Shown: piece after piece, positions 1 through 47,996 of the stretch
Numbering within the stretch: position 1 is the first letter of the stretch
Layout of the letters: each line of letters begins with the position of its first letter
Assembly (NCBI GenBank): GCA_017615975.1
Contig: JAFZYZ010000085.1
Location: 1 to 47,996 of the forward strand
Direction of reading: 5' to 3'
Length of the DNA: 47,996 nt
DNA from: Clostridia bacterium
Lineage (GTDB): Bacteria > Bacillota > Clostridia > Christensenellales > Borkfalkiaceae
Notes under the pieces: model-generated
What the model was told of the DNA's origin: nothing
Database searches by the model: none
What the model saw: the letters and a program-made list of their open reading frames with translations, nothing else
Translations under genes and position numbers: made by a program

Positions 1-50
1 AAGCACACGCCTAACTCTCCGACCAACCGTTTTTACATATCATACCGAAA

Positions 51-112
51 AAAAACGGGGGCGGAAAGTCGCCCGCTGAACCGCTTTTGCGACCTTTCCG
101 CTCCCCGTTTTT
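51..112 (-). terminator. Rho-independent terminator closing the left minus-strand genes
   Basis: The arms at 51-72 and 89-112 are reverse complements apart from two single-base bulges, giving a GC-rich stem of about 20 bp with a loop of about 16 nt. Read on the minus strand, the stem is followed by a run of eight T. On the plus strand there is also a T-run, so it may work in both directions. It lies just downstream of the left-end gene fragments. Confidence 0.8.
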
Positions 113-123
113 CCGTTTTCGTA

Positions 124-234
124 TTATTTAGCCCTTATCCCTTCAGGATCCATTTTCGCATATCTAAAACATAAAATCGTGAGTTGCTTCTTATCTTCGT
201 CTATCTCATATATCAAAACGTAATTATCTAATAT
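124..234 (-). pseudogene. RelE/ParE-toxin-like C-terminal remnant
   Basis: In the frame of the preceding fragment, after its TAA at 235-237, a further 36 codons stay open to a TAA at 124-126. They encode a string containing NYVLIYEIDEDKKQLTILCF and ending RYAKMDPEGIRAK. A hydrophobic-Tyr-x-Ile-Asp-(Asp/Glu)-x-Lys core followed by a beta strand resembles the C-terminal half of RelE/ParE toxins. There is no ATG before the last 11 codons and no ribosome-binding site, so this is probably debris rather than a working toxin. It could also be the read-through tail of the upstream fragment. Assignment is by pattern only. Confidence 0.35.
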
Positions 235-663
235 TTAATTCGCCTTTGGCATTTCCTTTATTATTTCGGGGCTTATTTTACCTTTTATCTCACCGTCGTC
301 TATACAAGTAAAATCGTCGAATAAAAGCAACTTGTTATTATCCTGCCCCATCCTCGCCACTATATCTTCGTCTAATATATCGCTCACTATATACTGCGAA
401 AGACCGCGGCTATACACTATTCTCTCCCCGCTCTTTTCCAGATACTTCATTAAATACGCAAGTCCTTCACTCATTGCGCGTATGTTCGGAATTTCCTTAA
501 AATCGTTACGGCCGAACCGTTTTTCAAACAACGTATGACTTTCCGTTATCTTCATATCTTTCGACTTAAAGTCGTATTCCCGTCTTTCTTCGTATAATCT
601 CTCGAATATCTCTTTACGGGATACTATCTTACCTTCTACGATACTACTATGCCATACTTTCGT
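235..663 (-). pseudogene. Fragment resembling a plasmid/phage replication initiator C-terminus
   Basis: An ATG at 553-555 opens a 106-codon frame ending at 235. The same frame continues upstream without a start codon to a stop at 709-711 inside the pgm gene, and the extra part (KVWHSSIVEGKIVSRKEIF and onward) reads like genuine protein. An ATG at 666-668 overlaps the pgm stop, but its frame closes after ten codons, so a one-base frameshift is possible. The segment KYLEKSGERIVYSRGL followed by LLLFDDF and a Gly/Asp turn recalls C-terminal parts of rolling-circle Rep proteins from small clostridial elements. No HUH motif or catalytic Tyr region is present, so it would be a truncated, non-functional Rep. 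Family assignment is tentative. Confidence 0.35.
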
Positions 664-664
664 A

Positions 665-2299
665 TCATATATTAAATATTGTTTGCGAACAATATTCTTT
701 AACTCTGTCTAATTTTAGTTCAGCATCTTGTTCTGATGTCCCTTTTACTTGGTAATAAATCTTTAATTTCGGTTCTGTACCGCTTGGTCTTACGATTACC
801 CTTATATCATCGTTTCTGAACCTTATAACATTACTCTTCGGCAACCCGTTTACCCCCACCGAAAAATCGGTAAACTCAACTTTCTCGCTGTCTATTTCGC
901 TTAACGGGTTGTTTCGAATATTATCGGTTATCTCTTTCATCGTTGCCATACCTTGCTGCCCTTCGTATTTTACAGAAATCAACTCGTTCTTATAATACCC
1001 GTACTTTTTATACAACTCTTTTAAGACACCAAGCAAAGTTCTGCCTTGCTTTTTGTAATACGCAACCGCTTCGACTATCATCATCGCCGCGGAAACAGCG
1101 TCTTTATCTCGCGCGTGTCTTCCTACAAGGTATCCATAACTCTCTTCAAAGCCCATTATGAAATTTTCAGTTCTGTCAAGTTCTTCGCCTATGTACTTAA
1201 ATCCCGTCAGAACTTCTTTTACTTCCGCACCGTATTCTTTCGCTATACCGAACGCCATATCTGTCGTTACTATCGTCTTTATTAACGTAGGTCTTGCACC
1301 CAACTCGCAGCGCTTTGTTTTTTGCGAAAGCATATAATCGGCAATTATACCCCCCGTTTCGTTCCCACTTAATAACTTATATCCGTTTTCACCGTCTTTT
1401 ACCGCTATACCTATCCTATCCGCATCGGGATCGGTCGCCATAACCAAATCCGCATTTTCTTTTTCAGCGCACGCGATTGCTAAACTCATAGCGGCTTTTT
1501 CTTCAGGATTAGGATACGGACAAGTAGTGAAATTACCGTCCGGCTCTTCCTGTTCCTTTACAACAACCACGTTAACCCCCATATATGCAAGCAATTTCCT
1601 GACGGGTTTATTCCCCGTGCCGTGCAACGGAGTGTACACTATCTTTATACCGCTGTCATTTACGCAATCGTTTAACCTATATTGTTGTATCGCTTTAAGA
1701 AAATCGTTTAAAATATCGTCGCCGAGTATATGTATTTTCTCTTTATCCGCTTTTGCTTCGGTAAAATAATCCGCTTTCTCAATTTCGGAAAGTATTTCCG
1801 CCGCCGCCTTATCCGTAATCTGACACCCGTGTTCGTTATATACTTTATATCCGTTATATTCTTTGGGATTATGGCTTGCGGTAATTACTATTCCAGCACC
1901 TGCGCCCAGTTTTCTTACCGTGTATGAAAGAACGGGCGTAGGCATAAGTTCAGAAAAAATATATACTTCTATGCCTTTCGCGGATAATATATCCGCAGCA
2001 CGAAAAGCGAATTCTTGCGATTTTATACGACTATCGTATGCAATGGCAACTTTTTTCACAGTTCCGCTTTTTAACATATATTCCGCAAGCCCCGTCGTTG
2101 CCCTGCCCACGGTATAAATATTCATACGGTTAGTTCCCGCACCGATCACCCCGCGAAGGCCACCCGTACCGAACGCAAGCGGCCTGTAAAACCTGTCCGC
2201 TATTTCCGCATCATCATCTTTTATAGCAACGAGTTCCTCTAATACTTCTTTATCTTTCGCGCTTTCAAGCCATTTGTTATATTCAGTCATAACCTTCAT
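665..2299 (-). CDS. Phosphohexomutase (phosphoglucomutase/phosphomannomutase)
   Basis: Converts hexose-1-phosphate and hexose-6-phosphate through a phosphoserine enzyme, linking glycogen, galactose or cell-wall precursors to glycolysis. All family signatures are present: the active-site serine loop TASHNPKEYNGYKVY, the metal loop DPDADR, the sugar loop GFEESYGYLVG and the C-terminal phosphate-binding RPSGTEPKLKIYY. The length of 544 aa fits the PgcA-type family. The start is chosen at ATG 2297-2299 because AAGGAG lies 9 nt upstream, while the TTG at 2306-2308 abuts that site. The start also overlaps (ATGA) the stop of a small broken ORF. It is separated from mgtC by 215 nt, so it may be its own unit. 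Glucose versus mannose specificity cannot be read from the sequence. Confidence 0.93.
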   Translation of the reverse strand: MKVMTEYNKWLESAKDKEVLEELVAIKDDDAEIADRFYRPLAFGTGGLRGVIGAGTNRMNIYTVGRATTGLAEYMLKSGTVKKVAIAYDSRIKSQEFAFRAADILSAKGIEVYIFSELMPTPVLSYTVRKLGAGAGIVITASHNPKEYNGYKVYNEHGCQITDKAAAEILSEIEKADYFTEAKADKEKIHILGDDILNDFLKAIQQYRLNDCVNDSGIKIVYTPLHGTGNKPVRKLLAYMGVNVVVVKEQEEPDGNFTTCPYPNPEEKAAMSLAIACAEKENADLVMATDPDADRIGIAVKDGENGYKLLSGNETGGIIADYMLSQKTKRCELGARPTLIKTIVTTDMAFGIAKEYGAEVKEVLTGFKYIGEELDRTENFIMGFEESYGYLVGRHARDKDAVSAAMMIVEAVAYYKKQGRTLLGVLKELYKKYGYYKNELISVKYEGQQGMATMKEITDNIRNNPLSEIDSEKVEFTDFSVGVNGLPKSNVIRFRNDDIRVIVRPSGTEPKLKIYYQVKGTSEQDAELKLDRVKEYCSQTIFNI

Positions 2300-2444
2300 A
2301 TTATGCAACTCCTTCTTTGTACGCCATACTTTTCAAAAATAACGCCTGCGTCGTCGCTTATATACGTCTGGATATCTTCGTAACTAAGTAAAAGTGCAGA
2401 AATAATTCATACCGTTTAAGTACGCTTTCAAAGTTTAACTTCAT
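2296..2444 (-). pseudogene. Frameshifted small ORF upstream of pgm
   Basis: An ATG at 2442-2444 opens MKLNFESVLKRYELF and continues to a stop at 2358. In another frame an open stretch runs on as SALLLSYEDIQTYISDDAG and then VIFEKYGVQRRSCII, ending in a TGA that overlaps the pgm ATG (ATGA). Both halves have protein-like composition and together would give a protein of about 50 aa with one frameshift near 2400. The family is not recognised. The ATGA junction suggests it was once translationally coupled to pgm. Otherwise this 215-nt spacer shows no terminator and no convincing promoter. Confidence 0.35.
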
Positions 2445-2514
2445 TAGTTAATTCTTTCTTTCGTATCGCAATACTCTCTACAGGGCTTTATCTTACATAA
2501 TTAGTTTTTATTTT

Positions 2515-3168
2515 TTAATCGTCGCACCTTTCTATGGAAATTATAAAGTCGTTGTTTTTCATAATCTCGGCTATCGTGTCGGACGCTATCTCATTATCCG
2601 TATAAATAGACACGTTGAACACCGTCTTTCCCCCTCGCACTACGCTTAATTTGTGAAAATGATTTACTCCGAATATCTCTTTTATCTTTTGATTTTCATC
2701 CGTAGTCTGTACAAACGATATTTTGATTACGTACGTGCGCTTTAAATTAAACAGTTTACAGTTGATATGTAAAACACATTGTACGCAAATCATTATTCCC
2801 GCACCGCCTACCGCTACGAAATACAATCCAGCGCCGCAAGCCATTCCTATCCCCGCAGTCGCCCAAACGCCTGCCGCCGTCGTTAAGCCGTGCACCGCAT
2901 TCTTTCTGTAAACTATTATGCCTGCGCCGATAAAACCGATACCGGAAACTATTTGGGCAGCCACCCTTGAAGCGTCCGCGGTAGTATCCGCAAATCCGTA
3001 CTTTGAAATCACCATAAGAAGGCACGCGCCGAAACACACGATAGTATGCGTTCTGACGCCCGCTTCTTTAGCACGGGTTTTCCTTTCTAATCCGATTAAA
3101 AACCCTAATACGACAGATAAAAGTATTGCTAAAAGATACTTGTACTCAATAAAAAATTTATCAAACAT
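2515..3168 (-). CDS. MgtC/SapB family membrane protein
   Basis: An integral membrane protein of about 217 aa. The N-terminal half has four to five hydrophobic segments and the MgtC/SapB signatures GFLIGLERK, the R-T-H stretch GVRTHTIVCFG, the SGIGFIGAGIIV loop and GLTTAAGVWATAGIGMACG. The C-terminal part is a soluble ACT-like domain. Members act in Mg2+ homeostasis or in modulation of the F-ATPase; here the role is unknown. The start is placed at ATG 3166-3168 with AGGA 8 nt upstream, rather than at the TTG two codons earlier. It is the last gene of the long operon, 24 nt after kdgK. Its place next to uronate catabolism may reflect ion or pH balance, which is inference. Confidence 0.9.
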   Translation of the reverse strand: MFDKFFIEYKYLLAILLSVVLGFLIGLERKTRAKEAGVRTHTIVCFGACLLMVISKYGFADTTADASRVAAQIVSGIGFIGAGIIVYRKNAVHGLTTAAGVWATAGIGMACGAGLYFVAVGGAGIMICVQCVLHINCKLFNLKRTYVIKISFVQTTDENQKIKEIFGVNHFHKLSVVRGGKTVFNVSIYTDNEIASDTIAEIMKNNDFIISIERCDD

Positions 3169-3192
3169 TGACAATTTCCTAATAGGATAATT

Positions 3193-4215
3193 TTATCTCT
3201 GCACTCTGCCACTCGCGTTGCCGTTTGCCAGGGTTTCCACTTCCTTTACGGATACCATATTGTAGTCCCCTTCTATACTGTGCTTTAAGCAACTCGCCGC
3301 CACAGCGAACTCTATCGCCTTTTGCGCGTCGTATCCGTTTATGAAAGAATAGATAAGTCCCGCGCCGAAACTGTCGCCGCCGCCTACTCTGTCAACTATA
3401 TGCATAGCGTATTTTTTAGAAAAATGCGCCTGTCCGTTCGTGTAAAGCATAGCGGACCAGTTATTGTCGTTTGCGGATAAACTTTCTCGCAACGTTATCG
3501 CCACGCCCTTAAAGTTAAATCTGTCCGTAAGTTTCTTTGCAACGCTTATATACCCGTTCCTGTCGAGTTTCCCCGTGTTTATATCCGTATTATTCGCTTC
3601 TATCCCGAATACGTCTTTCGCGTCTTCTTCGTTCGCTATACAGTAATCCACGTATTTACACATTTCACTCATTACCGCGTTCGCTTTTTCTTTACTCCAA
3701 AGTTTCTTGCGGAAATTAAGGTCGCAGGATACGGTTATTCCTTTCTCTTTCGCCGCCTTAACCGCTTTAAGCGTTATAGCCGCCATATTATCCGAAAGCG
3801 CGGGCGTTATTCCCGTTAGATGAAACCAAGTAGCACCCTTAAATATCCTGTTCCAGTTAAAATCCGAATTTTTAGCCGTAGCAATAGCGGAATTCGCCCT
3901 GTCGTATATAACCTTACTCGGTCTTTGGCTTGCACCCTTTTCGCAGTAGTATATGCCTACTCTGTCGCCACCCCTTACTATTAAAGACGTATCTACGCCG
4001 AACTTACGCAGAGAATTTACCGCCGCTTGCCCTATTTCGTGTTCGGGCAATTTACTTACGAACGCCGCGTCTATCCCGTAATTAGATAGCGACACCGCAA
4101 CGTTCGCTTCAGCGCCGCCGAAAGTCGCTTCGTACTTTTCACTCTGCACGAACCTTAAATAATTTTCAGGCGCAAGCCTTAACATCAATTCTCCGAAAGT
4201 TATTACTCTTGACAT
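3193..4215 (-). CDS. kdgK: 2-keto-3-deoxygluconate kinase, PfkB family
   Basis: Phosphorylates 2-keto-3-deoxy-D-gluconate (KDG) to KDPG with ATP in the cytoplasm. The 340-aa PfkB fold shows the N-terminal substrate glycines in FGGAEANVAVSLSNYG and the C-terminal anion hole and catalytic base in DRVGGGDSFGAGL. The ribokinase fold alone does not fix the substrate. It overlaps the KDPG aldolase gene by 13 nt and shares an operon with uxaC, uxaA and uxaB, which makes KDG kinase the obvious reading. GGAGAG lies 9 nt before the ATG. Confidence 0.9.
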   Translation of the reverse strand: MSRVITFGELMLRLAPENYLRFVQSEKYEATFGGAEANVAVSLSNYGIDAAFVSKLPEHEIGQAAVNSLRKFGVDTSLIVRGGDRVGIYYCEKGASQRPSKVIYDRANSAIATAKNSDFNWNRIFKGATWFHLTGITPALSDNMAAITLKAVKAAKEKGITVSCDLNFRKKLWSKEKANAVMSEMCKYVDYCIANEEDAKDVFGIEANNTDINTGKLDRNGYISVAKKLTDRFNFKGVAITLRESLSANDNNWSAMLYTNGQAHFSKKYAMHIVDRVGGGDSFGAGLIYSFINGYDAQKAIEFAVAASCLKHSIEGDYNMVSVKEVETLANGNASGRVQR

Positions 4216-4754
4216 TTTTCCAAACTCTCCTTTACAAACGAACTGCCACCTACCGCGTATATCTTATCCCACTCAAGATATTCGTCAATGTTCGTGCTAT
4301 CCACTCCGCCCGTAGGTATGAACTTAACTTGCGGAAAAGGTGCGGATAATGCTTTCATCGCCTTTAACCCGCCGAAAACGTTTGACGGGAAAAATTTTAC
4401 TACCGTAAGCCCAAGTTCTAACGCTTTCATTATCTCGGTCGGCGTTATTACACCTGGGTAATACGGCACGCCTTTTTTCTTGCAACATTTCGCCACTTCT
4501 TCAGAAAGTCCCGGGGAAACTATAAACTTTGCGCCAGCCTTTATCGCTTTTACCGCCTGCGCTTTGTTTATTACCGTTCCAGCGCCTATATTCATATCCG
4601 GAAATTCGCGTGCGGCAAGTTTTATCGCTTCTTCTGCGCAATCGGTCCTAAAACATATCTCCGCGCAGTTTATATTATTCTTTTTAAGCGCGTTTAAAAC
4701 TTTCGTTCTTTCTTCTACTTGCTTAAATACTACCACAGGTATTATTCTGTCCAT
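4203..4754 (-). CDS. eda: KDPG aldolase (2-keto-3-deoxy-6-phosphogluconate aldolase)
   Basis: Cleaves KDPG to pyruvate and glyceraldehyde-3-phosphate, the last step of the hexuronate route. It is a class I aldolase: the Schiff-base lysine is in VVKFFPSNVFGG, the general-base Glu is in CAEICFRT, and the phosphate-binding loop is in PTGGVD near residue 150. At 183 aa it is slightly shorter than the usual 200-210 aa, but the core is complete. The start is ATG 4752-4754, one base after the uxaC stop, with a GGGGTGG ribosome-binding site. A TTG 15 nt upstream inside uxaC is less likely. Its 3' end overlaps kdgK by 13 nt. Confidence 0.92.
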   Translation of the reverse strand: MDRIIPVVVFKQVEERTKVLNALKKNNINCAEICFRTDCAEEAIKLAAREFPDMNIGAGTVINKAQAVKAIKAGAKFIVSPGLSEEVAKCCKKKGVPYYPGVITPTEIMKALELGLTVVKFFPSNVFGGLKAMKALSAPFPQVKFIPTGGVDSTNIDEYLEWDKIYAVGGSSFVKESLEKCQE

Positions 4755-4755
4755 C

Positions 4756-6135
4756 TTATTCCACCCCAAAATAGTTTATTGCGTTATTATAACAAATATC
4801 TTTTACCACTTTGCCTACAAATTCCGTATCGTTCGTCATCTCGCCGTTTTCAATAAGTTCGCCAAGATACGAACACAGTATTCGCCTGAAATAATGGTGG
4901 CGGGGATAGGATAAAAAGGAACGACTATCGGTCAGCATTCCTACAAACGCGCCTATATGCCCCGTTGCCGTTAAATCTTCCAAATGCTTGTACATACCTG
5001 CTTTATTGTCTAAAAACCACCATGCCGGTCCGTACTGCAATTTGCCTTTCGCTTCGCCGCTTTGGAAACTACCGATCAGCGTCATTATTTCCGTATTCAT
5101 TTTGGGGTTAAGATTAAACACTATAGTCTTTGGCAAAGAATTTTCGCTGTTTAGCCTATCGAACAGTCTTGACATATACTTTATGCTGTTATCTTCCGCT
5201 ATGCTGTCGTACCCCGTGTCAAGCCCTAACTTTTTAAGCATTACCGAGTTGTTGTTGCGCATAGCCCCGACGTGAAGTTCCGTCGCTATATTATATTTGG
5301 CGTATAACTTGAAAAGAAAGTAAGTAAGATAGCCCTTAAACGTATTGCTTTCTTCTTCGGTTACGTTTTCGCCATTTCTTCGCTTAACAAACACTTTATT
5401 TGCGTCTGCCTTTTCGGTTACAGGGCAAACCGCCTGCAACGCGATATCCGCCGCCACGCAACCTGCTTTTATAAACTCTTTCAGCCGTTCTTCTATAGCG
5501 TTTTCAAGTTCATTAAGAGTTTTTATATCCCCTAATTTATCCACGAACTCGTTATACTTTTCCGCTTCTATATTCATTATCTTATCTGCGCGGAAAGCGG
5601 GTATTACCTTAAACTTATACCCCTTTTTCGCTATCTTCGTAAAAGTGGTTAAATCGTCGAATATCTCGTTAGTCGTAAATACGTATTTTACGTTCGACTG
5701 TTCTATAAGTTTCTGCGGAGTTGTATCGTTTATCTTGATATATTCGTTGCACCAGTCCCAAATCTGTTCCGCGTTTTCTTCGTTTATTTCAAGTTCACAG
5801 TTGAAAAATTCCTTTAATTCCACCTGAGACCAGTGATACAACGGATTGCCGAACGCCGTGGACAATACCTTGCAATAGGTCGTAAATTTTTCCTTATTAC
5901 TCTTATTGCCCGTAATATATTCTTCGTCTATTCCGTAGTTCCGCATTAACCGCCATTTATAATGGTCGCCCGAAAGCCATATCTCGAATATATCGTTAAA
6001 CGGCTTGTTTTCTAAAATCTGCTTTTCCGGCAAATGACAATGATAGTCTATTATGGGCATATCTTTGGCGTAGTTAAAATATAACTTTTCCGCCGTCTTG
6101 TTCTTTAACATAAAATTGTCTTTTATATAACTCAT
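4756..6135 (-). CDS. uxaC: Glucuronate/galacturonate isomerase
   Basis: Isomerises D-galacturonate to D-tagaturonate (and D-glucuronate to D-fructuronate) in the cytoplasm. The 459-aa length matches UxaC. Visible signatures are the metal-binding start of the amidohydrolase-type barrel in PIIDYHCHLPEKQI, the ELHVGAMRNNN strand and the conserved MLTDSRSFLSYPRHHYFRRI near the C-terminus. GGAG precedes the ATG. Because uxaB and uxaA are in the same operon and no uxuA or uxuB is present in the window, galacturonate is the likely substrate. Confidence 0.95.
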   Translation of the reverse strand: MSYIKDNFMLKNKTAEKLYFNYAKDMPIIDYHCHLPEKQILENKPFNDIFEIWLSGDHYKWRLMRNYGIDEEYITGNKSNKEKFTTYCKVLSTAFGNPLYHWSQVELKEFFNCELEINEENAEQIWDWCNEYIKINDTTPQKLIEQSNVKYVFTTNEIFDDLTTFTKIAKKGYKFKVIPAFRADKIMNIEAEKYNEFVDKLGDIKTLNELENAIEERLKEFIKAGCVAADIALQAVCPVTEKADANKVFVKRRNGENVTEEESNTFKGYLTYFLFKLYAKYNIATELHVGAMRNNNSVMLKKLGLDTGYDSIAEDNSIKYMSRLFDRLNSENSLPKTIVFNLNPKMNTEIMTLIGSFQSGEAKGKLQYGPAWWFLDNKAGMYKHLEDLTATGHIGAFVGMLTDSRSFLSYPRHHYFRRILCSYLGELIENGEMTNDTEFVGKVVKDICYNNAINYFGVE

Positions 6136-6145
6136 TTATCTACTC

Positions 6146-7045
6146 CTACTTAACAATTTCATCCTTATATCTTCGGAAATTCCCGAACACGCCTTGCACT
6201 TCGGTATAAAACACGAACGTGTCTTTATAGCCCTTTATTATGTTTATTAAATCCGCCATCTGGTAAAGATTAAGTACGGATACCACCGTATAATAATCTT
6301 CGCCAGAATACAACCCCTGTCCTTTGGTTATCGTCGCACTGTGCCTTAAATTTATAACTATATCTTCACGCACTCGTTCGGGATGCTTGGTTATTATCTC
6401 CACTTTAACCGCTTTGCGCGTGTCTTTAAGTATAAACGTCGTCGCTTTTTCGGATATAAACATCTGTATTATACCAAGCAGGATGCAGTTAAAATCGTCG
6501 TACACGAAATACGAAATGCCTATAAGCATAAGACAAATAACGGTTATTATTCTCTCTATATTAACTTGCGGAAATTTCTTCTGGAACATTACGGCTATTA
6601 TATCCACGCCGCCCGTCGAAGAACCTATACGCAGCATCAGCCCCGTCCTTATGCCAAGCATAATACCCGCAAATATCGCCGCTAAAAGCCGTTCGTCTTC
6701 AAGATACTGCGGAAAGGATATTTCGTCCAACAATATCAGAAAAAGCGACGAAAGCAGCGTGAAAAAAACGGAAAAAAACACGTATTTTTTATTCAGCCTT
6801 ATTATTGCGAAGATTATAAGCGGTAAATTCAGTAATAAGTTAAAATACCCTGCGTTAATACTCGGAAAAATTGAATAAAGCATAGTTACAACCGCTTCAA
6901 GCCCTAACGGCACAAAGTCGGCTGGATACACGAAAACGTGCAACGCGCACGCCGAGACGAAAGCGGCTATCACCGTTGCTATAACGTATTTTATAAACCT
7001 GATTTTATCTCTTTTGTTTATATCTATCGCGTTATTGTTATCCAT
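6146..7045 (-). CDS. YitT family membrane protein (copy 1)
   Basis: A 299-aa protein with five to six transmembrane segments (YitT/DUF161) followed by a cytosolic C-terminal DUF2179 domain. The family hallmark RIGSSTGGVDIIA lies between membrane segments near residue 140, and the C-terminus carries the VFGNFRRYKDEIVK tail. The biochemical role of YitT proteins is not established. The ATG overlaps the uxaA stop (TAATG), so it is translationally coupled to altronate dehydratase, with uxaC 10 nt downstream. That placement suggests a part in uronate transport or signalling, which is inference. It is one of three paralogues in the operon. Confidence 0.88.
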   Translation of the reverse strand: MDNNNAIDINKRDKIRFIKYVIATVIAAFVSACALHVFVYPADFVPLGLEAVVTMLYSIFPSINAGYFNLLLNLPLIIFAIIRLNKKYVFFSVFFTLLSSLFLILLDEISFPQYLEDERLLAAIFAGIMLGIRTGLMLRIGSSTGGVDIIAVMFQKKFPQVNIERIITVICLMLIGISYFVYDDFNCILLGIIQMFISEKATTFILKDTRKAVKVEIITKHPERVREDIVINLRHSATITKGQGLYSGEDYYTVVSVLNLYQMADLINIIKGYKDTFVFYTEVQGVFGNFRRYKDEIVK

Positions 7046-8448
7046 TAAAGCGTTATCCCCGTCTTGTAAAACGCAATTTCTCGTATATCTTCGCTTTTCG
7101 TTCTGTATTCGCCGTTTACGGTTTTAACAAGCAAGTCCAAAAGCCCCTGTTCGTCCATATTATAGGCGTTAAAATCTATCCAGTTATTCTTAAAATCCGA
7201 AATTCTGCCGTTCGACGCTATTTTCATCGTCGGTACGAAAGTAGAAAACGGCGTGCCCCTGCCAGTCGTAAACAAAACTATCTGACACCCGCTTGCCGCA
7301 AGCGCAGTCGCGGCGATAAGGTCGTTCCCCGGTGCGTTTAACGCGGATACCCCACGTTCTTTTAATATTTCGCCGTAATCTAAAACGTCAACGATTTTAG
7401 TACCGCCCGCCTTTTCCACGCAACCCAAAGACTTCTCTTCCAAAGTCGTTATTCCGCCCTTTTTATTGCCGGGGCTGGGGTTTTCGTACACGGGAAAGCC
7501 TTGCTTTATGTAATAATCTTTGAAATCTTCTATCATCTTTTTGTATTTTTCAAAGACTTCTTTATTCTTACACTTATTCATTAAAAGTTGTTCCGCGCCG
7601 AACATCTCGGGAACTTCCGTCAAGATTGCGCTACCGCCAAGCGAAACAACTCTATCCGTAATTTTACCTACAAGCGGGTTTGCCGTAAGCCCCGAATACC
7701 CGTCGCTACCGCCGCATTTTAAGCCTATACACAACTCGGAAAAATCTATTTCTTCGCGCCTATATTCACTCGCTTTTTCAGCAAACTCTTTTATTATATT
7801 TAATCCGTATTCTATCTCGTCCTTTACGTCCTGACAGTTAAAATATTCTATATTATCCCTGTTAAAAGGTTTTAAGTAGTCTTTTATCCCGTCAAGCCCG
7901 TTATTCTCGCAACCAAGCCCCACTATCAGCACGAAACTCGCGTTAGGATTAAGCGCAACGCCGCAAAGAAGTTTCTTTATATTTTCATTGTCAACCCCAA
8001 GTTGACTGCACCCGAACTGATGAGTTAAAGCGTATATCCCGTCTATACTGCCCTTGATATATTTCTGCGAAAGCGTTTCCAGCCTTTTACATACGTTGTT
8101 TACGCAACCGACGGTGGGAATTATATATATTTCGTTCCTTATGCCCGCCCTGCCGACTTTCCTTTTGTATCCCTTAAAAGTCGCTTTCGTTTTAGGCAAG
8201 TCCGCCGCGGAAAAATTATACGAATACTCTGACTTTTCGTCAAGGTGCGATTTTACGTTATGCGTATGCACCCACTCGCCCTTTTTTATATCCGCAGTCG
8301 CTTTCCCTATTATTTCGCCGTATTTGATTACATATTCGCCTTTCGTTATATCTTTTAAGGCAAACTTATGCCCCGCGGGAATATTATCTTTCCCCGCAAG
8401 GCTTATTCCGACGTTATCTTTTTCGTTTATTATTACTTTGTCTTTCAT
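7045..8448 (-). CDS. uxaA: Altronate dehydratase
   Basis: Dehydrates D-altronate to 2-keto-3-deoxygluconate. At 467 aa it carries an N-terminal SAF-like domain (residues about 1-90, with HKFALKDITKGEYVIKYG) and the UxaA catalytic part with the Cys- and Gly-rich motifs TVGCVNN, THQFGCSQLG, VGLGCENN and GLKCGGSDGYSG, expected to hold the metal site. It overlaps the uxaB stop by 4 nt (ATGA) and has no clear Shine-Dalgarno site of its own, which fits coupled translation. Galactarate dehydratase is a relative, but the neighbouring uxaB and uxaC favour altronate. Confidence 0.92.
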   Translation of the reverse strand: MKDKVIINEKDNVGISLAGKDNIPAGHKFALKDITKGEYVIKYGEIIGKATADIKKGEWVHTHNVKSHLDEKSEYSYNFSAADLPKTKATFKGYKRKVGRAGIRNEIYIIPTVGCVNNVCKRLETLSQKYIKGSIDGIYALTHQFGCSQLGVDNENIKKLLCGVALNPNASFVLIVGLGCENNGLDGIKDYLKPFNRDNIEYFNCQDVKDEIEYGLNIIKEFAEKASEYRREEIDFSELCIGLKCGGSDGYSGLTANPLVGKITDRVVSLGGSAILTEVPEMFGAEQLLMNKCKNKEVFEKYKKMIEDFKDYYIKQGFPVYENPSPGNKKGGITTLEEKSLGCVEKAGGTKIVDVLDYGEILKERGVSALNAPGNDLIAATALAASGCQIVLFTTGRGTPFSTFVPTMKIASNGRISDFKNNWIDFNAYNMDEQGLLDLLVKTVNGEYRTKSEDIREIAFYKTGITL

Positions 8449-9827
8449 TTGAGTAAATTTATAGTCCCGCTTAAAATCGCATCAAGGTTCTTTTGCACTG
8501 CGTCCGCAAAACCGTTATACGCCGTCAGATCTTCGCCCCAGATATTCTCGTCTTTCATAAAATCTACGACTTTACCGCCGTTTACGAAATATTCAAGGTA
8601 CGGTATATCGTCCTTTATCTCTATCTTTCTCGTGGGCAACTGAACGTAATACTTCCCGTCTTCTTCCTTCTTTACCGACGTATAAGTCGCCATTAAGTAT
8701 GAAAAACCTACCGTAAGGTTTGCAGGTATCCTGCCGCACTTTTCGTAATAATCCTTAAAACTCGGTAAATCGCGCGCTTTCCACTTGCTTATACTGTTTA
8801 ACGCGATACTCGTTAGTTGATGGTTTAAGTACGGATTGAAAAATCTCTCTATAACGCTGTCGGCAAATTCCGTCGTCGCCGCTATATCGCTTGATACGAA
8901 CGGTATAATTTCATCTTTTAAGGTGTTTTTTACGAAAGACAACAGCGTTTCGTCCGTCATACAGTCGTAAACCGTTTCTTTCCCAAGCCAAAGCCCTGCG
9001 GGCACTAAATTCGTATGACTGCCGTTTAATACTCTCACCTTTCTCTTCTTATAGTATTTGATATCGCCAGTCAGCACCACTTCTATACCGTGCACGCCGT
9101 CCTTTATATAGTCCGCTATATTGCCTTTCTTTTCCACAGCCCATAGCCCGAACGGTTCGCCCACCGACATAAGTCCGTCTTCTTTGCCTATTAAATCCGT
9201 CAGGTGCTTTTTGGTTTCTTCATCACGGGGATAACCCGATACAATTCTATCAACCAGCGTGTTGCAGAAATAGTTTTTCTTATCTATCCACTCTCTAAAC
9301 TCTTTCGGTAAATTCCATAAATCTATATACTTTAACACGCATTTATACAGTTCGTCTGCGTTGTTGTCTATTAGTTCCACGGGCATCATATACAGTCCGT
9401 CAAGCCCCGCGTTAAACCGTTCGTATAAGAACTTTGTAAGTTTAGCGGGGTAAGTTATCCCGTCAAAACCGTTTATATCGTCATTTCCGTTAAAACAAAT
9501 GCCCGCTTCGGTGGTGTTCGATACGACTATTTTAAGGTCTTTATCTTTCGCGAGAGATACGTATCTATCATATTCTCTAAAAGGATCGATAGCGTTATTT
9601 ACGGAATGTATTTCGTAAACGTCTTCCACCGCGCTACCGTTTTTTACGCCGCGCAAAATTATATGATAAATATTGTTTTGCGCCTTGAATTTGTCCAGAT
9701 TACCAAAAGCGATAGGTTTTACGATATTAACGCCGTAATCCCCGCCTTCTTTATTTAACGTGTCGAAATAATAGTCTGCGAAAGTCCTTAAAAAATTACC
9801 TTCTCCGAATTGTATTATCTTTATCAT
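8445..9827 (-). CDS. uxaB: Tagaturonate reductase
   Basis: NADH-dependent reduction of D-tagaturonate to D-altronate. It is a 460-aa member of the mannitol dehydrogenase family: an N-terminal Rossmann start IIQFGEGNFLRTFADYYFD, the C-terminal lysine motif region KVRVLNGSHTNLVPAGLWLG and a downstream FNPYLNHQLTSIALNS helix. GGAG lies upstream of the ATG. The 70-nt gap before it is one of the largest in the operon and contains a TATAAT-like hexamer without a good -35, so a secondary promoter is possible but weak. Fructuronate reductase (UxuB) is the closest alternative; linkage to uxaA argues against it. Confidence 0.93.
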   Translation of the reverse strand: MIKIIQFGEGNFLRTFADYYFDTLNKEGGDYGVNIVKPIAFGNLDKFKAQNNIYHIILRGVKNGSAVEDVYEIHSVNNAIDPFREYDRYVSLAKDKDLKIVVSNTTEAGICFNGNDDINGFDGITYPAKLTKFLYERFNAGLDGLYMMPVELIDNNADELYKCVLKYIDLWNLPKEFREWIDKKNYFCNTLVDRIVSGYPRDEETKKHLTDLIGKEDGLMSVGEPFGLWAVEKKGNIADYIKDGVHGIEVVLTGDIKYYKKRKVRVLNGSHTNLVPAGLWLGKETVYDCMTDETLLSFVKNTLKDEIIPFVSSDIAATTEFADSVIERFFNPYLNHQLTSIALNSISKWKARDLPSFKDYYEKCGRIPANLTVGFSYLMATYTSVKKEEDGKYYVQLPTRKIEIKDDIPYLEYFVNGGKVVDFMKDENIWGEDLTAYNGFADAVQKNLDAILSGTINLLK

Positions 9828-9897
9828 TTTTCTTTCTCCGAAATCTCATTAAAGCCATTGGTTTTATGTTTTCACGTTTAATTATATCTTATATATA

Positions 9898-10767
9898 TTA
9901 TTTCACGATATCGCTTTTACGCCATCTGAAATTGCCGCGCAATCCCATAACTTTAGTATAGCACACAAACGTATCGGGATATTTTTTGATAATATTCAAA
10001 AATGCAGGTATCTGTCTTTGATTGACTACGGAAATTATCATCTTGGATTTTTCTTCCGTATAAACGCCAACGGTATCCACTTCTGTCGCGCCGTGCTTTA
10101 ATTCGTATAATATGTCTTTTTTAAGTTCTTCGGTATGTTTGGTTATCACCTTAAACTCCACCGCGTCCCGATTATCTTTCATTATGAAATTAACGCCCCA
10201 CTCGAAGACGTACATCTGTACGAAAGAGAGTAAAACGCTGGTAATATCTTTATATACTGCGAACGATACGATAATTATTCCATAACATATCACGCTTATT
10301 ATTCTCTCGATATTTATATAAGAATTCTTTTTCTGAAAAATACTCGCTACTATGTCCACACCGCCCGTAGAAGAACCTAATCTTATCATCGTACCCGTTC
10401 TTATACCAAGCAAAATTCCGGAAAATATCGCCGCAAGCAAGCGTTCGTTTTTCGCCTCGTACTGATAAAAATTTATTTCGGCAAGCAAGTATATGAACAA
10501 CGAAGACAAAACGGTAAACAAAACCGTACATATCAAAAATCTTTTATCAAGAAAAAAATAAGCGATAACAAGCAAAGGTATGTTCAATATAAGCGAATAA
10601 ATACCCGCGTTAACCCCTGTGGTTTCCTGCAGCATCGTCGCTATACCGTCCACCCCGCTAGGCGCAAAACTATTCTTATACACGAATACGTGCAACGTTA
10701 AAGCGGACAACGCCGCTGCTAATAACGTAAAAAAAGTTTCAATAAATACTCTGTATTTTTTATTCAT
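9898..10767 (-). CDS. YitT family membrane protein (copy 2)
   Basis: 289 aa, with five to six transmembrane segments and a C-terminal DUF2179 domain. The hallmark RLGSSTGGVDIVAS lies near residue 135, and the C-terminal GLRGNFRWRKSDIVK closely matches copy 1. It begins inside the end of the MFS gene (8-nt overlap), so the two membrane proteins are coupled. It aligns along its whole length with the copies at 6146-7045 and 13231-14157, while diverging in the DUF2179 half, consistent with different ligands or partners. Function is unknown. Confidence 0.88.
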   Translation of the reverse strand: MNKKYRVFIETFFTLLAAALSALTLHVFVYKNSFAPSGVDGIATMLQETTGVNAGIYSLILNIPLLVIAYFFLDKRFLICTVLFTVLSSLFIYLLAEINFYQYEAKNERLLAAIFSGILLGIRTGTMIRLGSSTGGVDIVASIFQKKNSYINIERIISVICYGIIIVSFAVYKDITSVLLSFVQMYVFEWGVNFIMKDNRDAVEFKVITKHTEELKKDILYELKHGATEVDTVGVYTEEKSKMIISVVNQRQIPAFLNIIKKYPDTFVCYTKVMGLRGNFRWRKSDIVK

Positions 10768-12016
10768 TTTCCGCCGTTTGCCTATTATCTAAATTGTTTT
10801 CAAATTTATTACTGCGTTTCCCTTTTATCCGCAATATCAAATAAATCAAAGCAAGAAATGCGGAAAATATCGCTACGCATATAAGAAGTATTAACGCACC
10901 CGTCCAGCCGCTTGCATCCGCCACATAGCCTAACGCGTACGTTGCCACAGCCATTCCTATATAACACGCACCGTTTAAATATCCCGCTAAAAATCCCGCA
11001 TCAAACTTTCCATTGAAAGTCAAAGGAACTTGCACGGTAGTCGTATTCGACACTATTCCCATAGCTATCGCTTCTACGGTAAACAATATTATTATCGGAA
11101 TCCAGTGCGTATTCAGCAAAAGCAATACGCCCGTTATCAAAACCGCGCCACCCACGAAAGACAGCAACGATATCAAAACATAATTCTTTAACTTTTTATA
11201 TAATAACGGCGTTATTACGGCTGCCGATAACGTAAATAACGGCAAAAATATGGACATAAAAATCGATAGTGCGTCCGACAAGTTGTAATTTTCTTTAAGT
11301 ATAACTGGTATCCACGATTGCAATCCACCCTCTATGGCATAGGCAGCAAGCGAAAATTCGCCTAGCAAAAGCAATAGTATAACGCCTTTTTTATCGGGTT
11401 TTTGCCGCGAAGATTTCGGCACGCCGTAGTCTATACTTGTTTTCTCTGGTTTTTTAATTTCTAAAGTGCTAAAGAAAAAAACCGTAGCACAAAAGAAAAG
11501 TAAAACCGCCGCTGTTAAAAAGCAATACATAAACGCACTCGTATCTATCGCAAATATAGCGCATACACCTATCGCTACGAACTTGCCGCCCGTGGATGCA
11601 GTAGCCATCAAAATGCTCGCTACACCTATCTTTATCGGCGACACGTTTTCCCTTATTATAAGCAGCAGTAGCGGCCATATATTTGCCTGTGCCAAACCGT
11701 TTAATAGCCACAAATATTTTATCGCAATAAACTCCGCACCCAAAAAAATCACGAGATTTATTAGCCCCGAAAGAATAAGCGCGGACATAACGAGTAATCT
11801 TCTATTAAACTTATGACAAAATATACCTACAAAGATCTGACCTATACCGTACGCAAAGAAGAACAGAGTTGCGGGAAGCGACGCATCCGTGTGATTGACC
11901 GCAAACCTATCCATTATTAAAGTTATATTAGACGTATAAGTATATCTGCCCAGTTGTGTAAAAACACACGATAACCAACAGGCACAAATCAAACTCCATT
12001 GTTTTTTATTCGTCAT
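10760..12016 (-). CDS. MFS transporter, OPA/UhpC-like
   Basis: 418 aa with about 12 hydrophobic segments. The N-terminal half reads like organophosphate:phosphate antiporter-type MFS proteins: FFFAYGIGQIFVGIFCHKFNRR between TM2 and TM3, and LLNGLAQANIWPLLLLII near TM4. A hydrophilic loop of about 35 aa (EIKKPEKTS to KPDKKG) separates the two six-helix bundles. A sugar acid, sugar phosphate or oligosaccharide monomer is likely; galacturonate is a reasonable guess from the neighbourhood but cannot be read from residues. The Shine-Dalgarno site is weak. It overlaps YitT copy 2 by 8 nt. Confidence 0.85.
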   Translation of the reverse strand: MTNKKQWSLICACWLSCVFTQLGRYTYTSNITLIMDRFAVNHTDASLPATLFFFAYGIGQIFVGIFCHKFNRRLLVMSALILSGLINLVIFLGAEFIAIKYLWLLNGLAQANIWPLLLLIIRENVSPIKIGVASILMATASTGGKFVAIGVCAIFAIDTSAFMYCFLTAAVLLFFCATVFFFSTLEIKKPEKTSIDYGVPKSSRQKPDKKGVILLLLLGEFSLAAYAIEGGLQSWIPVILKENYNLSDALSIFMSIFLPLFTLSAAVITPLLYKKLKNYVLISLLSFVGGAVLITGVLLLLNTHWIPIIILFTVEAIAMGIVSNTTTVQVPLTFNGKFDAGFLAGYLNGACYIGMAVATYALGYVADASGWTGALILLICVAIFSAFLALIYLILRIKGKRSNKFENNLDNRQTAENE

Positions 12017-12045
12017 AGTAAACCGCCCGCTACTTTATTACGATG

Positions 12046-12582
12046 TTAAACGCTTTTACCTAATTCGAACGCTTTTTGCAACCCGATATTACCTTCTATC
12101 GCCCTTTCCGCTTCTATTCCGCCGACAAAAACGCTACCTGCAAGGCGAGAACCTTTCATACATTTTATCCAGCCTTCAAGCCCTTTTATCGCGCCTTCGG
12201 GCGTAGAAGAACTTGCATCGTCCGCCGTGGCAAGAAAATACACGTCTCTGAATTTGCGTTCTCTCGAAAATAAAGAATTCGCCCTATCTATCATAGTCTT
12301 CATCTGTCCGCTCATTTCGTAATAATAGATAGGCGTAGCCCAAACGACGACGTCTGCCGCGGCGATTTTGTCCGTTATTTCGTTTGCGTCGTCGTTTATA
12401 ACGCATTTCCCTATCTTCTGACAAGCAAAACAGCCCTTACAAAAGCCTATGGCTTTGCCTTTTAAGGAAACCGTCTCCACACAGTTCCCCGCGGCAATAG
12501 CACCGTTTTTAAAAAACTCCGCAAGCATATCGGAATTACTGCCCTTTCTTAAACTGGCTGTAATTATCAGTACTTTTTTCAT
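12046..12582 (-). CDS. Flavodoxin-fold NAD(P)H-dependent oxidoreductase
   Basis: 178 aa with a flavodoxin-like FMN fold. The N-terminal phosphate-binding loop is ITASLRKGSNSDMLAE, and WATPIYYYEMSGQMKTMIDR is the typical FMN-ring-binding segment. The cysteine cluster GFCKGCFACQKIGKCVINDD resembles that of iron-sulfur flavoproteins and related reductases (C-x2-C-x2-C-x5-C), so an Fe-S cluster or redox-active cysteines are possible. AAGGAG lies upstream of the ATG. It is the only redox protein in this part of the operon besides uxaB, and its substrate is unknown. Confidence 0.85.
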   Translation of the reverse strand: MKKVLIITASLRKGSNSDMLAEFFKNGAIAAGNCVETVSLKGKAIGFCKGCFACQKIGKCVINDDANEITDKIAAADVVVWATPIYYYEMSGQMKTMIDRANSLFSRERKFRDVYFLATADDASSSTPEGAIKGLEGWIKCMKGSRLAGSVFVGGIEAERAIEGNIGLQKAFELGKSV

Positions 12583-12607
12583 TTGCTAACTCCTTAAACA
12601 ATATTTT

Positions 12608-13234
12608 TCACAGAACGGAAATGATCTGTTCGCAAATCTCCGTCATACCCTTTGCCGTGGGGTGTCCGTTTTCTTTCTCTACATCGTGCAGTTTTGCGAC
12701 TTTCAGTCCGTAAAGCATTGCGTTTTTCTCCATACAGTCCATAATTTCCGCTTTAATGTCGGTATTTATAACGCACAATATTTCGGCGCAAGGAAAATCC
12801 GCCTTTATACTGTATAAAAAATAACAGATAGCGGGCAAAACGTTGAATAAATCTTTCTCTTGCCAACCGTCAAACTTCATTTGCCCGAGTGGCGCGTCCG
12901 CCCAACTGTCATTTGTGCCGCCAAACACAATTATTGCGTCTACGCGTTTACCGTTGAAAAAACCGTTTTCTTTAAGTTTTTTATAACGGCAGATAAAGGA
13001 CGACGTTTTGGAACAATCGTAATTATTATATCCCGTATAGCCTATGGTAGAACCTGACCAACTATCGTTATATAGCAGTTTATAGCCGGTTTTTTTCAAA
13101 AACAAAGACCACCACGTCTGTGTTTTCTCGACAACGTCTAATCTCGGATAATAAGTGGTGTGTCCTTCCGGCATCTGCCCTTCGAAAGTAGAATAACTGT
13201 CCCCGAATATTACAATATTTTTCATAAATTTCAT
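12608..13234 (-). CDS. SGNH/GDSL hydrolase family protein
   Basis: 208 aa without a signal peptide. The SGNH blocks are visible: block I IVIFGDSYSTF (nucleophile Ser), block II glycine in WSGSTIGYTG, block III IVFGGTNDSW (Asn) and block V HPTAKGM (catalytic His). Cytoplasmic SGNH enzymes in sugar loci commonly remove acetyl or other acyl groups from imported oligosaccharides, so de-O-acetylation of pectin fragments is plausible but inferred. The first ATG overlaps the YitT3 stop (ATGA); a second ATG three codons later is possible. Confidence 0.85.
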   Translation of the reverse strand: MKFMKNIVIFGDSYSTFEGQMPEGHTTYYPRLDVVEKTQTWWSLFLKKTGYKLLYNDSWSGSTIGYTGYNNYDCSKTSSFICRYKKLKENGFFNGKRVDAIIVFGGTNDSWADAPLGQMKFDGWQEKDLFNVLPAICYFLYSIKADFPCAEILCVINTDIKAEIMDCMEKNAMLYGLKVAKLHDVEKENGHPTAKGMTEICEQIISVL

Positions 13235-14157
13235 CTGTCTTTCTTTTCGTCAGAAGGCTTAATACGCATTTTTCGTTTATTAAAATCTTCTTCTTTTTCT
13301 TCTTCTATCCGCCAATCGAAATTACCATGTACGCCCATCACGTCGGAATAATAAACGAACGCGCCGTCAAACCCTTTGACTATCCGTAAAAACTCGGCTA
13401 TTTGCCTATAACTTACCAAGCAAAACAAGACGTCTTTGTTTTCTTCGCTGAACGCCCCTTCCGCCTTCAATATCGTAGCACCGTGCCGCAATTCGAATAT
13501 TATCATTTCTCTCATTGCCGCAGTCTGAGAACTGTCGACGACTATCTCGAATTTGACCGCGTTGCGTCTATCGCGCAATATCATTGCCGTTATTCTCTCG
13601 CACACGAATATTTCTATAACGGAAAGAAGTACCGAGTGTAAATTGCCGTAAACAATAAATCCTATTAACACGATAACATAGCTTACGTACGCGATTATCG
13701 ATTCCACGTTTTTATGCGACATTTTTTTCTGTATCATACAACCGATAACGTCAGCACCGCCTGACGAGCCGCCTATTCTTAACAAGATGCCCGTAAGCCC
13801 TTGTGATACGCCGCCGAATAGCGCCGCAAGTACGTCGTTTTCAACGTATTGATACATTTCCGCTTTTTCCAAAACCAAAAGCGTAAACGACAGCACGACG
13901 GTATAAATCAGCGTATAAATAACGTACCTTTTTTTAAGTATAAACCACGCGGCTATAAGCAACGGCAAATTTAACGCAAAAGTAAAAATACCCGCGTTTA
14001 TTTTAGTCAGATATTGCAATACCGTGGCAAGCCCGTCCACACCGCTGGGCGCAAAATCGGCTTTATATACGAATACCCAAAGCCCCATAGCCACAAACAC
14101 GGTAGTGGGTATGATGATACATATATTTATAACGTCGCGTTTAATACCGTTTTTCAA
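13231..14157 (-). CDS. YitT family membrane protein (copy 3)
   Basis: 308 aa with five to six transmembrane segments and a C-terminal DUF2179 domain. The hallmark appears as RIGGSSGGADVIG, with Ala for Val and Gly-Ser-Ser for Ser-Ser-Thr, so this copy is the most diverged of the three. It has a Lys/Glu-rich C-terminal tail (EEEKEEDFNKRKMRIK) that the others lack. The start is a TTG (14155-14157) with AGGTGG 7 nt upstream and no alternative ATG nearby. It sits between the GH43-like and SGNH genes and overlaps the latter by 4 nt. Confidence 0.88.
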   Translation of the reverse strand: MKNGIKRDVINICIIIPTTVFVAMGLWVFVYKADFAPSGVDGLATVLQYLTKINAGIFTFALNLPLLIAAWFILKKRYVIYTLIYTVVLSFTLLVLEKAEMYQYVENDVLAALFGGVSQGLTGILLRIGGSSGGADVIGCMIQKKMSHKNVESIIAYVSYVIVLIGFIVYGNLHSVLLSVIEIFVCERITAMILRDRRNAVKFEIVVDSSQTAAMREMIIFELRHGATILKAEGAFSEENKDVLFCLVSYRQIAEFLRIVKGFDGAFVYYSDVMGVHGNFDWRIEEEKEEDFNKRKMRIKPSDEKKDR

Positions 14158-14168
14158 TCTATTACCAC

Positions 14169-15011
14169 CTATTTATCGTATATTATGAAACACATTCTTT
14201 CCGCAGGACAGATATTAGGAGAATGCAAAGAAAAATATTTTTCACCGTCAAAGTTTTCGAATATCATTGCGTGTCCGCCGTCAAAATCAAATCTCGGCGG
14301 CAAATGTTTCCAAGTCCCTTTTATCCCGTCAGCCACCGCTTCGAGAACGACGTACCGTCCGTTAGAAAAACTCGACCATATCATTTTAAGTTTACCGTCT
14401 TCACGGAATAAAAACGGTCCGTCGGTAACTTTACAACCGTTTTTCCCCGCATGACGGAAACCTGAAACCCACTGATTATCACTCGCTTTAAAAAGCAGAA
14501 AGGGTTCGCCGACGGGTTCGCTTAAATCTTCTTTCATCTTTACGGCGTACATTTCGCCGACAACGCATTGCGTCCATTCGTGGCTGAAAACCATATACGG
14601 CGTACCGTTTTCGACGTATAACGTGCCGTCAAGACAATCCCAGTTTTCGGGCGTTCTCGCTTTATCCGACACGGGAACGAATTTTCCTTTCGGATTGTCT
14701 GAAACGAAAATACAACTCGCCCTACGCTTATTTTCCGCGATACAACTGCCTATAAGATAGTATTTGCCGCAGTATTTATGAACTTCCGCCGCCCAGTAGT
14801 CTTTATCTGCCCAAAACTTGATTTTATCTCCGTCAAAAACCGTATAAGGTCCGTCAAAATTCTCTAAATCAACAGAAATATAGACGGAAAATTTGTTTCC
14901 CGCCGATAATCCTTCTTTCAATTCCGTCGTACCGTACACGTAATAAAGTTTATTTTCTTTATCGGTAAGCACGAACGGATCTCTTATCCTTATATCTTCT
15001 TTCCTTAACAT
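14169..15011 (-). CDS. GH43-like glycoside hydrolase
   Basis: 280 aa, a five-bladed beta-propeller type of the GH43 (clan F) group. The N-terminal IRIRDPFVL supplies the Asp base, and WDCLDGTLYVENGTPYMVF supplies the second Asp. The third motif reads KVTDGPFLFREDGKLKMIWSSF, where many GH43 members have Glu-Gly-Pro; the Glu appears replaced by Asp or shifted. Similar V-T-D-G-P strings occur in arabinanase-like members. No signal peptide, so cytoplasmic. A role on arabinose- or xylose-decorated pectin oligosaccharides fits the neighbours. The start overlaps the esterase stop by one base (TAATG). Confidence 0.78.
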   Translation of the reverse strand: MLRKEDIRIRDPFVLTDKENKLYYVYGTTELKEGLSAGNKFSVYISVDLENFDGPYTVFDGDKIKFWADKDYWAAEVHKYCGKYYLIGSCIAENKRRASCIFVSDNPKGKFVPVSDKARTPENWDCLDGTLYVENGTPYMVFSHEWTQCVVGEMYAVKMKEDLSEPVGEPFLLFKASDNQWVSGFRHAGKNGCKVTDGPFLFREDGKLKMIWSSFSNGRYVVLEAVADGIKGTWKHLPPRFDFDGGHAMIFENFDGEKYFSLHSPNICPAERMCFIIYDK

Positions 15012-16030
15012 TATTTACCGTTAAACGCTTCGTTTATATTTTTCCAAGCCGTTTCGGGACACCAGTAATGCCCTTTCGGTGTGATTAATAATTTACAGTT
15101 TTCGGGATAGCCCGATTTTTCGTAAATCTTTTTAACCGTTTCATATCCCCTTTCCACACCTTCAATCGGGAATATTATATCTTCTTTACCCGTTATAATT
15201 ACGAGTTTTCTCGGTGCAATCAGACACGCCAAATCCTGCATATCAAAATACTTATACGCCGAAGGAATAAAGTTGCACGCGCAATGATAAATGTCGAGTA
15301 TGGATTCTTTATAAGGGCAAAACGCACAGGAGGGCGCACATATCTTTATTCTCTCGTCGTAGCAAGCCGAATAATAACTTGCCGTGCCGCCGCCCGAACT
15401 GCCCGTTATCATAATATTATCGGTATCGCACTGTGAAAAATTCGCAAGTACGTCTATCGCTTTAGAAACGTCCCACACCCTTTCGCCTATTAAAGTTCTG
15501 CCTATCAAGAAAGCGGCTTGCGCGGTGAAAGAACACATTTTACCCCAAAGCCTTTTTTCTTTTTGAGGCTTGTTTTCACCCATACCGCGTTGTTCGATAG
15601 CAAGCGCGGCGTAACCGTTTTCAACAGCCTGAAGCGCAAACGCGACTCTCGGCAAATCTTCTTCGTCTCCCTTATATTTGGCAACGCCTATCGAATTATG
15701 AAATCCCGTACTGTGCCCTTGCAAAGTTATTACTACGGGATATTTTTTCTTGCCCGTATCGGGCACTAAAAGATAACACGGAACTACCGCGCCTTTTTCG
15801 CTTTCAAAGGTAAATCTCGTTATGGTATATCCGTCTTTTTTCTCTTCGTATTCCACGTCGATATTTAACGGGCAAGCGTTTTGCGCAATCAAATCTATTC
15901 CGCTTAACTCTATAAATTTGTTTTTCAGCGTCTCTCTCTGGGCGAAAAAATCTTTATTTTCGTCAAAAGAGAGAATAGGTTTCATATCGTTTATAAGCAA
16001 ATCGTGGCACAAATCACCGTTTACTTTCAT
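15011..16030 (-). CDS. Alpha/beta-hydrolase, acetyl-xylan-esterase-like
   Basis: 339 aa, cytoplasmic (no signal peptide). The alpha/beta-hydrolase features are an oxyanion segment VVITLQGHSTGFHNS, the nucleophile elbow ITGSSGGGTASYY near residue 210, an acid in IITGKEDIIFPIEGV and the catalytic His in TPKGHYWCP. A cysteine-rich lid (SCAFCPYKESILDIYHCAC) follows the nucleophile. The type matches carbohydrate-esterase or dienelactone-hydrolase-like families that deacylate plant polysaccharide fragments; acetyl or methyl removal from pectin oligomers is inferred. AGGAG lies upstream of the ATG. The start is 6 nt after the GH36 stop. Confidence 0.82.
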   Translation of the reverse strand: MKVNGDLCHDLLINDMKPILSFDENKDFFAQRETLKNKFIELSGIDLIAQNACPLNIDVEYEEKKDGYTITRFTFESEKGAVVPCYLLVPDTGKKKYPVVITLQGHSTGFHNSIGVAKYKGDEEDLPRVAFALQAVENGYAALAIEQRGMGENKPQKEKRLWGKMCSFTAQAAFLIGRTLIGERVWDVSKAIDVLANFSQCDTDNIMITGSSGGGTASYYSACYDERIKICAPSCAFCPYKESILDIYHCACNFIPSAYKYFDMQDLACLIAPRKLVIITGKEDIIFPIEGVERGYETVKKIYEKSGYPENCKLLITPKGHYWCPETAWKNINEAFNGK

Positions 16031-16036
16031 TTTATT

Positions 16037-18202
16037 TTACTCCTGCAGTTTTATAATATTCAATGCGATTGACTGGTATTTTTTAAGTGCGCTTACGGTT
16101 ATCCCGATACTCGTCAACTCTTTACCGCTAACGCGTTCATCTGAAAGGTCAATAAGATAAGTGCCCTTTTTATCAAGACACGGTATTTTAATCTTAACTT
16201 CTTTTTTCATATCGGTAAAAGCCGTATAAACCAAATACGCTTTGCACCTGTCCTTACTGACTATACACACGCAGAACGCATCGCCTTTACACGGATCGCA
16301 AAGCCTGTAAAAATCACCCGTAAGAACAAGCCCCGCCGTCCGTTTATAATCCGATATCTGCTTTTTTACGAGATTTTTTTCTTCTTCGGTCAATAAGGTA
16401 AGGTCAAGTTCGTATCCGGTAGGTCCTAAAGACGCTACGTTTCCACGGGTTTCAAACGGCGTGGTACGCCCCGTCTGATGGTTGGGACAGGTCGAAACGT
16501 GGCAACTCATTGCGGAAATAGGATAGCCGAAAGAAGTTCCCCATTGTATCTTCGCCCTGTCCGCCGCGTCGGTATTATCACTCGTCCAAATCTGCGGAAA
16601 ATAATAAAGCATACCTGCGTCGAAACGCCCGCCGCCGCTTGCGCAACCTTCGAAAAGGATATCGTTAAAGCGAGAAGTAAGTCTTTTCGCCAAGTCGTAC
16701 ACACCCAGCGTATATCTATGGAAAAATTCCCCCTGTCTGTCAGGCGCAAGCGATTCCGAAAAATATTCGGATAAACTTCTGTTCATATCCCACTTGACGT
16801 AAGAAATATCGTATCGGGACAATATCGCGCTGACCGCGTCAAAAACGCTGTCAACGACTTCTTTCCGCGTAAAATCCAGCACGAATTGAGTTCTGCCCAT
16901 CGCAGGTTTTACACCGCGTTTGCCGACTATATAATCAGGATGCCGCCTGTAAAAGTCGCTGTCTTCCGAAACCATTTCCGGTTCAAACCACAGTCCGAAC
17001 GACATTCCCTTGTCCCTACAATGCCGTATAACGCCGTCCAGCCCGCCTTTAAGTTTATTTTCATTTACGAACCAGTCGCCGAGTCCCGTAGTATCCGTAT
17101 CCCGTTTGCCGAACCAACCGTCGTCCAAAACGAAAGTGTCTATTCCGAGATCCGCCGCAGCGTCTATTATCGTGCAGATTTTTTTATCGTCGAAATTAAA
17201 ATACGTCGCTTCCCAGTTGTTTATTACGATAGGTCGGGTTTTATATGCAAAATCCGGATTGATTATTCTATTCCGTATAAAATCGTGATATCCCGAAGAC
17301 AATCCGCCAAGCCCCTTATCGGAATATCCTATAAGTACCTGCGGAGTGATAAACCTTTCGCCCGTCTCTAAGTTCCAAGAAAAAAACGAATCGCTTATAC
17401 CCCCCTGCACGCGTAGCGTATCGTTTCCGGAAAGTTCGGCGCAAAACGCAAACGAACCGCTGTAAACAAGTTGAAAGCCTAAACATTTACCCGTTCTTTC
17501 TTTACATCTTTTTTGCTTTAATATAACGAACGGATTTAACTGATGCGAAGAAGTTCCCCTTATGGACTGTATTCTCGTTATGCCGTGTCCTATCGGAGTA
17601 ATTTCGGGCATCCTTTCTTTCGCCCACCTGCCGTAAAAACGGATAAGTTCCAAATCGTTTTCGCGCGTTTGCAAACAAAATGAAAACGCTTTCCGTATTT
17701 TCACCGTATTTTCGCCACGATTTACTATCTCGGCGTTTCTTACGATAATATCGTACTTGGCGAAAACCGTATAATTCAAGTTTATTTCCACGTCGGAAAA
17801 ATCGTCTTTAAGCGTTATCGTAAGAGTATCTCCCGCCCCCCTTACGCACGGCATAACGCCGAGTTGCGGTAATACTTTTTTGATTTTATGCCCTTTATAT
17901 CTGAAACGACTGAAAAGCGCGCCGTCCTGCCTTTCGAATACGGCGGTAGGTTCGTTATAGTCTCCCCTGCCGTAAAAGGCGTATTCCGTCGGCATCTTAT
18001 CAAACCCCATATCGAAGTTTTTATCTTCCGCACAAGGCAATGCGGCATCGGCGGCATTTGCAATTTCGATAAGTTTATTTTTACTTATCTTTTTATCAAA
18101 ATAAATATTCTGCAAAAAATCCGCTTTGTTGACGAAAAGTGCATAGGTAAAACTCTTTCCGTTAAGTACGAACACCTTTTCGCGCTTTAAGTATTTAATC
18201 AT
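16037..18202 (-). CDS. Alpha-galactosidase, GH36
   Basis: Releases terminal alpha-galactose from oligosaccharides in the cytoplasm (no signal peptide). The 721-aa length is that of full GH36 enzymes: an N-terminal beta-sandwich (about 1-320), the catalytic barrel (about 330-640) and a C-terminal beta domain. Visible motifs are FVLDDGWFGKRD, the nucleophile Asp in YVKWDMNRSLSEY, FEGCASGGGRFDAGMLYYFP and the acid/base Asp in WTSDNTDAADR. It overlaps the downstream end of the PfkB kinase gene by 8 nt. Substrates could be raffinose-type sugars, galactomannan or galactosylated pectin side chains. Confidence 0.95.
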   Translation of the reverse strand: MIKYLKREKVFVLNGKSFTYALFVNKADFLQNIYFDKKISKNKLIEIANAADAALPCAEDKNFDMGFDKMPTEYAFYGRGDYNEPTAVFERQDGALFSRFRYKGHKIKKVLPQLGVMPCVRGAGDTLTITLKDDFSDVEINLNYTVFAKYDIIVRNAEIVNRGENTVKIRKAFSFCLQTRENDLELIRFYGRWAKERMPEITPIGHGITRIQSIRGTSSHQLNPFVILKQKRCKERTGKCLGFQLVYSGSFAFCAELSGNDTLRVQGGISDSFFSWNLETGERFITPQVLIGYSDKGLGGLSSGYHDFIRNRIINPDFAYKTRPIVINNWEATYFNFDDKKICTIIDAAADLGIDTFVLDDGWFGKRDTDTTGLGDWFVNENKLKGGLDGVIRHCRDKGMSFGLWFEPEMVSEDSDFYRRHPDYIVGKRGVKPAMGRTQFVLDFTRKEVVDSVFDAVSAILSRYDISYVKWDMNRSLSEYFSESLAPDRQGEFFHRYTLGVYDLAKRLTSRFNDILFEGCASGGGRFDAGMLYYFPQIWTSDNTDAADRAKIQWGTSFGYPISAMSCHVSTCPNHQTGRTTPFETRGNVASLGPTGYELDLTLLTEEEKNLVKKQISDYKRTAGLVLTGDFYRLCDPCKGDAFCVCIVSKDRCKAYLVYTAFTDMKKEVKIKIPCLDKKGTYLIDLSDERVSGKELTSIGITVSALKKYQSIALNIIKLQE

Positions 18203-19043
18203 ATTTAAGTTCCTTTAAAGTAGGAATCCCCTCAATAACGTATTGACACGACACCTTATACGCTGCAACCCGCATTGCAAATTTAACCGATTCCGACAAA
18301 TCGTTGCCGATAGAAAGCGAATAACATAGCGCGCCGTTAAAAACGTCGCCCGCACCGGTAGTGTTTTTAACATTGACGGAAACGGTGGGAAACTCTGTTC
18401 TTTTACCCTTTTCAATAAGAATTGCACCTTTACCGCCCAAGGTTATAACGGCGTTCTCGGGAGTTATTTTCTTAAAAAGATTTTCAAATTCCGTTTCGTT
18501 GGGCGTAAATAACCAGACTTTTTTCAAAAACTCGTCGGGAATTTCCCTTACAGGCGACGGATCGAATATTATTTTAGTACCGTATTTCTCGCATATCTCT
18601 GCGGTTTTCAACAACACTCCGTCGCTGACTTCCGCCGACACGGCAACGTAAGAAGCCTCTTTTAATTCCGTTTCAAATTCAGCCACGTCGTTTTCGGTTA
18701 ACTTGATTTTATCGTCAATAAAAACGGAAACGCAATTATTTCCGTCTCCGTTATGTAATACGACTCCGTAATCGGTCGCCCCGTTCTTAACGTTGTATTT
18801 TACGCGTAATTTTTCACGTTCAAAAAACGAGATACACTCTTTGCCGTATTCATCGTTCCCCAAACTTACCAGATAAGAAACGTCGCCGCCTAACCTTTTT
18901 ACGGTTATCGCGGTATTAACGCCTTTACCGCCGGGTTCGGTATGTAAACTGTTGCATACTATACTCTCACCCCTTGCCGGAAACTTATCACAACCTAAAA
19001 ATACTGATTTACCGCAAATTCCTATTACAGCGATCTTTTTCAT
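18195..19043 (-). CDS. PfkB/ribokinase family sugar kinase
   Basis: 282 aa. PfkB signatures: PGGKGVNTAITVKRLGGDV near the N-terminus (substrate site) and NTTGAGDVFNGALCYSLS near residue 235 (anion hole and catalytic Asp). The G-K-G-V-N-T string is the ribokinase type rather than the KdgK type, so it probably phosphorylates a neutral pentose, hexose or nucleoside sugar. It is one base after the first SIS gene and overlaps GH36 by 8 nt, so kinase, SIS pair and glycosidase form a tight group. The substrate is unknown. Confidence 0.87.
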   Translation of the reverse strand: MKKIAVIGICGKSVFLGCDKFPARGESIVCNSLHTEPGGKGVNTAITVKRLGGDVSYLVSLGNDEYGKECISFFEREKLRVKYNVKNGATDYGVVLHNGDGNNCVSVFIDDKIKLTENDVAEFETELKEASYVAVSAEVSDGVLLKTAEICEKYGTKIIFDPSPVREIPDEFLKKVWLFTPNETEFENLFKKITPENAVITLGGKGAILIEKGKRTEFPTVSVNVKNTTGAGDVFNGALCYSLSIGNDLSESVKFAMRVAAYKVSCQYVIEGIPTLKELKYD

Positions 19044-19044
19044 A

Positions 19045-19767
19045 TTATAAAGATTTTATCCTTTTTATATACTTGTTTACAAGGTCGGCGTTTTTGTTTA
19101 TGTTCGCATTTAAATTGCCGCTTCCGAAAACTTCGAATCGCACGTTTGCTTTTTCAAGTTTTTTCAACGTCTCCGCTATGCAGGTCTGGATAAGACAGGA
19201 AGAAATTACGGTCGATACGGGCACGGCTTTGCCGCCGTCGGCAAGATTTATAACAGCGTCGCCTTTAGGAATACGGCTGTCTAAAAATATGTCGCAATAA
19301 TCCGCTAATTTTTTCCCCGAAGAGTGCCGCGATATTTCTTCGAAATACGCCGAAGAACCTAATCCTATAACTTTAATTCCCTTTTCTCGTCCTTGCTTCG
19401 CGATTTCTATCGGAACGCCGTTTATTCCCGACACGGAAAACACGCATAGAACGTCGTGCTTATGAAATTGGTAATCTTTTAGGATATTCTCCGCATTTTT
19501 TTCGTCTTTTTCGAGTTTGCTGCTATTAGACGCGCTTAAATGCAACATAAGTTCGGGAACAAAAATAGGCTGAACGTTAGCAAGCCCGCCCGCACGATAA
19601 AAACAATCCTGCGCTATAAGCCCCGAATGCCCGCAACCGAACATATATATTATGCCGTCGTTTTTTATACAATCGGCAAATAAATCCGAGACGGCGTCGA
19701 TATTGCGTTCGTTAAACTCGTCCGCTTCTTTTAGCAGCCGAACGGCAACGTCAAAAAATTCCGTCAT
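19045..19767 (-). CDS. SIS-domain protein, UPF0309-like (copy A)
   Basis: 240 aa with a single SIS (sugar isomerase) fold that binds a phosphosugar. The phosphate-binding Ser/Thr turns are visible in MFGCGHSGLIAQDCFYRAGG (residues about 42-61) and in CVFSVSGINGVPIEIAK (about 107-123). The C-terminus FGSGNLNANINKNADLVNKY matches UPF0309-type proteins. Function is not established for this group; a role as phosphosugar isomerase or sensor is inferred. It overlaps copy B by 4 nt (ATGA) and lies one base before the PfkB gene. Confidence 0.83.
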   Translation of the reverse strand: MTEFFDVAVRLLKEADEFNERNIDAVSDLFADCIKNDGIIYMFGCGHSGLIAQDCFYRAGGLANVQPIFVPELMLHLSASNSSKLEKDEKNAENILKDYQFHKHDVLCVFSVSGINGVPIEIAKQGREKGIKVIGLGSSAYFEEISRHSSGKKLADYCDIFLDSRIPKGDAVINLADGGKAVPVSTVISSCLIQTCIAETLKKLEKANVRFEVFGSGNLNANINKNADLVNKYIKRIKSL

Positions 19768-20513
19768 AACATTTTAACGCGCGATTTATACTTATCTAAA
19801 AGCGCTACGTTCTTTTCGTCCCCCCGGGGTGTGTTTGCACTCGTCCAACAGGGCGGCGCTATTCCGCGCTTAACGCACTCTTCGACGGTATATATTTCAA
19901 GAAGATGCGCGATATAAAAATCCACTATATTAGATACGGGCGCAATAGGCGTATCAAAACCTTCTATCCTTATAACGGCGTCGCCTACGGGGTTATAATC
20001 GTCGATACAAACGTCCGCGTAGTCGAACAGGTTTTTACCGTTAGGATGACGGATAAAATGATCTTTCGGCATTTGTTCCTGCCATAAACTACTTGAAACC
20101 GCTATTATTTTTACGCCCCTTTTTTTGGCTTCTTCCGCGGCGTCTATCGTAGCGGGATTTATCCCTATATTATGGAAAATAATAAGAAGGTCGTCCTTTT
20201 TCAAGTCGTAATATTTTATTATCGCAGAACCGTAATTCACAGTCCTTTCAAATTCAAGATATTTAAGCGCCTGATTGAACACCGACAGCCCCGTTTCCAT
20301 AAGCGGATTTATATTTGAAAGCCCGCCTGCACGGAAAAACATTTCGCCCATACAAAGCGTAGTGTGTCCGCCGCCGCCGTAAACGTGAATCAGTTTGTCG
20401 CTTTGTATCGCGTCCGCCATTAAGCGCGCGCCTTTTTTAATGCTTTCGATTTGCGTTGCGTTTATTTTTTCAACGTTGTCTTTGATATAATCCCAGTATT
20501 TTTGTTGATACAT
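19764..20513 (-). CDS. SIS-domain protein, UPF0309-like (copy B)
   Basis: 249 aa, paralogue of the next gene: VYGGGGHTTLCMGEMFFRAGG corresponds to the glycine-rich phosphate loop of copy A, and LIIFHNIGINPATIDAA to its second loop, though here the usual Ser is Asn. The C-terminus is SANTPRGDEKNVALLDKYKSR. The changed loop suggests the pair forms a heteromer or that one copy has lost catalysis. Its GGAG ribosome-binding site directly follows the stop of the DUF4838 lipoprotein gene. The role is probably in handling a sugar phosphate made by the neighbouring kinase; this is inference. Confidence 0.82.
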   Translation of the reverse strand: MYQQKYWDYIKDNVEKINATQIESIKKGARLMADAIQSDKLIHVYGGGGHTTLCMGEMFFRAGGLSNINPLMETGLSVFNQALKYLEFERTVNYGSAIIKYYDLKKDDLLIIFHNIGINPATIDAAEEAKKRGVKIIAVSSSLWQEQMPKDHFIRHPNGKNLFDYADVCIDDYNPVGDAVIRIEGFDTPIAPVSNIVDFYIAHLLEIYTVEECVKRGIAPPCWTSANTPRGDEKNVALLDKYKSRVKML

Positions 20514-20522
20514 TACTTCTCC

Positions 20523-22604
20523 TTATAACGCGGCTTTCCAAAGTGCTATTTCATCATAAATGGTAGTATCGCCCGTTAAGCCGCCTAAATTACCTCTTCT
20601 GCAAATCCTTTCGAAATCGTCTATTTTTGCCGCAAATTCCGCCCTGGACAGATAATCCGAATAAAGCGACAGTTCCAGATATCTGAAAAACACCGATTCG
20701 TATTCAAGTCTCTCGATATAAATTTCCTTGCGTTCTTCAGACAAGTCGGCGCAATTATTGATATGATTTATTCCGTCTTCAAAAAGAGTGTTTACGCTGT
20801 CAACGACTGATAACGGATAATTGTTTATATTGGCGGTAACACTTGAACCCGTTGCCAGCCCTGAAAATCCTTTGGGCATCATATAGTTAAGGTAGTGGAA
20901 AGTAAGTTTTTCGATATAAGTTCTAACGTGATCAGCACCTTCGCCGTAATACGCGTCGATAAATTCGTCCATTAACTTATGATAGTCCTGATGTATATCC
21001 CATAATAATCTCGACCTTACCCACGCGTCCATATAATAGAAAGAAAGATTCGTAGAACTGCCGTTGCCCTGATTAAATATGTCTATAAACCCGTAGGCGT
21101 AATACGATTTAAGGTTTTCATACCCCGCCATCCAGTTAGTAAACGGTTGATAGAATTCCCTGAAATTTGCGGTGTAATCCCAAACCGCAAAGTTTTTAGC
21201 CAAAGCCTTCCACCCCTTAATACTGCCGCTTGCCCCCGCGTTATGCGTCTCGTCAAGCAACGGGAACAAATACCCGTCCAGCAGCGGTGCGTACCTGACT
21301 ATAATATTATCCCTTACTACAACGGACGAATCAATGGCCTGATATTTACCGTTTACCATCTTTACCGGCGGCTGAATAACAGTTAAATAAGCAAATATGG
21401 TAAGGTAGATCGTTCTTTCCGGACAATTTTTTTCCTGCCATGCTTTAACCACGTCGGCAACCTGATTTGCAAATCTTATAACAAGCCCCGTTCTCGTGTA
21501 TTTGGAAATATCCGTCTGACATCTTGCACAACTACAAAAATCCTGATTATCACTCATACCGAGTTGGAACAAGGTTTTATCTGTTTCCACGGAAATATAA
21601 TTTTTTATAAGATTATAACAGAAGGTCCAGAAAAGCCCGTGGCTGCCGTCGCCGAAACTTTCGTCGTCCGTCAAATGTCCGTCGGCGTCCATCAACCCGC
21701 TTTGAACGGGATCTAAATCACCTTTCGAATATAGCGCCTGCGTAAAACACAGTTGAGACATCGTCGCGTTGGTATCGCCGCCCTTGCCGTAATACCAAAC
21801 GTCTTCAGGCAGCACGTCTTTGTTGTTCAACGTGTCGTGTTCATAGCCGTAATCCTTATAAGCCACTATTTGTTCAACCATAGACTGGTCATACAAACTA
21901 CTCCACCAAGAACCTTCCCCGTAAGTATCGTCCCATTTGGAATAAATCGACGGATTAAGGAAATATCTCATAACTTCTGCCGGATAAGATTTCGTAGTAT
22001 AATTGTACACATCTCTTTCCGGGAAATCAGGCCAGTCTTCAAAATTAAAGTTCAAAAGCCCTACCGTTTGTGATTTGTCGATTTTGATTTCTTCCGGAGA
22101 ATAATACATATAATTGAAATTCTTTTCAAAAAACCTGTACACTCCGTATATCAACCCGCTGTTATCGCCCGCAACGATAAGTAAACCGTCTTTATACGAT
22201 TTCAACCTGAATCCGTTTCGGGAAATTGCATTTTTTTCTATCGTTTCGCCCGCCGCTGCCGCCATTTGGGTATTGCCGATAGATATATAAGCCGTAGATT
22301 CTTGCAAATCTGCGGTATTTACTATCGGTAAAGTCGTTCCCGTGGCGGAACTCAAAAGCCTGTTAAATTCCTGCGCGGCGTAATTTTCCGCTTTAGAGGC
22401 GTCTTCTCTTAAAAGAATTTTATACTCGCTCGTGCCGTTCTCTACAAGATTACAACTACCATCCCGAATTATCTGCGTTCTGCCGTAGTAAACCCCGTTG
22501 TCAGAGACCTTTTCTTCCGAACCGCTTTCATTGCAAGACACGGCGGAAAAAACGAATATAACACTCAATATAAAACTGAAAAAAGCCAAAAATTTCTTTT
22601 TCAT
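20523..22604 (-). CDS. DUF4838 lipoprotein, putative glycosidase
   Basis: 693 aa from ATG 22602-22604, preceded by GAGGG. The N-terminus is a lipoprotein signal with lipobox FSAVSCNES, so it is anchored outside the cell. Residues about 35-170 resemble the GH67-like N-terminal domain (EYKILLREDASKAENYAAQE, then an SIGNTQ turn). The main part is a DUF4838-type barrel with FQLGMSDNQDFCSCARCQ near residue 355, giving a CxCxxC motif, and conserved aromatics such as AVWDYTANFREFYQPF. It shares this whole architecture with the C-terminal half of the 1910-aa protein. Activity is unknown; GH67 kinship hints at uronic-acid-decorated glycans. Confidence 0.8.
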   Translation of the reverse strand: MKKKFLAFFSFILSVIFVFSAVSCNESGSEEKVSDNGVYYGRTQIIRDGSCNLVENGTSEYKILLREDASKAENYAAQEFNRLLSSATGTTLPIVNTADLQESTAYISIGNTQMAAAAGETIEKNAISRNGFRLKSYKDGLLIVAGDNSGLIYGVYRFFEKNFNYMYYSPEEIKIDKSQTVGLLNFNFEDWPDFPERDVYNYTTKSYPAEVMRYFLNPSIYSKWDDTYGEGSWWSSLYDQSMVEQIVAYKDYGYEHDTLNNKDVLPEDVWYYGKGGDTNATMSQLCFTQALYSKGDLDPVQSGLMDADGHLTDDESFGDGSHGLFWTFCYNLIKNYISVETDKTLFQLGMSDNQDFCSCARCQTDISKYTRTGLVIRFANQVADVVKAWQEKNCPERTIYLTIFAYLTVIQPPVKMVNGKYQAIDSSVVVRDNIIVRYAPLLDGYLFPLLDETHNAGASGSIKGWKALAKNFAVWDYTANFREFYQPFTNWMAGYENLKSYYAYGFIDIFNQGNGSSTNLSFYYMDAWVRSRLLWDIHQDYHKLMDEFIDAYYGEGADHVRTYIEKLTFHYLNYMMPKGFSGLATGSSVTANINNYPLSVVDSVNTLFEDGINHINNCADLSEERKEIYIERLEYESVFFRYLELSLYSDYLSRAEFAAKIDDFERICRRGNLGGLTGDTTIYDEIALWKAAL

Positions 22605-22614
22605 AATTCCCTCT

Positions 22615-25461
22615 TTAAGAAACAACGACGTTAAAGGTCGCCAAAGCGTAGTTGCCGCAAGCGTCGACTGCATAATAGTAAATCACCCATTTACCTTTAA
22701 CGTCGGGAACAAAACGATTGTTCTCTATTATCACGAAAGAACCCGTAGGCCTTTTCGCATATACGCTATATCCTAAACCCGTATCGACGTTATCTTTAAC
22801 GACTGCTTTTGGTAAAGATAAAGTATCTCCCAAATCGCACTTTGTACCGACTTTATCGACGACGTTTAAGGTCGGCGCGATATTGTCGTAACAATAGATA
22901 TTCAAAATCAGCCGCGTTTCGTTTCCTAATTTATCCTGTGCCTCTAATATAGCGGTATATTTACCGAATCCCGTAACCGTAAACGAACATTTGCCGTCCT
23001 GTCCGACGCTTAAAACGTTATCGTTGAAATTTACATAAGCGGAAACGGTGCTTTCGGTGTCAAACAAATCGAACACTCCGTAAGTAAACGATATTTCGTC
23101 TCCGATTTTACAAACGCTGCTTAAATCCGAATAAATGATAATCGGTTCGCCGTTATCTTTCGAATTGTACGAAAAAGACGTATGCCCGCAAAACTCGGAA
23201 AATTTAAGAACAGTTTCGTTCGCACCGCCGGCATTGTCAATCGCTATATTTACGTAAACTTTACCGCTTGAAAAACCGTCGAACGCCTTACCGTTGTCGT
23301 ATTGACTAATTTTTATAACCGCTTCGTCGCCGTCGTATATCCAACCGTTTCTGTACGAAATCTTAAATCCGGGTTTTTCGCTGCCTACCGCCCCTTTAAT
23401 CTCGCAAGACGTATCCAAAAAGGTCATTACGCTTGCGTCGGGCGTGCTTTTTTCTACGCGCAAAGATATTTGCTTATCTTGATTTTCGCTGTCGGATAAA
23501 GTAATGATAACTATAGGCGAATCTTCGTTTTGGTTGGTTATATTAAAGCGTAATACGACTCTGTCGCTTAAAACGGGATTGATAAAATAAAGCGAACCCG
23601 TTTTCCCCAACACGTTAAAGCCCATCTTTTTGTTTTGTTCTAAAATTTCGATATTATCGGTAATAAAGTAATCCCTTACTCTCGCACAGGTTTTTGCCAC
23701 GAAATCGTATTCCTGAAAAACTGATTTCGATTTATCGGCTATACAACTTGCGGTTATCCTAAATTGATACGCGCCGTCTTCCTGCGGAACGAAATCTCTT
23801 GAAACCTTTGTATAGGTTGTATCGGAAGGTCCTTTTACTTCGAAAGTCAAGTCCGCATCCACCCCGTCGCCGAAAGAACTGTAATCTTTAGCGAAAAAGT
23901 CAGGAATATTAAGTTTGACTCCCGTTTCTACCGCGCCCGCAATGTTCGGGAAATAGACAATCGGCGCGTCGCTAATCGTCGCAACCACGGTATAATCGAA
24001 ATTTACCGGCAAGGCGTAATAATCGGACGCCGTGTATCTTACAGTATAAATGCCCTGTTCTTGCGCCACGAAATAGTCGCCGTCAACGGCTGTTTCGTTT
24101 CCGTTCAAACAAACCGAAACTTCGTATTTTTTATTTAACGTTCCGCCGTAAACGAAGGCTTTGGGGATATATACCCTTTCGCCCACTTTACAGGTCGAAG
24201 GCAATTCTTCTTCAAGGTCGATATGCAATCCGTTCATACTTTCTCTTATATCCACGTCTCTACGCAAAGTGCCGACGTTGCCGAAACGATCCGTAGCCGT
24301 AGCGATTATGGAATATTTACCTTGCTTTATCGGCGTAAATTTACCGTCCGTTATCTGTTTTTCTTCCCTGTTAACGCCGTCGTAATTATAGAAAACCTTA
24401 TAAGTGATATCCGTTCCGAAGCCGTCTAACAAATCGTACGAATAGCAGTCGGTTATCGGCATAGCCTTGCCGACTTCACCGTAAAGAGTATTGCCGTCGA
24501 AAACCGTGTTTTCTATTATTTCAGGCGCTTTTTTGTCTATAACCTGCCCTTTGGTGAAATCCATTCCGTTAAAACTTAAAATAGCGACTTGCGCAGTTCT
24601 TCCGCTTACCACGTTGATAAATTTTATACTTACTTCAAGTTCTTTGGAATCGAACCCTTCCCACGGCACGTCCGTTCCCGTCATATGCTTACCGCTATCA
24701 AGGTCTCTTATTAAATACCTTCTGCCGGTGTCAGAACCGGTAACGGAAAATACCTGTTTGGTTTCATAATCCAAAGATAAAAACCCGCCAAGCGGCAAAC
24801 CTTGCGTAAATCCCGGAGGAACGGGCTTGTCTCGAAAACACCCGACGTGCGACGCGTCTATTCTCGAACCCCAAGTTTTGTTTATTTCGTTAATATTATC
24901 GCTATGCACGCCTTCTATGGACTGATTATTCGCGCCTACCCTGCCGGACACAGCCAGAGACTGCGCAGCGGAATCGGGGCTGTTCGTAGTCCTGAAAATT
25001 ACGTATTTATCGGGATTATTCACGTCCGTAATGGTAATTTCAAACGAATCGAAATCGGCGTCGCTATACACCTGCCCCCAATGCGACTCTGCACCGTAAG
25101 GCACGATTTTAGTAGGAACGATAAACCATTCCACGATATTAAAATACTTGTTTAATTTATCCCTGTTAAGATGCGTCTTAAAAGTGAAAGTAGTATCCGA
25201 ACTCTCCGCCGACAGCACCATAACTTTATCGATAGTGTTTTGCGTATCGATTTTATCGGAGTGATTATTGATATTATACGTCTTGAATAAAGGATCGATT
25301 TCTTTGAACTCTACGACACCGTTATTAGTTTCCACCAAATCCCGACACGTTAAAACGGCGCTATCGTACGCAGATCCGTCCGCGTTTGCGATAAACACGG
25401 CGGATAAAATCACCGAACAGACAAAAATCAACGTTAACAATACGGTAAATCTTTTTTTCAT
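22615..25461 (-). CDS. Large exported protein with Ig-like domains (1)
   Basis: 948 aa with a cleavable signal peptide (hydrophobic stretch to VFIANADGS). Residues about 35-330 form a beta-rich domain ending in RRYLIRDLDSGKHMTGTDVP, WEGFDS and VAILSFNGMDF, which matches in layout the repeated domain of the other surface proteins. After it come several bacterial Ig/HYR-type modules, each with an ending like GKYSIIATATDRFGNVGT, FGKYTAILEAQDKLGNET or GKWVIYYYAVDACGNYA. It ends with the last Ig module and has no membrane anchor or sorting signal, so it is secreted or held by partners. It follows the second permease by 12 nt. Confidence 0.8.
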   Translation of the reverse strand: MKKRFTVLLTLIFVCSVILSAVFIANADGSAYDSAVLTCRDLVETNNGVVEFKEIDPLFKTYNINNHSDKIDTQNTIDKVMVLSAESSDTTFTFKTHLNRDKLNKYFNIVEWFIVPTKIVPYGAESHWGQVYSDADFDSFEITITDVNNPDKYVIFRTTNSPDSAAQSLAVSGRVGANNQSIEGVHSDNINEINKTWGSRIDASHVGCFRDKPVPPGFTQGLPLGGFLSLDYETKQVFSVTGSDTGRRYLIRDLDSGKHMTGTDVPWEGFDSKELEVSIKFINVVSGRTAQVAILSFNGMDFTKGQVIDKKAPEIIENTVFDGNTLYGEVGKAMPITDCYSYDLLDGFGTDITYKVFYNYDGVNREEKQITDGKFTPIKQGKYSIIATATDRFGNVGTLRRDVDIRESMNGLHIDLEEELPSTCKVGERVYIPKAFVYGGTLNKKYEVSVCLNGNETAVDGDYFVAQEQGIYTVRYTASDYYALPVNFDYTVVATISDAPIVYFPNIAGAVETGVKLNIPDFFAKDYSSFGDGVDADLTFEVKGPSDTTYTKVSRDFVPQEDGAYQFRITASCIADKSKSVFQEYDFVAKTCARVRDYFITDNIEILEQNKKMGFNVLGKTGSLYFINPVLSDRVVLRFNITNQNEDSPIVIITLSDSENQDKQISLRVEKSTPDASVMTFLDTSCEIKGAVGSEKPGFKISYRNGWIYDGDEAVIKISQYDNGKAFDGFSSGKVYVNIAIDNAGGANETVLKFSEFCGHTSFSYNSKDNGEPIIIYSDLSSVCKIGDEISFTYGVFDLFDTESTVSAYVNFNDNVLSVGQDGKCSFTVTGFGKYTAILEAQDKLGNETRLILNIYCYDNIAPTLNVVDKVGTKCDLGDTLSLPKAVVKDNVDTGLGYSVYAKRPTGSFVIIENNRFVPDVKGKWVIYYYAVDACGNYALATFNVVVS

Positions 25462-25473
25462 AAAACTCCTGCT

Positions 25474-26361
25474 TTAACCCTTTAATCCACCTACGGCAAT
25501 AGTCCCTACTATTTTGTTCCTAAACGCAAGGAATAAAACGATAATAGGCAACGCAACCATCATACACGCCACCATAACGTAAGGCACGCAAATCTCGTTC
25601 CCCGTCGAATTAGCATACCTATAAAGTCCGTACGCAATAGTCGGATGACTCGGGAAATATATTAAAGACGCCTGCCAGTCGTTCCATAGCGTTATAAACT
25701 GCATAAGTACCAAAGCGAAGAAAGTGGGAACCGCCATCGGAAGCATTATCTGAAAGAATACCCTGAAATGCGATGCCCCGTCCACGAAAGCGGCTTCCGC
25801 GTAAGACCAACTTACACTTTTAAACATTGCGTAAAAAATAAGGAAATTCGTTCCGCCGAACATTATCTTCATCAAAAAGATACCTATCATATTATCGTAG
25901 AATCCCAGATTATTCATTATTTCGAGTTCCGCGGGAAGCGTTCCGATAACCGGCAAAATCATAAACACTATTACTATGGTATAAATAGCGCTAGTTAATA
26001 CACATTTATATTTCGCAACTACGTAAGCCACCACACAGTTCGTAAAAATCGTAATCAAGGCGCTTACTATTGCGTATGAAAAGCCGTTGAAAAACATTTC
26101 GGGCAAATAAACGTCCCCTGAACTCGTTTCTATCTTGAAATATTTAAATACTGCCGAATAATTACTGAAAGCCCAACCTTCGCGCGGCCATCCGAGAAAC
26201 ACCTCGATGTCGGCGTCTAACGAAAAAATAAACTCGTCGTCGGATTTTAACGAAACCAAAAACGTCCATATTATAGGGAACAACAATGATATGGTGTATA
26301 AAATAAGTATAACGAATAATACGATTGCAAACACCGAAGTTAAAGTTTTTCTTTTAACCAT
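25474..26361 (-). CDS. ABC sugar transporter permease, MalG type
   Basis: 295 aa with six transmembrane segments. The cytoplasmic EAA loop that docks the ATPase is EAAFVDGASHFRVFFQIMLP near residue 190. The N-terminal segment and the C-terminal GTIAVGGLKG ending are typical of MalG-like permeases for oligosaccharides. It forms the importer with the neighbouring permease and solute-binding lipoprotein. No ATP-binding subunit gene is in the operon, so a shared MsmX-type ATPase encoded elsewhere is expected. A GGGGGG ribosome-binding site precedes the ATG. Confidence 0.92.
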   Translation of the reverse strand: MVKRKTLTSVFAIVLFVILILYTISLLFPIIWTFLVSLKSDDEFIFSLDADIEVFLGWPREGWAFSNYSAVFKYFKIETSSGDVYLPEMFFNGFSYAIVSALITIFTNCVVAYVVAKYKCVLTSAIYTIVIVFMILPVIGTLPAELEIMNNLGFYDNMIGIFLMKIMFGGTNFLIFYAMFKSVSWSYAEAAFVDGASHFRVFFQIMLPMAVPTFFALVLMQFITLWNDWQASLIYFPSHPTIAYGLYRYANSTGNEICVPYVMVACMMVALPIIVLFLAFRNKIVGTIAVGGLKG

Positions 26362-26373
26362 ATTATCCCCCCG

Positions 26374-27312
26374 TTAAAATTCCGCACTCGGCCCGAATTT
26401 TTCAAGCAAATATTTAACAAGCAACGTGATAGGCGCGGCGACCATAGTAAACAGCACGCCGAACGCGCTGGCGTACGGATAGTCCCTTAATTGTGCGTGA
26501 TTACCGATAACCCTTACGAACATATAATAGCCCAAATTGCTTATATCTTTCGGCGCTTCCGCGTCGTAAAAGTTATAAAGATTATTTTGGTTAGTAAATA
26601 AGCCCGCAACGCCCGCGACTATAAACACGGTAATCGTCGGGAAAATCAGCGGCAAAGTTATAAGCCTGAATTCCTTCCAAAGCGATATGCCTTCTAACTG
26701 CCCGACTTCTATAAGGTCTTCGGGTATTCTTGTCATAGCGCCTAAATAGAGAATAACGTTAGCACCTAAATTAACCCAAGAATTATAATATATAAAGACG
26801 CCGAGTTTTGTATAATCCTTAAAAACGCTTAATTCCGGTTTTCCGAGTAAATAAGGCAACACTTTTTCCACGAGATTTTTGAACATAAGCGTCATAATAA
26901 TCGTAGATAACATCTGCGGTAAATACGCCATTATCGTAAATAATTTAGAACCCGGTATCTTTTTGTATATTATGTATGTAATAAAAATCGAAAGGGGCAT
27001 CGTGAAAAGTAATCCGACTAAATAAAATATAACCGAATTTTTAAACGCCCATATTACTTCTTGGTCGTTAAACAAATTACCGATGGCTTCCCCGAAGTTC
27101 TTGCCTAAACTTGAAAAGGGCAGAAATTCGTAAGAACCTTTTTTATCCTCTACTACGTATTCTTTCAACGAAAGTAAAACCGAATTCAGTTTAACGCCTA
27201 AACTGAATACGCAAAAGAAGAGAATCGGCACGGCAAGCATACAGGCAATAAAAATATATCTGTCTTTTTTGCCCGCAAAACTCGTATTTGTTTTTTCTTT
27301 AATCGCTTTCAT
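26374..27312 (-). CDS. ABC sugar transporter permease, MalF type
   Basis: 312 aa from ATG 27310-27312 with GGAG 8 nt upstream; the codon before it is TTG and is less likely. Six transmembrane segments, with the EAA loop as EVGQLEGISLWKEFRLITLP near residue 210. A periplasm-facing loop of about 50 aa (VVEDKKGSYEFLPF onward) follows TM1. The closing segment reads APITLLVKYLLEKFGPSAEF. Partner of the MalG-type permease 12 nt downstream and the solute-binding protein 15 nt upstream. Confidence 0.92.
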   Translation of the reverse strand: MKAIKEKTNTSFAGKKDRYIFIACMLAVPILFFCVFSLGVKLNSVLLSLKEYVVEDKKGSYEFLPFSSLGKNFGEAIGNLFNDQEVIWAFKNSVIFYLVGLLFTMPLSIFITYIIYKKIPGSKLFTIMAYLPQMLSTIIMTLMFKNLVEKVLPYLLGKPELSVFKDYTKLGVFIYYNSWVNLGANVILYLGAMTRIPEDLIEVGQLEGISLWKEFRLITLPLIFPTITVFIVAGVAGLFTNQNNLYNFYDAEAPKDISNLGYYMFVRVIGNHAQLRDYPYASAFGVLFTMVAAPITLLVKYLLEKFGPSAEF

Positions 27313-27327
27313 CAACTATTCTCCATT

Positions 27328-28941
27328 TTATTTAACGTTCTTACTCCATTCTGAAGGACCTGCGGAGTATAGTGCGTTAAAATACTGTTGAACGGTAACG
27401 CTGCTAGTGGCAGAAGCCTTAAAATTTTCCAACGGATTGTTAAGCGGCAAGCCGTTAGGCGCCGTGCAGTCCCATTCCCAACCTAAATTAAAATAATTGA
27501 AATTTCTGAAAATCTTTTCATTTGCACAAATAGTATAACAAATGTCCGAATTATGCGCCGCTTCCCACGTCGATTGATAATAGTAAGGCATTGCCGCCAA
27601 ATCGGTTTCAGACATTTCGTAGTTCATAAATCTTACGATTCCGCTTGTTTTGGTGCTTAAAACCAACATTTCGTCGGTATTTAAGAAAGCAAGCAGTTTT
27701 TTACAACCTTCGGGTTCGGTTGCGTTTTTACGGATACATAAAGTAGAATTCTGCGACGAAATATAATAAGTCGTCTTTTCCGCAGAACACCCCTCGAACC
27801 ACGGGAAAGGCATAACGCCGAATTGTATATCTTCACCTGACCTTTCCGAAGTTTGCGCGATAACGTCTTCCGCTTCGTTATGCCAGTGTCCGCCGTCGAT
27901 AAAGAAGGCTATCGGCTTAATATTGCCACCTCTCTTGGAATTATATTCACTCTGCACGTAGCGTTTCTGTGAAGTCAGATGACTCTGATTAGACTTGCCC
28001 GATTGAGAATCGTAATACCCGTTTTCGATAACGTCTTTACAGAATTGAAGTGCAAATTTTCTGCCGGAAGTATTCCTTAACTTCCAAGCGTTGGTGTTGT
28101 CTATTGCTGTTTCGGCAATACCGTCGCCGTCAAAGTCGTAAGAACCGTTCATTGTCTTGAAAATATTAAACACGTCTTTGCCGTCTTGCGCTACTCCAAG
28201 CGCATGCGCGAAATGTTTAGTATATCCATCTACGTAAGACCAGAAAAAAGGAGTCATCCCTTCTTCTTCCGACATCTGTTCAAGCAATTCCGTAAAATCT
28301 TCGTAAGTTACGGGCAAACCGTCGTCGTAAGTGCCGGCAACCCCGTCCTGTCCTACGGTCAAATCACCGTCAGCCTTACACCAGTCGCCGTCTTTATCTT
28401 TAAACAGTTTCTTCCTATTAAATAAATCTCTGTTATAATTTAACGTCCAAAGCCCGCCGCCGAAAGGAACGTTATAATAATGCCCGTCATAACTTAAGCA
28501 ATAATCTTTCATATCTTGCCATGTGCCGGTCATTTTACTTTCTATCGTTTTGGTTTCCGTTATAGGAATCTCGGAATCTGCAAGATATTCGTTAAGCGGA
28601 GTAGTCATAACGTCCGTTATGTCCATAAATTCGTCCTGTTCAAGGAAATCGTATAAATTGATACCCGCATAGAAAATATCCTGCTTTCCGGTTACTATTT
28701 TGCTCTGTAAGTCTTCATAAGACTTCTCATAGTCCACTTTAACGTAATATTCAGGATACATCTCCTGGAACTTTTCTATTGCCTTGTCAAGCCATTCTCT
28801 TCCCCAACCGCCTTGATAGCATCCGAATTCGATAATGGTTTTTCCTTCCCACGGTTTAGGTCCGCCGCCACAAGCGAAAGAACCGAACGTGATCGTAAAC
28901 GTTAATAATGCCAAGACTAATAAACGAACTAATTTTTTCAT
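27328..28941 (-). CDS. ABC extracellular solute-binding lipoprotein, family 1
   Basis: 537 aa with lipoprotein signal FTITFGSFACGGGP; the Cys at residue 24 is lipidated. The mature part starts with KTIIEFGCYQGGWGREWLDK and has the two-lobed family 1 layout with many Trp and Tyr residues (PFFWSYVDGY, GGHWHNEAEDV, MPFPWFEGC), suggesting binding of a long glycan fragment. Two Asp-rich stretches (FKDKDGDWCKADGD; DGDGIAETAIDN) look like Ca2+-binding DxDxDG loops. AAGGAG lies 8 nt before the ATG. It is the substrate-capture component of the importer; a pectin-derived oligosaccharide is inferred from context. Confidence 0.92.
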   Translation of the reverse strand: MKKLVRLLVLALLTFTITFGSFACGGGPKPWEGKTIIEFGCYQGGWGREWLDKAIEKFQEMYPEYYVKVDYEKSYEDLQSKIVTGKQDIFYAGINLYDFLEQDEFMDITDVMTTPLNEYLADSEIPITETKTIESKMTGTWQDMKDYCLSYDGHYYNVPFGGGLWTLNYNRDLFNRKKLFKDKDGDWCKADGDLTVGQDGVAGTYDDGLPVTYEDFTELLEQMSEEEGMTPFFWSYVDGYTKHFAHALGVAQDGKDVFNIFKTMNGSYDFDGDGIAETAIDNTNAWKLRNTSGRKFALQFCKDVIENGYYDSQSGKSNQSHLTSQKRYVQSEYNSKRGGNIKPIAFFIDGGHWHNEAEDVIAQTSERSGEDIQFGVMPFPWFEGCSAEKTTYYISSQNSTLCIRKNATEPEGCKKLLAFLNTDEMLVLSTKTSGIVRFMNYEMSETDLAAMPYYYQSTWEAAHNSDICYTICANEKIFRNFNYFNLGWEWDCTAPNGLPLNNPLENFKASATSSVTVQQYFNALYSAGPSEWSKNVK

Positions 28942-28942
28942 A

Positions 28943-31693
28943 CTATTTACTCCTTTTTGTCGTTTGTTTTTTTATAAAAGCGATATAAGCGCTAACCGCA
29001 GCAAAAGCCAAAACGATTATGGCAGTTAATCCGTCGACGTCTATCGCCGAAGAACATCCCCCGCCTTCGCTTACGGCAACCGTATATTCCGTTTCGCCGG
29101 TATTGCCGGACATATCCGTCGCGGTAATCTTTACGGTGTAATCCCCCGCTTTATCCGCGTAAAATCCGCCGTTATACACCGACACGTCTTTACCGTTAAA
29201 GAAAACCTTTACGGATATTTCCATATCGTTATCGGAATTATCGCTAACCTTATAACCGCCGATTTTCACGAAATCCCCGGAAGAAGCGGTTTTATCTACG
29301 TTGCCCAACGTTATAATAGGTTTTTCGCTATCGATAATTCTATAGAAATACTCGTAGGTTTCTGTAATACCCGATAAGGTCGCGCTATACACGACTTTGT
29401 AAACGCCTAAATCTTTGGGCGTAAACGTGCCGTTTTTAATTTCTATCTCTTTGCCGTTAAGCAAAACGGTAATACTGCCGCCGCTTATAACGTTTCCGTT
29501 AATATCTTTTGCCTGCGGTACGATTAAGGTTATGCCGTGTCCTACGTTTTCCGTGCGGTCTTCAACGGGCGCGATATTTATTACCGCCGACTTAACGGTA
29601 ATAAACAGATTTTTATTTACGGTAAAACCCTGTGCCGTACTAACCGTTGCGGAAACGTAATAATTTTTAAGTTCGCTTAACTCCAACGACAAAGTGCCCG
29701 CATTGTACGCGTCGCTAACGTCGGTAAACTCACCGCCGTCCTGATATATACTAACGGTTATAGGTAAATTACTTGCAAATAAAGTCTTCGGAATAGAAAT
29801 CACACTGTCTTTAAGCGCAATAAGTTTAATACTGTCGTCTTCTAACGCACTGCCCTTGTCTAAAACCGTATTGTTCGGAATATTGTTTACGGTAATGGTC
29901 GGCAAATCCGAAAAAACGACTATCTTCCTTTCAGCCGTCAACTGTACGTCCGCTAATTCCGCCGACAAAAAACTGTAAACGTACTTTATAACGTAATTTC
30001 CGTCGCCGTTAAAAGACGCCAAAGTGTATTTTAAAAACGCCCCGCCGTTTTTACTTACCGTTATATCCGCTTTGTACAGATTGCCGGAAATCTTGCCCGA
30101 ATAGGCGTTATACACTTCGAAATCGGCTTTTGACAAAATGCCCGCTTTACTGCTATCGTTTACGACGGTAGTCGTGTTTATACCATCCGCCGATTTCAGG
30201 AAATACGCGTTAACGTGATAAATCCGTTCTTTAGTCGTCTCTCTGCCAAGCAAATCTACGGAAGAATAAGTAAAGACGTAATCTCCTTCTTCTGTAAATT
30301 TGTATTCCAGTTCTCGCAAATCGTTTTTAGAATATATTTCAGAACCGTTTTTGCTTATCGTAAGGTTTACTTGCGGTAAATAGTCCTGAACGTCGTTAAA
30401 CACCGCACACCCTGCGTCAACAGTCTCGTACACGACGTAGTCCCTAACGTATCCGTAAGGCGTCAAAACCGTTCCGCCGCTTTCCACCGTACCAAGTGAA
30501 TAGGTATAAGACACCTTGTTTGAAGTAAGCGGATTTATCGCGGAATATATTAAAGAATACCTTCCCGCCTGCGTAGGTGTAAACTGCATATCCTGGGCGT
30601 AATTTCTTTCCGACAGCACCACGTTGCCGTTCGAATCCTTAATTTCTATACGCCCGCTTTCGGAAACGAAATCGAACAATTGCCCTTCCGAGAAAAATTG
30701 CGGTTTAGGAATAGTAAACGGTACGTTTTTAACGGCTTTCGTATGATTTTCCACAGAAAAATTGCTTACCAGGCTTTTCCCGCCCAAAGAAACCAAAAGT
30801 ATAGACGGATCGTCCGTCTTTAAATCACCGAAAGAAACGGTACAAGTTATATCTTCAAGATTAGTAAAGCCGTTCCATTGCACATCGTCCGTGGTGTATT
30901 TCTTATCCAAATCGCGGATTCTGTATCTTCTTTCGCCGTTAGGAAGTTTTTTTAATCTTTCCGGCACTTGCCAGTTCGGATGCGCCGATTTAAGATCTTC
31001 TTCGCACCTATGCCCGCTGTCGGCGTACACCGCGTTCTCTTCCGCGCTGTAATAGATGCTTATAACGCCGTTGCTGCCCCTTTTAAAAGACTGTCCGTAT
31101 TTATCGCGGAAAGGAAAATTGTTGCCGGTATACGTGTCCAAGGTCTTGGCATATCCGTCGAACGAATACGGCGATATAGACGCGTAAGCGTTGCTTAAAT
31201 ATTCGTCCGTGTCCTGTTCAGAAGGATTGCCGTCAACGCTGGAAAAACCGTTTCTGTGGTGTTCGCCCAAAAGTTTCTGATTTTCACCGCTTGCAAAACC
31301 TTGCAGATAATTTGCGGAATAGTCCGTTCTCGGTGCAAAACCTATAGACAGTGCTTTTCCGTCGGCATCTGTAAACGTGAAAACGAGTTTTTCAAAGTCG
31401 GGCGAATAAGTGTTTGCAGTTCCCCTGACCGAAGGCGTGATGACGAATTGCAAAATCGGCGTTTCCAGATCGCTGCCAGTTAAATCAACCGTTTCGGAAA
31501 ACGTTTTTACGTTGGTTAAATCCAAACGATACCCGACGTAGTCCGTACCGTCGTAATTTACCAAATACGGCGCGTACGTTCCGTCAGCCAGCGTCTTTCT
31601 GGGAGCGTTTAACGCTCCCAGAAATAAAAACGATGCTATAAAACACGCAATAATCGGCGCTATGCGAAAAATTCTAAAACGTTTAGAGTTCAT
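28943..31693 (-). CDS. Large surface protein with Ig-like domains and C-terminal anchor (2)
   Basis: 916 aa. The signal peptide runs to NAPRKTLADGTY. Residues about 40-320 form a beta-rich domain with GERRYRIRDLDKKYTTDDVQ, WNGFTN and SILLVSLGGKSL, related in layout to the other exported proteins of the operon. Several Ig-like modules follow, the last ending GDYTVKITATDMSGNTGET. The C-terminus is SEGGGCSSAIDVDG, about 20 hydrophobic residues and IKKQTTKRSK: a Gly-Cys motif, a membrane helix and a basic tail, like a tripartite sorting signal. No clear ribosome-binding site; it starts 2 nt after the previous stop and is probably translationally coupled. Confidence 0.8.
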   Translation of the reverse strand: MNSKRFRIFRIAPIIACFIASFLFLGALNAPRKTLADGTYAPYLVNYDGTDYVGYRLDLTNVKTFSETVDLTGSDLETPILQFVITPSVRGTANTYSPDFEKLVFTFTDADGKALSIGFAPRTDYSANYLQGFASGENQKLLGEHHRNGFSSVDGNPSEQDTDEYLSNAYASISPYSFDGYAKTLDTYTGNNFPFRDKYGQSFKRGSNGVISIYYSAEENAVYADSGHRCEEDLKSAHPNWQVPERLKKLPNGERRYRIRDLDKKYTTDDVQWNGFTNLEDITCTVSFGDLKTDDPSILLVSLGGKSLVSNFSVENHTKAVKNVPFTIPKPQFFSEGQLFDFVSESGRIEIKDSNGNVVLSERNYAQDMQFTPTQAGRYSLIYSAINPLTSNKVSYTYSLGTVESGGTVLTPYGYVRDYVVYETVDAGCAVFNDVQDYLPQVNLTISKNGSEIYSKNDLRELEYKFTEEGDYVFTYSSVDLLGRETTKERIYHVNAYFLKSADGINTTTVVNDSSKAGILSKADFEVYNAYSGKISGNLYKADITVSKNGGAFLKYTLASFNGDGNYVIKYVYSFLSAELADVQLTAERKIVVFSDLPTITVNNIPNNTVLDKGSALEDDSIKLIALKDSVISIPKTLFASNLPITVSIYQDGGEFTDVSDAYNAGTLSLELSELKNYYVSATVSTAQGFTVNKNLFITVKSAVINIAPVEDRTENVGHGITLIVPQAKDINGNVISGGSITVLLNGKEIEIKNGTFTPKDLGVYKVVYSATLSGITETYEYFYRIIDSEKPIITLGNVDKTASSGDFVKIGGYKVSDNSDNDMEISVKVFFNGKDVSVYNGGFYADKAGDYTVKITATDMSGNTGETEYTVAVSEGGGCSSAIDVDGLTAIIVLAFAAVSAYIAFIKKQTTKRSK

Positions 31694-31695
31694 AC

Positions 31696-34203
31696 TTAAT
31701 CTTTATTCGTGCTTTTCTTTTTTGCAATAAATACGCAGACCGCAGCCAATAACGTAGCGAGTATAATCAATTCCGCACCGCTGCCAAATACGTTGCTGCC
31801 GCAACCGGAGGATTTAGATTCCTGCTTTTTATAAGACGCGTATAAAACGGTGTCTTCGGTTATCGTTTCCCCGTTATACGCTTGAGTAAGTTCTTCATCG
31901 GTAAATAAGCCTTTGAAATCGTATCCGGATTTTTTAAGCAACTCGCTTGCGGCAACCGCAGTATCGTAATCAATAGTCAATACCACGTCGTCGAAGTTAG
32001 CACTCTTAATGGTTATGGTTAACTGTTTAACGTTATATTTAGCAGTCAGAGTTATATCCGACGTAAGAACGTCTTCGCCGAACTTAAATTCTTCCGTACC
32101 GAGATACCAAGCGTCGAATACGAATCCCGTCTTTTCGGGAACTTCGCTAAACGCCGCAACGGGCGTCAACGCGTCGTACTGTTTGGCAGCAATCGCACTA
32201 CCGCCGTCGGTATCGAAAGTTATCGTATATTTTTTAAGTCTGTAAACCGCGTTTGCAATTACGTCGTCTGTGATGGCAACGTCGTCCGCGATATCCCAAC
32301 CGACTGCGTCGTAATGTTCTTTCGCGGGAATATTCGGCGTTTCAACTTCGCCGAACAACGTGCCGTTTAACAAATCGCTTACCGTACCAACGGTTTCGCC
32401 GTCCGCTTTGAAAGTTACGGAAACGTCCGGCAGTTTTTCAAATTCCACTTCGTACGTAATATTCTCCGAAGCGTCTTCAACGGTAAGCAAATACATACCG
32501 TTCACTACTTCGTTGCTTACGTCCGCGCCGCCTACCGTCAAAGCCTTGAACTTATACCCTGCATCGGGAGTTATTACGAAGATAAAGTCGTCGGGTGTTA
32601 AGCTCACGGAATCCCCGTTGTTTGCTATGTTCACACTGCCGTTCGTTATAGGCGCACTCGGATAAAGCACGGCGAGAACGGTTGCGGAAGTTTTAAGCGT
32701 AAAGTCGTCGTTGCTGACTACAAACGTAAGTTCCCCTACTCTATCAAGCGCGTATTCCCAGTCAGCATCGGCAGTTTCGGTTGCTATCAAGTTATCGCCT
32801 TCGTAAATCTTAACAGTTGCAGATTCTATCGCAACGACGTCTTCAGTCGTAAGCGTAAAGTCCGCAAGGGTTATTTTCCTGCCGTAATATAAACCGTCCG
32901 AAACCGTAAAATCAGCGATTTCAACGAGTTTGTCGTCAGTTTTTATCGCCGTATTGAAATCTACAGTCCCCTTGGAAGTATCATCTACAAAATATTCCAC
33001 GGAATAAGCGCCCGCTTTATCGAAATCAAATGTCGTTCCGTCGTAATTTTCAGTAGTTGCACCGTCAGGGTCAGTAATATTTACGGAAAAATCGATAGGT
33101 GCGGTTTCGCCGTTAGCGAAACTAAAACTTACAGGCGCAGGAATAGCGGTATTTCCGCTTGCAATAAGCCCCGACTTCGGTAAACTAACAACTTGGTCAA
33201 AATCGTCAATACCCATTATGCAGAATCTCGTAAACTCGTCGGTACTTCTCTTTGTCGTTCTCATTATACTTACGGAGAGTTTAACCTTATTGTCCGTAAA
33301 TCCGGGGAAATAATGCTCGTCGTCAGCAGAGAAATTTTTGAAATCACGGATATGCACGCCGTTTATAGAAAGCGAACCGTTAGCGTTATCGAATTGTACT
33401 TTTATAGAATTTGCGGACGTTCTCGAGAAGTTTATTTGCGTTTTAGTATGTCCGTATTCTGCGGTGTTCAGATAACAACCGTCATTAGGTTTACCGTCCC
33501 CTCCAACAGCGCCGTCGTGCAAATCACTACCGACTATGCTGAATATAGCGTTTCCGTTATAATTATTAGTATCGAAGCCCGCTTCGCCGATATAAACGTC
33601 ATCTGAAGTGTGGTTGGTCTTTTCCCAAGTGCCTGCTGCAGCCGCTATTATGCTGTCTTTCGTTTGTGTCGCATCCCAGTTAGAATACGCCGCCCAAACA
33701 AACAGCGCGATATAATTATTCGGATTCGACGCGTCTTCTATAATAATCTTAAACCCTTTGTTCTGCCAGTTATCGTTAGTCCCCGGGAAAGCAAGTTCTA
33801 TTAACGTATCGCTTGCCGTATTGTCGGAAATATCGACTACGCCGTTAAACTTAACGCCCGCGGAATATTTTACGCTCGGGAAATTGATGAGCGGCGGGTT
33901 GGTATCGTTAGATAAATCCGTATTATCGACAAGCGCCGCCGTCTTGTTTCTGGTCTGCACCATAACGCCGCTACCGGAAAAGTTGGTATTAGTAAACGTA
34001 CCGTAAGATATATCGTTTACGTAAGCGTCTAACCCGTTGTCGCCGACAGGCGTAAACCATTCGTCCACTATATTTTGGACAGTTTCGTCGTTTGCCATAG
34101 CGCTGGCACGATTTACAGTAGTAAAATTACCTACGCCGAAAGCAGTAAACGCTAACGCAAAACAAGTAAGTAAAGATACTAAAATTTTCTTTTTAGTTTT
34201 CAT
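31696..34203 (-). CDS. Surface protein with repeated beta domain, InlB repeat and anchor
   Basis: 835 aa. The signal peptide ends near TVNRASAMAND. Residues about 48-334 are one copy of the repeated domain found three times in the 1910-aa neighbour, running from WFTPVGDNGLDAYVNDISYG to DEFTRFCIMGIDDFD. Ig-like modules follow, then an InlB B-type repeat at about 654-728 (YTITFDTDGGSAIAAKQYD; FVFDAWYLG) and a second partial one. The C-terminus is KSSGCGSNVFGSG, a hydrophobic helix and AKKKSTNKD, a Cys-containing sorting-like tail matching the next gene's. AAGGAG precedes the ATG. Likely a glycan-binding surface protein; the ligand is unknown. Confidence 0.82.
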   Translation of the reverse strand: MKTKKKILVSLLTCFALAFTAFGVGNFTTVNRASAMANDETVQNIVDEWFTPVGDNGLDAYVNDISYGTFTNTNFSGSGVMVQTRNKTAALVDNTDLSNDTNPPLINFPSVKYSAGVKFNGVVDISDNTASDTLIELAFPGTNDNWQNKGFKIIIEDASNPNNYIALFVWAAYSNWDATQTKDSIIAAAAGTWEKTNHTSDDVYIGEAGFDTNNYNGNAIFSIVGSDLHDGAVGGDGKPNDGCYLNTAEYGHTKTQINFSRTSANSIKVQFDNANGSLSINGVHIRDFKNFSADDEHYFPGFTDNKVKLSVSIMRTTKRSTDEFTRFCIMGIDDFDQVVSLPKSGLIASGNTAIPAPVSFSFANGETAPIDFSVNITDPDGATTENYDGTTFDFDKAGAYSVEYFVDDTSKGTVDFNTAIKTDDKLVEIADFTVSDGLYYGRKITLADFTLTTEDVVAIESATVKIYEGDNLIATETADADWEYALDRVGELTFVVSNDDFTLKTSATVLAVLYPSAPITNGSVNIANNGDSVSLTPDDFIFVITPDAGYKFKALTVGGADVSNEVVNGMYLLTVEDASENITYEVEFEKLPDVSVTFKADGETVGTVSDLLNGTLFGEVETPNIPAKEHYDAVGWDIADDVAITDDVIANAVYRLKKYTITFDTDGGSAIAAKQYDALTPVAAFSEVPEKTGFVFDAWYLGTEEFKFGEDVLTSDITLTAKYNVKQLTITIKSANFDDVVLTIDYDTAVAASELLKKSGYDFKGLFTDEELTQAYNGETITEDTVLYASYKKQESKSSGCGSNVFGSGAELIILATLLAAVCVFIAKKKSTNKD

Positions 34204-34282
34204 AATTTTTCTCCTTATTTTTCTATAAATTTATATCTGATAAATTTATTTCAATTAAAATAATTATTCTTTCGGTAAAAAC
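34204..34282 (-). other. 79-nt spacer with paired palindromic repeat
   Basis: The spacer is AT-rich and contains the 10-nt palindrome ATAAATTTAT twice (34225-34234 and 34240-34249), separated by ATCTG, just upstream of the AAGGAG of the next gene. It could fold into a weak stem-loop or be a protein site. No terminator and no convincing promoter are visible here. Confidence 0.35.
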
Positions 34283-37200
34283 TTACAAACTAGAAACAAG
34301 TACGTCTCTTTCCACATATTTTATACCGAGATTATTACACATAGTCTTAAACGTCGTCTTATCCGCGCCCGAATAACTAAACTTTATCTGTAAGTATCTG
34401 TAGAAAAGCGATAAATAATCCAAACGTCTGGTAATTTCCGCGTTTCCGCTGACTGCAGCGTATGCGGACGTAAAATATCCTTTTACGGTGTTTACCCAAG
34501 ACGAAGAATATTTACTGCTTGTTACGTCGTCTTTCCCTATGCGGACAGTCGTCGAACCGTAAGCAGTGTTTATCGCGGAAATATAATTCTTAACGTAGGT
34601 TGCCGCCGCACCGTAATAAGCGTCTATAAATTCGTTCATCAAATCGTTGTATGAAAGATAAGTATCCCACATCATTCTGCTTCTGACGTAGTTATCCATT
34701 TCTTCAAACGGAAACAAAGCGTTACCGTTGCCCATAGTAGTACCAATGCCCTGCGCCATAACTTCCATAACGCCGAGAGACTTAAAGTATTCTATATTAT
34801 TCTCTAACTGTTTCCAGAACGGGAAGGGTTCGAGATAATCTGTGAAATCCGAACGGTAATCCCATACGCCGAGATGCGCCGCTTTAGCGTACCAACCGTC
34901 GAAAATAGACTTCCAACTCGTGCTGTTCAAATACGAGACGCTATCATTATAGTTGGACGAATTGTTATACGCTTTATCGTAATACGCAGTGTAAGGACAA
35001 ATACGGACTATAACGTTATCCGCGGCGGTTTGTACCGTAGGCGGAAGCGTGTACGCCATATAAGCGTAAGCCATAAGATAAATTTCACGGGCAGGGCAGT
35101 TAGCCGCCTGCCAGTCTTTAATATCCCCTGCGAGTTTATTTATAAATCTTAAATACACGTCGCTTTTGCCGTTGCCGTAAGAAGAACAAGCCGAACAGGT
35201 ACAATATTTAGAGTTGTCGCCGATACCTATTTCAAATATGGTAGAATAAGCGTTGTTTCCGTCGGTGATAACGGCTTTAAGTTTATCAAGTATGATATCG
35301 TACATACCGTTATCGTTATTATAGGCTTTGGAAAAACAAATCTGTTTAACCTCACCGCTTTCCTTAACGTACCAACTATCGTGAGACGCGCCGTACGTGG
35401 TTGCCTGATTGTAGTTATTCCAAGTACTATCGTAAGGTAAGAAATAAGTCAAAAGACTTTGGTCGTCAAGTTGCCAGGCAAACGGCGTGCCGCCGTCGTA
35501 TCTGCCCGAATTATAAACGGGAGAAGTGTACCAGTTATTTCTTACGTAACGCGAATTCGTATCGTAAAGATGTACGTTGTTATATAACGAACTGCGTTCC
35601 AAAGGAATATTGTTCGTAGCTGCCGCAACCCACTCGTCACGCTGTGTATTGCTTTCAAAATACGCGAATCTCGTAGAAGTACTCACAAGAGAACGGTATT
35701 TGATATCGGGATAATCTTCGTAATCGAAATATTTTAACGACTGCGTAGAACCGCTGTTTATCACCTGACAGTCGTGCGCGTAATATTTATAGCCGAAATT
35801 CTCTTCCAAGAACCTGTAAATGCCGTAATAAACAGAGTAATCGTCTTCGGCGTAAATAACCACGCCGTCGCCGTAAGATTTAATCTTAAAACCGCCCTGT
35901 TCTTTCGTATAATTCATAAGGGAAACTCCCGCTTCTCTTCTGAACGCCGTATTTCCCAAAGAAATATATTTGGAAGTGCTGTTATCGTACGTATCAGTGA
36001 TAGGCAAGGTAACGTCGTAAGAGTCGGATATTATATCCTGTAATTCCTGCGCAGCGGAATTTAAAGTAGTACTTGCGCTGTTGGGAATTAAGATTTTATA
36101 ATCGGAATTTCCAGTGCTTATAATGTTTTTAGACTGCGTAGAAGTTTCCTTACGTTTTACCTGCAACGCTATCTGAAGTTTACCGTCCTGTTCGTACATA
36201 GCAAGGTTGGTGTCGTCCGGAACGTGTCCTTCACCTGCCGTAATAATCGTTCCGTCCCAAGAAAGTGCACGCACTCCGTTAGCACCGGAAACGGTCATAT
36301 ACATAATATTTCCGCTAGACGAATAAGACACGCTGTCTATCGTATAATCTGCGCTACCGGTTGCTTTTTTTTCCCCTAAACCGTTTATTTCAACCACTTG
36401 GTTTAGATAGTGATTATCAAGGAAAGTCTTTTCCGCAGCGGTAGGCGCGTCAACGCCGGTATCGTTATAAGCCGCAAGCGCAACGTCGTAAGCGCTTCTT
36501 GAATTATCCGTTTCGTTATAAGACGCGTAGAAATACGCCTCGGTACTGTCGTAATAAGTAACTTTGACGTAAGAACGTACGGAAAACGCGCGCGCGATAT
36601 TCTTCGCCTGAATATCCGTCATAGTAATATAGAAATAGGTGTCGTTATCATCGTCTTTCTCGTAGTTTTCCGCCGCGACTTTCTTTAAATATCCTGCGGA
36701 TACGTTTTCTACCGTGAATTCATGGTCTTCTATATAATCGGTCGGCGCAACCAACATACCGAACTCGGATACAATATTAACAGTCTCGTCAATATTTTGA
36801 TTTTGCCCCCTTAACCAGCCTTTAAATCTCAAACCGGTACGAGTGCCTAATCTTACCCACGCGCCTGCTGTAGTCCAGAAATGCGCGTAAGCGATATCGT
36901 AAGTAAGGTTTTCGCTACCTATCACCACGGAAGTAAGTTCGCTGATACTATGGAGATCTTCGCCCACCATATAACCTACGACGTATTTGTTATAATCCGC
37001 CATATCAAACAATTCACCGACGTTGCAAGTATCGCCACTTACAACTTTAAACGTTCTGCCGGTAGTGCTGTCCGTTATAGTTTTGTAATTGATAAGCGTC
37101 TCACCGTCGTTAATGATTTTATTTGCAAGAGAACCGTAAGCAACTTTCTGCAAAGAAATGCCGTCGATATTCATTATGCAGAATCTCGTAAATTCGGCAG

Positions 37201-40015
37201 TATTTTTTCTAACCGACCTGAAAACACCGACGGAAACCTTAACTTTACCGTCCGTAAAGCCGTCGAAATAATTGCTACCGCCGTCTGCCGCATAACGCTT
37301 GAAATCACGGACGTGCACGCCGTTTATCGATAACGTACCGTTAGCATAGTCAAATTGTACTTTTATAGTGTTTGCGGACGTTCTCGAGAAGTTTACGCTC
37401 GTGTTAGTGTGTCCGTGTTCTGCGGTATTCAAGTAACATCCTTCGTCACTGTCTTCGCCAAAGTCGCCGTCAACCGCGTCGCCAACTTTAACGAGACGCG
37501 CCGTACCGCCGCTATAATTTTCGGTATCGAAAGCCGCTTCACTTATATAAACCGTTCCGTCTTTTGTCGTTTCTTCCCAAGTGCCTGTCGCGGCGGCTAC
37601 CATGCTGCCACCGGTCGCATCCCCGTTTGCATACGGAGACATTATAAATAACGCAATATATTTACCGGGGGTGGTCGCGTCCTCTATAATTATTTTAATA
37701 CCCCTTGTCTGCCAGTAATCGTCAGTTCCGGGGAAAGCAAGTTCTATTAAAGTATCGCTTGCCGTATTATCGGAAATATCTATAGCCGAATCAAGTTTGA
37801 CGCCGGGTGCATATTTATCGGAAGGCAAATTGATAAGCGCTGAAGAGGTATTAGCACCGCTTGACGGTTGGTTTCTGGTTTCAACCATCAAACCGCCGCC
37901 GTTTATATACGTACCGGTAAATTCACCGTAAGATAAACTGTTGACGTATTGCGTGTCGCCGACTTTGGAAAAACCTAAATAAAGGCTGCTTGCGTCTACG
38001 TAATCTTCATTACCGTCGTAAAGATTTTCTATGCCGTAATAACTGACGTTGTTGCTACCGTCCGCGGCAAACGAATTGCCGTCTATATTCATTATGCAGA
38101 ATCTCGTAAACTCGTCGGTACTTCTCTTCGTAGTTCTCATTATTCCTACGGAGAGTTTGACCTTATTGTCCGTAAATCCGGGGAAATAATGCGTGTCGTC
38201 AGCAGAGAAATTTTTAAAATCACGGATATGCACGCCGTTTATAGAAAGTGTGCCGTTAGCGTTATCGAATTGTACTTTTATAGAATTTGCGGACGTTCTC
38301 GAGAAGTTTATTTGCGTTTTAGTATGTCCGTATTCTGCGGTGTTCAGATAACAACCGTCACTAGGTTTACCGTCCCCTCCAACAGCGCCGTCGTGCAAAT
38401 CATCACCGACTATGCTAAATATAGCGTTTCCTTTATAATTATTAGTATCGAAGCCCGCTTCGTTAACAAAAACGTCGCTTCCGCTTTCAGTCTTTTCCCA
38501 AGTGCCTGCTGCAGCGGCTATTATGCTGTCTTTCGTTTGTGTCGCATCCCAGTTAGAATACGCCGCCCAAACAAACAGCGCGATATAGTTATTCGGATTC
38601 GACGCGTCTTCTATAATAATCTTAAACCCTTTGTTCTGCCAGTTGTCGTTAGTTCCGGGGAAAGCAAGTTCTATTAAGGTTGTACTTGCCGTATTGTCGG
38701 AAATATCGACTACGCCGTTAAACTTAACGCCCGTGGAATATCTTCCCGAAGGGAAATTGATAAGCGGCGGGTTGGTGCCGTTGTCGTTTTCCGTGTGACT
38801 GACAAGTTCCGCCGTCTTATTTCTGGTCTGAACCATAACGCCCGCGCCGGAAAAGTTGGTATTAGTAAAAGTGCCGTAAGATACGTTATTAACATAAGAT
38901 ACCAGTTCACCATCACCTACGGGGGTGAAATTAGAAACGAGCAGGTCTTTATTTATAGTGCTGTAAGACGGAGTCGTTAAATCAAGATTGCTATACGATA
39001 CATTGTTGCTACCGTCCGCGGTAAAATCGTTGCCGTCTATATTCATTATACAGAATCTCGTGAACTCGTCGGTACTTCTCCTCGTAGTTCTTATTATTCC
39101 TACGGAAAGTTTGACCTTATTTCCCGTAAATCCGGGGAAATAATGCGTGTCGTCAGCAGAGAAGTTTTTGAAATCACGGATATGAACGCCGTTTACAGAA
39201 AGCGAGCCGTTAGCGTTGTCGAATTGTACTTTTATAGAGTTTGCGGACGTTCTCGAGAAGTTTACGCTCGTTTTAGTATGTCCGTATTCTGCGGTGTTCA
39301 GATAACAACCGTCATTAGGTTTACCGGTTCCGCCTATCGCACCGTCGTTTGTATCACTACCGACTATGCTGAATATAGCGTTTCCGTTATAATTATTAGT
39401 ATCGAAGCCCGTTTCGCTGACATAAACGTCGCTTCCGCCCTCGGTCTTTTCCCAAGTACCTCCCGCAGCCGCTATTACACTACCGCCTGTCGCGTCCGTA
39501 TTTCCATACGCACTCCAAACAAACAGCGCGATATAGTTATTCGGATTTAACGCGTCTTCTATAATGACCTTAAATCCCCTGTTCTGATAATTATCGTTAG
39601 TCCCGGGGAAAGCAAGTTCTATTAAAGTATCGCTTGCCGTATTGTCGGAAATATCGACTACTCCGTCAAACTTAGCGCCCGCGGAATATTTTACCGAAGG
39701 GAAATTGATAAGCATCGGGTTGGTGGTGTTATCATTATCCGTATTATTGACAAGCGCCGCAGTCTTGTTTCTCGTCTGCACCATTACGCCGCCGCCAGAG
39801 AAGTTGGTATTAGTAAACGTGCCGTAAGATATATCGTTTACGTAATCCACCAAGCCATCGTCGCCGACTGCGGTAAAATAACTTGCAAAAGTGTTTTTAT
39901 TTACCGTGGTTTCATACGCGGACTTTGCGGGAACTATCCCGCTTATGCCTATCGACATACAAAGTGCCGCAATTACAGTCAATAAAGGTAAAAATATTCT
40001 TTTCTTCGTTCTCAT
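34283..40015 (-). CDS. Giant exported protein: three repeated beta domains plus DUF4838 region
   Basis: 1910 aa with signal peptide (to VPAKSAYE). Three copies of a domain of about 285 aa lie at residues about 43-327, 360-647 and 680-955. Each starts with a (V)GD...YVN...SYG(T/E)F core, continues through DNTASDTLIELAFPGT(N/D)D and GCYLNTAE(Y/H)GHT, and ends FTRFCIMNIDG. Residues about 965-1300 are a linker region. A GH67-like N-terminal domain (about 1310-1430, SDYKILIPNSASTTLNSAAQ) leads into a DUF4838 region with GIGDNSKYCTCSACSS near 1608, paralogous to the lipoprotein at 20523-22604. No membrane anchor or sorting tail is seen. It probably joins glycan binding to an enzymatic module. AGGAG precedes the ATG. 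Confidence 0.85.
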   Translation of the reverse strand: MRTKKRIFLPLLTVIAALCMSIGISGIVPAKSAYETTVNKNTFASYFTAVGDDGLVDYVNDISYGTFTNTNFSGGGVMVQTRNKTAALVNNTDNDNTTNPMLINFPSVKYSAGAKFDGVVDISDNTASDTLIELAFPGTNDNYQNRGFKVIIEDALNPNNYIALFVWSAYGNTDATGGSVIAAAGGTWEKTEGGSDVYVSETGFDTNNYNGNAIFSIVGSDTNDGAIGGTGKPNDGCYLNTAEYGHTKTSVNFSRTSANSIKVQFDNANGSLSVNGVHIRDFKNFSADDTHYFPGFTGNKVKLSVGIIRTTRRSTDEFTRFCIMNIDGNDFTADGSNNVSYSNLDLTTPSYSTINKDLLVSNFTPVGDGELVSYVNNVSYGTFTNTNFSGAGVMVQTRNKTAELVSHTENDNGTNPPLINFPSGRYSTGVKFNGVVDISDNTASTTLIELAFPGTNDNWQNKGFKIIIEDASNPNNYIALFVWAAYSNWDATQTKDSIIAAAAGTWEKTESGSDVFVNEAGFDTNNYKGNAIFSIVGDDLHDGAVGGDGKPSDGCYLNTAEYGHTKTQINFSRTSANSIKVQFDNANGTLSINGVHIRDFKNFSADDTHYFPGFTDNKVKLSVGIMRTTKRSTDEFTRFCIMNIDGNSFAADGSNNVSYYGIENLYDGNEDYVDASSLYLGFSKVGDTQYVNSLSYGEFTGTYINGGGLMVETRNQPSSGANTSSALINLPSDKYAPGVKLDSAIDISDNTASDTLIELAFPGTDDYWQTRGIKIIIEDATTPGKYIALFIMSPYANGDATGGSMVAAATGTWEETTKDGTVYISEAAFDTENYSGGTARLVKVGDAVDGDFGEDSDEGCYLNTAEHGHTNTSVNFSRTSANTIKVQFDYANGTLSINGVHVRDFKRYAADGGSNYFDGFTDGKVKVSVGVFRSVRKNTAEFTRFCIMNIDGISLQKVAYGSLANKIINDGETLINYKTITDSTTGRTFKVVSGDTCNVGELFDMADYNKYVVGYMVGEDLHSISELTSVVIGSENLTYDIAYAHFWTTAGAWVRLGTRTGLRFKGWLRGQNQNIDETVNIVSEFGMLVAPTDYIEDHEFTVENVSAGYLKKVAAENYEKDDDNDTYFYITMTDIQAKNIARAFSVRSYVKVTYYDSTEAYFYASYNETDNSRSAYDVALAAYNDTGVDAPTAAEKTFLDNHYLNQVVEINGLGEKKATGSADYTIDSVSYSSSGNIMYMTVSGANGVRALSWDGTIITAGEGHVPDDTNLAMYEQDGKLQIALQVKRKETSTQSKNIISTGNSDYKILIPNSASTTLNSAAQELQDIISDSYDVTLPITDTYDNSTSKYISLGNTAFRREAGVSLMNYTKEQGGFKIKSYGDGVVIYAEDDYSVYYGIYRFLEENFGYKYYAHDCQVINSGSTQSLKYFDYEDYPDIKYRSLVSTSTRFAYFESNTQRDEWVAAATNNIPLERSSLYNNVHLYDTNSRYVRNNWYTSPVYNSGRYDGGTPFAWQLDDQSLLTYFLPYDSTWNNYNQATTYGASHDSWYVKESGEVKQICFSKAYNNDNGMYDIILDKLKAVITDGNNAYSTIFEIGIGDNSKYCTCSACSSYGNGKSDVYLRFINKLAGDIKDWQAANCPAREIYLMAYAYMAYTLPPTVQTAADNVIVRICPYTAYYDKAYNNSSNYNDSVSYLNSTSWKSIFDGWYAKAAHLGVWDYRSDFTDYLEPFPFWKQLENNIEYFKSLGVMEVMAQGIGTTMGNGNALFPFEEMDNYVRSRMMWDTYLSYNDLMNEFIDAYYGAAATYVKNYISAINTAYGSTTVRIGKDDVTSSKYSSSWVNTVKGYFTSAYAAVSGNAEITRRLDYLSLFYRYLQIKFSYSGADKTTFKTMCNNLGIKYVERDVLVSSL
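37150..39885 (-). repeat. Three tandem copies of an approx. 285-codon domain repeat
   Basis: Approximate copies: 39035-39885, 38075-38935 and 37150-37975; a fourth lies in the neighbouring gene at about 33200-34060. Copies 1, 2 and the one in the neighbour share long identical DNA stretches, for example the 20-mer ATTTGCGGACGTTCTCGAGA near 33408 and 38285, and near 39237 with one change. Copy 3 (37150-37975) is more diverged. This points to recent duplication or gene conversion. Confidence 0.85.
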
Positions 40016-40049
40016 ATCTTTCTCTCCTTAATTATCCGAATCGTTTAGA

Positions 40050-40223
40050 CTAATTAAAATCGTCCCCGAACGGGTTATCCCCGCCTATGTCGCCTGGCGA
40101 CATAACTATAATATCTCCCACTTTAAAAGCCTTTATTTCTATCAGCGGCGACTTGTAAGGATGAGTTTTATCCGTCAACTCATCCTTAACCGACAAGTTT
40201 GCGTTTTTCAACATCTCTTCCAT
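40050..40223 (-). CDS. 57-aa small protein of unknown function
   Basis: ATG 40221-40223 with AAGGAG exactly 7 nt upstream; stop TAG at 40050-40052. The protein runs MEEMLKNANLSVKDELTDKT, then HPYKSPLIEIKAFKVGDIIV and MSPGDIGGDNPFGDDFN. It has no signal peptide or membrane helix. A basic, beta-prone middle (SPLIEIKAFKVGDII) is followed by a Gly/Asp/Asn-rich acidic tail. The layout recalls small uncharacterised clostridial proteins with a Y-x-S/K-P-x-I/V-x-V/I-x-x-F start and a Gly/Asp tail. It lies between the glycosidase-like gene (41 nt) and the 1910-aa surface-protein gene (34 nt). The good ribosome-binding site and protein-like codons argue it is real. Confidence 0.72.
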   Translation of the reverse strand: MEEMLKNANLSVKDELTDKTHPYKSPLIEIKAFKVGDIIVMSPGDIGGDNPFGDDFN

Positions 40224-40264
40224 TTCCTATCTCCTTCTTTAATATGTAATAAATTTCATTTTTT

Positions 40265-41293
40265 TTACTTTTTTAACACTCTTTTGTAATTAGCGCCTAT
40301 CCTGTCCCAAAGTTTTATCGGATCTTTCGCTGCGCAACTAGTACCAAGCCCGCCGCGATAAGTCCAAGTGCCAAGCCTGTCCACACCCATACTCTCGTAT
40401 AAATCTACCACCTTGTCTATCTGGTCGAAATCTTCCGGCTGGGTGCTATATCCCAAAAGCCACCTTTCCGCATCTTTACCGTATTTGTGCGCCATCTTCA
40501 CCGTTCTTTCGGTTATATTCTTAAAGAAACTCTCCGGTTTCGTCCAGTCTATTATCGTGGATGCAAGCACGTCGAAATACGGACAAGCCGCTACCATTTC
40601 CCAGTTATCGTATCCGCGAAGTTCCGTATTGTAGTATGTCTGACTGGTCGCGTGCACGCATACCGTTATTTCAAGTTCCGGTTTTATCTCTTTCAGCGTC
40701 TTGGAACAGTCGGCAAGCGTCTTTAACGCTTCTCTCCAACGGAAATTCTTTACGTCGTCGTTTAATATCTTCGGCATCTCGTAGCCGTAATAATCTTCAA
40801 ACTTCTTTTTGCACTCCGGACACCTGCAAGCCCAGTCTTCCCCCGCACCGTAAGATATAGCCGTGTTCGCACGCGGCAACGCGTAGTGCGGTTCGTCCCA
40901 GAAAAACCCGTCTATCTCCGTCTCCCGCGCAAGTTTTACGCATATCCCCGTAAAATAATCCCTGAAAGCATTACTCGTAAAACACGCAGCGTTTAAAGTT
41001 TCTCCGGTAAGTGCCGATACCTGACGGTGATGAATATTGTTCTGCAAAAACAAACTAACCTGTTCGCCGCCGAAATATTTGCCTATTCCCCAAGTGTCCG
41101 CTATAACTCTTAATCCGACTTTGTGCCCAGCCTTTACTATCTCGTTGATATTCGGAAACCAGAAATCCATATCGAATTCCGTTATAGCAAGTATCACGGT
41201 GTCGCAACCGTGCGCTTTCATCTCTTCAAAATCTTTCTCCGCGTGTTCTACGTAATTTAATCCGTAATAACTGACCGACGTGTGTTTTATCAT
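40265..41293 (-). CDS. TIM-barrel glycoside-hydrolase-like protein
   Basis: 342 aa, no signal peptide. The pattern is that of a (beta/alpha)8 glycosidase-like fold: strands such as CDTVILAITEFDMDFWF and KVGLRVIADTWGIG, then EIDGFFWDEPHYALPR near residue 130, where the Asp/Glu sit as in GH catalytic strands. A CRCPECKKKFEDYYGYEMP insertion carries a CxCxxC motif. LEITVCVHATSQ and RWLLGYSTQP are later strands. It resembles uncharacterised putative glycosyl hydrolases next to DUF4838 proteins; no GH number can be given. It is the first gene of the long operon. AAGGAG lies 13 nt before the ATG, an unusually long spacing. Confidence 0.75.
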   Translation of the reverse strand: MIKHTSVSYYGLNYVEHAEKDFEEMKAHGCDTVILAITEFDMDFWFPNINEIVKAGHKVGLRVIADTWGIGKYFGGEQVSLFLQNNIHHRQVSALTGETLNAACFTSNAFRDYFTGICVKLARETEIDGFFWDEPHYALPRANTAISYGAGEDWACRCPECKKKFEDYYGYEMPKILNDDVKNFRWREALKTLADCSKTLKEIKPELEITVCVHATSQTYYNTELRGYDNWEMVAACPYFDVLASTIIDWTKPESFFKNITERTVKMAHKYGKDAERWLLGYSTQPEDFDQIDKVVDLYESMGVDRLGTWTYRGGLGTSCAAKDPIKLWDRIGANYKRVLKK

Positions 41294-41325
41294 AATTTCG
41301 CTTATACTCCTTATATCTCATTTAC

Positions 41326-41354
41326 ATTATAAAATGCCACTTTTGCTTTTTAAA
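41326..41354 (-). promoter_or_regulatory. Likely promoter of the long operon
   Basis: A perfect TATAAT on the minus strand (41326-41331) with a weak TTTAAA 17 nt upstream (41349-41354, 4 of 6 matches to TTGACA). It lies 33 nt upstream of the first ATG of the long operon, giving a short leader. The poor -35 fits a promoter that needs an activator or is tightly regulated. Confidence 0.55.
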
Positions 41355-41373
41355 TAGGAATTCCAAAAAGTTT

Positions 41374-41398
41374 ATATATATTTTTCAAAAATATATAT
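41374..41398. promoter_or_regulatory. Candidate operator palindrome in the divergent control region
   Basis: Arms of 12 bp (TATA-rich, 41374-41385 and 41387-41398) are exact reverse complements around a single C at 41386. It lies between the promoter of the regulator gene and that of the long operon, where a GntR/LacI-type repressor would bind. A second small palindrome, GGAATTCC, lies at 41357-41364. The extreme AT content means chance is possible. Confidence 0.45.
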
Positions 41399-41405
41399 TT
41401 TTCTA

Positions 41406-41434
41406 TTGACTTAACGGGATTTTTGTTTTATACT
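41406..41434 (+). promoter_or_regulatory. Sigma-A-type promoter of the regulator gene
   Basis: TTGACT (41406-41411), a 17-nt spacer and TATACT (41429-41434) on the plus strand, each one base from consensus. The transcription start would be near 41441 and the ATG of the regulator is at 41473. Confidence 0.8.
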
Positions 41435-41472
41435 TTTATAAAAAACGCTATTACGCACGAAAGAGAGATACT

Positions 41473-42537
41473 ATGAAAATAAATTCCATCTATTCCATTA
41501 TCGAAAAAGATATTTTATCCGGAACTATCGGGAAAAGCGGGGACTTGTTTTTTACAACCGAAGAACTTATGGAAAAATATTCCGTTTCTTACATTACCGC
41601 TCTTAAACTTGCCAAAATGCTTATCGACAACAAGTTCCTTATATCTATCGGCAATAAAAAATTCATTATGAACGGTCTGTATCAGAAAAACAGTGCGTTG
41701 TATTCGCATATAGACGCACCGCGTAAAAAAATCGGAGTTGTTATTCAGGATATTACAAATCCCTTCTTCGCATCTATTACAAACTCTCTTAATTCGCTTA
41801 TTATGGAAAACGGGTTTACACCCGTAATTAAAATTTCCGATAAGTCTAACGAATCGGATATCCTTATTTCTTTTATTCAGGAAGGCTGCCAGGGCATAGT
41901 TTCTTTTTTCCAGAACAACACTCCTTATATGAAAGACGTTTACGGCAGGTTGCCCGTTCCCGTCGTCTTTATAAGCGACGACGTGCCCACCGAAAAACAC
42001 TGCATCGTCAATTCGGACAACTTGCGTTCGGGCTATCTCGCGGCAAAACATCTGACGGAGTGCGGCTATTCTTCTCTCTATTTTTGCGGGCTTTCCAAAA
42101 ACTTAAATAATCCGAGAGCGCAGGGCTTTCTGGATTTCATAAAAGAAAAAGGGCTGCCCTTCAACGACAGCCACGTTATTTATTTCGATATCTCAAACCC
42201 GTATCGAAATCATTACGTAATAAAAACTATTCTGAACGACACTGCTGACAGAATAGGTGTCTTCTGCTTCCACGACCTTATCGCGGAATATCTTTATAAC
42301 CTTTGCACTCTTAACGATATCGCCGTGCCGAATAAAGTCGGCATCATAGGCTACGATAAACTCGACGCTATGATGCCGTCTAATATCAATCTCACGACTT
42401 TTTCTTATTCGTTCAAAAATATCGCGAATTCTGCACTTAAATTGCTTATGGAAAATATGAACACGCTGATTTCACGAAAAAAAATAATAAGCGAAAATAC
42501 TTTCCTTTCTATAGGCAAAACCACCGCTAAACTTTAA
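41473..42537 (+). CDS. GntR/LacI-type transcriptional regulator
   Basis: 354 aa, the only gene on the plus strand besides the recombinase remnant. The N-terminal 70 aa are a GntR-type winged helix (IYSIIEKDILSGTIG; FFTTEELMEKYSVSYITALK as the recognition helix region). Residues about 85-350 are a LacI/GalR-like sugar-binding domain: IGVVIQDITNPFFASITNSL, GYLAAKHLTECGYSSLYFCG and KVGIIGYDKLDAM. AraR is the known example of this chimeric layout. It probably senses a sugar and controls the divergent long operon, and perhaps the GH28 operon with which it converges (6-nt gap). GAGAG precedes the ATG. Confidence 0.9.
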   Translation: MKINSIYSIIEKDILSGTIGKSGDLFFTTEELMEKYSVSYITALKLAKMLIDNKFLISIGNKKFIMNGLYQKNSALYSHIDAPRKKIGVVIQDITNPFFASITNSLNSLIMENGFTPVIKISDKSNESDILISFIQEGCQGIVSFFQNNTPYMKDVYGRLPVPVVFISDDVPTEKHCIVNSDNLRSGYLAAKHLTECGYSSLYFCGLSKNLNNPRAQGFLDFIKEKGLPFNDSHVIYFDISNPYRNHYVIKTILNDTADRIGVFCFHDLIAEYLYNLCTLNDIAVPNKVGIIGYDKLDAMMPSNINLTTFSYSFKNIANSALKLLMENMNTLISRKKIISENTFLSIGKTTAKL

Positions 42538-42543
42538 CACGCT

Positions 42544-43671
42544 TTATAAATTCACAGGCTTACCCGTACTTATACTTTCATAACAGGCGTTTATAACTTG
42601 CATCGTCTTTTTGTGTTCCGCCATACTTACGGCGGGCTTGTATTCCGTACCGCCCCGTATCGCCCGCGCAAATTCTTCCATATACATCTTGCGCGTTCCC
42701 GATATGTCGTAAAATCTCGGATTTACCCTATATTCGTAATCTTCAAACCTTAACTGTTCGGTCGTGTTCGGATTGTACAGGTCGCTTATTATTCCCCCTT
42801 TCGTTCCGCACACCGACATTTCCACCTGCACCGACTTCGGATAATGACTCAACCTGTCTTTTGCGTATATCACATTACTCTGTTCGTATTCCCTGTTTGC
42901 GTACGAAGGATCAAGCGAAACTATAACACCGTTCTTCATCCTGCCGATAATATACACCATATCTTCAACCGCAGAATTCTCTCGCATATTCGGCGCGACT
43001 TCAGTATACACGCTTTCAAACTCGCTTTCCGTAATATACCTTACCAGATCGAATAAATGCGGGTGGTCAGTCATCGCGCCGCCCCTGAATCTGCTATCAC
43101 CGGCCCTTAACGGTACGACGCTGCCGTAGATTTCTTTCGGTTGGTTCATCCATTTATTCCACCAAAGCGGAAAGTGCGAATAGTTGTACGCGTTTATCGC
43201 CGTTATTTCTCCCAGCACACCGCTTTTTATCAGACTTTTTACACGTTCCACAGCAGCGTACCAACGCATTTCAAGTTCTATGCTTACCTTTATACCGCTT
43301 TCCTTTTCCAAACGCAGCATTTCGTCGTATTCCGCAATATTCAAAGTCGGAACTTTCATCATTATCGCGTTTATTTTATTTTCCGCGCATAGACGGAATT
43401 GTCCCATATGTTCCGCATTACTGCCGCCGCATACGCATAATTCAAGTTCCGGATGACTTTTTACCATATCCGCGTCGTTATAAAACACATCGTATTTATC
43501 GAATAAACGCGCGTCTCCGTACCTTTCTTCCAAAAGATTGCGGGTTTTTGCGTCGAACGACACGGCAACGACTTCAAACATAGGATTAAACCGCATCGCG
43601 TCGAACATCCCCGTAACGTGTCCGTTTTTAAAACCCATTATTCCGACTTTTATAGGCTTGAAAGTTGACAT
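42544..43671 (-). CDS. Gfo/Idh/MocA family oxidoreductase
   Basis: 375 aa. The N-terminal Rossmann domain starts VGIMGFKNGHVTGMFDAMRF; the usual GxGxxG is changed to GFKNGH. The EKINAIMMKVPTLN segment aligns with the family's E-K-P motif, but the catalytic Lys is shifted (MKVP). The C-terminal beta-sheet domain includes FRGGAMTDHPHLFDLVRYIT, with the conserved D-x-x-x-H-x-x-D type helix. Such enzymes oxidise or reduce sugars, inositols or sugar acids with NAD(P). It is the last gene of the GH28 operon, 9 nt after the 243-aa gene, and converges with the regulator. GGGGG precedes the ATG. Confidence 0.87.
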   Translation of the reverse strand: MSTFKPIKVGIMGFKNGHVTGMFDAMRFNPMFEVVAVSFDAKTRNLLEERYGDARLFDKYDVFYNDADMVKSHPELELCVCGGSNAEHMGQFRLCAENKINAIMMKVPTLNIAEYDEMLRLEKESGIKVSIELEMRWYAAVERVKSLIKSGVLGEITAINAYNYSHFPLWWNKWMNQPKEIYGSVVPLRAGDSRFRGGAMTDHPHLFDLVRYITESEFESVYTEVAPNMRENSAVEDMVYIIGRMKNGVIVSLDPSYANREYEQSNVIYAKDRLSHYPKSVQVEMSVCGTKGGIISDLYNPNTTEQLRFEDYEYRVNPRFYDISGTRKMYMEEFARAIRGGTEYKPAVSMAEHKKTMQVINACYESISTGKPVNL

Positions 43672-43680
43672 AATTCCCCC

Positions 43681-44412
43681 TTAAATCTCCACGCTGTTGC
43701 GGATTTTGTCCGATTCGTAAACTTTTTCCATATAAAACCGCAGTTTTTTATCCCTTTCGATATTAAACCGCAAGTCCGTTTTACCGCTTATCGCTTTATA
43801 CACCGCCACCGCTGCCGTCGCGTCCGCAAGCGTAAGCCCGTACAATTCCAAAGTCGCGTCGTTAAACGCGTAAGGTTCTATTCTGTCCGTGAACAAATAT
43901 ACCGACTGCGGGCGCACTTTAGTTGATACCACACGCGTGGATTCCATCCCTTGTTTGCCCCACGCCGTATGCCGCGTCTGTTCTTCCGCACCGTCAGGCA
44001 GCGTCGCGCCGAGTTCCAAAAGTGCGACCTTGCCGTTTTTCATTAAAAGAGTCGCGTTTATCGCGTTCTTATTTACGCACGCCGTTATCTTTTTTATTTC
44101 AGAATCCAAAACCCATTCCGCCGTGTCGAGTTCTTTATACAAAAACGCGTTTACACCGTAATTCTTAGACACCATACCGCTTATTTTTACGCTTACCGAA
44201 CCGCCTATGTTGTTTTTGGCGTTTCTTGCTATCGCTTCTATCTGCGGATCGCTTCTCCAGTAGAACAACGGATAAGTCTTGCCGTCTATCGCTACGCTGT
44301 CCGTCATATCGTTTGCACCTTTCTTAAAATAATCCCAAGTTGCCGTAATTTCCGTTTTATTCTTGTCTATAAGACTTATAACGCCGTCTTTTACGCTTTT
44401 ACTCGTTTCCAT
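43681..44412 (-). CDS. Uncharacterised protein linked to the Gfo/Idh/MocA gene
   Basis: 243 aa, soluble, no signal peptide or membrane helix. No family is recognised. The N-terminal part is mixed alpha/beta (VISLIDKNKTEITATWDYFK), the middle is beta-rich (ATLLMKNGKVALLELGATLP), and the C-terminus contains VSTKVRPQSVYLFTDRIEPY followed by a helix. The middle and C-terminal strands recall the C-terminal substrate domain of Gfo/Idh/MocA enzymes, so it could be a subunit or partner of the next gene, 9 nt downstream; that is speculation. GGAG precedes the ATG, and GH28 ends 10 nt upstream. Confidence 0.7.
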   Translation of the reverse strand: METSKSVKDGVISLIDKNKTEITATWDYFKKGANDMTDSVAIDGKTYPLFYWRSDPQIEAIARNAKNNIGGSVSVKISGMVSKNYGVNAFLYKELDTAEWVLDSEIKKITACVNKNAINATLLMKNGKVALLELGATLPDGAEEQTRHTAWGKQGMESTRVVSTKVRPQSVYLFTDRIEPYAFNDATLELYGLTLADATAAVAVYKAISGKTDLRFNIERDKKLRFYMEKVYESDKIRNSVEI

Positions 44413-44422
44413 ATTCTCTCCA

Positions 44423-45919
44423 TTACATTATCCTATTTCCATCAATTTTTACGCGAAAACAGTTGTTCAGGTCGTATTCTTGCAGGTTTTCTTTATTATT
44501 GATTTCGATATTGTTAAACTCAATATTTTTCACTTTGCCATTATCTTGGCTAAACCCGTTGATATATACGTAGGAATCCGCTTCCTTACCGAAATTCGGA
44601 TCGCCGCTATTATACTCTATTTTCAGATTTTCAAACTTTAACCCGCTTATTTCGGTAAGTTCTTTACAGCCTTCTCCGTCGTCGTTATATCCTACTTTCC
44701 TTATCATAACGCGGGATATTTTACTGTCTTTTACTTGTACGTTTTTAATATATCCCCCGCGCTTTGCCGTAGTTTTTACGTGTATTCCGAAAAAAGAGTT
44801 GGAAAAATCACAATCCCAAATATTTACGCCTTTTATTCCACCTGAAACTTCGCTACCTATCGCAACGCCGTGAGAACGCCCCTTTTTTATCGAACAGGCA
44901 AATATATTTATATTTTTAGTGGGTTTGCCGATAATATTCCCTTCGGGATTTTTGCCCGATTTTATCGCTATACAGTCGTCCCCCGTATCGAATTCGCAAT
45001 CGAATATGCTACAATTTTCAGAAGAGTCAGGATCCCAACCGTCTCCGTTCCATATCCCCTTGGAAAAAATTCTGCAACCGCAGGTGATAACGTTTTTCGA
45101 ATATATCATATGGACGTTCCAAGAAGGCGCATTACCTAATTCCAGCCCGTCTATTATTACGTTTTCTGCGTTGCTTATATTGACGAGTCTGCCCCGTAAA
45201 CGGTGTTTTCCTTCCTTATCGGCGCAAAGGTTTTCTTGATATCGCAACAATTCACGCCTTTTTTCTTCACCGTCTTCGGCTTTTATCCCAAGAATATCGT
45301 ATAATAATTCTTCACCGCCGCCTATAATTTTACCTTCTCCGCGTATAACGACGTTATGCACTTTTTTTTCGTTAAAGCAGCCCAAAACGCCTACGTTTAT
45401 TAACGAAGAATACCCGTCGCACTCCCAACCTTCAAACCGACTGCGTATAATCGGCAAATAATCTTCTTTTTTCTCGCTGCCTTTAAGAATTCCGCCTTTC
45501 TCTATATACAATTCTACGTTAGAGTGTAGTCTTAAAGCACCGGTCAAAAACACGCCTTTAGGTATAACCACCCTTTCGTTTTTCCCGCAATCGTCAACGG
45601 CGCGCTGTATAGCGACCGTATTTAAAGTCTCCCCGTCGCCCACCGCGCAATACGGATAATCGGAAATACAGATATCCCGCTTTTGCTTTTGCGTTCTACG
45701 CCTTACTCGTTTTACCGTAGTCGTCTCGCCGCTTTCAGATTTTGCCCGCACTGCAATAGTGTATAGAGTATCGGGTTCAAGACCTTTTATTCTGAAAAAC
45801 GTCTCCTTACTTTCTCCGATTCGTTTACCGTCCAGCAATATTTCGTAATCAGAAAAAGTTTTAACGCTTTTATTCCAAAACAAAACTATCGTATCGTTGT
45901 AAGAAAAAGTTTTTAACAT
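44423..45919 (-). CDS. GH28 polygalacturonase with N-terminal fibronectin type III-like domain
   Basis: About 498 aa, no signal peptide, so probably intracellular. Residues about 5-70 form a fibronectin-III-like module (YEILLDGKRIGESKETFFRI; GLEPDTLYTIAVRAKSESGE). The right-handed beta-helix follows, with the GH28 motifs NGDGWDPDSSENCSIFDCEF (first Asp), DTGDDCIAIKSG (Asp pair), GRSHGVAIGSEVSGG (Gly-His-Gly type) and FFGIHVKTTAKRGG (Lys motif). It hydrolyses alpha-1,4-galacturonan or rhamnogalacturonan oligomers, giving galacturonate for the Uxa route. ATG 45917-45919 is preferred over a TTG four codons earlier; neither has a strong ribosome-binding site. Confidence 0.92.
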   Translation of the reverse strand: MLKTFSYNDTIVLFWNKSVKTFSDYEILLDGKRIGESKETFFRIKGLEPDTLYTIAVRAKSESGETTTVKRVRRRTQKQKRDICISDYPYCAVGDGETLNTVAIQRAVDDCGKNERVVIPKGVFLTGALRLHSNVELYIEKGGILKGSEKKEDYLPIIRSRFEGWECDGYSSLINVGVLGCFNEKKVHNVVIRGEGKIIGGGEELLYDILGIKAEDGEEKRRELLRYQENLCADKEGKHRLRGRLVNISNAENVIIDGLELGNAPSWNVHMIYSKNVITCGCRIFSKGIWNGDGWDPDSSENCSIFDCEFDTGDDCIAIKSGKNPEGNIIGKPTKNINIFACSIKKGRSHGVAIGSEVSGGIKGVNIWDCDFSNSFFGIHVKTTAKRGGYIKNVQVKDSKISRVMIRKVGYNDDGEGCKELTEISGLKFENLKIEYNSGDPNFGKEADSYVYINGFSQDNGKVKNIEFNNIEINNKENLQEYDLNNCFRVKIDGNRIM

Positions 45920-45968
45920 ATCTTTGCCCAAAACAAAAAGTTCTTGAATTTTTTATATTTTCTGTAAA

Positions 45969-45997
45969 ATTATACTATATCGGCTTATCTTTTTCAA
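45969..45997 (-). promoter_or_regulatory. Sigma-A-type promoter of the GH28 operon
   Basis: On the minus strand TTGAAA (45992-45997), a 17-nt spacer and a perfect TATAAT (45969-45974). The transcription start would fall about 40 nt before the GH28 ATG. A TTGCGCAA palindrome lies just upstream at 46004-46011 and may be a regulator site. The remaining stretch to the galM terminator shows nothing else. Confidence 0.82.
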
Positions 45998-46095
45998 CAC
46001 GAATTGCGCAAAAAAAATAAACAATTCGGAAAATTATTCGTTTTATTACAACGCGATTTAGCGGCAATGGCTTTAACGACTATTCTTTCCGTAGC

Positions 46096-46142
46096 AAAAA
46101 TCCCGACCATAAATAATCGTGATACTTATAGTCGGGATTTTT
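46096..46142 (-). terminator. Rho-independent terminator after galM
   Basis: Arms 46096-46107 and 46131-46142 are exact 12-bp reverse complements (core TCCCGAC/GTCGGGA) with a 23-nt loop. The minus strand shows a run of five T at the end. It begins 20 nt after the galM stop. Confidence 0.85.
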
Positions 46143-46162
46143 ATATGTTCTGTTTTAATTTT

Positions 46163-47179
46163 TTAATCGGTTTTTACTTTTGAAAACCTAAACGACGTAC
46201 GACTCGTAAATTTTTCGCCTGCTTTCAAAACGCTTGAAGGGAAAGTCGATATATTGACAGAATTCGGAAAAAACTGCGTTTCAAGACATAGCCCGTAGCG
46301 TTTCATTATAATTTTACCGTTCTTTATTCTTCTTTCGTTTAAAAAATTGCCCGAATAAAATTGCACTCCCGCCATATCCGTATAGCCATCCATCGCAATG
46401 CTTTTTAGCGGATCGTAAACTTTGGCAAAATGCCTGAAACCTTTTCCGTTTATTACGAAATTATGATCGTATCCGCCGGCAAGCTGCAACTGCTTATCGT
46501 CGTCGTTTATATCTTTACCTATCGGCTTTACGGTTCTGAAATCAAACGGAGTGCCGTCAACCGAACAAAATTCACCCGTCGGAAGTATTTCGCCGTTTAT
46601 AGGCGTAAAATAATCCGCATCTAAAGATAAACTGTGTTTTTCCACCGAATCTTCTCCGCCGGACAAATTAAAATAAGTGTGGTTCGACAAGTTTATAACG
46701 GTGTCTTTATCGGATATCGCCGCATACGATATCTCTATTCCGTCCTGTAATAATTTATACTCGACGCGTACTTTCAGATTGCCCGGGAAACCTTCTTCCA
46801 TATCTTTTGACAAATACTCGAAAGAAACGCTATCGCCGTCTTCGTTGCCTTTCCATACTACCTTATCGTATCCTATCTTACCACCGTGAAGAGTATTGTT
46901 GCCGTCGTTTCGGTACAGTTCGTATTTCTTTCCATTTAAATAGAAAATCCCGTTTGCAATGCGGTTGGCATAACGCCCTACCACCGCGCCGAAACAGTCG
47001 TTGTATTTAAAGTAATCGCCCAAACAGTCATATCCTAAAACCATTTCTTTCCCGTCGAAAACCAACGACTGAATCGCCGCACCGAGTTCAATTACGGACA
47101 AAGTAATTCGTTCGTTGGAAAGAGTAAATATATTGACCGTTTTGCCCGAATCCGTAGTGCCGAAAACCTTTTTACTCAT
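46163..47179 (-). CDS. galM: Aldose 1-epimerase (galactose mutarotase)
   Basis: Interconverts alpha- and beta-anomers of galactose or glucose, feeding the Leloir pathway. 338 aa, the usual size. Signatures: GAVVGRYANRIANGIFYLNG (Arg site), NTLHGGKIGYDKVVW (His), the catalytic-His motif INLSNHTYFNLSG, GGYDHNFVI and the catalytic Glu in YGLCLETQFFPNSVN. The start is chosen at ATG 47177-47179; an AAGGGA lies 10 nt upstream, while the TTG three codons earlier abuts it. It follows the galT-like remnant and ends in a clear terminator. It fits with the GH36 alpha-galactosidase of the main operon, which would supply galactose. Confidence 0.94.
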   Translation of the reverse strand: MSKKVFGTTDSGKTVNIFTLSNERITLSVIELGAAIQSLVFDGKEMVLGYDCLGDYFKYNDCFGAVVGRYANRIANGIFYLNGKKYELYRNDGNNTLHGGKIGYDKVVWKGNEDGDSVSFEYLSKDMEEGFPGNLKVRVEYKLLQDGIEISYAAISDKDTVINLSNHTYFNLSGGEDSVEKHSLSLDADYFTPINGEILPTGEFCSVDGTPFDFRTVKPIGKDINDDDKQLQLAGGYDHNFVINGKGFRHFAKVYDPLKSIAMDGYTDMAGVQFYSGNFLNERRIKNGKIIMKRYGLCLETQFFPNSVNISTFPSSVLKAGEKFTSRTSFRFSKVKTD

Positions 47180-47208
47180 TATAAGCAAATCCCTTAATAC
47201 CTAAATTA

Positions 47209-47531
47209 TTATACATTTATATCTTTTCGATAGTAATACTGTCGTCTATATCCGCTTGATAAACCGACGGCGCGTAGCCTATCTTTTGCGTATATTTCTC
47301 TATAAGCGTCTTCCGAAACAAGCCCTTTTTCGACACATGCGTCTAAAAGTGCGTTAACGGCTTTTCGGGGCGCGTCTCCGTACAATAAACGGCGTCAGAA
47401 GGCGGACAAGTATCTATGTTCAGAATACGCAACAGCCCGTTGTGAACGTAGTCCACGTTTTTCGCGGCAAGTTCCAGATTGTTGACGGCGTAATTTATAA
47501 GCCCGTCCAAAGCGTTAAAAACCTTTTCCAT
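47209..47531 (-). pseudogene. galT: N-terminal remnant of galT (hexose-1-phosphate uridylyltransferase)
   Basis: ATG 47529-47531 opens MEKVFNALDGLINYAVNNLE, then LAAKNVDYVHNGLLRILNID and a stop at 47343. Close to that stop another frame continues protein-like: KAVNALLDACVEKGLVSEDA followed by YREIYAKD, ending at 47209. Together these match the start of class II GalT: a helix with I-N-Y-A, the D-x-x-Y-V-x-N-x-L-L-x-x-L pattern, then a helix K-G-L/I-(V/I). Intact GalT has about 500 residues, so only about 100 remain, with at least one frameshift. It sits just upstream of galM, as expected of a galactose operon. Family assignment rests on pattern recognition only. Confidence 0.5.
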
Positions 47532-47558
47532 ATCAGCACTACTATAATTTACGACTAT

Positions 47559-47587
47559 ATTATTCCACGACTATAAAAAAATGTCAA
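47559..47587 (-). promoter_or_regulatory. Sigma-A-type promoter of the galT-remnant/galM unit
   Basis: On the minus strand a perfect TTGACA (47582-47587), a 17-nt spacer and AATAAT (47559-47564). CGACTATA occurs twice, at 47552-47559 and 47568-47575, and may be a regulator site. The promoter is intact although the first gene it drives is broken. Confidence 0.75.
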
Positions 47588-47616
47588 GGCAAATAAGAAA
47601 CTAAAACAATTCATAA

Positions 47617-47850
47617 CTTACATATTTTACGCATTTTATAATTTCCAGCGGAGTATTGTACGACGACAAGATAGAGATTTATTACAACTATATAGACAGA
47701 AAAAGACCTGATGCGGACGAACATCAGGTCTTTTCATTTTATAAAGAAACATTCTCAAAAACTTATACTTACGATAGATTTGATGTAAATAAAAACAAAC
47801 AATTACGTTACGATCTTTCAATAGAAATGGACGTAAATTTATATATATGA
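47617..47850 (+). pseudogene. C-terminal remnant of a serine recombinase
   Basis: An open plus-strand frame after a stop at 47614-47616 reads FIISSGVLYDDKIEIYYNYI and on to LRYDLSIEMDVNLYI. The V-L-Y-D-D-K-I-x-I-Y-Y-N-Y string is the usual C-terminal strand of large serine recombinases (resolvase/invertase group) of clostridial elements. The catalytic domain, recombinase domain and zinc ribbon are absent, so it is debris of an integrated element. Within it lies a perfect terminator-like hairpin (47701-47734). Confidence 0.6.
47701..47734. terminator. Bidirectional terminator-like hairpin inside the recombinase remnant
   Basis: Arms 47701-47713 and 47722-47734 are exact 13-bp reverse complements (AAAAGACCTGATG and its complement) with an 8-nt loop and A/T-runs on both sides. 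It would end transcription from either direction and insulate the galM unit from what lies to the right. Confidence 0.75.
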
Positions 47851-47996
47851 ATTTTAAAAAACAAGGAAAATTCTTATAATTTTAACGGTTCAACTGTAAT
47901 AAAAAACCGTGCACCAGCAAAAGCATAAGGCTTTTATCCAAAAAGAAAAAGCCGTAATGCGATTTTTGACGGCTGCCCATACAGGGCTTGCGACCA
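47851..47996. other. Right-end stretch without recognised gene
   Basis: Short open stretches exist in several frames, but no start with a ribosome-binding site and no family pattern was found. The last bases (GGCTGCCCATACAGGGCTTG) may be one arm of a hairpin cut by the window edge. Confidence 0.3.

Follow-up and report, generated by a model that had tools for sequence, protein, structure and literature searches.

The repeat shared by two surface proteins in the window (the whole 47,996-nucleotide stretch of a Clostridia bacterium contig analyzed here) is a recently tandem-duplicated branch of a domain family that we found, among the genomes sampled, only within the order of that bacterium, and its fold is probably concanavalin-A-like (ConA-like). 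The domain occupies a constant position in a gene cassette, flanked by a sugar importer and an enzyme that cuts glycans, and it therefore probably serves to grip glycans within a machine for nutrient uptake.

Repeat copies and the proteins that host them

Three repeat copies lie in tandem in a 1910-aa secreted protein and a fourth in an 835-aa surface protein, exactly as the preliminary description had it. That description had confined the repeat to these two proteins, but diverged copies also occur beyond them, in proteins of 916 and 948 aa. The features are as follows.

34283..40015, minus strand: 1910-aa secreted protein with three domain copies, an uncharacterized linker, a GH67N-like segment, and DUF4838
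38996..39895, minus strand: repeat copy 1, aa 41-340 of the 1910-aa protein
38051..38953, minus strand: repeat copy 2, aa 355-655 of the 1910-aa protein; query for AlphaFold model 1
37121..37990, minus strand: repeat copy 3, aa 676-965 of the 1910-aa protein; the oldest-diverged copy
35810..36088, minus strand: GH67 N-terminal-like segment of the 1910-aa protein (22.4 bits, just under the Pfam cut-off of 24.3)
34580..35785, minus strand: DUF4838 region (PF16126; CAZy GH163) of the 1910-aa protein (E 7e-46 and E 1e-43)
31696..34203, minus strand: 835-aa surface protein with one domain copy, Flg_new/List_Bact repeats, and a C-terminal membrane anchor with a GCG motif
33184..34077, minus strand: single repeat copy of the 835-aa protein, aa 43-340
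30737..31579, minus strand: diverged domain copy in the 916-aa anchored protein (28943..31693)
24520..25341, minus strand: diverged domain copy in the 948-aa secreted protein (22615..25461); query for AlphaFold model 2

The four copies are ~59-85% identical in pairwise comparisons over ~290 residues. More specifically, copy 1 shares 81, 60, and 82% identity with copy 2, copy 3, and the 835-aa copy, respectively, and copy 2 shares 81, 59, and 85% with copy 1, copy 3, and the 835-aa copy. The sequence blocks by which the repeat had been recognized start at aa 58/374/690 (YVN), 124/440/749 (DNTAS), 236/554/859 (GCYLNTAE), and 318/636/942 (FTRFCIM) of the 1910-aa protein and at aa 61/127/242/324, in the same order, of the 835-aa protein; the only correction is a small departure in copy 2, which reads DNTASTTLIELAFPGT. 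The conserved RDF and the GFT strands following it were likewise recovered, as VH(I/V)RDF and then GFT, in all four copies.

When copy 3 was used as a protein query against the whole 1.23-Mb genome, exactly four copy sites were returned, and the matches to the other three at E 1e-96 to 1e-100 exclude chance. The same proteins occur, with differing copy numbers, in separate assemblies of two relatives, L005 (= G012; 2+1 copies) and L006 (= G039; 3 copies). Given that these relatives come from metagenome-assembled genomes of their own, labelled Christensenella sp. UBA1259 and uncultured Clostridia bacterium, the repeats are real and not an assembly artefact. A tree placed copy 3 with copy 3 of L006 (support 100/99), and copies 1 and 2, the 835-aa copy, and the copies of L005 in a shallow, in part unresolved group. 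These positions indicate that one duplication predates the split of these species and that the others are more recent. Opposite the repeats, three plus-strand ORFs (36881-37333, 38189-38677, and 39143-39550; 135-162 aa) appear merely to shadow the coding sequence of the copies.

The putative catalytic region that had been noticed beside the tandem copies is indeed a DUF4838/GH163 region, scoring 150 bits against a curated Pfam cut-off of 26.6. The 835-aa and 916-aa proteins carry C-terminal anchors and have no enzyme part. Domain proteins begin with hydrophobic, signal-peptide-like leaders and most DUF4838 partners have lipobox-like motifs; export of both is predicted on these sequence features.

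Some further segments of these proteins deserve mention. The C-termini of the 835-aa and 916-aa proteins carry a Gly/Ser-rich Cys motif (SSGCGSN and GGGCSSA), followed by a hydrophobic stretch and then by a basic tail, and proteins of 855 aa (L027) and 1604 aa (L094; KKSGCGGEN) end similarly, which suggests a Cys-containing C-terminal sorting signal in the anchored proteins. In the 1910-aa protein, copy 3 is separated from the GH67N-like part by a segment (aa 975-1305; ~36100-37100, minus strand), TGLRFKGWL ... FGMLVAPTDYI ... FSVRSYVKVTYYDSTEAYFYA, that is common to 1584-aa and 1953-aa relatives and has no Pfam match. In addition, a second region in the C-terminal third of the 948-aa protein and its relatives gives weak domain-profile matches, which suggests a further, more diverged domain that may share the same fold.

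The wider domain family and its predicted fold

A family profile that drew solely on distant relatives from other genomes, and so contained no sequence of the window, found all four repeats (E ~1e-17) as well as the window proteins of 948 aa (E 2e-18) and 916 aa (E 6e-13), and profile-profile comparison by hhalign gave a probability of 98.9 (E 1e-17). The repeat is therefore one branch, local and duplicated not long ago, of a larger family. On the whole genome, all domain copies detected by the relatives-only profile fall inside the window. The distant relatives are mutually 18-32% identical, and they have in common a V/I-D-x-S-D-N strand, a T-D-x-x-D-x-x-N-Y strand, a Y-D-Y strand, a D-L-D-D turn, and W/F-x-G-F-T-x-G-x-V-x-L-S-(I/V).

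The four copies had no match in Pfam, NCBIfam, or PDB sequences, and profile searches with 16 diverse family members found no matching family in Pfam, NCBIfam, or the PDB. A phmmer search with the whole 1910-aa protein and searches with profiles of two family alignments, all against PDB sequences, returned chance matches only. No relatives appeared in viral contigs scanned with another alignment and with the 948-aa domain, nor in plasmids searched by tblastn. The repeat thus belongs to no named family of Pfam or NCBIfam, as had been claimed; that description was nevertheless incomplete: the repeat does not stand alone but is a branch, duplicated in tandem not long ago, of a large family that spans the order and keeps a constant place in its operons.

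An order-wide sample of 297 genomes yielded 12 hits, spread over three families, and some genomes have at least 11 domain matches. A phylum sample gave no match outside the genome studied here, including 0 of 347 genomes outside the order, a count that may reflect the sensitivity limit of the profile.

Two AlphaFold models were obtained, model 1 for copy 2 with an alignment of ten sequences and model 2 for the domain of the 948-aa protein, which is ~20% identical to the repeats; the sequences used came from the window, L005, and L006. Model 1 has a mean pLDDT of 59.7 and a pTM of 0.71. Its core strands lie at pLDDT 75-91, whereas an insert spanning residues 151-222 is poorly predicted (pLDDT <50), and no binding site is modelled with confidence; model 2 has a mean pLDDT of 56 and a pTM of 0.65. 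Foldseek with either model gave no match below E 1e-3 (TM ~0.3), and nothing below that value among viral structures. ConA-like proteins (PL7 lyases, legume-type lectins, GH16, and the GH43 C-terminal domain) nonetheless dominate both Foldseek lists and the VIA realignments. The first nine Foldseek rows of model 1 are PL7 alginate lyases, at a weak E of ~6e-3, and its VIA scores reach Z 10.8 with GH16 structure 7kr6 (193 residues, 4.1 A) and 9.6 with the legume-lectin domain 7elv. Model 2 matches legume lectins, GH16, PL7, and GH43 ConA domains at Z 8.8-9.9, with a best Foldseek E of 9e-3. The jelly-roll or lectin-like fold anticipated earlier is thus echoed by two predictions, and we regard a ConA-like beta-jelly-roll as probable, with moderate confidence. 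A disulfide between two conserved Cys of the repeat was considered and dropped, as a relative in G416 keeps just one Cys.

The cassette and its association with DUF4838

Outside the tandem repeats, the domain occurs in a cassette of five genes in the order substrate-binding protein, permease, permease, domain protein (~1000 aa), and DUF4838 (GH163) lipoprotein. The window holds one such cassette at 20523-28941, in which the 948-aa protein is the domain protein and the other members are as follows.

27328..28941, minus strand: substrate-binding lipoprotein of an ABC sugar importer, first cassette gene
26374..27315, minus strand: ABC permease 1 (PF00528)
25474..26361, minus strand: ABC permease 2 (PF00528)
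20523..22673, minus strand: DUF4838 lipoprotein (E 8e-40), last of the five genes

Both DUF4838 regions detected in the genome fall within the window. Across the 251 genomes of a family sample, the domain was found in 106, DUF4838 in 118, and both in 101, so that 101 of the 106 domain-positive genomes also have DUF4838 (odds ratio 152); the p-value of 6e-45 is merely indicative, since it treats genomes as independent despite their shared ancestry. Position is stronger evidence than this count. Of 55 domain places for which a DUF4838 was listed on that contig and strand, 46 have it 2.4-2.7 kb further downstream. In 20 further stretches, picked non-randomly from our lists, a DUF4838 gene directly follows the domain gene in 19, and the order permease, domain protein, DUF4838 is kept in 18; the exceptions are L081, where the domain gene takes up the entire 3.1-kb contig, and L091, where no permease was detected. 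In both DUF4838 regions of the window (34580-35785 and 20913-21617, minus strand), and likewise in two relatives, a G-x-x-D segment is followed by a C-x-C-x-x-C motif, which could be a metal site.

Domain and DUF4838 are joined in one ORF in five genomes: the one studied here, G012 (two copies plus DUF4838, 1584 aa), and G020, G043, and G416 (three domain matches plus DUF4838, 1953-1955 aa). The 1910-aa protein accordingly unites the domain and enzyme halves of the cassette in a single chain, and since neighboring genes elsewhere are one gene here, a common task of the two is supported. The fused proteins have no transporter genes of their own adjoining; judging by the neighborhood, they may be coupled to the importer at 25474-28941.

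Other genes of the window encode GH28, GH36, GH43, an esterase-like protein, sugar isomerase-type (SIS) proteins, and a PfkB kinase. The set is completed by a regulator that is transcribed divergently and has a sensor domain of the LacI type.

41473..42537, plus strand: regulator with a LacI-type sensor domain, also found beside the repeat genes of relatives

By eye, the N-terminal part of this regulator is GntR-like, as in AraR, and its relatives stand beside repeat genes in L027-L030 and L058. Next to it, a 342-aa protein (40265..41293, minus strand) with sub-threshold similarity to DUF4434 and GHL10 is conserved beside repeat genes in L027 and L028; it is possibly an uncatalogued TIM-barrel glycosidase. 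The diet of these Clostridia, which have small genomes and very few isolates, is for that reason guessed from gene content. DUF4838 corresponds to CAZy family GH163 (PMC9870897), and the one activity that a review describes for it is that of an endo-acting enzyme on complex N-glycans (PMC10154615). The GH28, GH36, and GH43 genes hint at a plant glycan rather than N-glycans as the substrate here, and these together with the neighboring esterase gene make pectin a weak lead as the ligand.

Proposed function and comparison with known systems

We postulate that the domain binds glycans for an uptake machine at the cell surface that also comprises the DUF4838 hydrolase and the ABC importer, a reading that we hold to be somewhat probable as a whole. 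The secreted domain protein would hold a polysaccharide or glycoconjugate at the cell surface, the neighboring DUF4838 (GH163-type) lipoprotein would cut it, and the co-encoded substrate-binding protein and two permeases would import the fragments. The 1910-aa protein would combine the binding and cutting halves, its three copies possibly providing avidity, and the 835-aa protein may display one copy on its membrane anchor.

ConA-like folds serve also as enzymes, adhesins, and protein-binding modules. The domain might itself be an enzyme of this fold, acting as a lyase or glucanase in the manner of PL7 or GH16, the families of its closest structural rows. However, none of the four copies contains the GH16 motif E-x-D-x(x)-E or the PL7 motifs R(S/T)E, Q(I/V)H, and YFK(A/V/S)G, conservation among 59 distinct family members falls mainly on Asp, Gly, Tyr, and Trp/Phe-Gly-Phe and on no Glu, and three tandem copies beside a separate enzyme domain suit binding better. 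A binding role thus appears more likely than catalysis, and we judge an enzymatic domain quite unlikely. Still less credible, indeed highly improbable, is a new fold whose resemblance to ConA-like proteins is no more than that of any beta-sandwich modelled at low confidence: mean pLDDT values below 60 and the Foldseek statistics would allow it, yet the models of two members only ~20% identical agree in placing a range of ConA-like families first, and Z rises to 10.8 over 193 residues.

A surface adhesin or spacer, serving attachment to host, mucus, fiber, or other cells apart from nutrient uptake, would agree with the ConA-like A-domains of staphylococcal Aap, SasG, and Pls among the structural matches, with the C-terminally anchored, enzyme-free 835-aa and 916-aa proteins, and with tandem copy numbers that differ between relatives, as is typical of adhesins. 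We nevertheless consider it unlikely, given that the wider family nearly always lies between ABC sugar permeases and a DUF4838 gene and is fused to the DUF4838 enzyme in five genomes. Glycan binding for uptake remains our preferred reading.

The ConA-like superfamily is defined by its fold, and a sequence relation to a catalogued family is not required. With its legume-type lectins, GH16, PL7, and GH43 C-terminal domains our domain shares a predicted beta-jelly-roll topology (VIA Z up to 10.8), whereas it is only ~5-13% identical to them, has no Pfam, NCBIfam, or PDB profile match, and does not carry their GH16 and PL7 motifs. The catalytic part belongs to the same Pfam family as the B. thetaiotaomicron GH163 endo-beta-N-acetylglucosaminidase (PMC10154615; E 1e-43), but its neighborhood is the one that hints at plant glycans.

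The window clusters a regulator, an ABC importer, and a polysaccharide-degrading enzyme, the same combination of importer, glycoside hydrolase, and regulator genes as in Gram-positive polysaccharide utilization loci (gpPULs; PMC5320581, PMC10318527). According to PMC10318527, those loci rely on enzyme-linked CBMs and have no surface glycan-binding protein, whereas the cassette adds a large, dedicated ConA-like protein between the permease and enzyme genes, several per genome. It therefore bears on whether Gram-positive loci truly lack dedicated surface glycan-binding proteins (PMC10318527). The family is unnamed by annotation pipelines and would, as the mark of a whole capture-cut-import cassette, make the carbohydrate loci of these Clostridia recognizable, and single domains can be expressed and tested on glycan arrays. 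We found no description of the cassette in the papers searched, which were open-licence ones and left most subscription journals aside. As in the SusD/SGBP PULs of Bacteroides, apparent surface glycan capture is encoded beside a transporter and an enzyme, in paralogous sets per genome; the importer here is of the ABC type and not SusC/TonB, the binding-protein fold is unrelated, and the gene set is of Gram-positive type. Tentatively, and at slightly less than even confidence, we propose that the five-gene cassette with its ConA-like/Ig-like surface protein may be an undescribed Gram-positive counterpart of SusD/SGBP: a glycan-capture machine, modular and paralogously expanded, that is confined to a single order of gut Clostridia, most of them uncultured, and that takes its most elaborate form in the fused tandem-copy proteins of the window.

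Follow-up and report, generated by a model that had tools for sequence, protein, structure and literature searches.

A short peptide gene beside a giant surface protein encodes a candidate precursor of an LPP-like phosphopeptide system in a genus of gut Clostridia

What does a 57-aa reading frame encode when it stands directly in front of the gene for a giant surface protein and has a recurring leader-like sequence in its N-terminal half? We addressed this question for a locus in genome G000 (1.23 Mb, 129 contigs) of an uncultured gut bacterium; the window, that is, the whole stretch of DNA analysed, spans 47,996 nucleotides and is one entire contig. The initial annotation had proposed an open reading frame at 40050-40223 with a strong ribosome-binding site, a characteristic C-terminal tail and a position upstream of the surface protein. 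The frame proved real, although it lies on the minus strand, where it starts with an ATG at 40223, and a plus-strand reading is meaningless. AAGGAG at 40236..40231 precedes this ATG by 7 nt, the peptide ends as quoted (...DIIVMSPGDIGGDNPFGDDFN), and 34 nt separate its stop from the ATG of a 1910-aa protein. The latter is composed of N-terminal repeats, an internal domain with a G-[LI]-R-F motif and a DUF4838 end. The following features are referred to throughout:

40050..40223, minus: 57-aa peptide gene
40231..40236, minus: ribosome-binding site, sequence AAGGAG, 7 nt 5' of the peptide ATG
40098..40157, minus: leader-type motif Tyr23-Ser42, Y-x-x-P-x-I-E-I...D-I-I-x-x-S
40053..40097, minus: acidic/Gly/aromatic tail, residues 43-57
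34283..40015, minus: 1910-aa secreted protein paired with the peptide
36233..36901, minus: unnamed G-[LI]-R-F domain, residues 1039-1261 of the 1910-aa protein, also present in most other proteins paired with a peptide
34580..35785, minus: DUF4838 domain (PF16126), residues 1411-1812 of the 1910-aa protein
40265..41293, minus: 342-aa upstream neighbour with a weak DUF4434 match

The 342-aa neighbour keeps the same position in two other genomes of the genus, G012 and G067. Further along, an 835-aa neighbour (31696-34203, minus) repeats the 'YVNDISYGTFTNTNFSG' unit of the 1910-aa protein (34283-40015), without a peptide gene noted upstream of the 835-aa frame.

Short reading frames can arise by chance, and the initial annotation had named a lack of homologues, or equal rates of synonymous and nonsynonymous change, as findings that would speak against a gene. 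Homologues exist, with peptide orthologs at the same position in G067 (L076) and G012 (L077). Comparison of the window peptide with the G067 ortholog, which comes from another species of the genus, gave a pS of 0.68 and a pN of 0.17, corresponding to a dN/dS of 0.11; across 37 pairs, many of them saturated, pS was 0.74 and pN 0.35. The gene is thus under purifying selection. A profile built from 28 genus relatives scored above 10 bits in 89 of 31,043 small frames, compared with none of 31,043 reversed frames and 0, 1 and 1 of 31,043 in three shuffles. Neither of the conditions named in the initial annotation holds, and a chance frame is ruled out by the dN/dS value and these decoys.

The 57-aa peptide is one member of a multi-copy family. 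A first search returned a second copy in G000 and more in the genus, and a six-row profile (A1), read up to an E-value of 1, had matches in 33 of the 44 genus genomes; none of 33 family members had a match worth naming in Pfam or NCBIfam. Members share an N-terminal half of the form M-K-K-x-Y-x-x-P-x-h-E-h-x-x-F-x-x-x-D-h-h-x-x-S (h, hydrophobic), followed by a variable tail. Among 83 anchored unique genus members, 68 have Pro at Y+3, 70 have Val, Ile or Leu at Y+15 and 53 have Ser at Y+19; the rest mostly shift the Asp-Ser block by one residue. The Tyr in 82 of 83 is no independent evidence, since Y or F was a condition of the anchor pattern. The corresponding key residues of the window peptide are Tyr23, Pro26, Ile28, Ile38 (Y+15) and Ser42 (Y+19). 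Tails have a median length of 17 residues (range 12-27) and consist of 26% D+E, 15% Gly, 15% aromatic residues and 3% K+R, with Cys nearly absent. The YxxP-type motif pointed us to RiPP recognition elements (RREs). Of the three roles suggested at the outset (surface or assembly peptide, adaptor, modified-peptide precursor), the last agrees best with the data, given a leader of the PqqD-RRE type in the N-terminal half. The initial annotation had missed this leader motif, the near-invariant serine and the existence of a multi-copy family.

The link to surface proteins, proposed from this single locus, is strongly supported across the genus by pairing of the peptides with secreted, domain-bearing proteins. 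Thirty-two of 38 unique profile-selected members immediately precede a gene whose product has a signal-peptide-like N terminus, at a median gap of 13 nt and with some overlaps of 4 nt; by the same crude rule, two lie solely directly downstream of a secreted gene and four fall into neither group. Iterating from the window protein yielded the motif G-A-x-[VI]-R-x(5)-G-[LI]-R-F for the internal domain of the partner proteins, which has matches in 35 of 44 genus genomes. Of 259 proteins called within regions selected by the peptide, 25 have this domain, and 24 of these 25 flank a peptide. A converse and less biased test used regions chosen by the domain (57 regions, mostly around domain matches of 12 genomes, plus a few others). 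Of the 61 domain proteins called here, 39 stood next to a peptide scoring above 10 bits (including one training sequence). No peptide was detected for the other 22, comprising six cut upstream by a contig end and 16 with their upstream region visible. Lower-scoring peptides beside some of these 16 (L173, L195, L196) imply that the true pairing is higher. Genes without the domain according to our local model had an adjacent peptide in only 7 of 330 cases (3/106 secreted, 4/224 other). Four of the seven (L169, L191, L205, L215) are domain proteins that the local model missed, two are opposite neighbours of those same peptides and one (L184) is unrelated. Since the family carries the leader handle of a peptide-modifying kinase system, each such surface protein seems to be accompanied by a small peptide of its own, which is probably phosphorylated.

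The shared domain itself belongs to no named family, despite up to 16 matches per genome in the genus. The relevant stretch of the 1910-aa protein had no Pfam, NCBIfam or PDB sequence match, a search of genome contigs returned no relative, and single-sequence AlphaFold2 gave no usable fold (mean pLDDT 33.5). Two more domain proteins without a detected peptide are encoded in G000, on contigs C96 and C41 (L159, L160), the one on C41 being cut by the contig end.

We then considered which enzymes could act on such a leader. The initial annotation saw no modifying enzyme near the peptide, which is true; a candidate RRE-kinase pair is located on a separate contig, C65. A PqqD-family protein (PF05402, the RRE) occurs in 44 of 44 genus genomes, compared with 3 of 14 control genomes, an HprK-like kinase akin to that of G000 likewise occurs in 44 of 44, and coordinate comparison places the two genes side by side in every genus genome. 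Four loci (L150, L151, L152, L154) share an arrangement in which the HprK-like kinase is followed by the RRE, in most cases by a DUF1846-like protein, and then by groES and groEL, and L158 shows the first three of these; in G000 itself (L150 7654-10147), the kinase (7654-8367) and the RRE (8371-8643) stand beside the DUF1846 protein and groESL. No peptidase, exporter or NTP transferase accompanies the pair there. The G000 RRE found its best PDB matches among lasso/LPP-type structures, namely TbiB1 (E=3e-5), PbaB1 (9x90), TfuB1 and then LppB (9x8z, E=0.068), and its nearest NCBIfam models were the lasso PqqD families, at scores below their cut-offs. Aligned with 9x8z, it retains the equivalents of LppB Asn33 and Asp70; across 33 related RREs, the Asp is present in 32 and the Asn in 31 by pattern or 32 by eye. 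The G000 kinase has no Pfam match, and the H...GxGKS...DD signature is retained in the genus copies inspected, in L143 by eye where the pattern failed. Four genus genomes (G018, G019, G027, G062) encode the pair with neither peptide nor domain found, so the pair may have other substrates.

Whether peptide and RRE travel together more widely can be read from a sample of 297 genomes evenly drawn from the order. A 30-row genus profile (A5), applied with matches to E 0.1, frames of at most 110 aa and starts at profile position 7 or below, hit small frames in 18 order genomes outside the genus. A strong PqqD match (E at most 1e-8) was present in 16 of these 18 genomes versus 9 of 276 others (Fisher p = 3e-18), and with A1 (start at position 6 or below) in 10 of 13 versus 15 of 281 (p = 7e-10), p-values that are optimistic because the sampled genomes are related and that depend on a frame size, start position and PqqD E-value chosen after the tables were seen. 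Peptide-bearing genomes without a strong PqqD match were G046, G081 and G112 for A1, and G046 and G282 for A5, G282 having a weaker match. In about half of the 16 genomes, the peptide shares a contig with the PqqD gene; in the others, it lies on a different one. Domain and peptide occur together in G309 and G082, both with PqqD. Conversely, G160, G272, G206, G271 and G328 have the domain, no PqqD match and no peptide within loci of about 3.5 kb, in some of which one gene end falls outside.

Two published systems combine these elements. According to PMC10368454, lasso peptide leaders carry YxxPxL at positions -17 to -12, needed for binding to PqqD-like B1 proteins; the precursor BsfA has an Ile at -2, and the HprK-like kinase BsfK phosphorylates core Ser3, strongly helped by BsfB1. 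In this register, the Ile falls on Y+15 and the phosphoserine on Y+19, and the Tyr, Pro, Ile, Ile and Ser of the window peptide have the same spacings as in these phosphorylated lasso peptides (BsfA/BsfK/BsfB1; paeninodin). The second system comprises the linear polyphosphorylated peptides (LPPs) of 2026, with the gene set LppA/K/B/S/D/N. As described in PMC13381572, LPP clusters hold a precursor, the HprK-like kinase LppK, the RRE LppB, the signal-peptidase-like LppS, an exporter and an NTP transferase; precursors show the motif YxxPxVLxHQxIxFETxxS, LppB Asn33 and Asp70 hold the leader Pro and Tyr, and LppK phosphorylates core Ser3. The authors of that paper state that LPPs and paeninodins have no known biological role.

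Likeness to the LPP system extends over several components: a YxxP leader in a short precursor with a variable C terminus, the YxxPx[V/L/I] motif with a Ser at core position 3 (Y23, P26, I28 and S42 in the window), a discrete RRE with the Asn33/Asp70 pair and an HprK-like kinase with H, GxGKS and DD. However, HQ and FET are absent from the genus motif YxxPxhEh..F...DVh..S, the serine is at Y+18 in LppA and at Y+19 in most genus peptides, tails measure 12-27 residues compared with a 45-residue core in LppA, and the match of the G000 RRE to LppB itself is the weak one given above. The SpI-like leader peptidase, and likewise the MsbA-like transporter and NTP transferase, are absent beside the pair at L150, the latter two being present in another genus locus, L156, which also has a sub-cut-off match for the peptidase. 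A further difference is that the genus keeps its RRE-kinase pair at one constant site, next to groESL in the inspected genomes, and that several peptide genes per genome are dispersed, every one next to a giant secreted protein. Because two cluster features are lacking at the locus and the full consensus is not matched, we class the system as LPP-like rather than as an LPP member. The NCBIfam HPr-rel-A system shares the pairing of a kinase (TIGR04352) with a PqqD family (TIGR04353); the G000 kinase and RRE match these models weakly, at 17.1 bits against a cut-off of 200 and 16.7 bits against 35. We propose an LPP-like, trans-acting phosphopeptide system for surface proteins. None of the open-licence PMC papers listed by our searches joins such peptides to surface proteins in its title or the opening of its abstract, and the main text of PMC13381572 contains no word beginning with 'surface', 'Clostridia' or 'Ruminococcus'.

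On balance, we consider it probable, if by no means assured, that the 57-aa frame encodes an LPP-like precursor, its RRE- and kinase-dependent phosphopeptide serving the neighbouring surface protein. In this precursor, the N-terminal leader (Tyr23-x-x-Pro26-x-Ile28...Ile38...Ser42) would be followed by a short acidic tail. The YxxP leader would be bound by a stand-alone PqqD-type RRE from another locus of the genome. This RRE would present the peptide to the HprK-like kinase whose gene adjoins its own; by analogy with PMC10368454 and PMC13381572, the kinase may phosphorylate the conserved Ser42. The acidic phosphopeptide could then serve the adjacent secreted protein at the cell surface, a scheme that presumes action in trans, leader removal and peptide export. 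More tentatively, and with the odds somewhat against it, one core RRE-kinase pair might phosphorylate many private peptides in trans throughout this genus of gut Clostridia, one for each giant surface protein.

Other readings account for parts of these data. The peptide might be a small chaperone, adaptor or structural partner that acts unmodified, its likeness to a leader being convergent. Tight pairing with domain proteins, a 12-27-residue tail with many D, E, G and aromatic residues and an operon devoid of modification genes would all suit such a bare peptide; we nevertheless judge it unlikely, as peptide presence tracks PqqD across the order, domain proteins in PqqD-less genomes have no visible peptide and a similar leader precedes unrelated cores in LPP-like and radical-SAM clusters. 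That the frame is a cis-acting leader, regulating or coupling translation of the secreted protein, is what one might expect from the 32 of 38 members just upstream of a secreted gene, with their 13-nt median gap and occasional 4-nt overlaps. Peptide genes are also found directly after the secreted gene, both in the genus (L080, L083, L084, L095, L101) and in other families (L047, L050, L057), conservation resides in amino acids and not nucleotides, and some members stand in PqqD clusters instead, all of which makes cis action quite improbable.

The remaining alternatives accept an RRE substrate and differ in the product. A lasso peptide precursor was already disfavoured and is extremely improbable: the YxxPx[LIV] leader and the V/I at the penultimate leader position agree with it, but the B2 leader peptidase PF13471 is encoded in 0 of 44 genus genomes and, in the Y(-17) register, core position 1 of the window peptide is Val40, not the Gly of lasso peptides. 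The RRE system might also be broader, with the Asp/aromatic tail modified by a further enzyme and the kinase as an accessory; this would explain why tails are constrained in composition and why radical SAM enzymes accompany some relatives in other families (L108, L109). Such a system is improbable, as only 22 of the 44 genus genomes encode SPASM enzymes and the peptide-bearing G000 does not; on the same counts, radical SAM/SPASM enzymes were rejected as a genus-wide modifier.

If the tentative genus-wide reading of one pair serving many private peptides is true, an LPP-like RiPP system would be a maturation or assembly device for surface proteins and not a source of secreted bioactive compounds. 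The fixed partnership of peptide and surface protein offers a concrete answer to the question of LPP function that can be put to the test, namely a need for the phosphopeptide in display, assembly or binding of the neighbour, and provides a first context for the unnamed multi-copy G-[LI]-R-F domain.

Related loci show the same components in more compact arrangements. Within the genus, L156 (G024) has a second RRE in an LPP-like cluster of ABC transporter, 127-aa precursor, RRE, SpI-like peptidase (a sub-cut-off TIGR02228 match), HprK-like kinase and NTP_transf_5. Its precursor, which was not used in building the profile, scored 16.9 bits with the genus-only profile and carries the motif P-x-LEV..F..DDVIATS; it lacks the Tyr, and the L156 RRE lacks the Asp by eye. 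In a kinase scan of named genomes, an RRE was adjacent in 47 of 80 cases (the best 80 of 111 relatives), and among these best 80 the nearest kinase relatives came from uncultured Clostridia, many from ruminant guts. The cultured species Ruminococcus flavefaciens FD-1 brings all the parts together at a single locus (L349, 1070-8717). An 888-aa secreted protein is followed there by a 30-aa peptide (MQNYVEAELQIVAFDAEDVITTSIIDLGED) and by LPP-like machinery, with kinase, RRE, a SpI-like peptidase called by likeness, an extra gene, an ABC transporter and an NTP-transferase-like gene in a row; L350 resembles it. The G-[LI]-R-F domain of the genus is absent from the 888-aa protein, and a relationship between a repeat in it and this domain was not supported by profile comparison (hhalign probability 0.1%).

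Variants of the arrangement were also observed elsewhere. At L330 (2411-8689), a secreted protein and a peptide with a D/C/G tail are accompanied by a possible radical SAM enzyme of 451 aa, an HprK-like kinase and SpI-like and NTP-transferase-like genes, with no RRE detected by our RRE model. Two loci of a different family in the order, L109 (4071-10783) and L108 (9106-14165), encode precursors whose leader is similar, the precursors of L109 being Cys-rich, together with a radical-SAM-like enzyme, an HprK-like kinase, PqqD and an ABC transporter.
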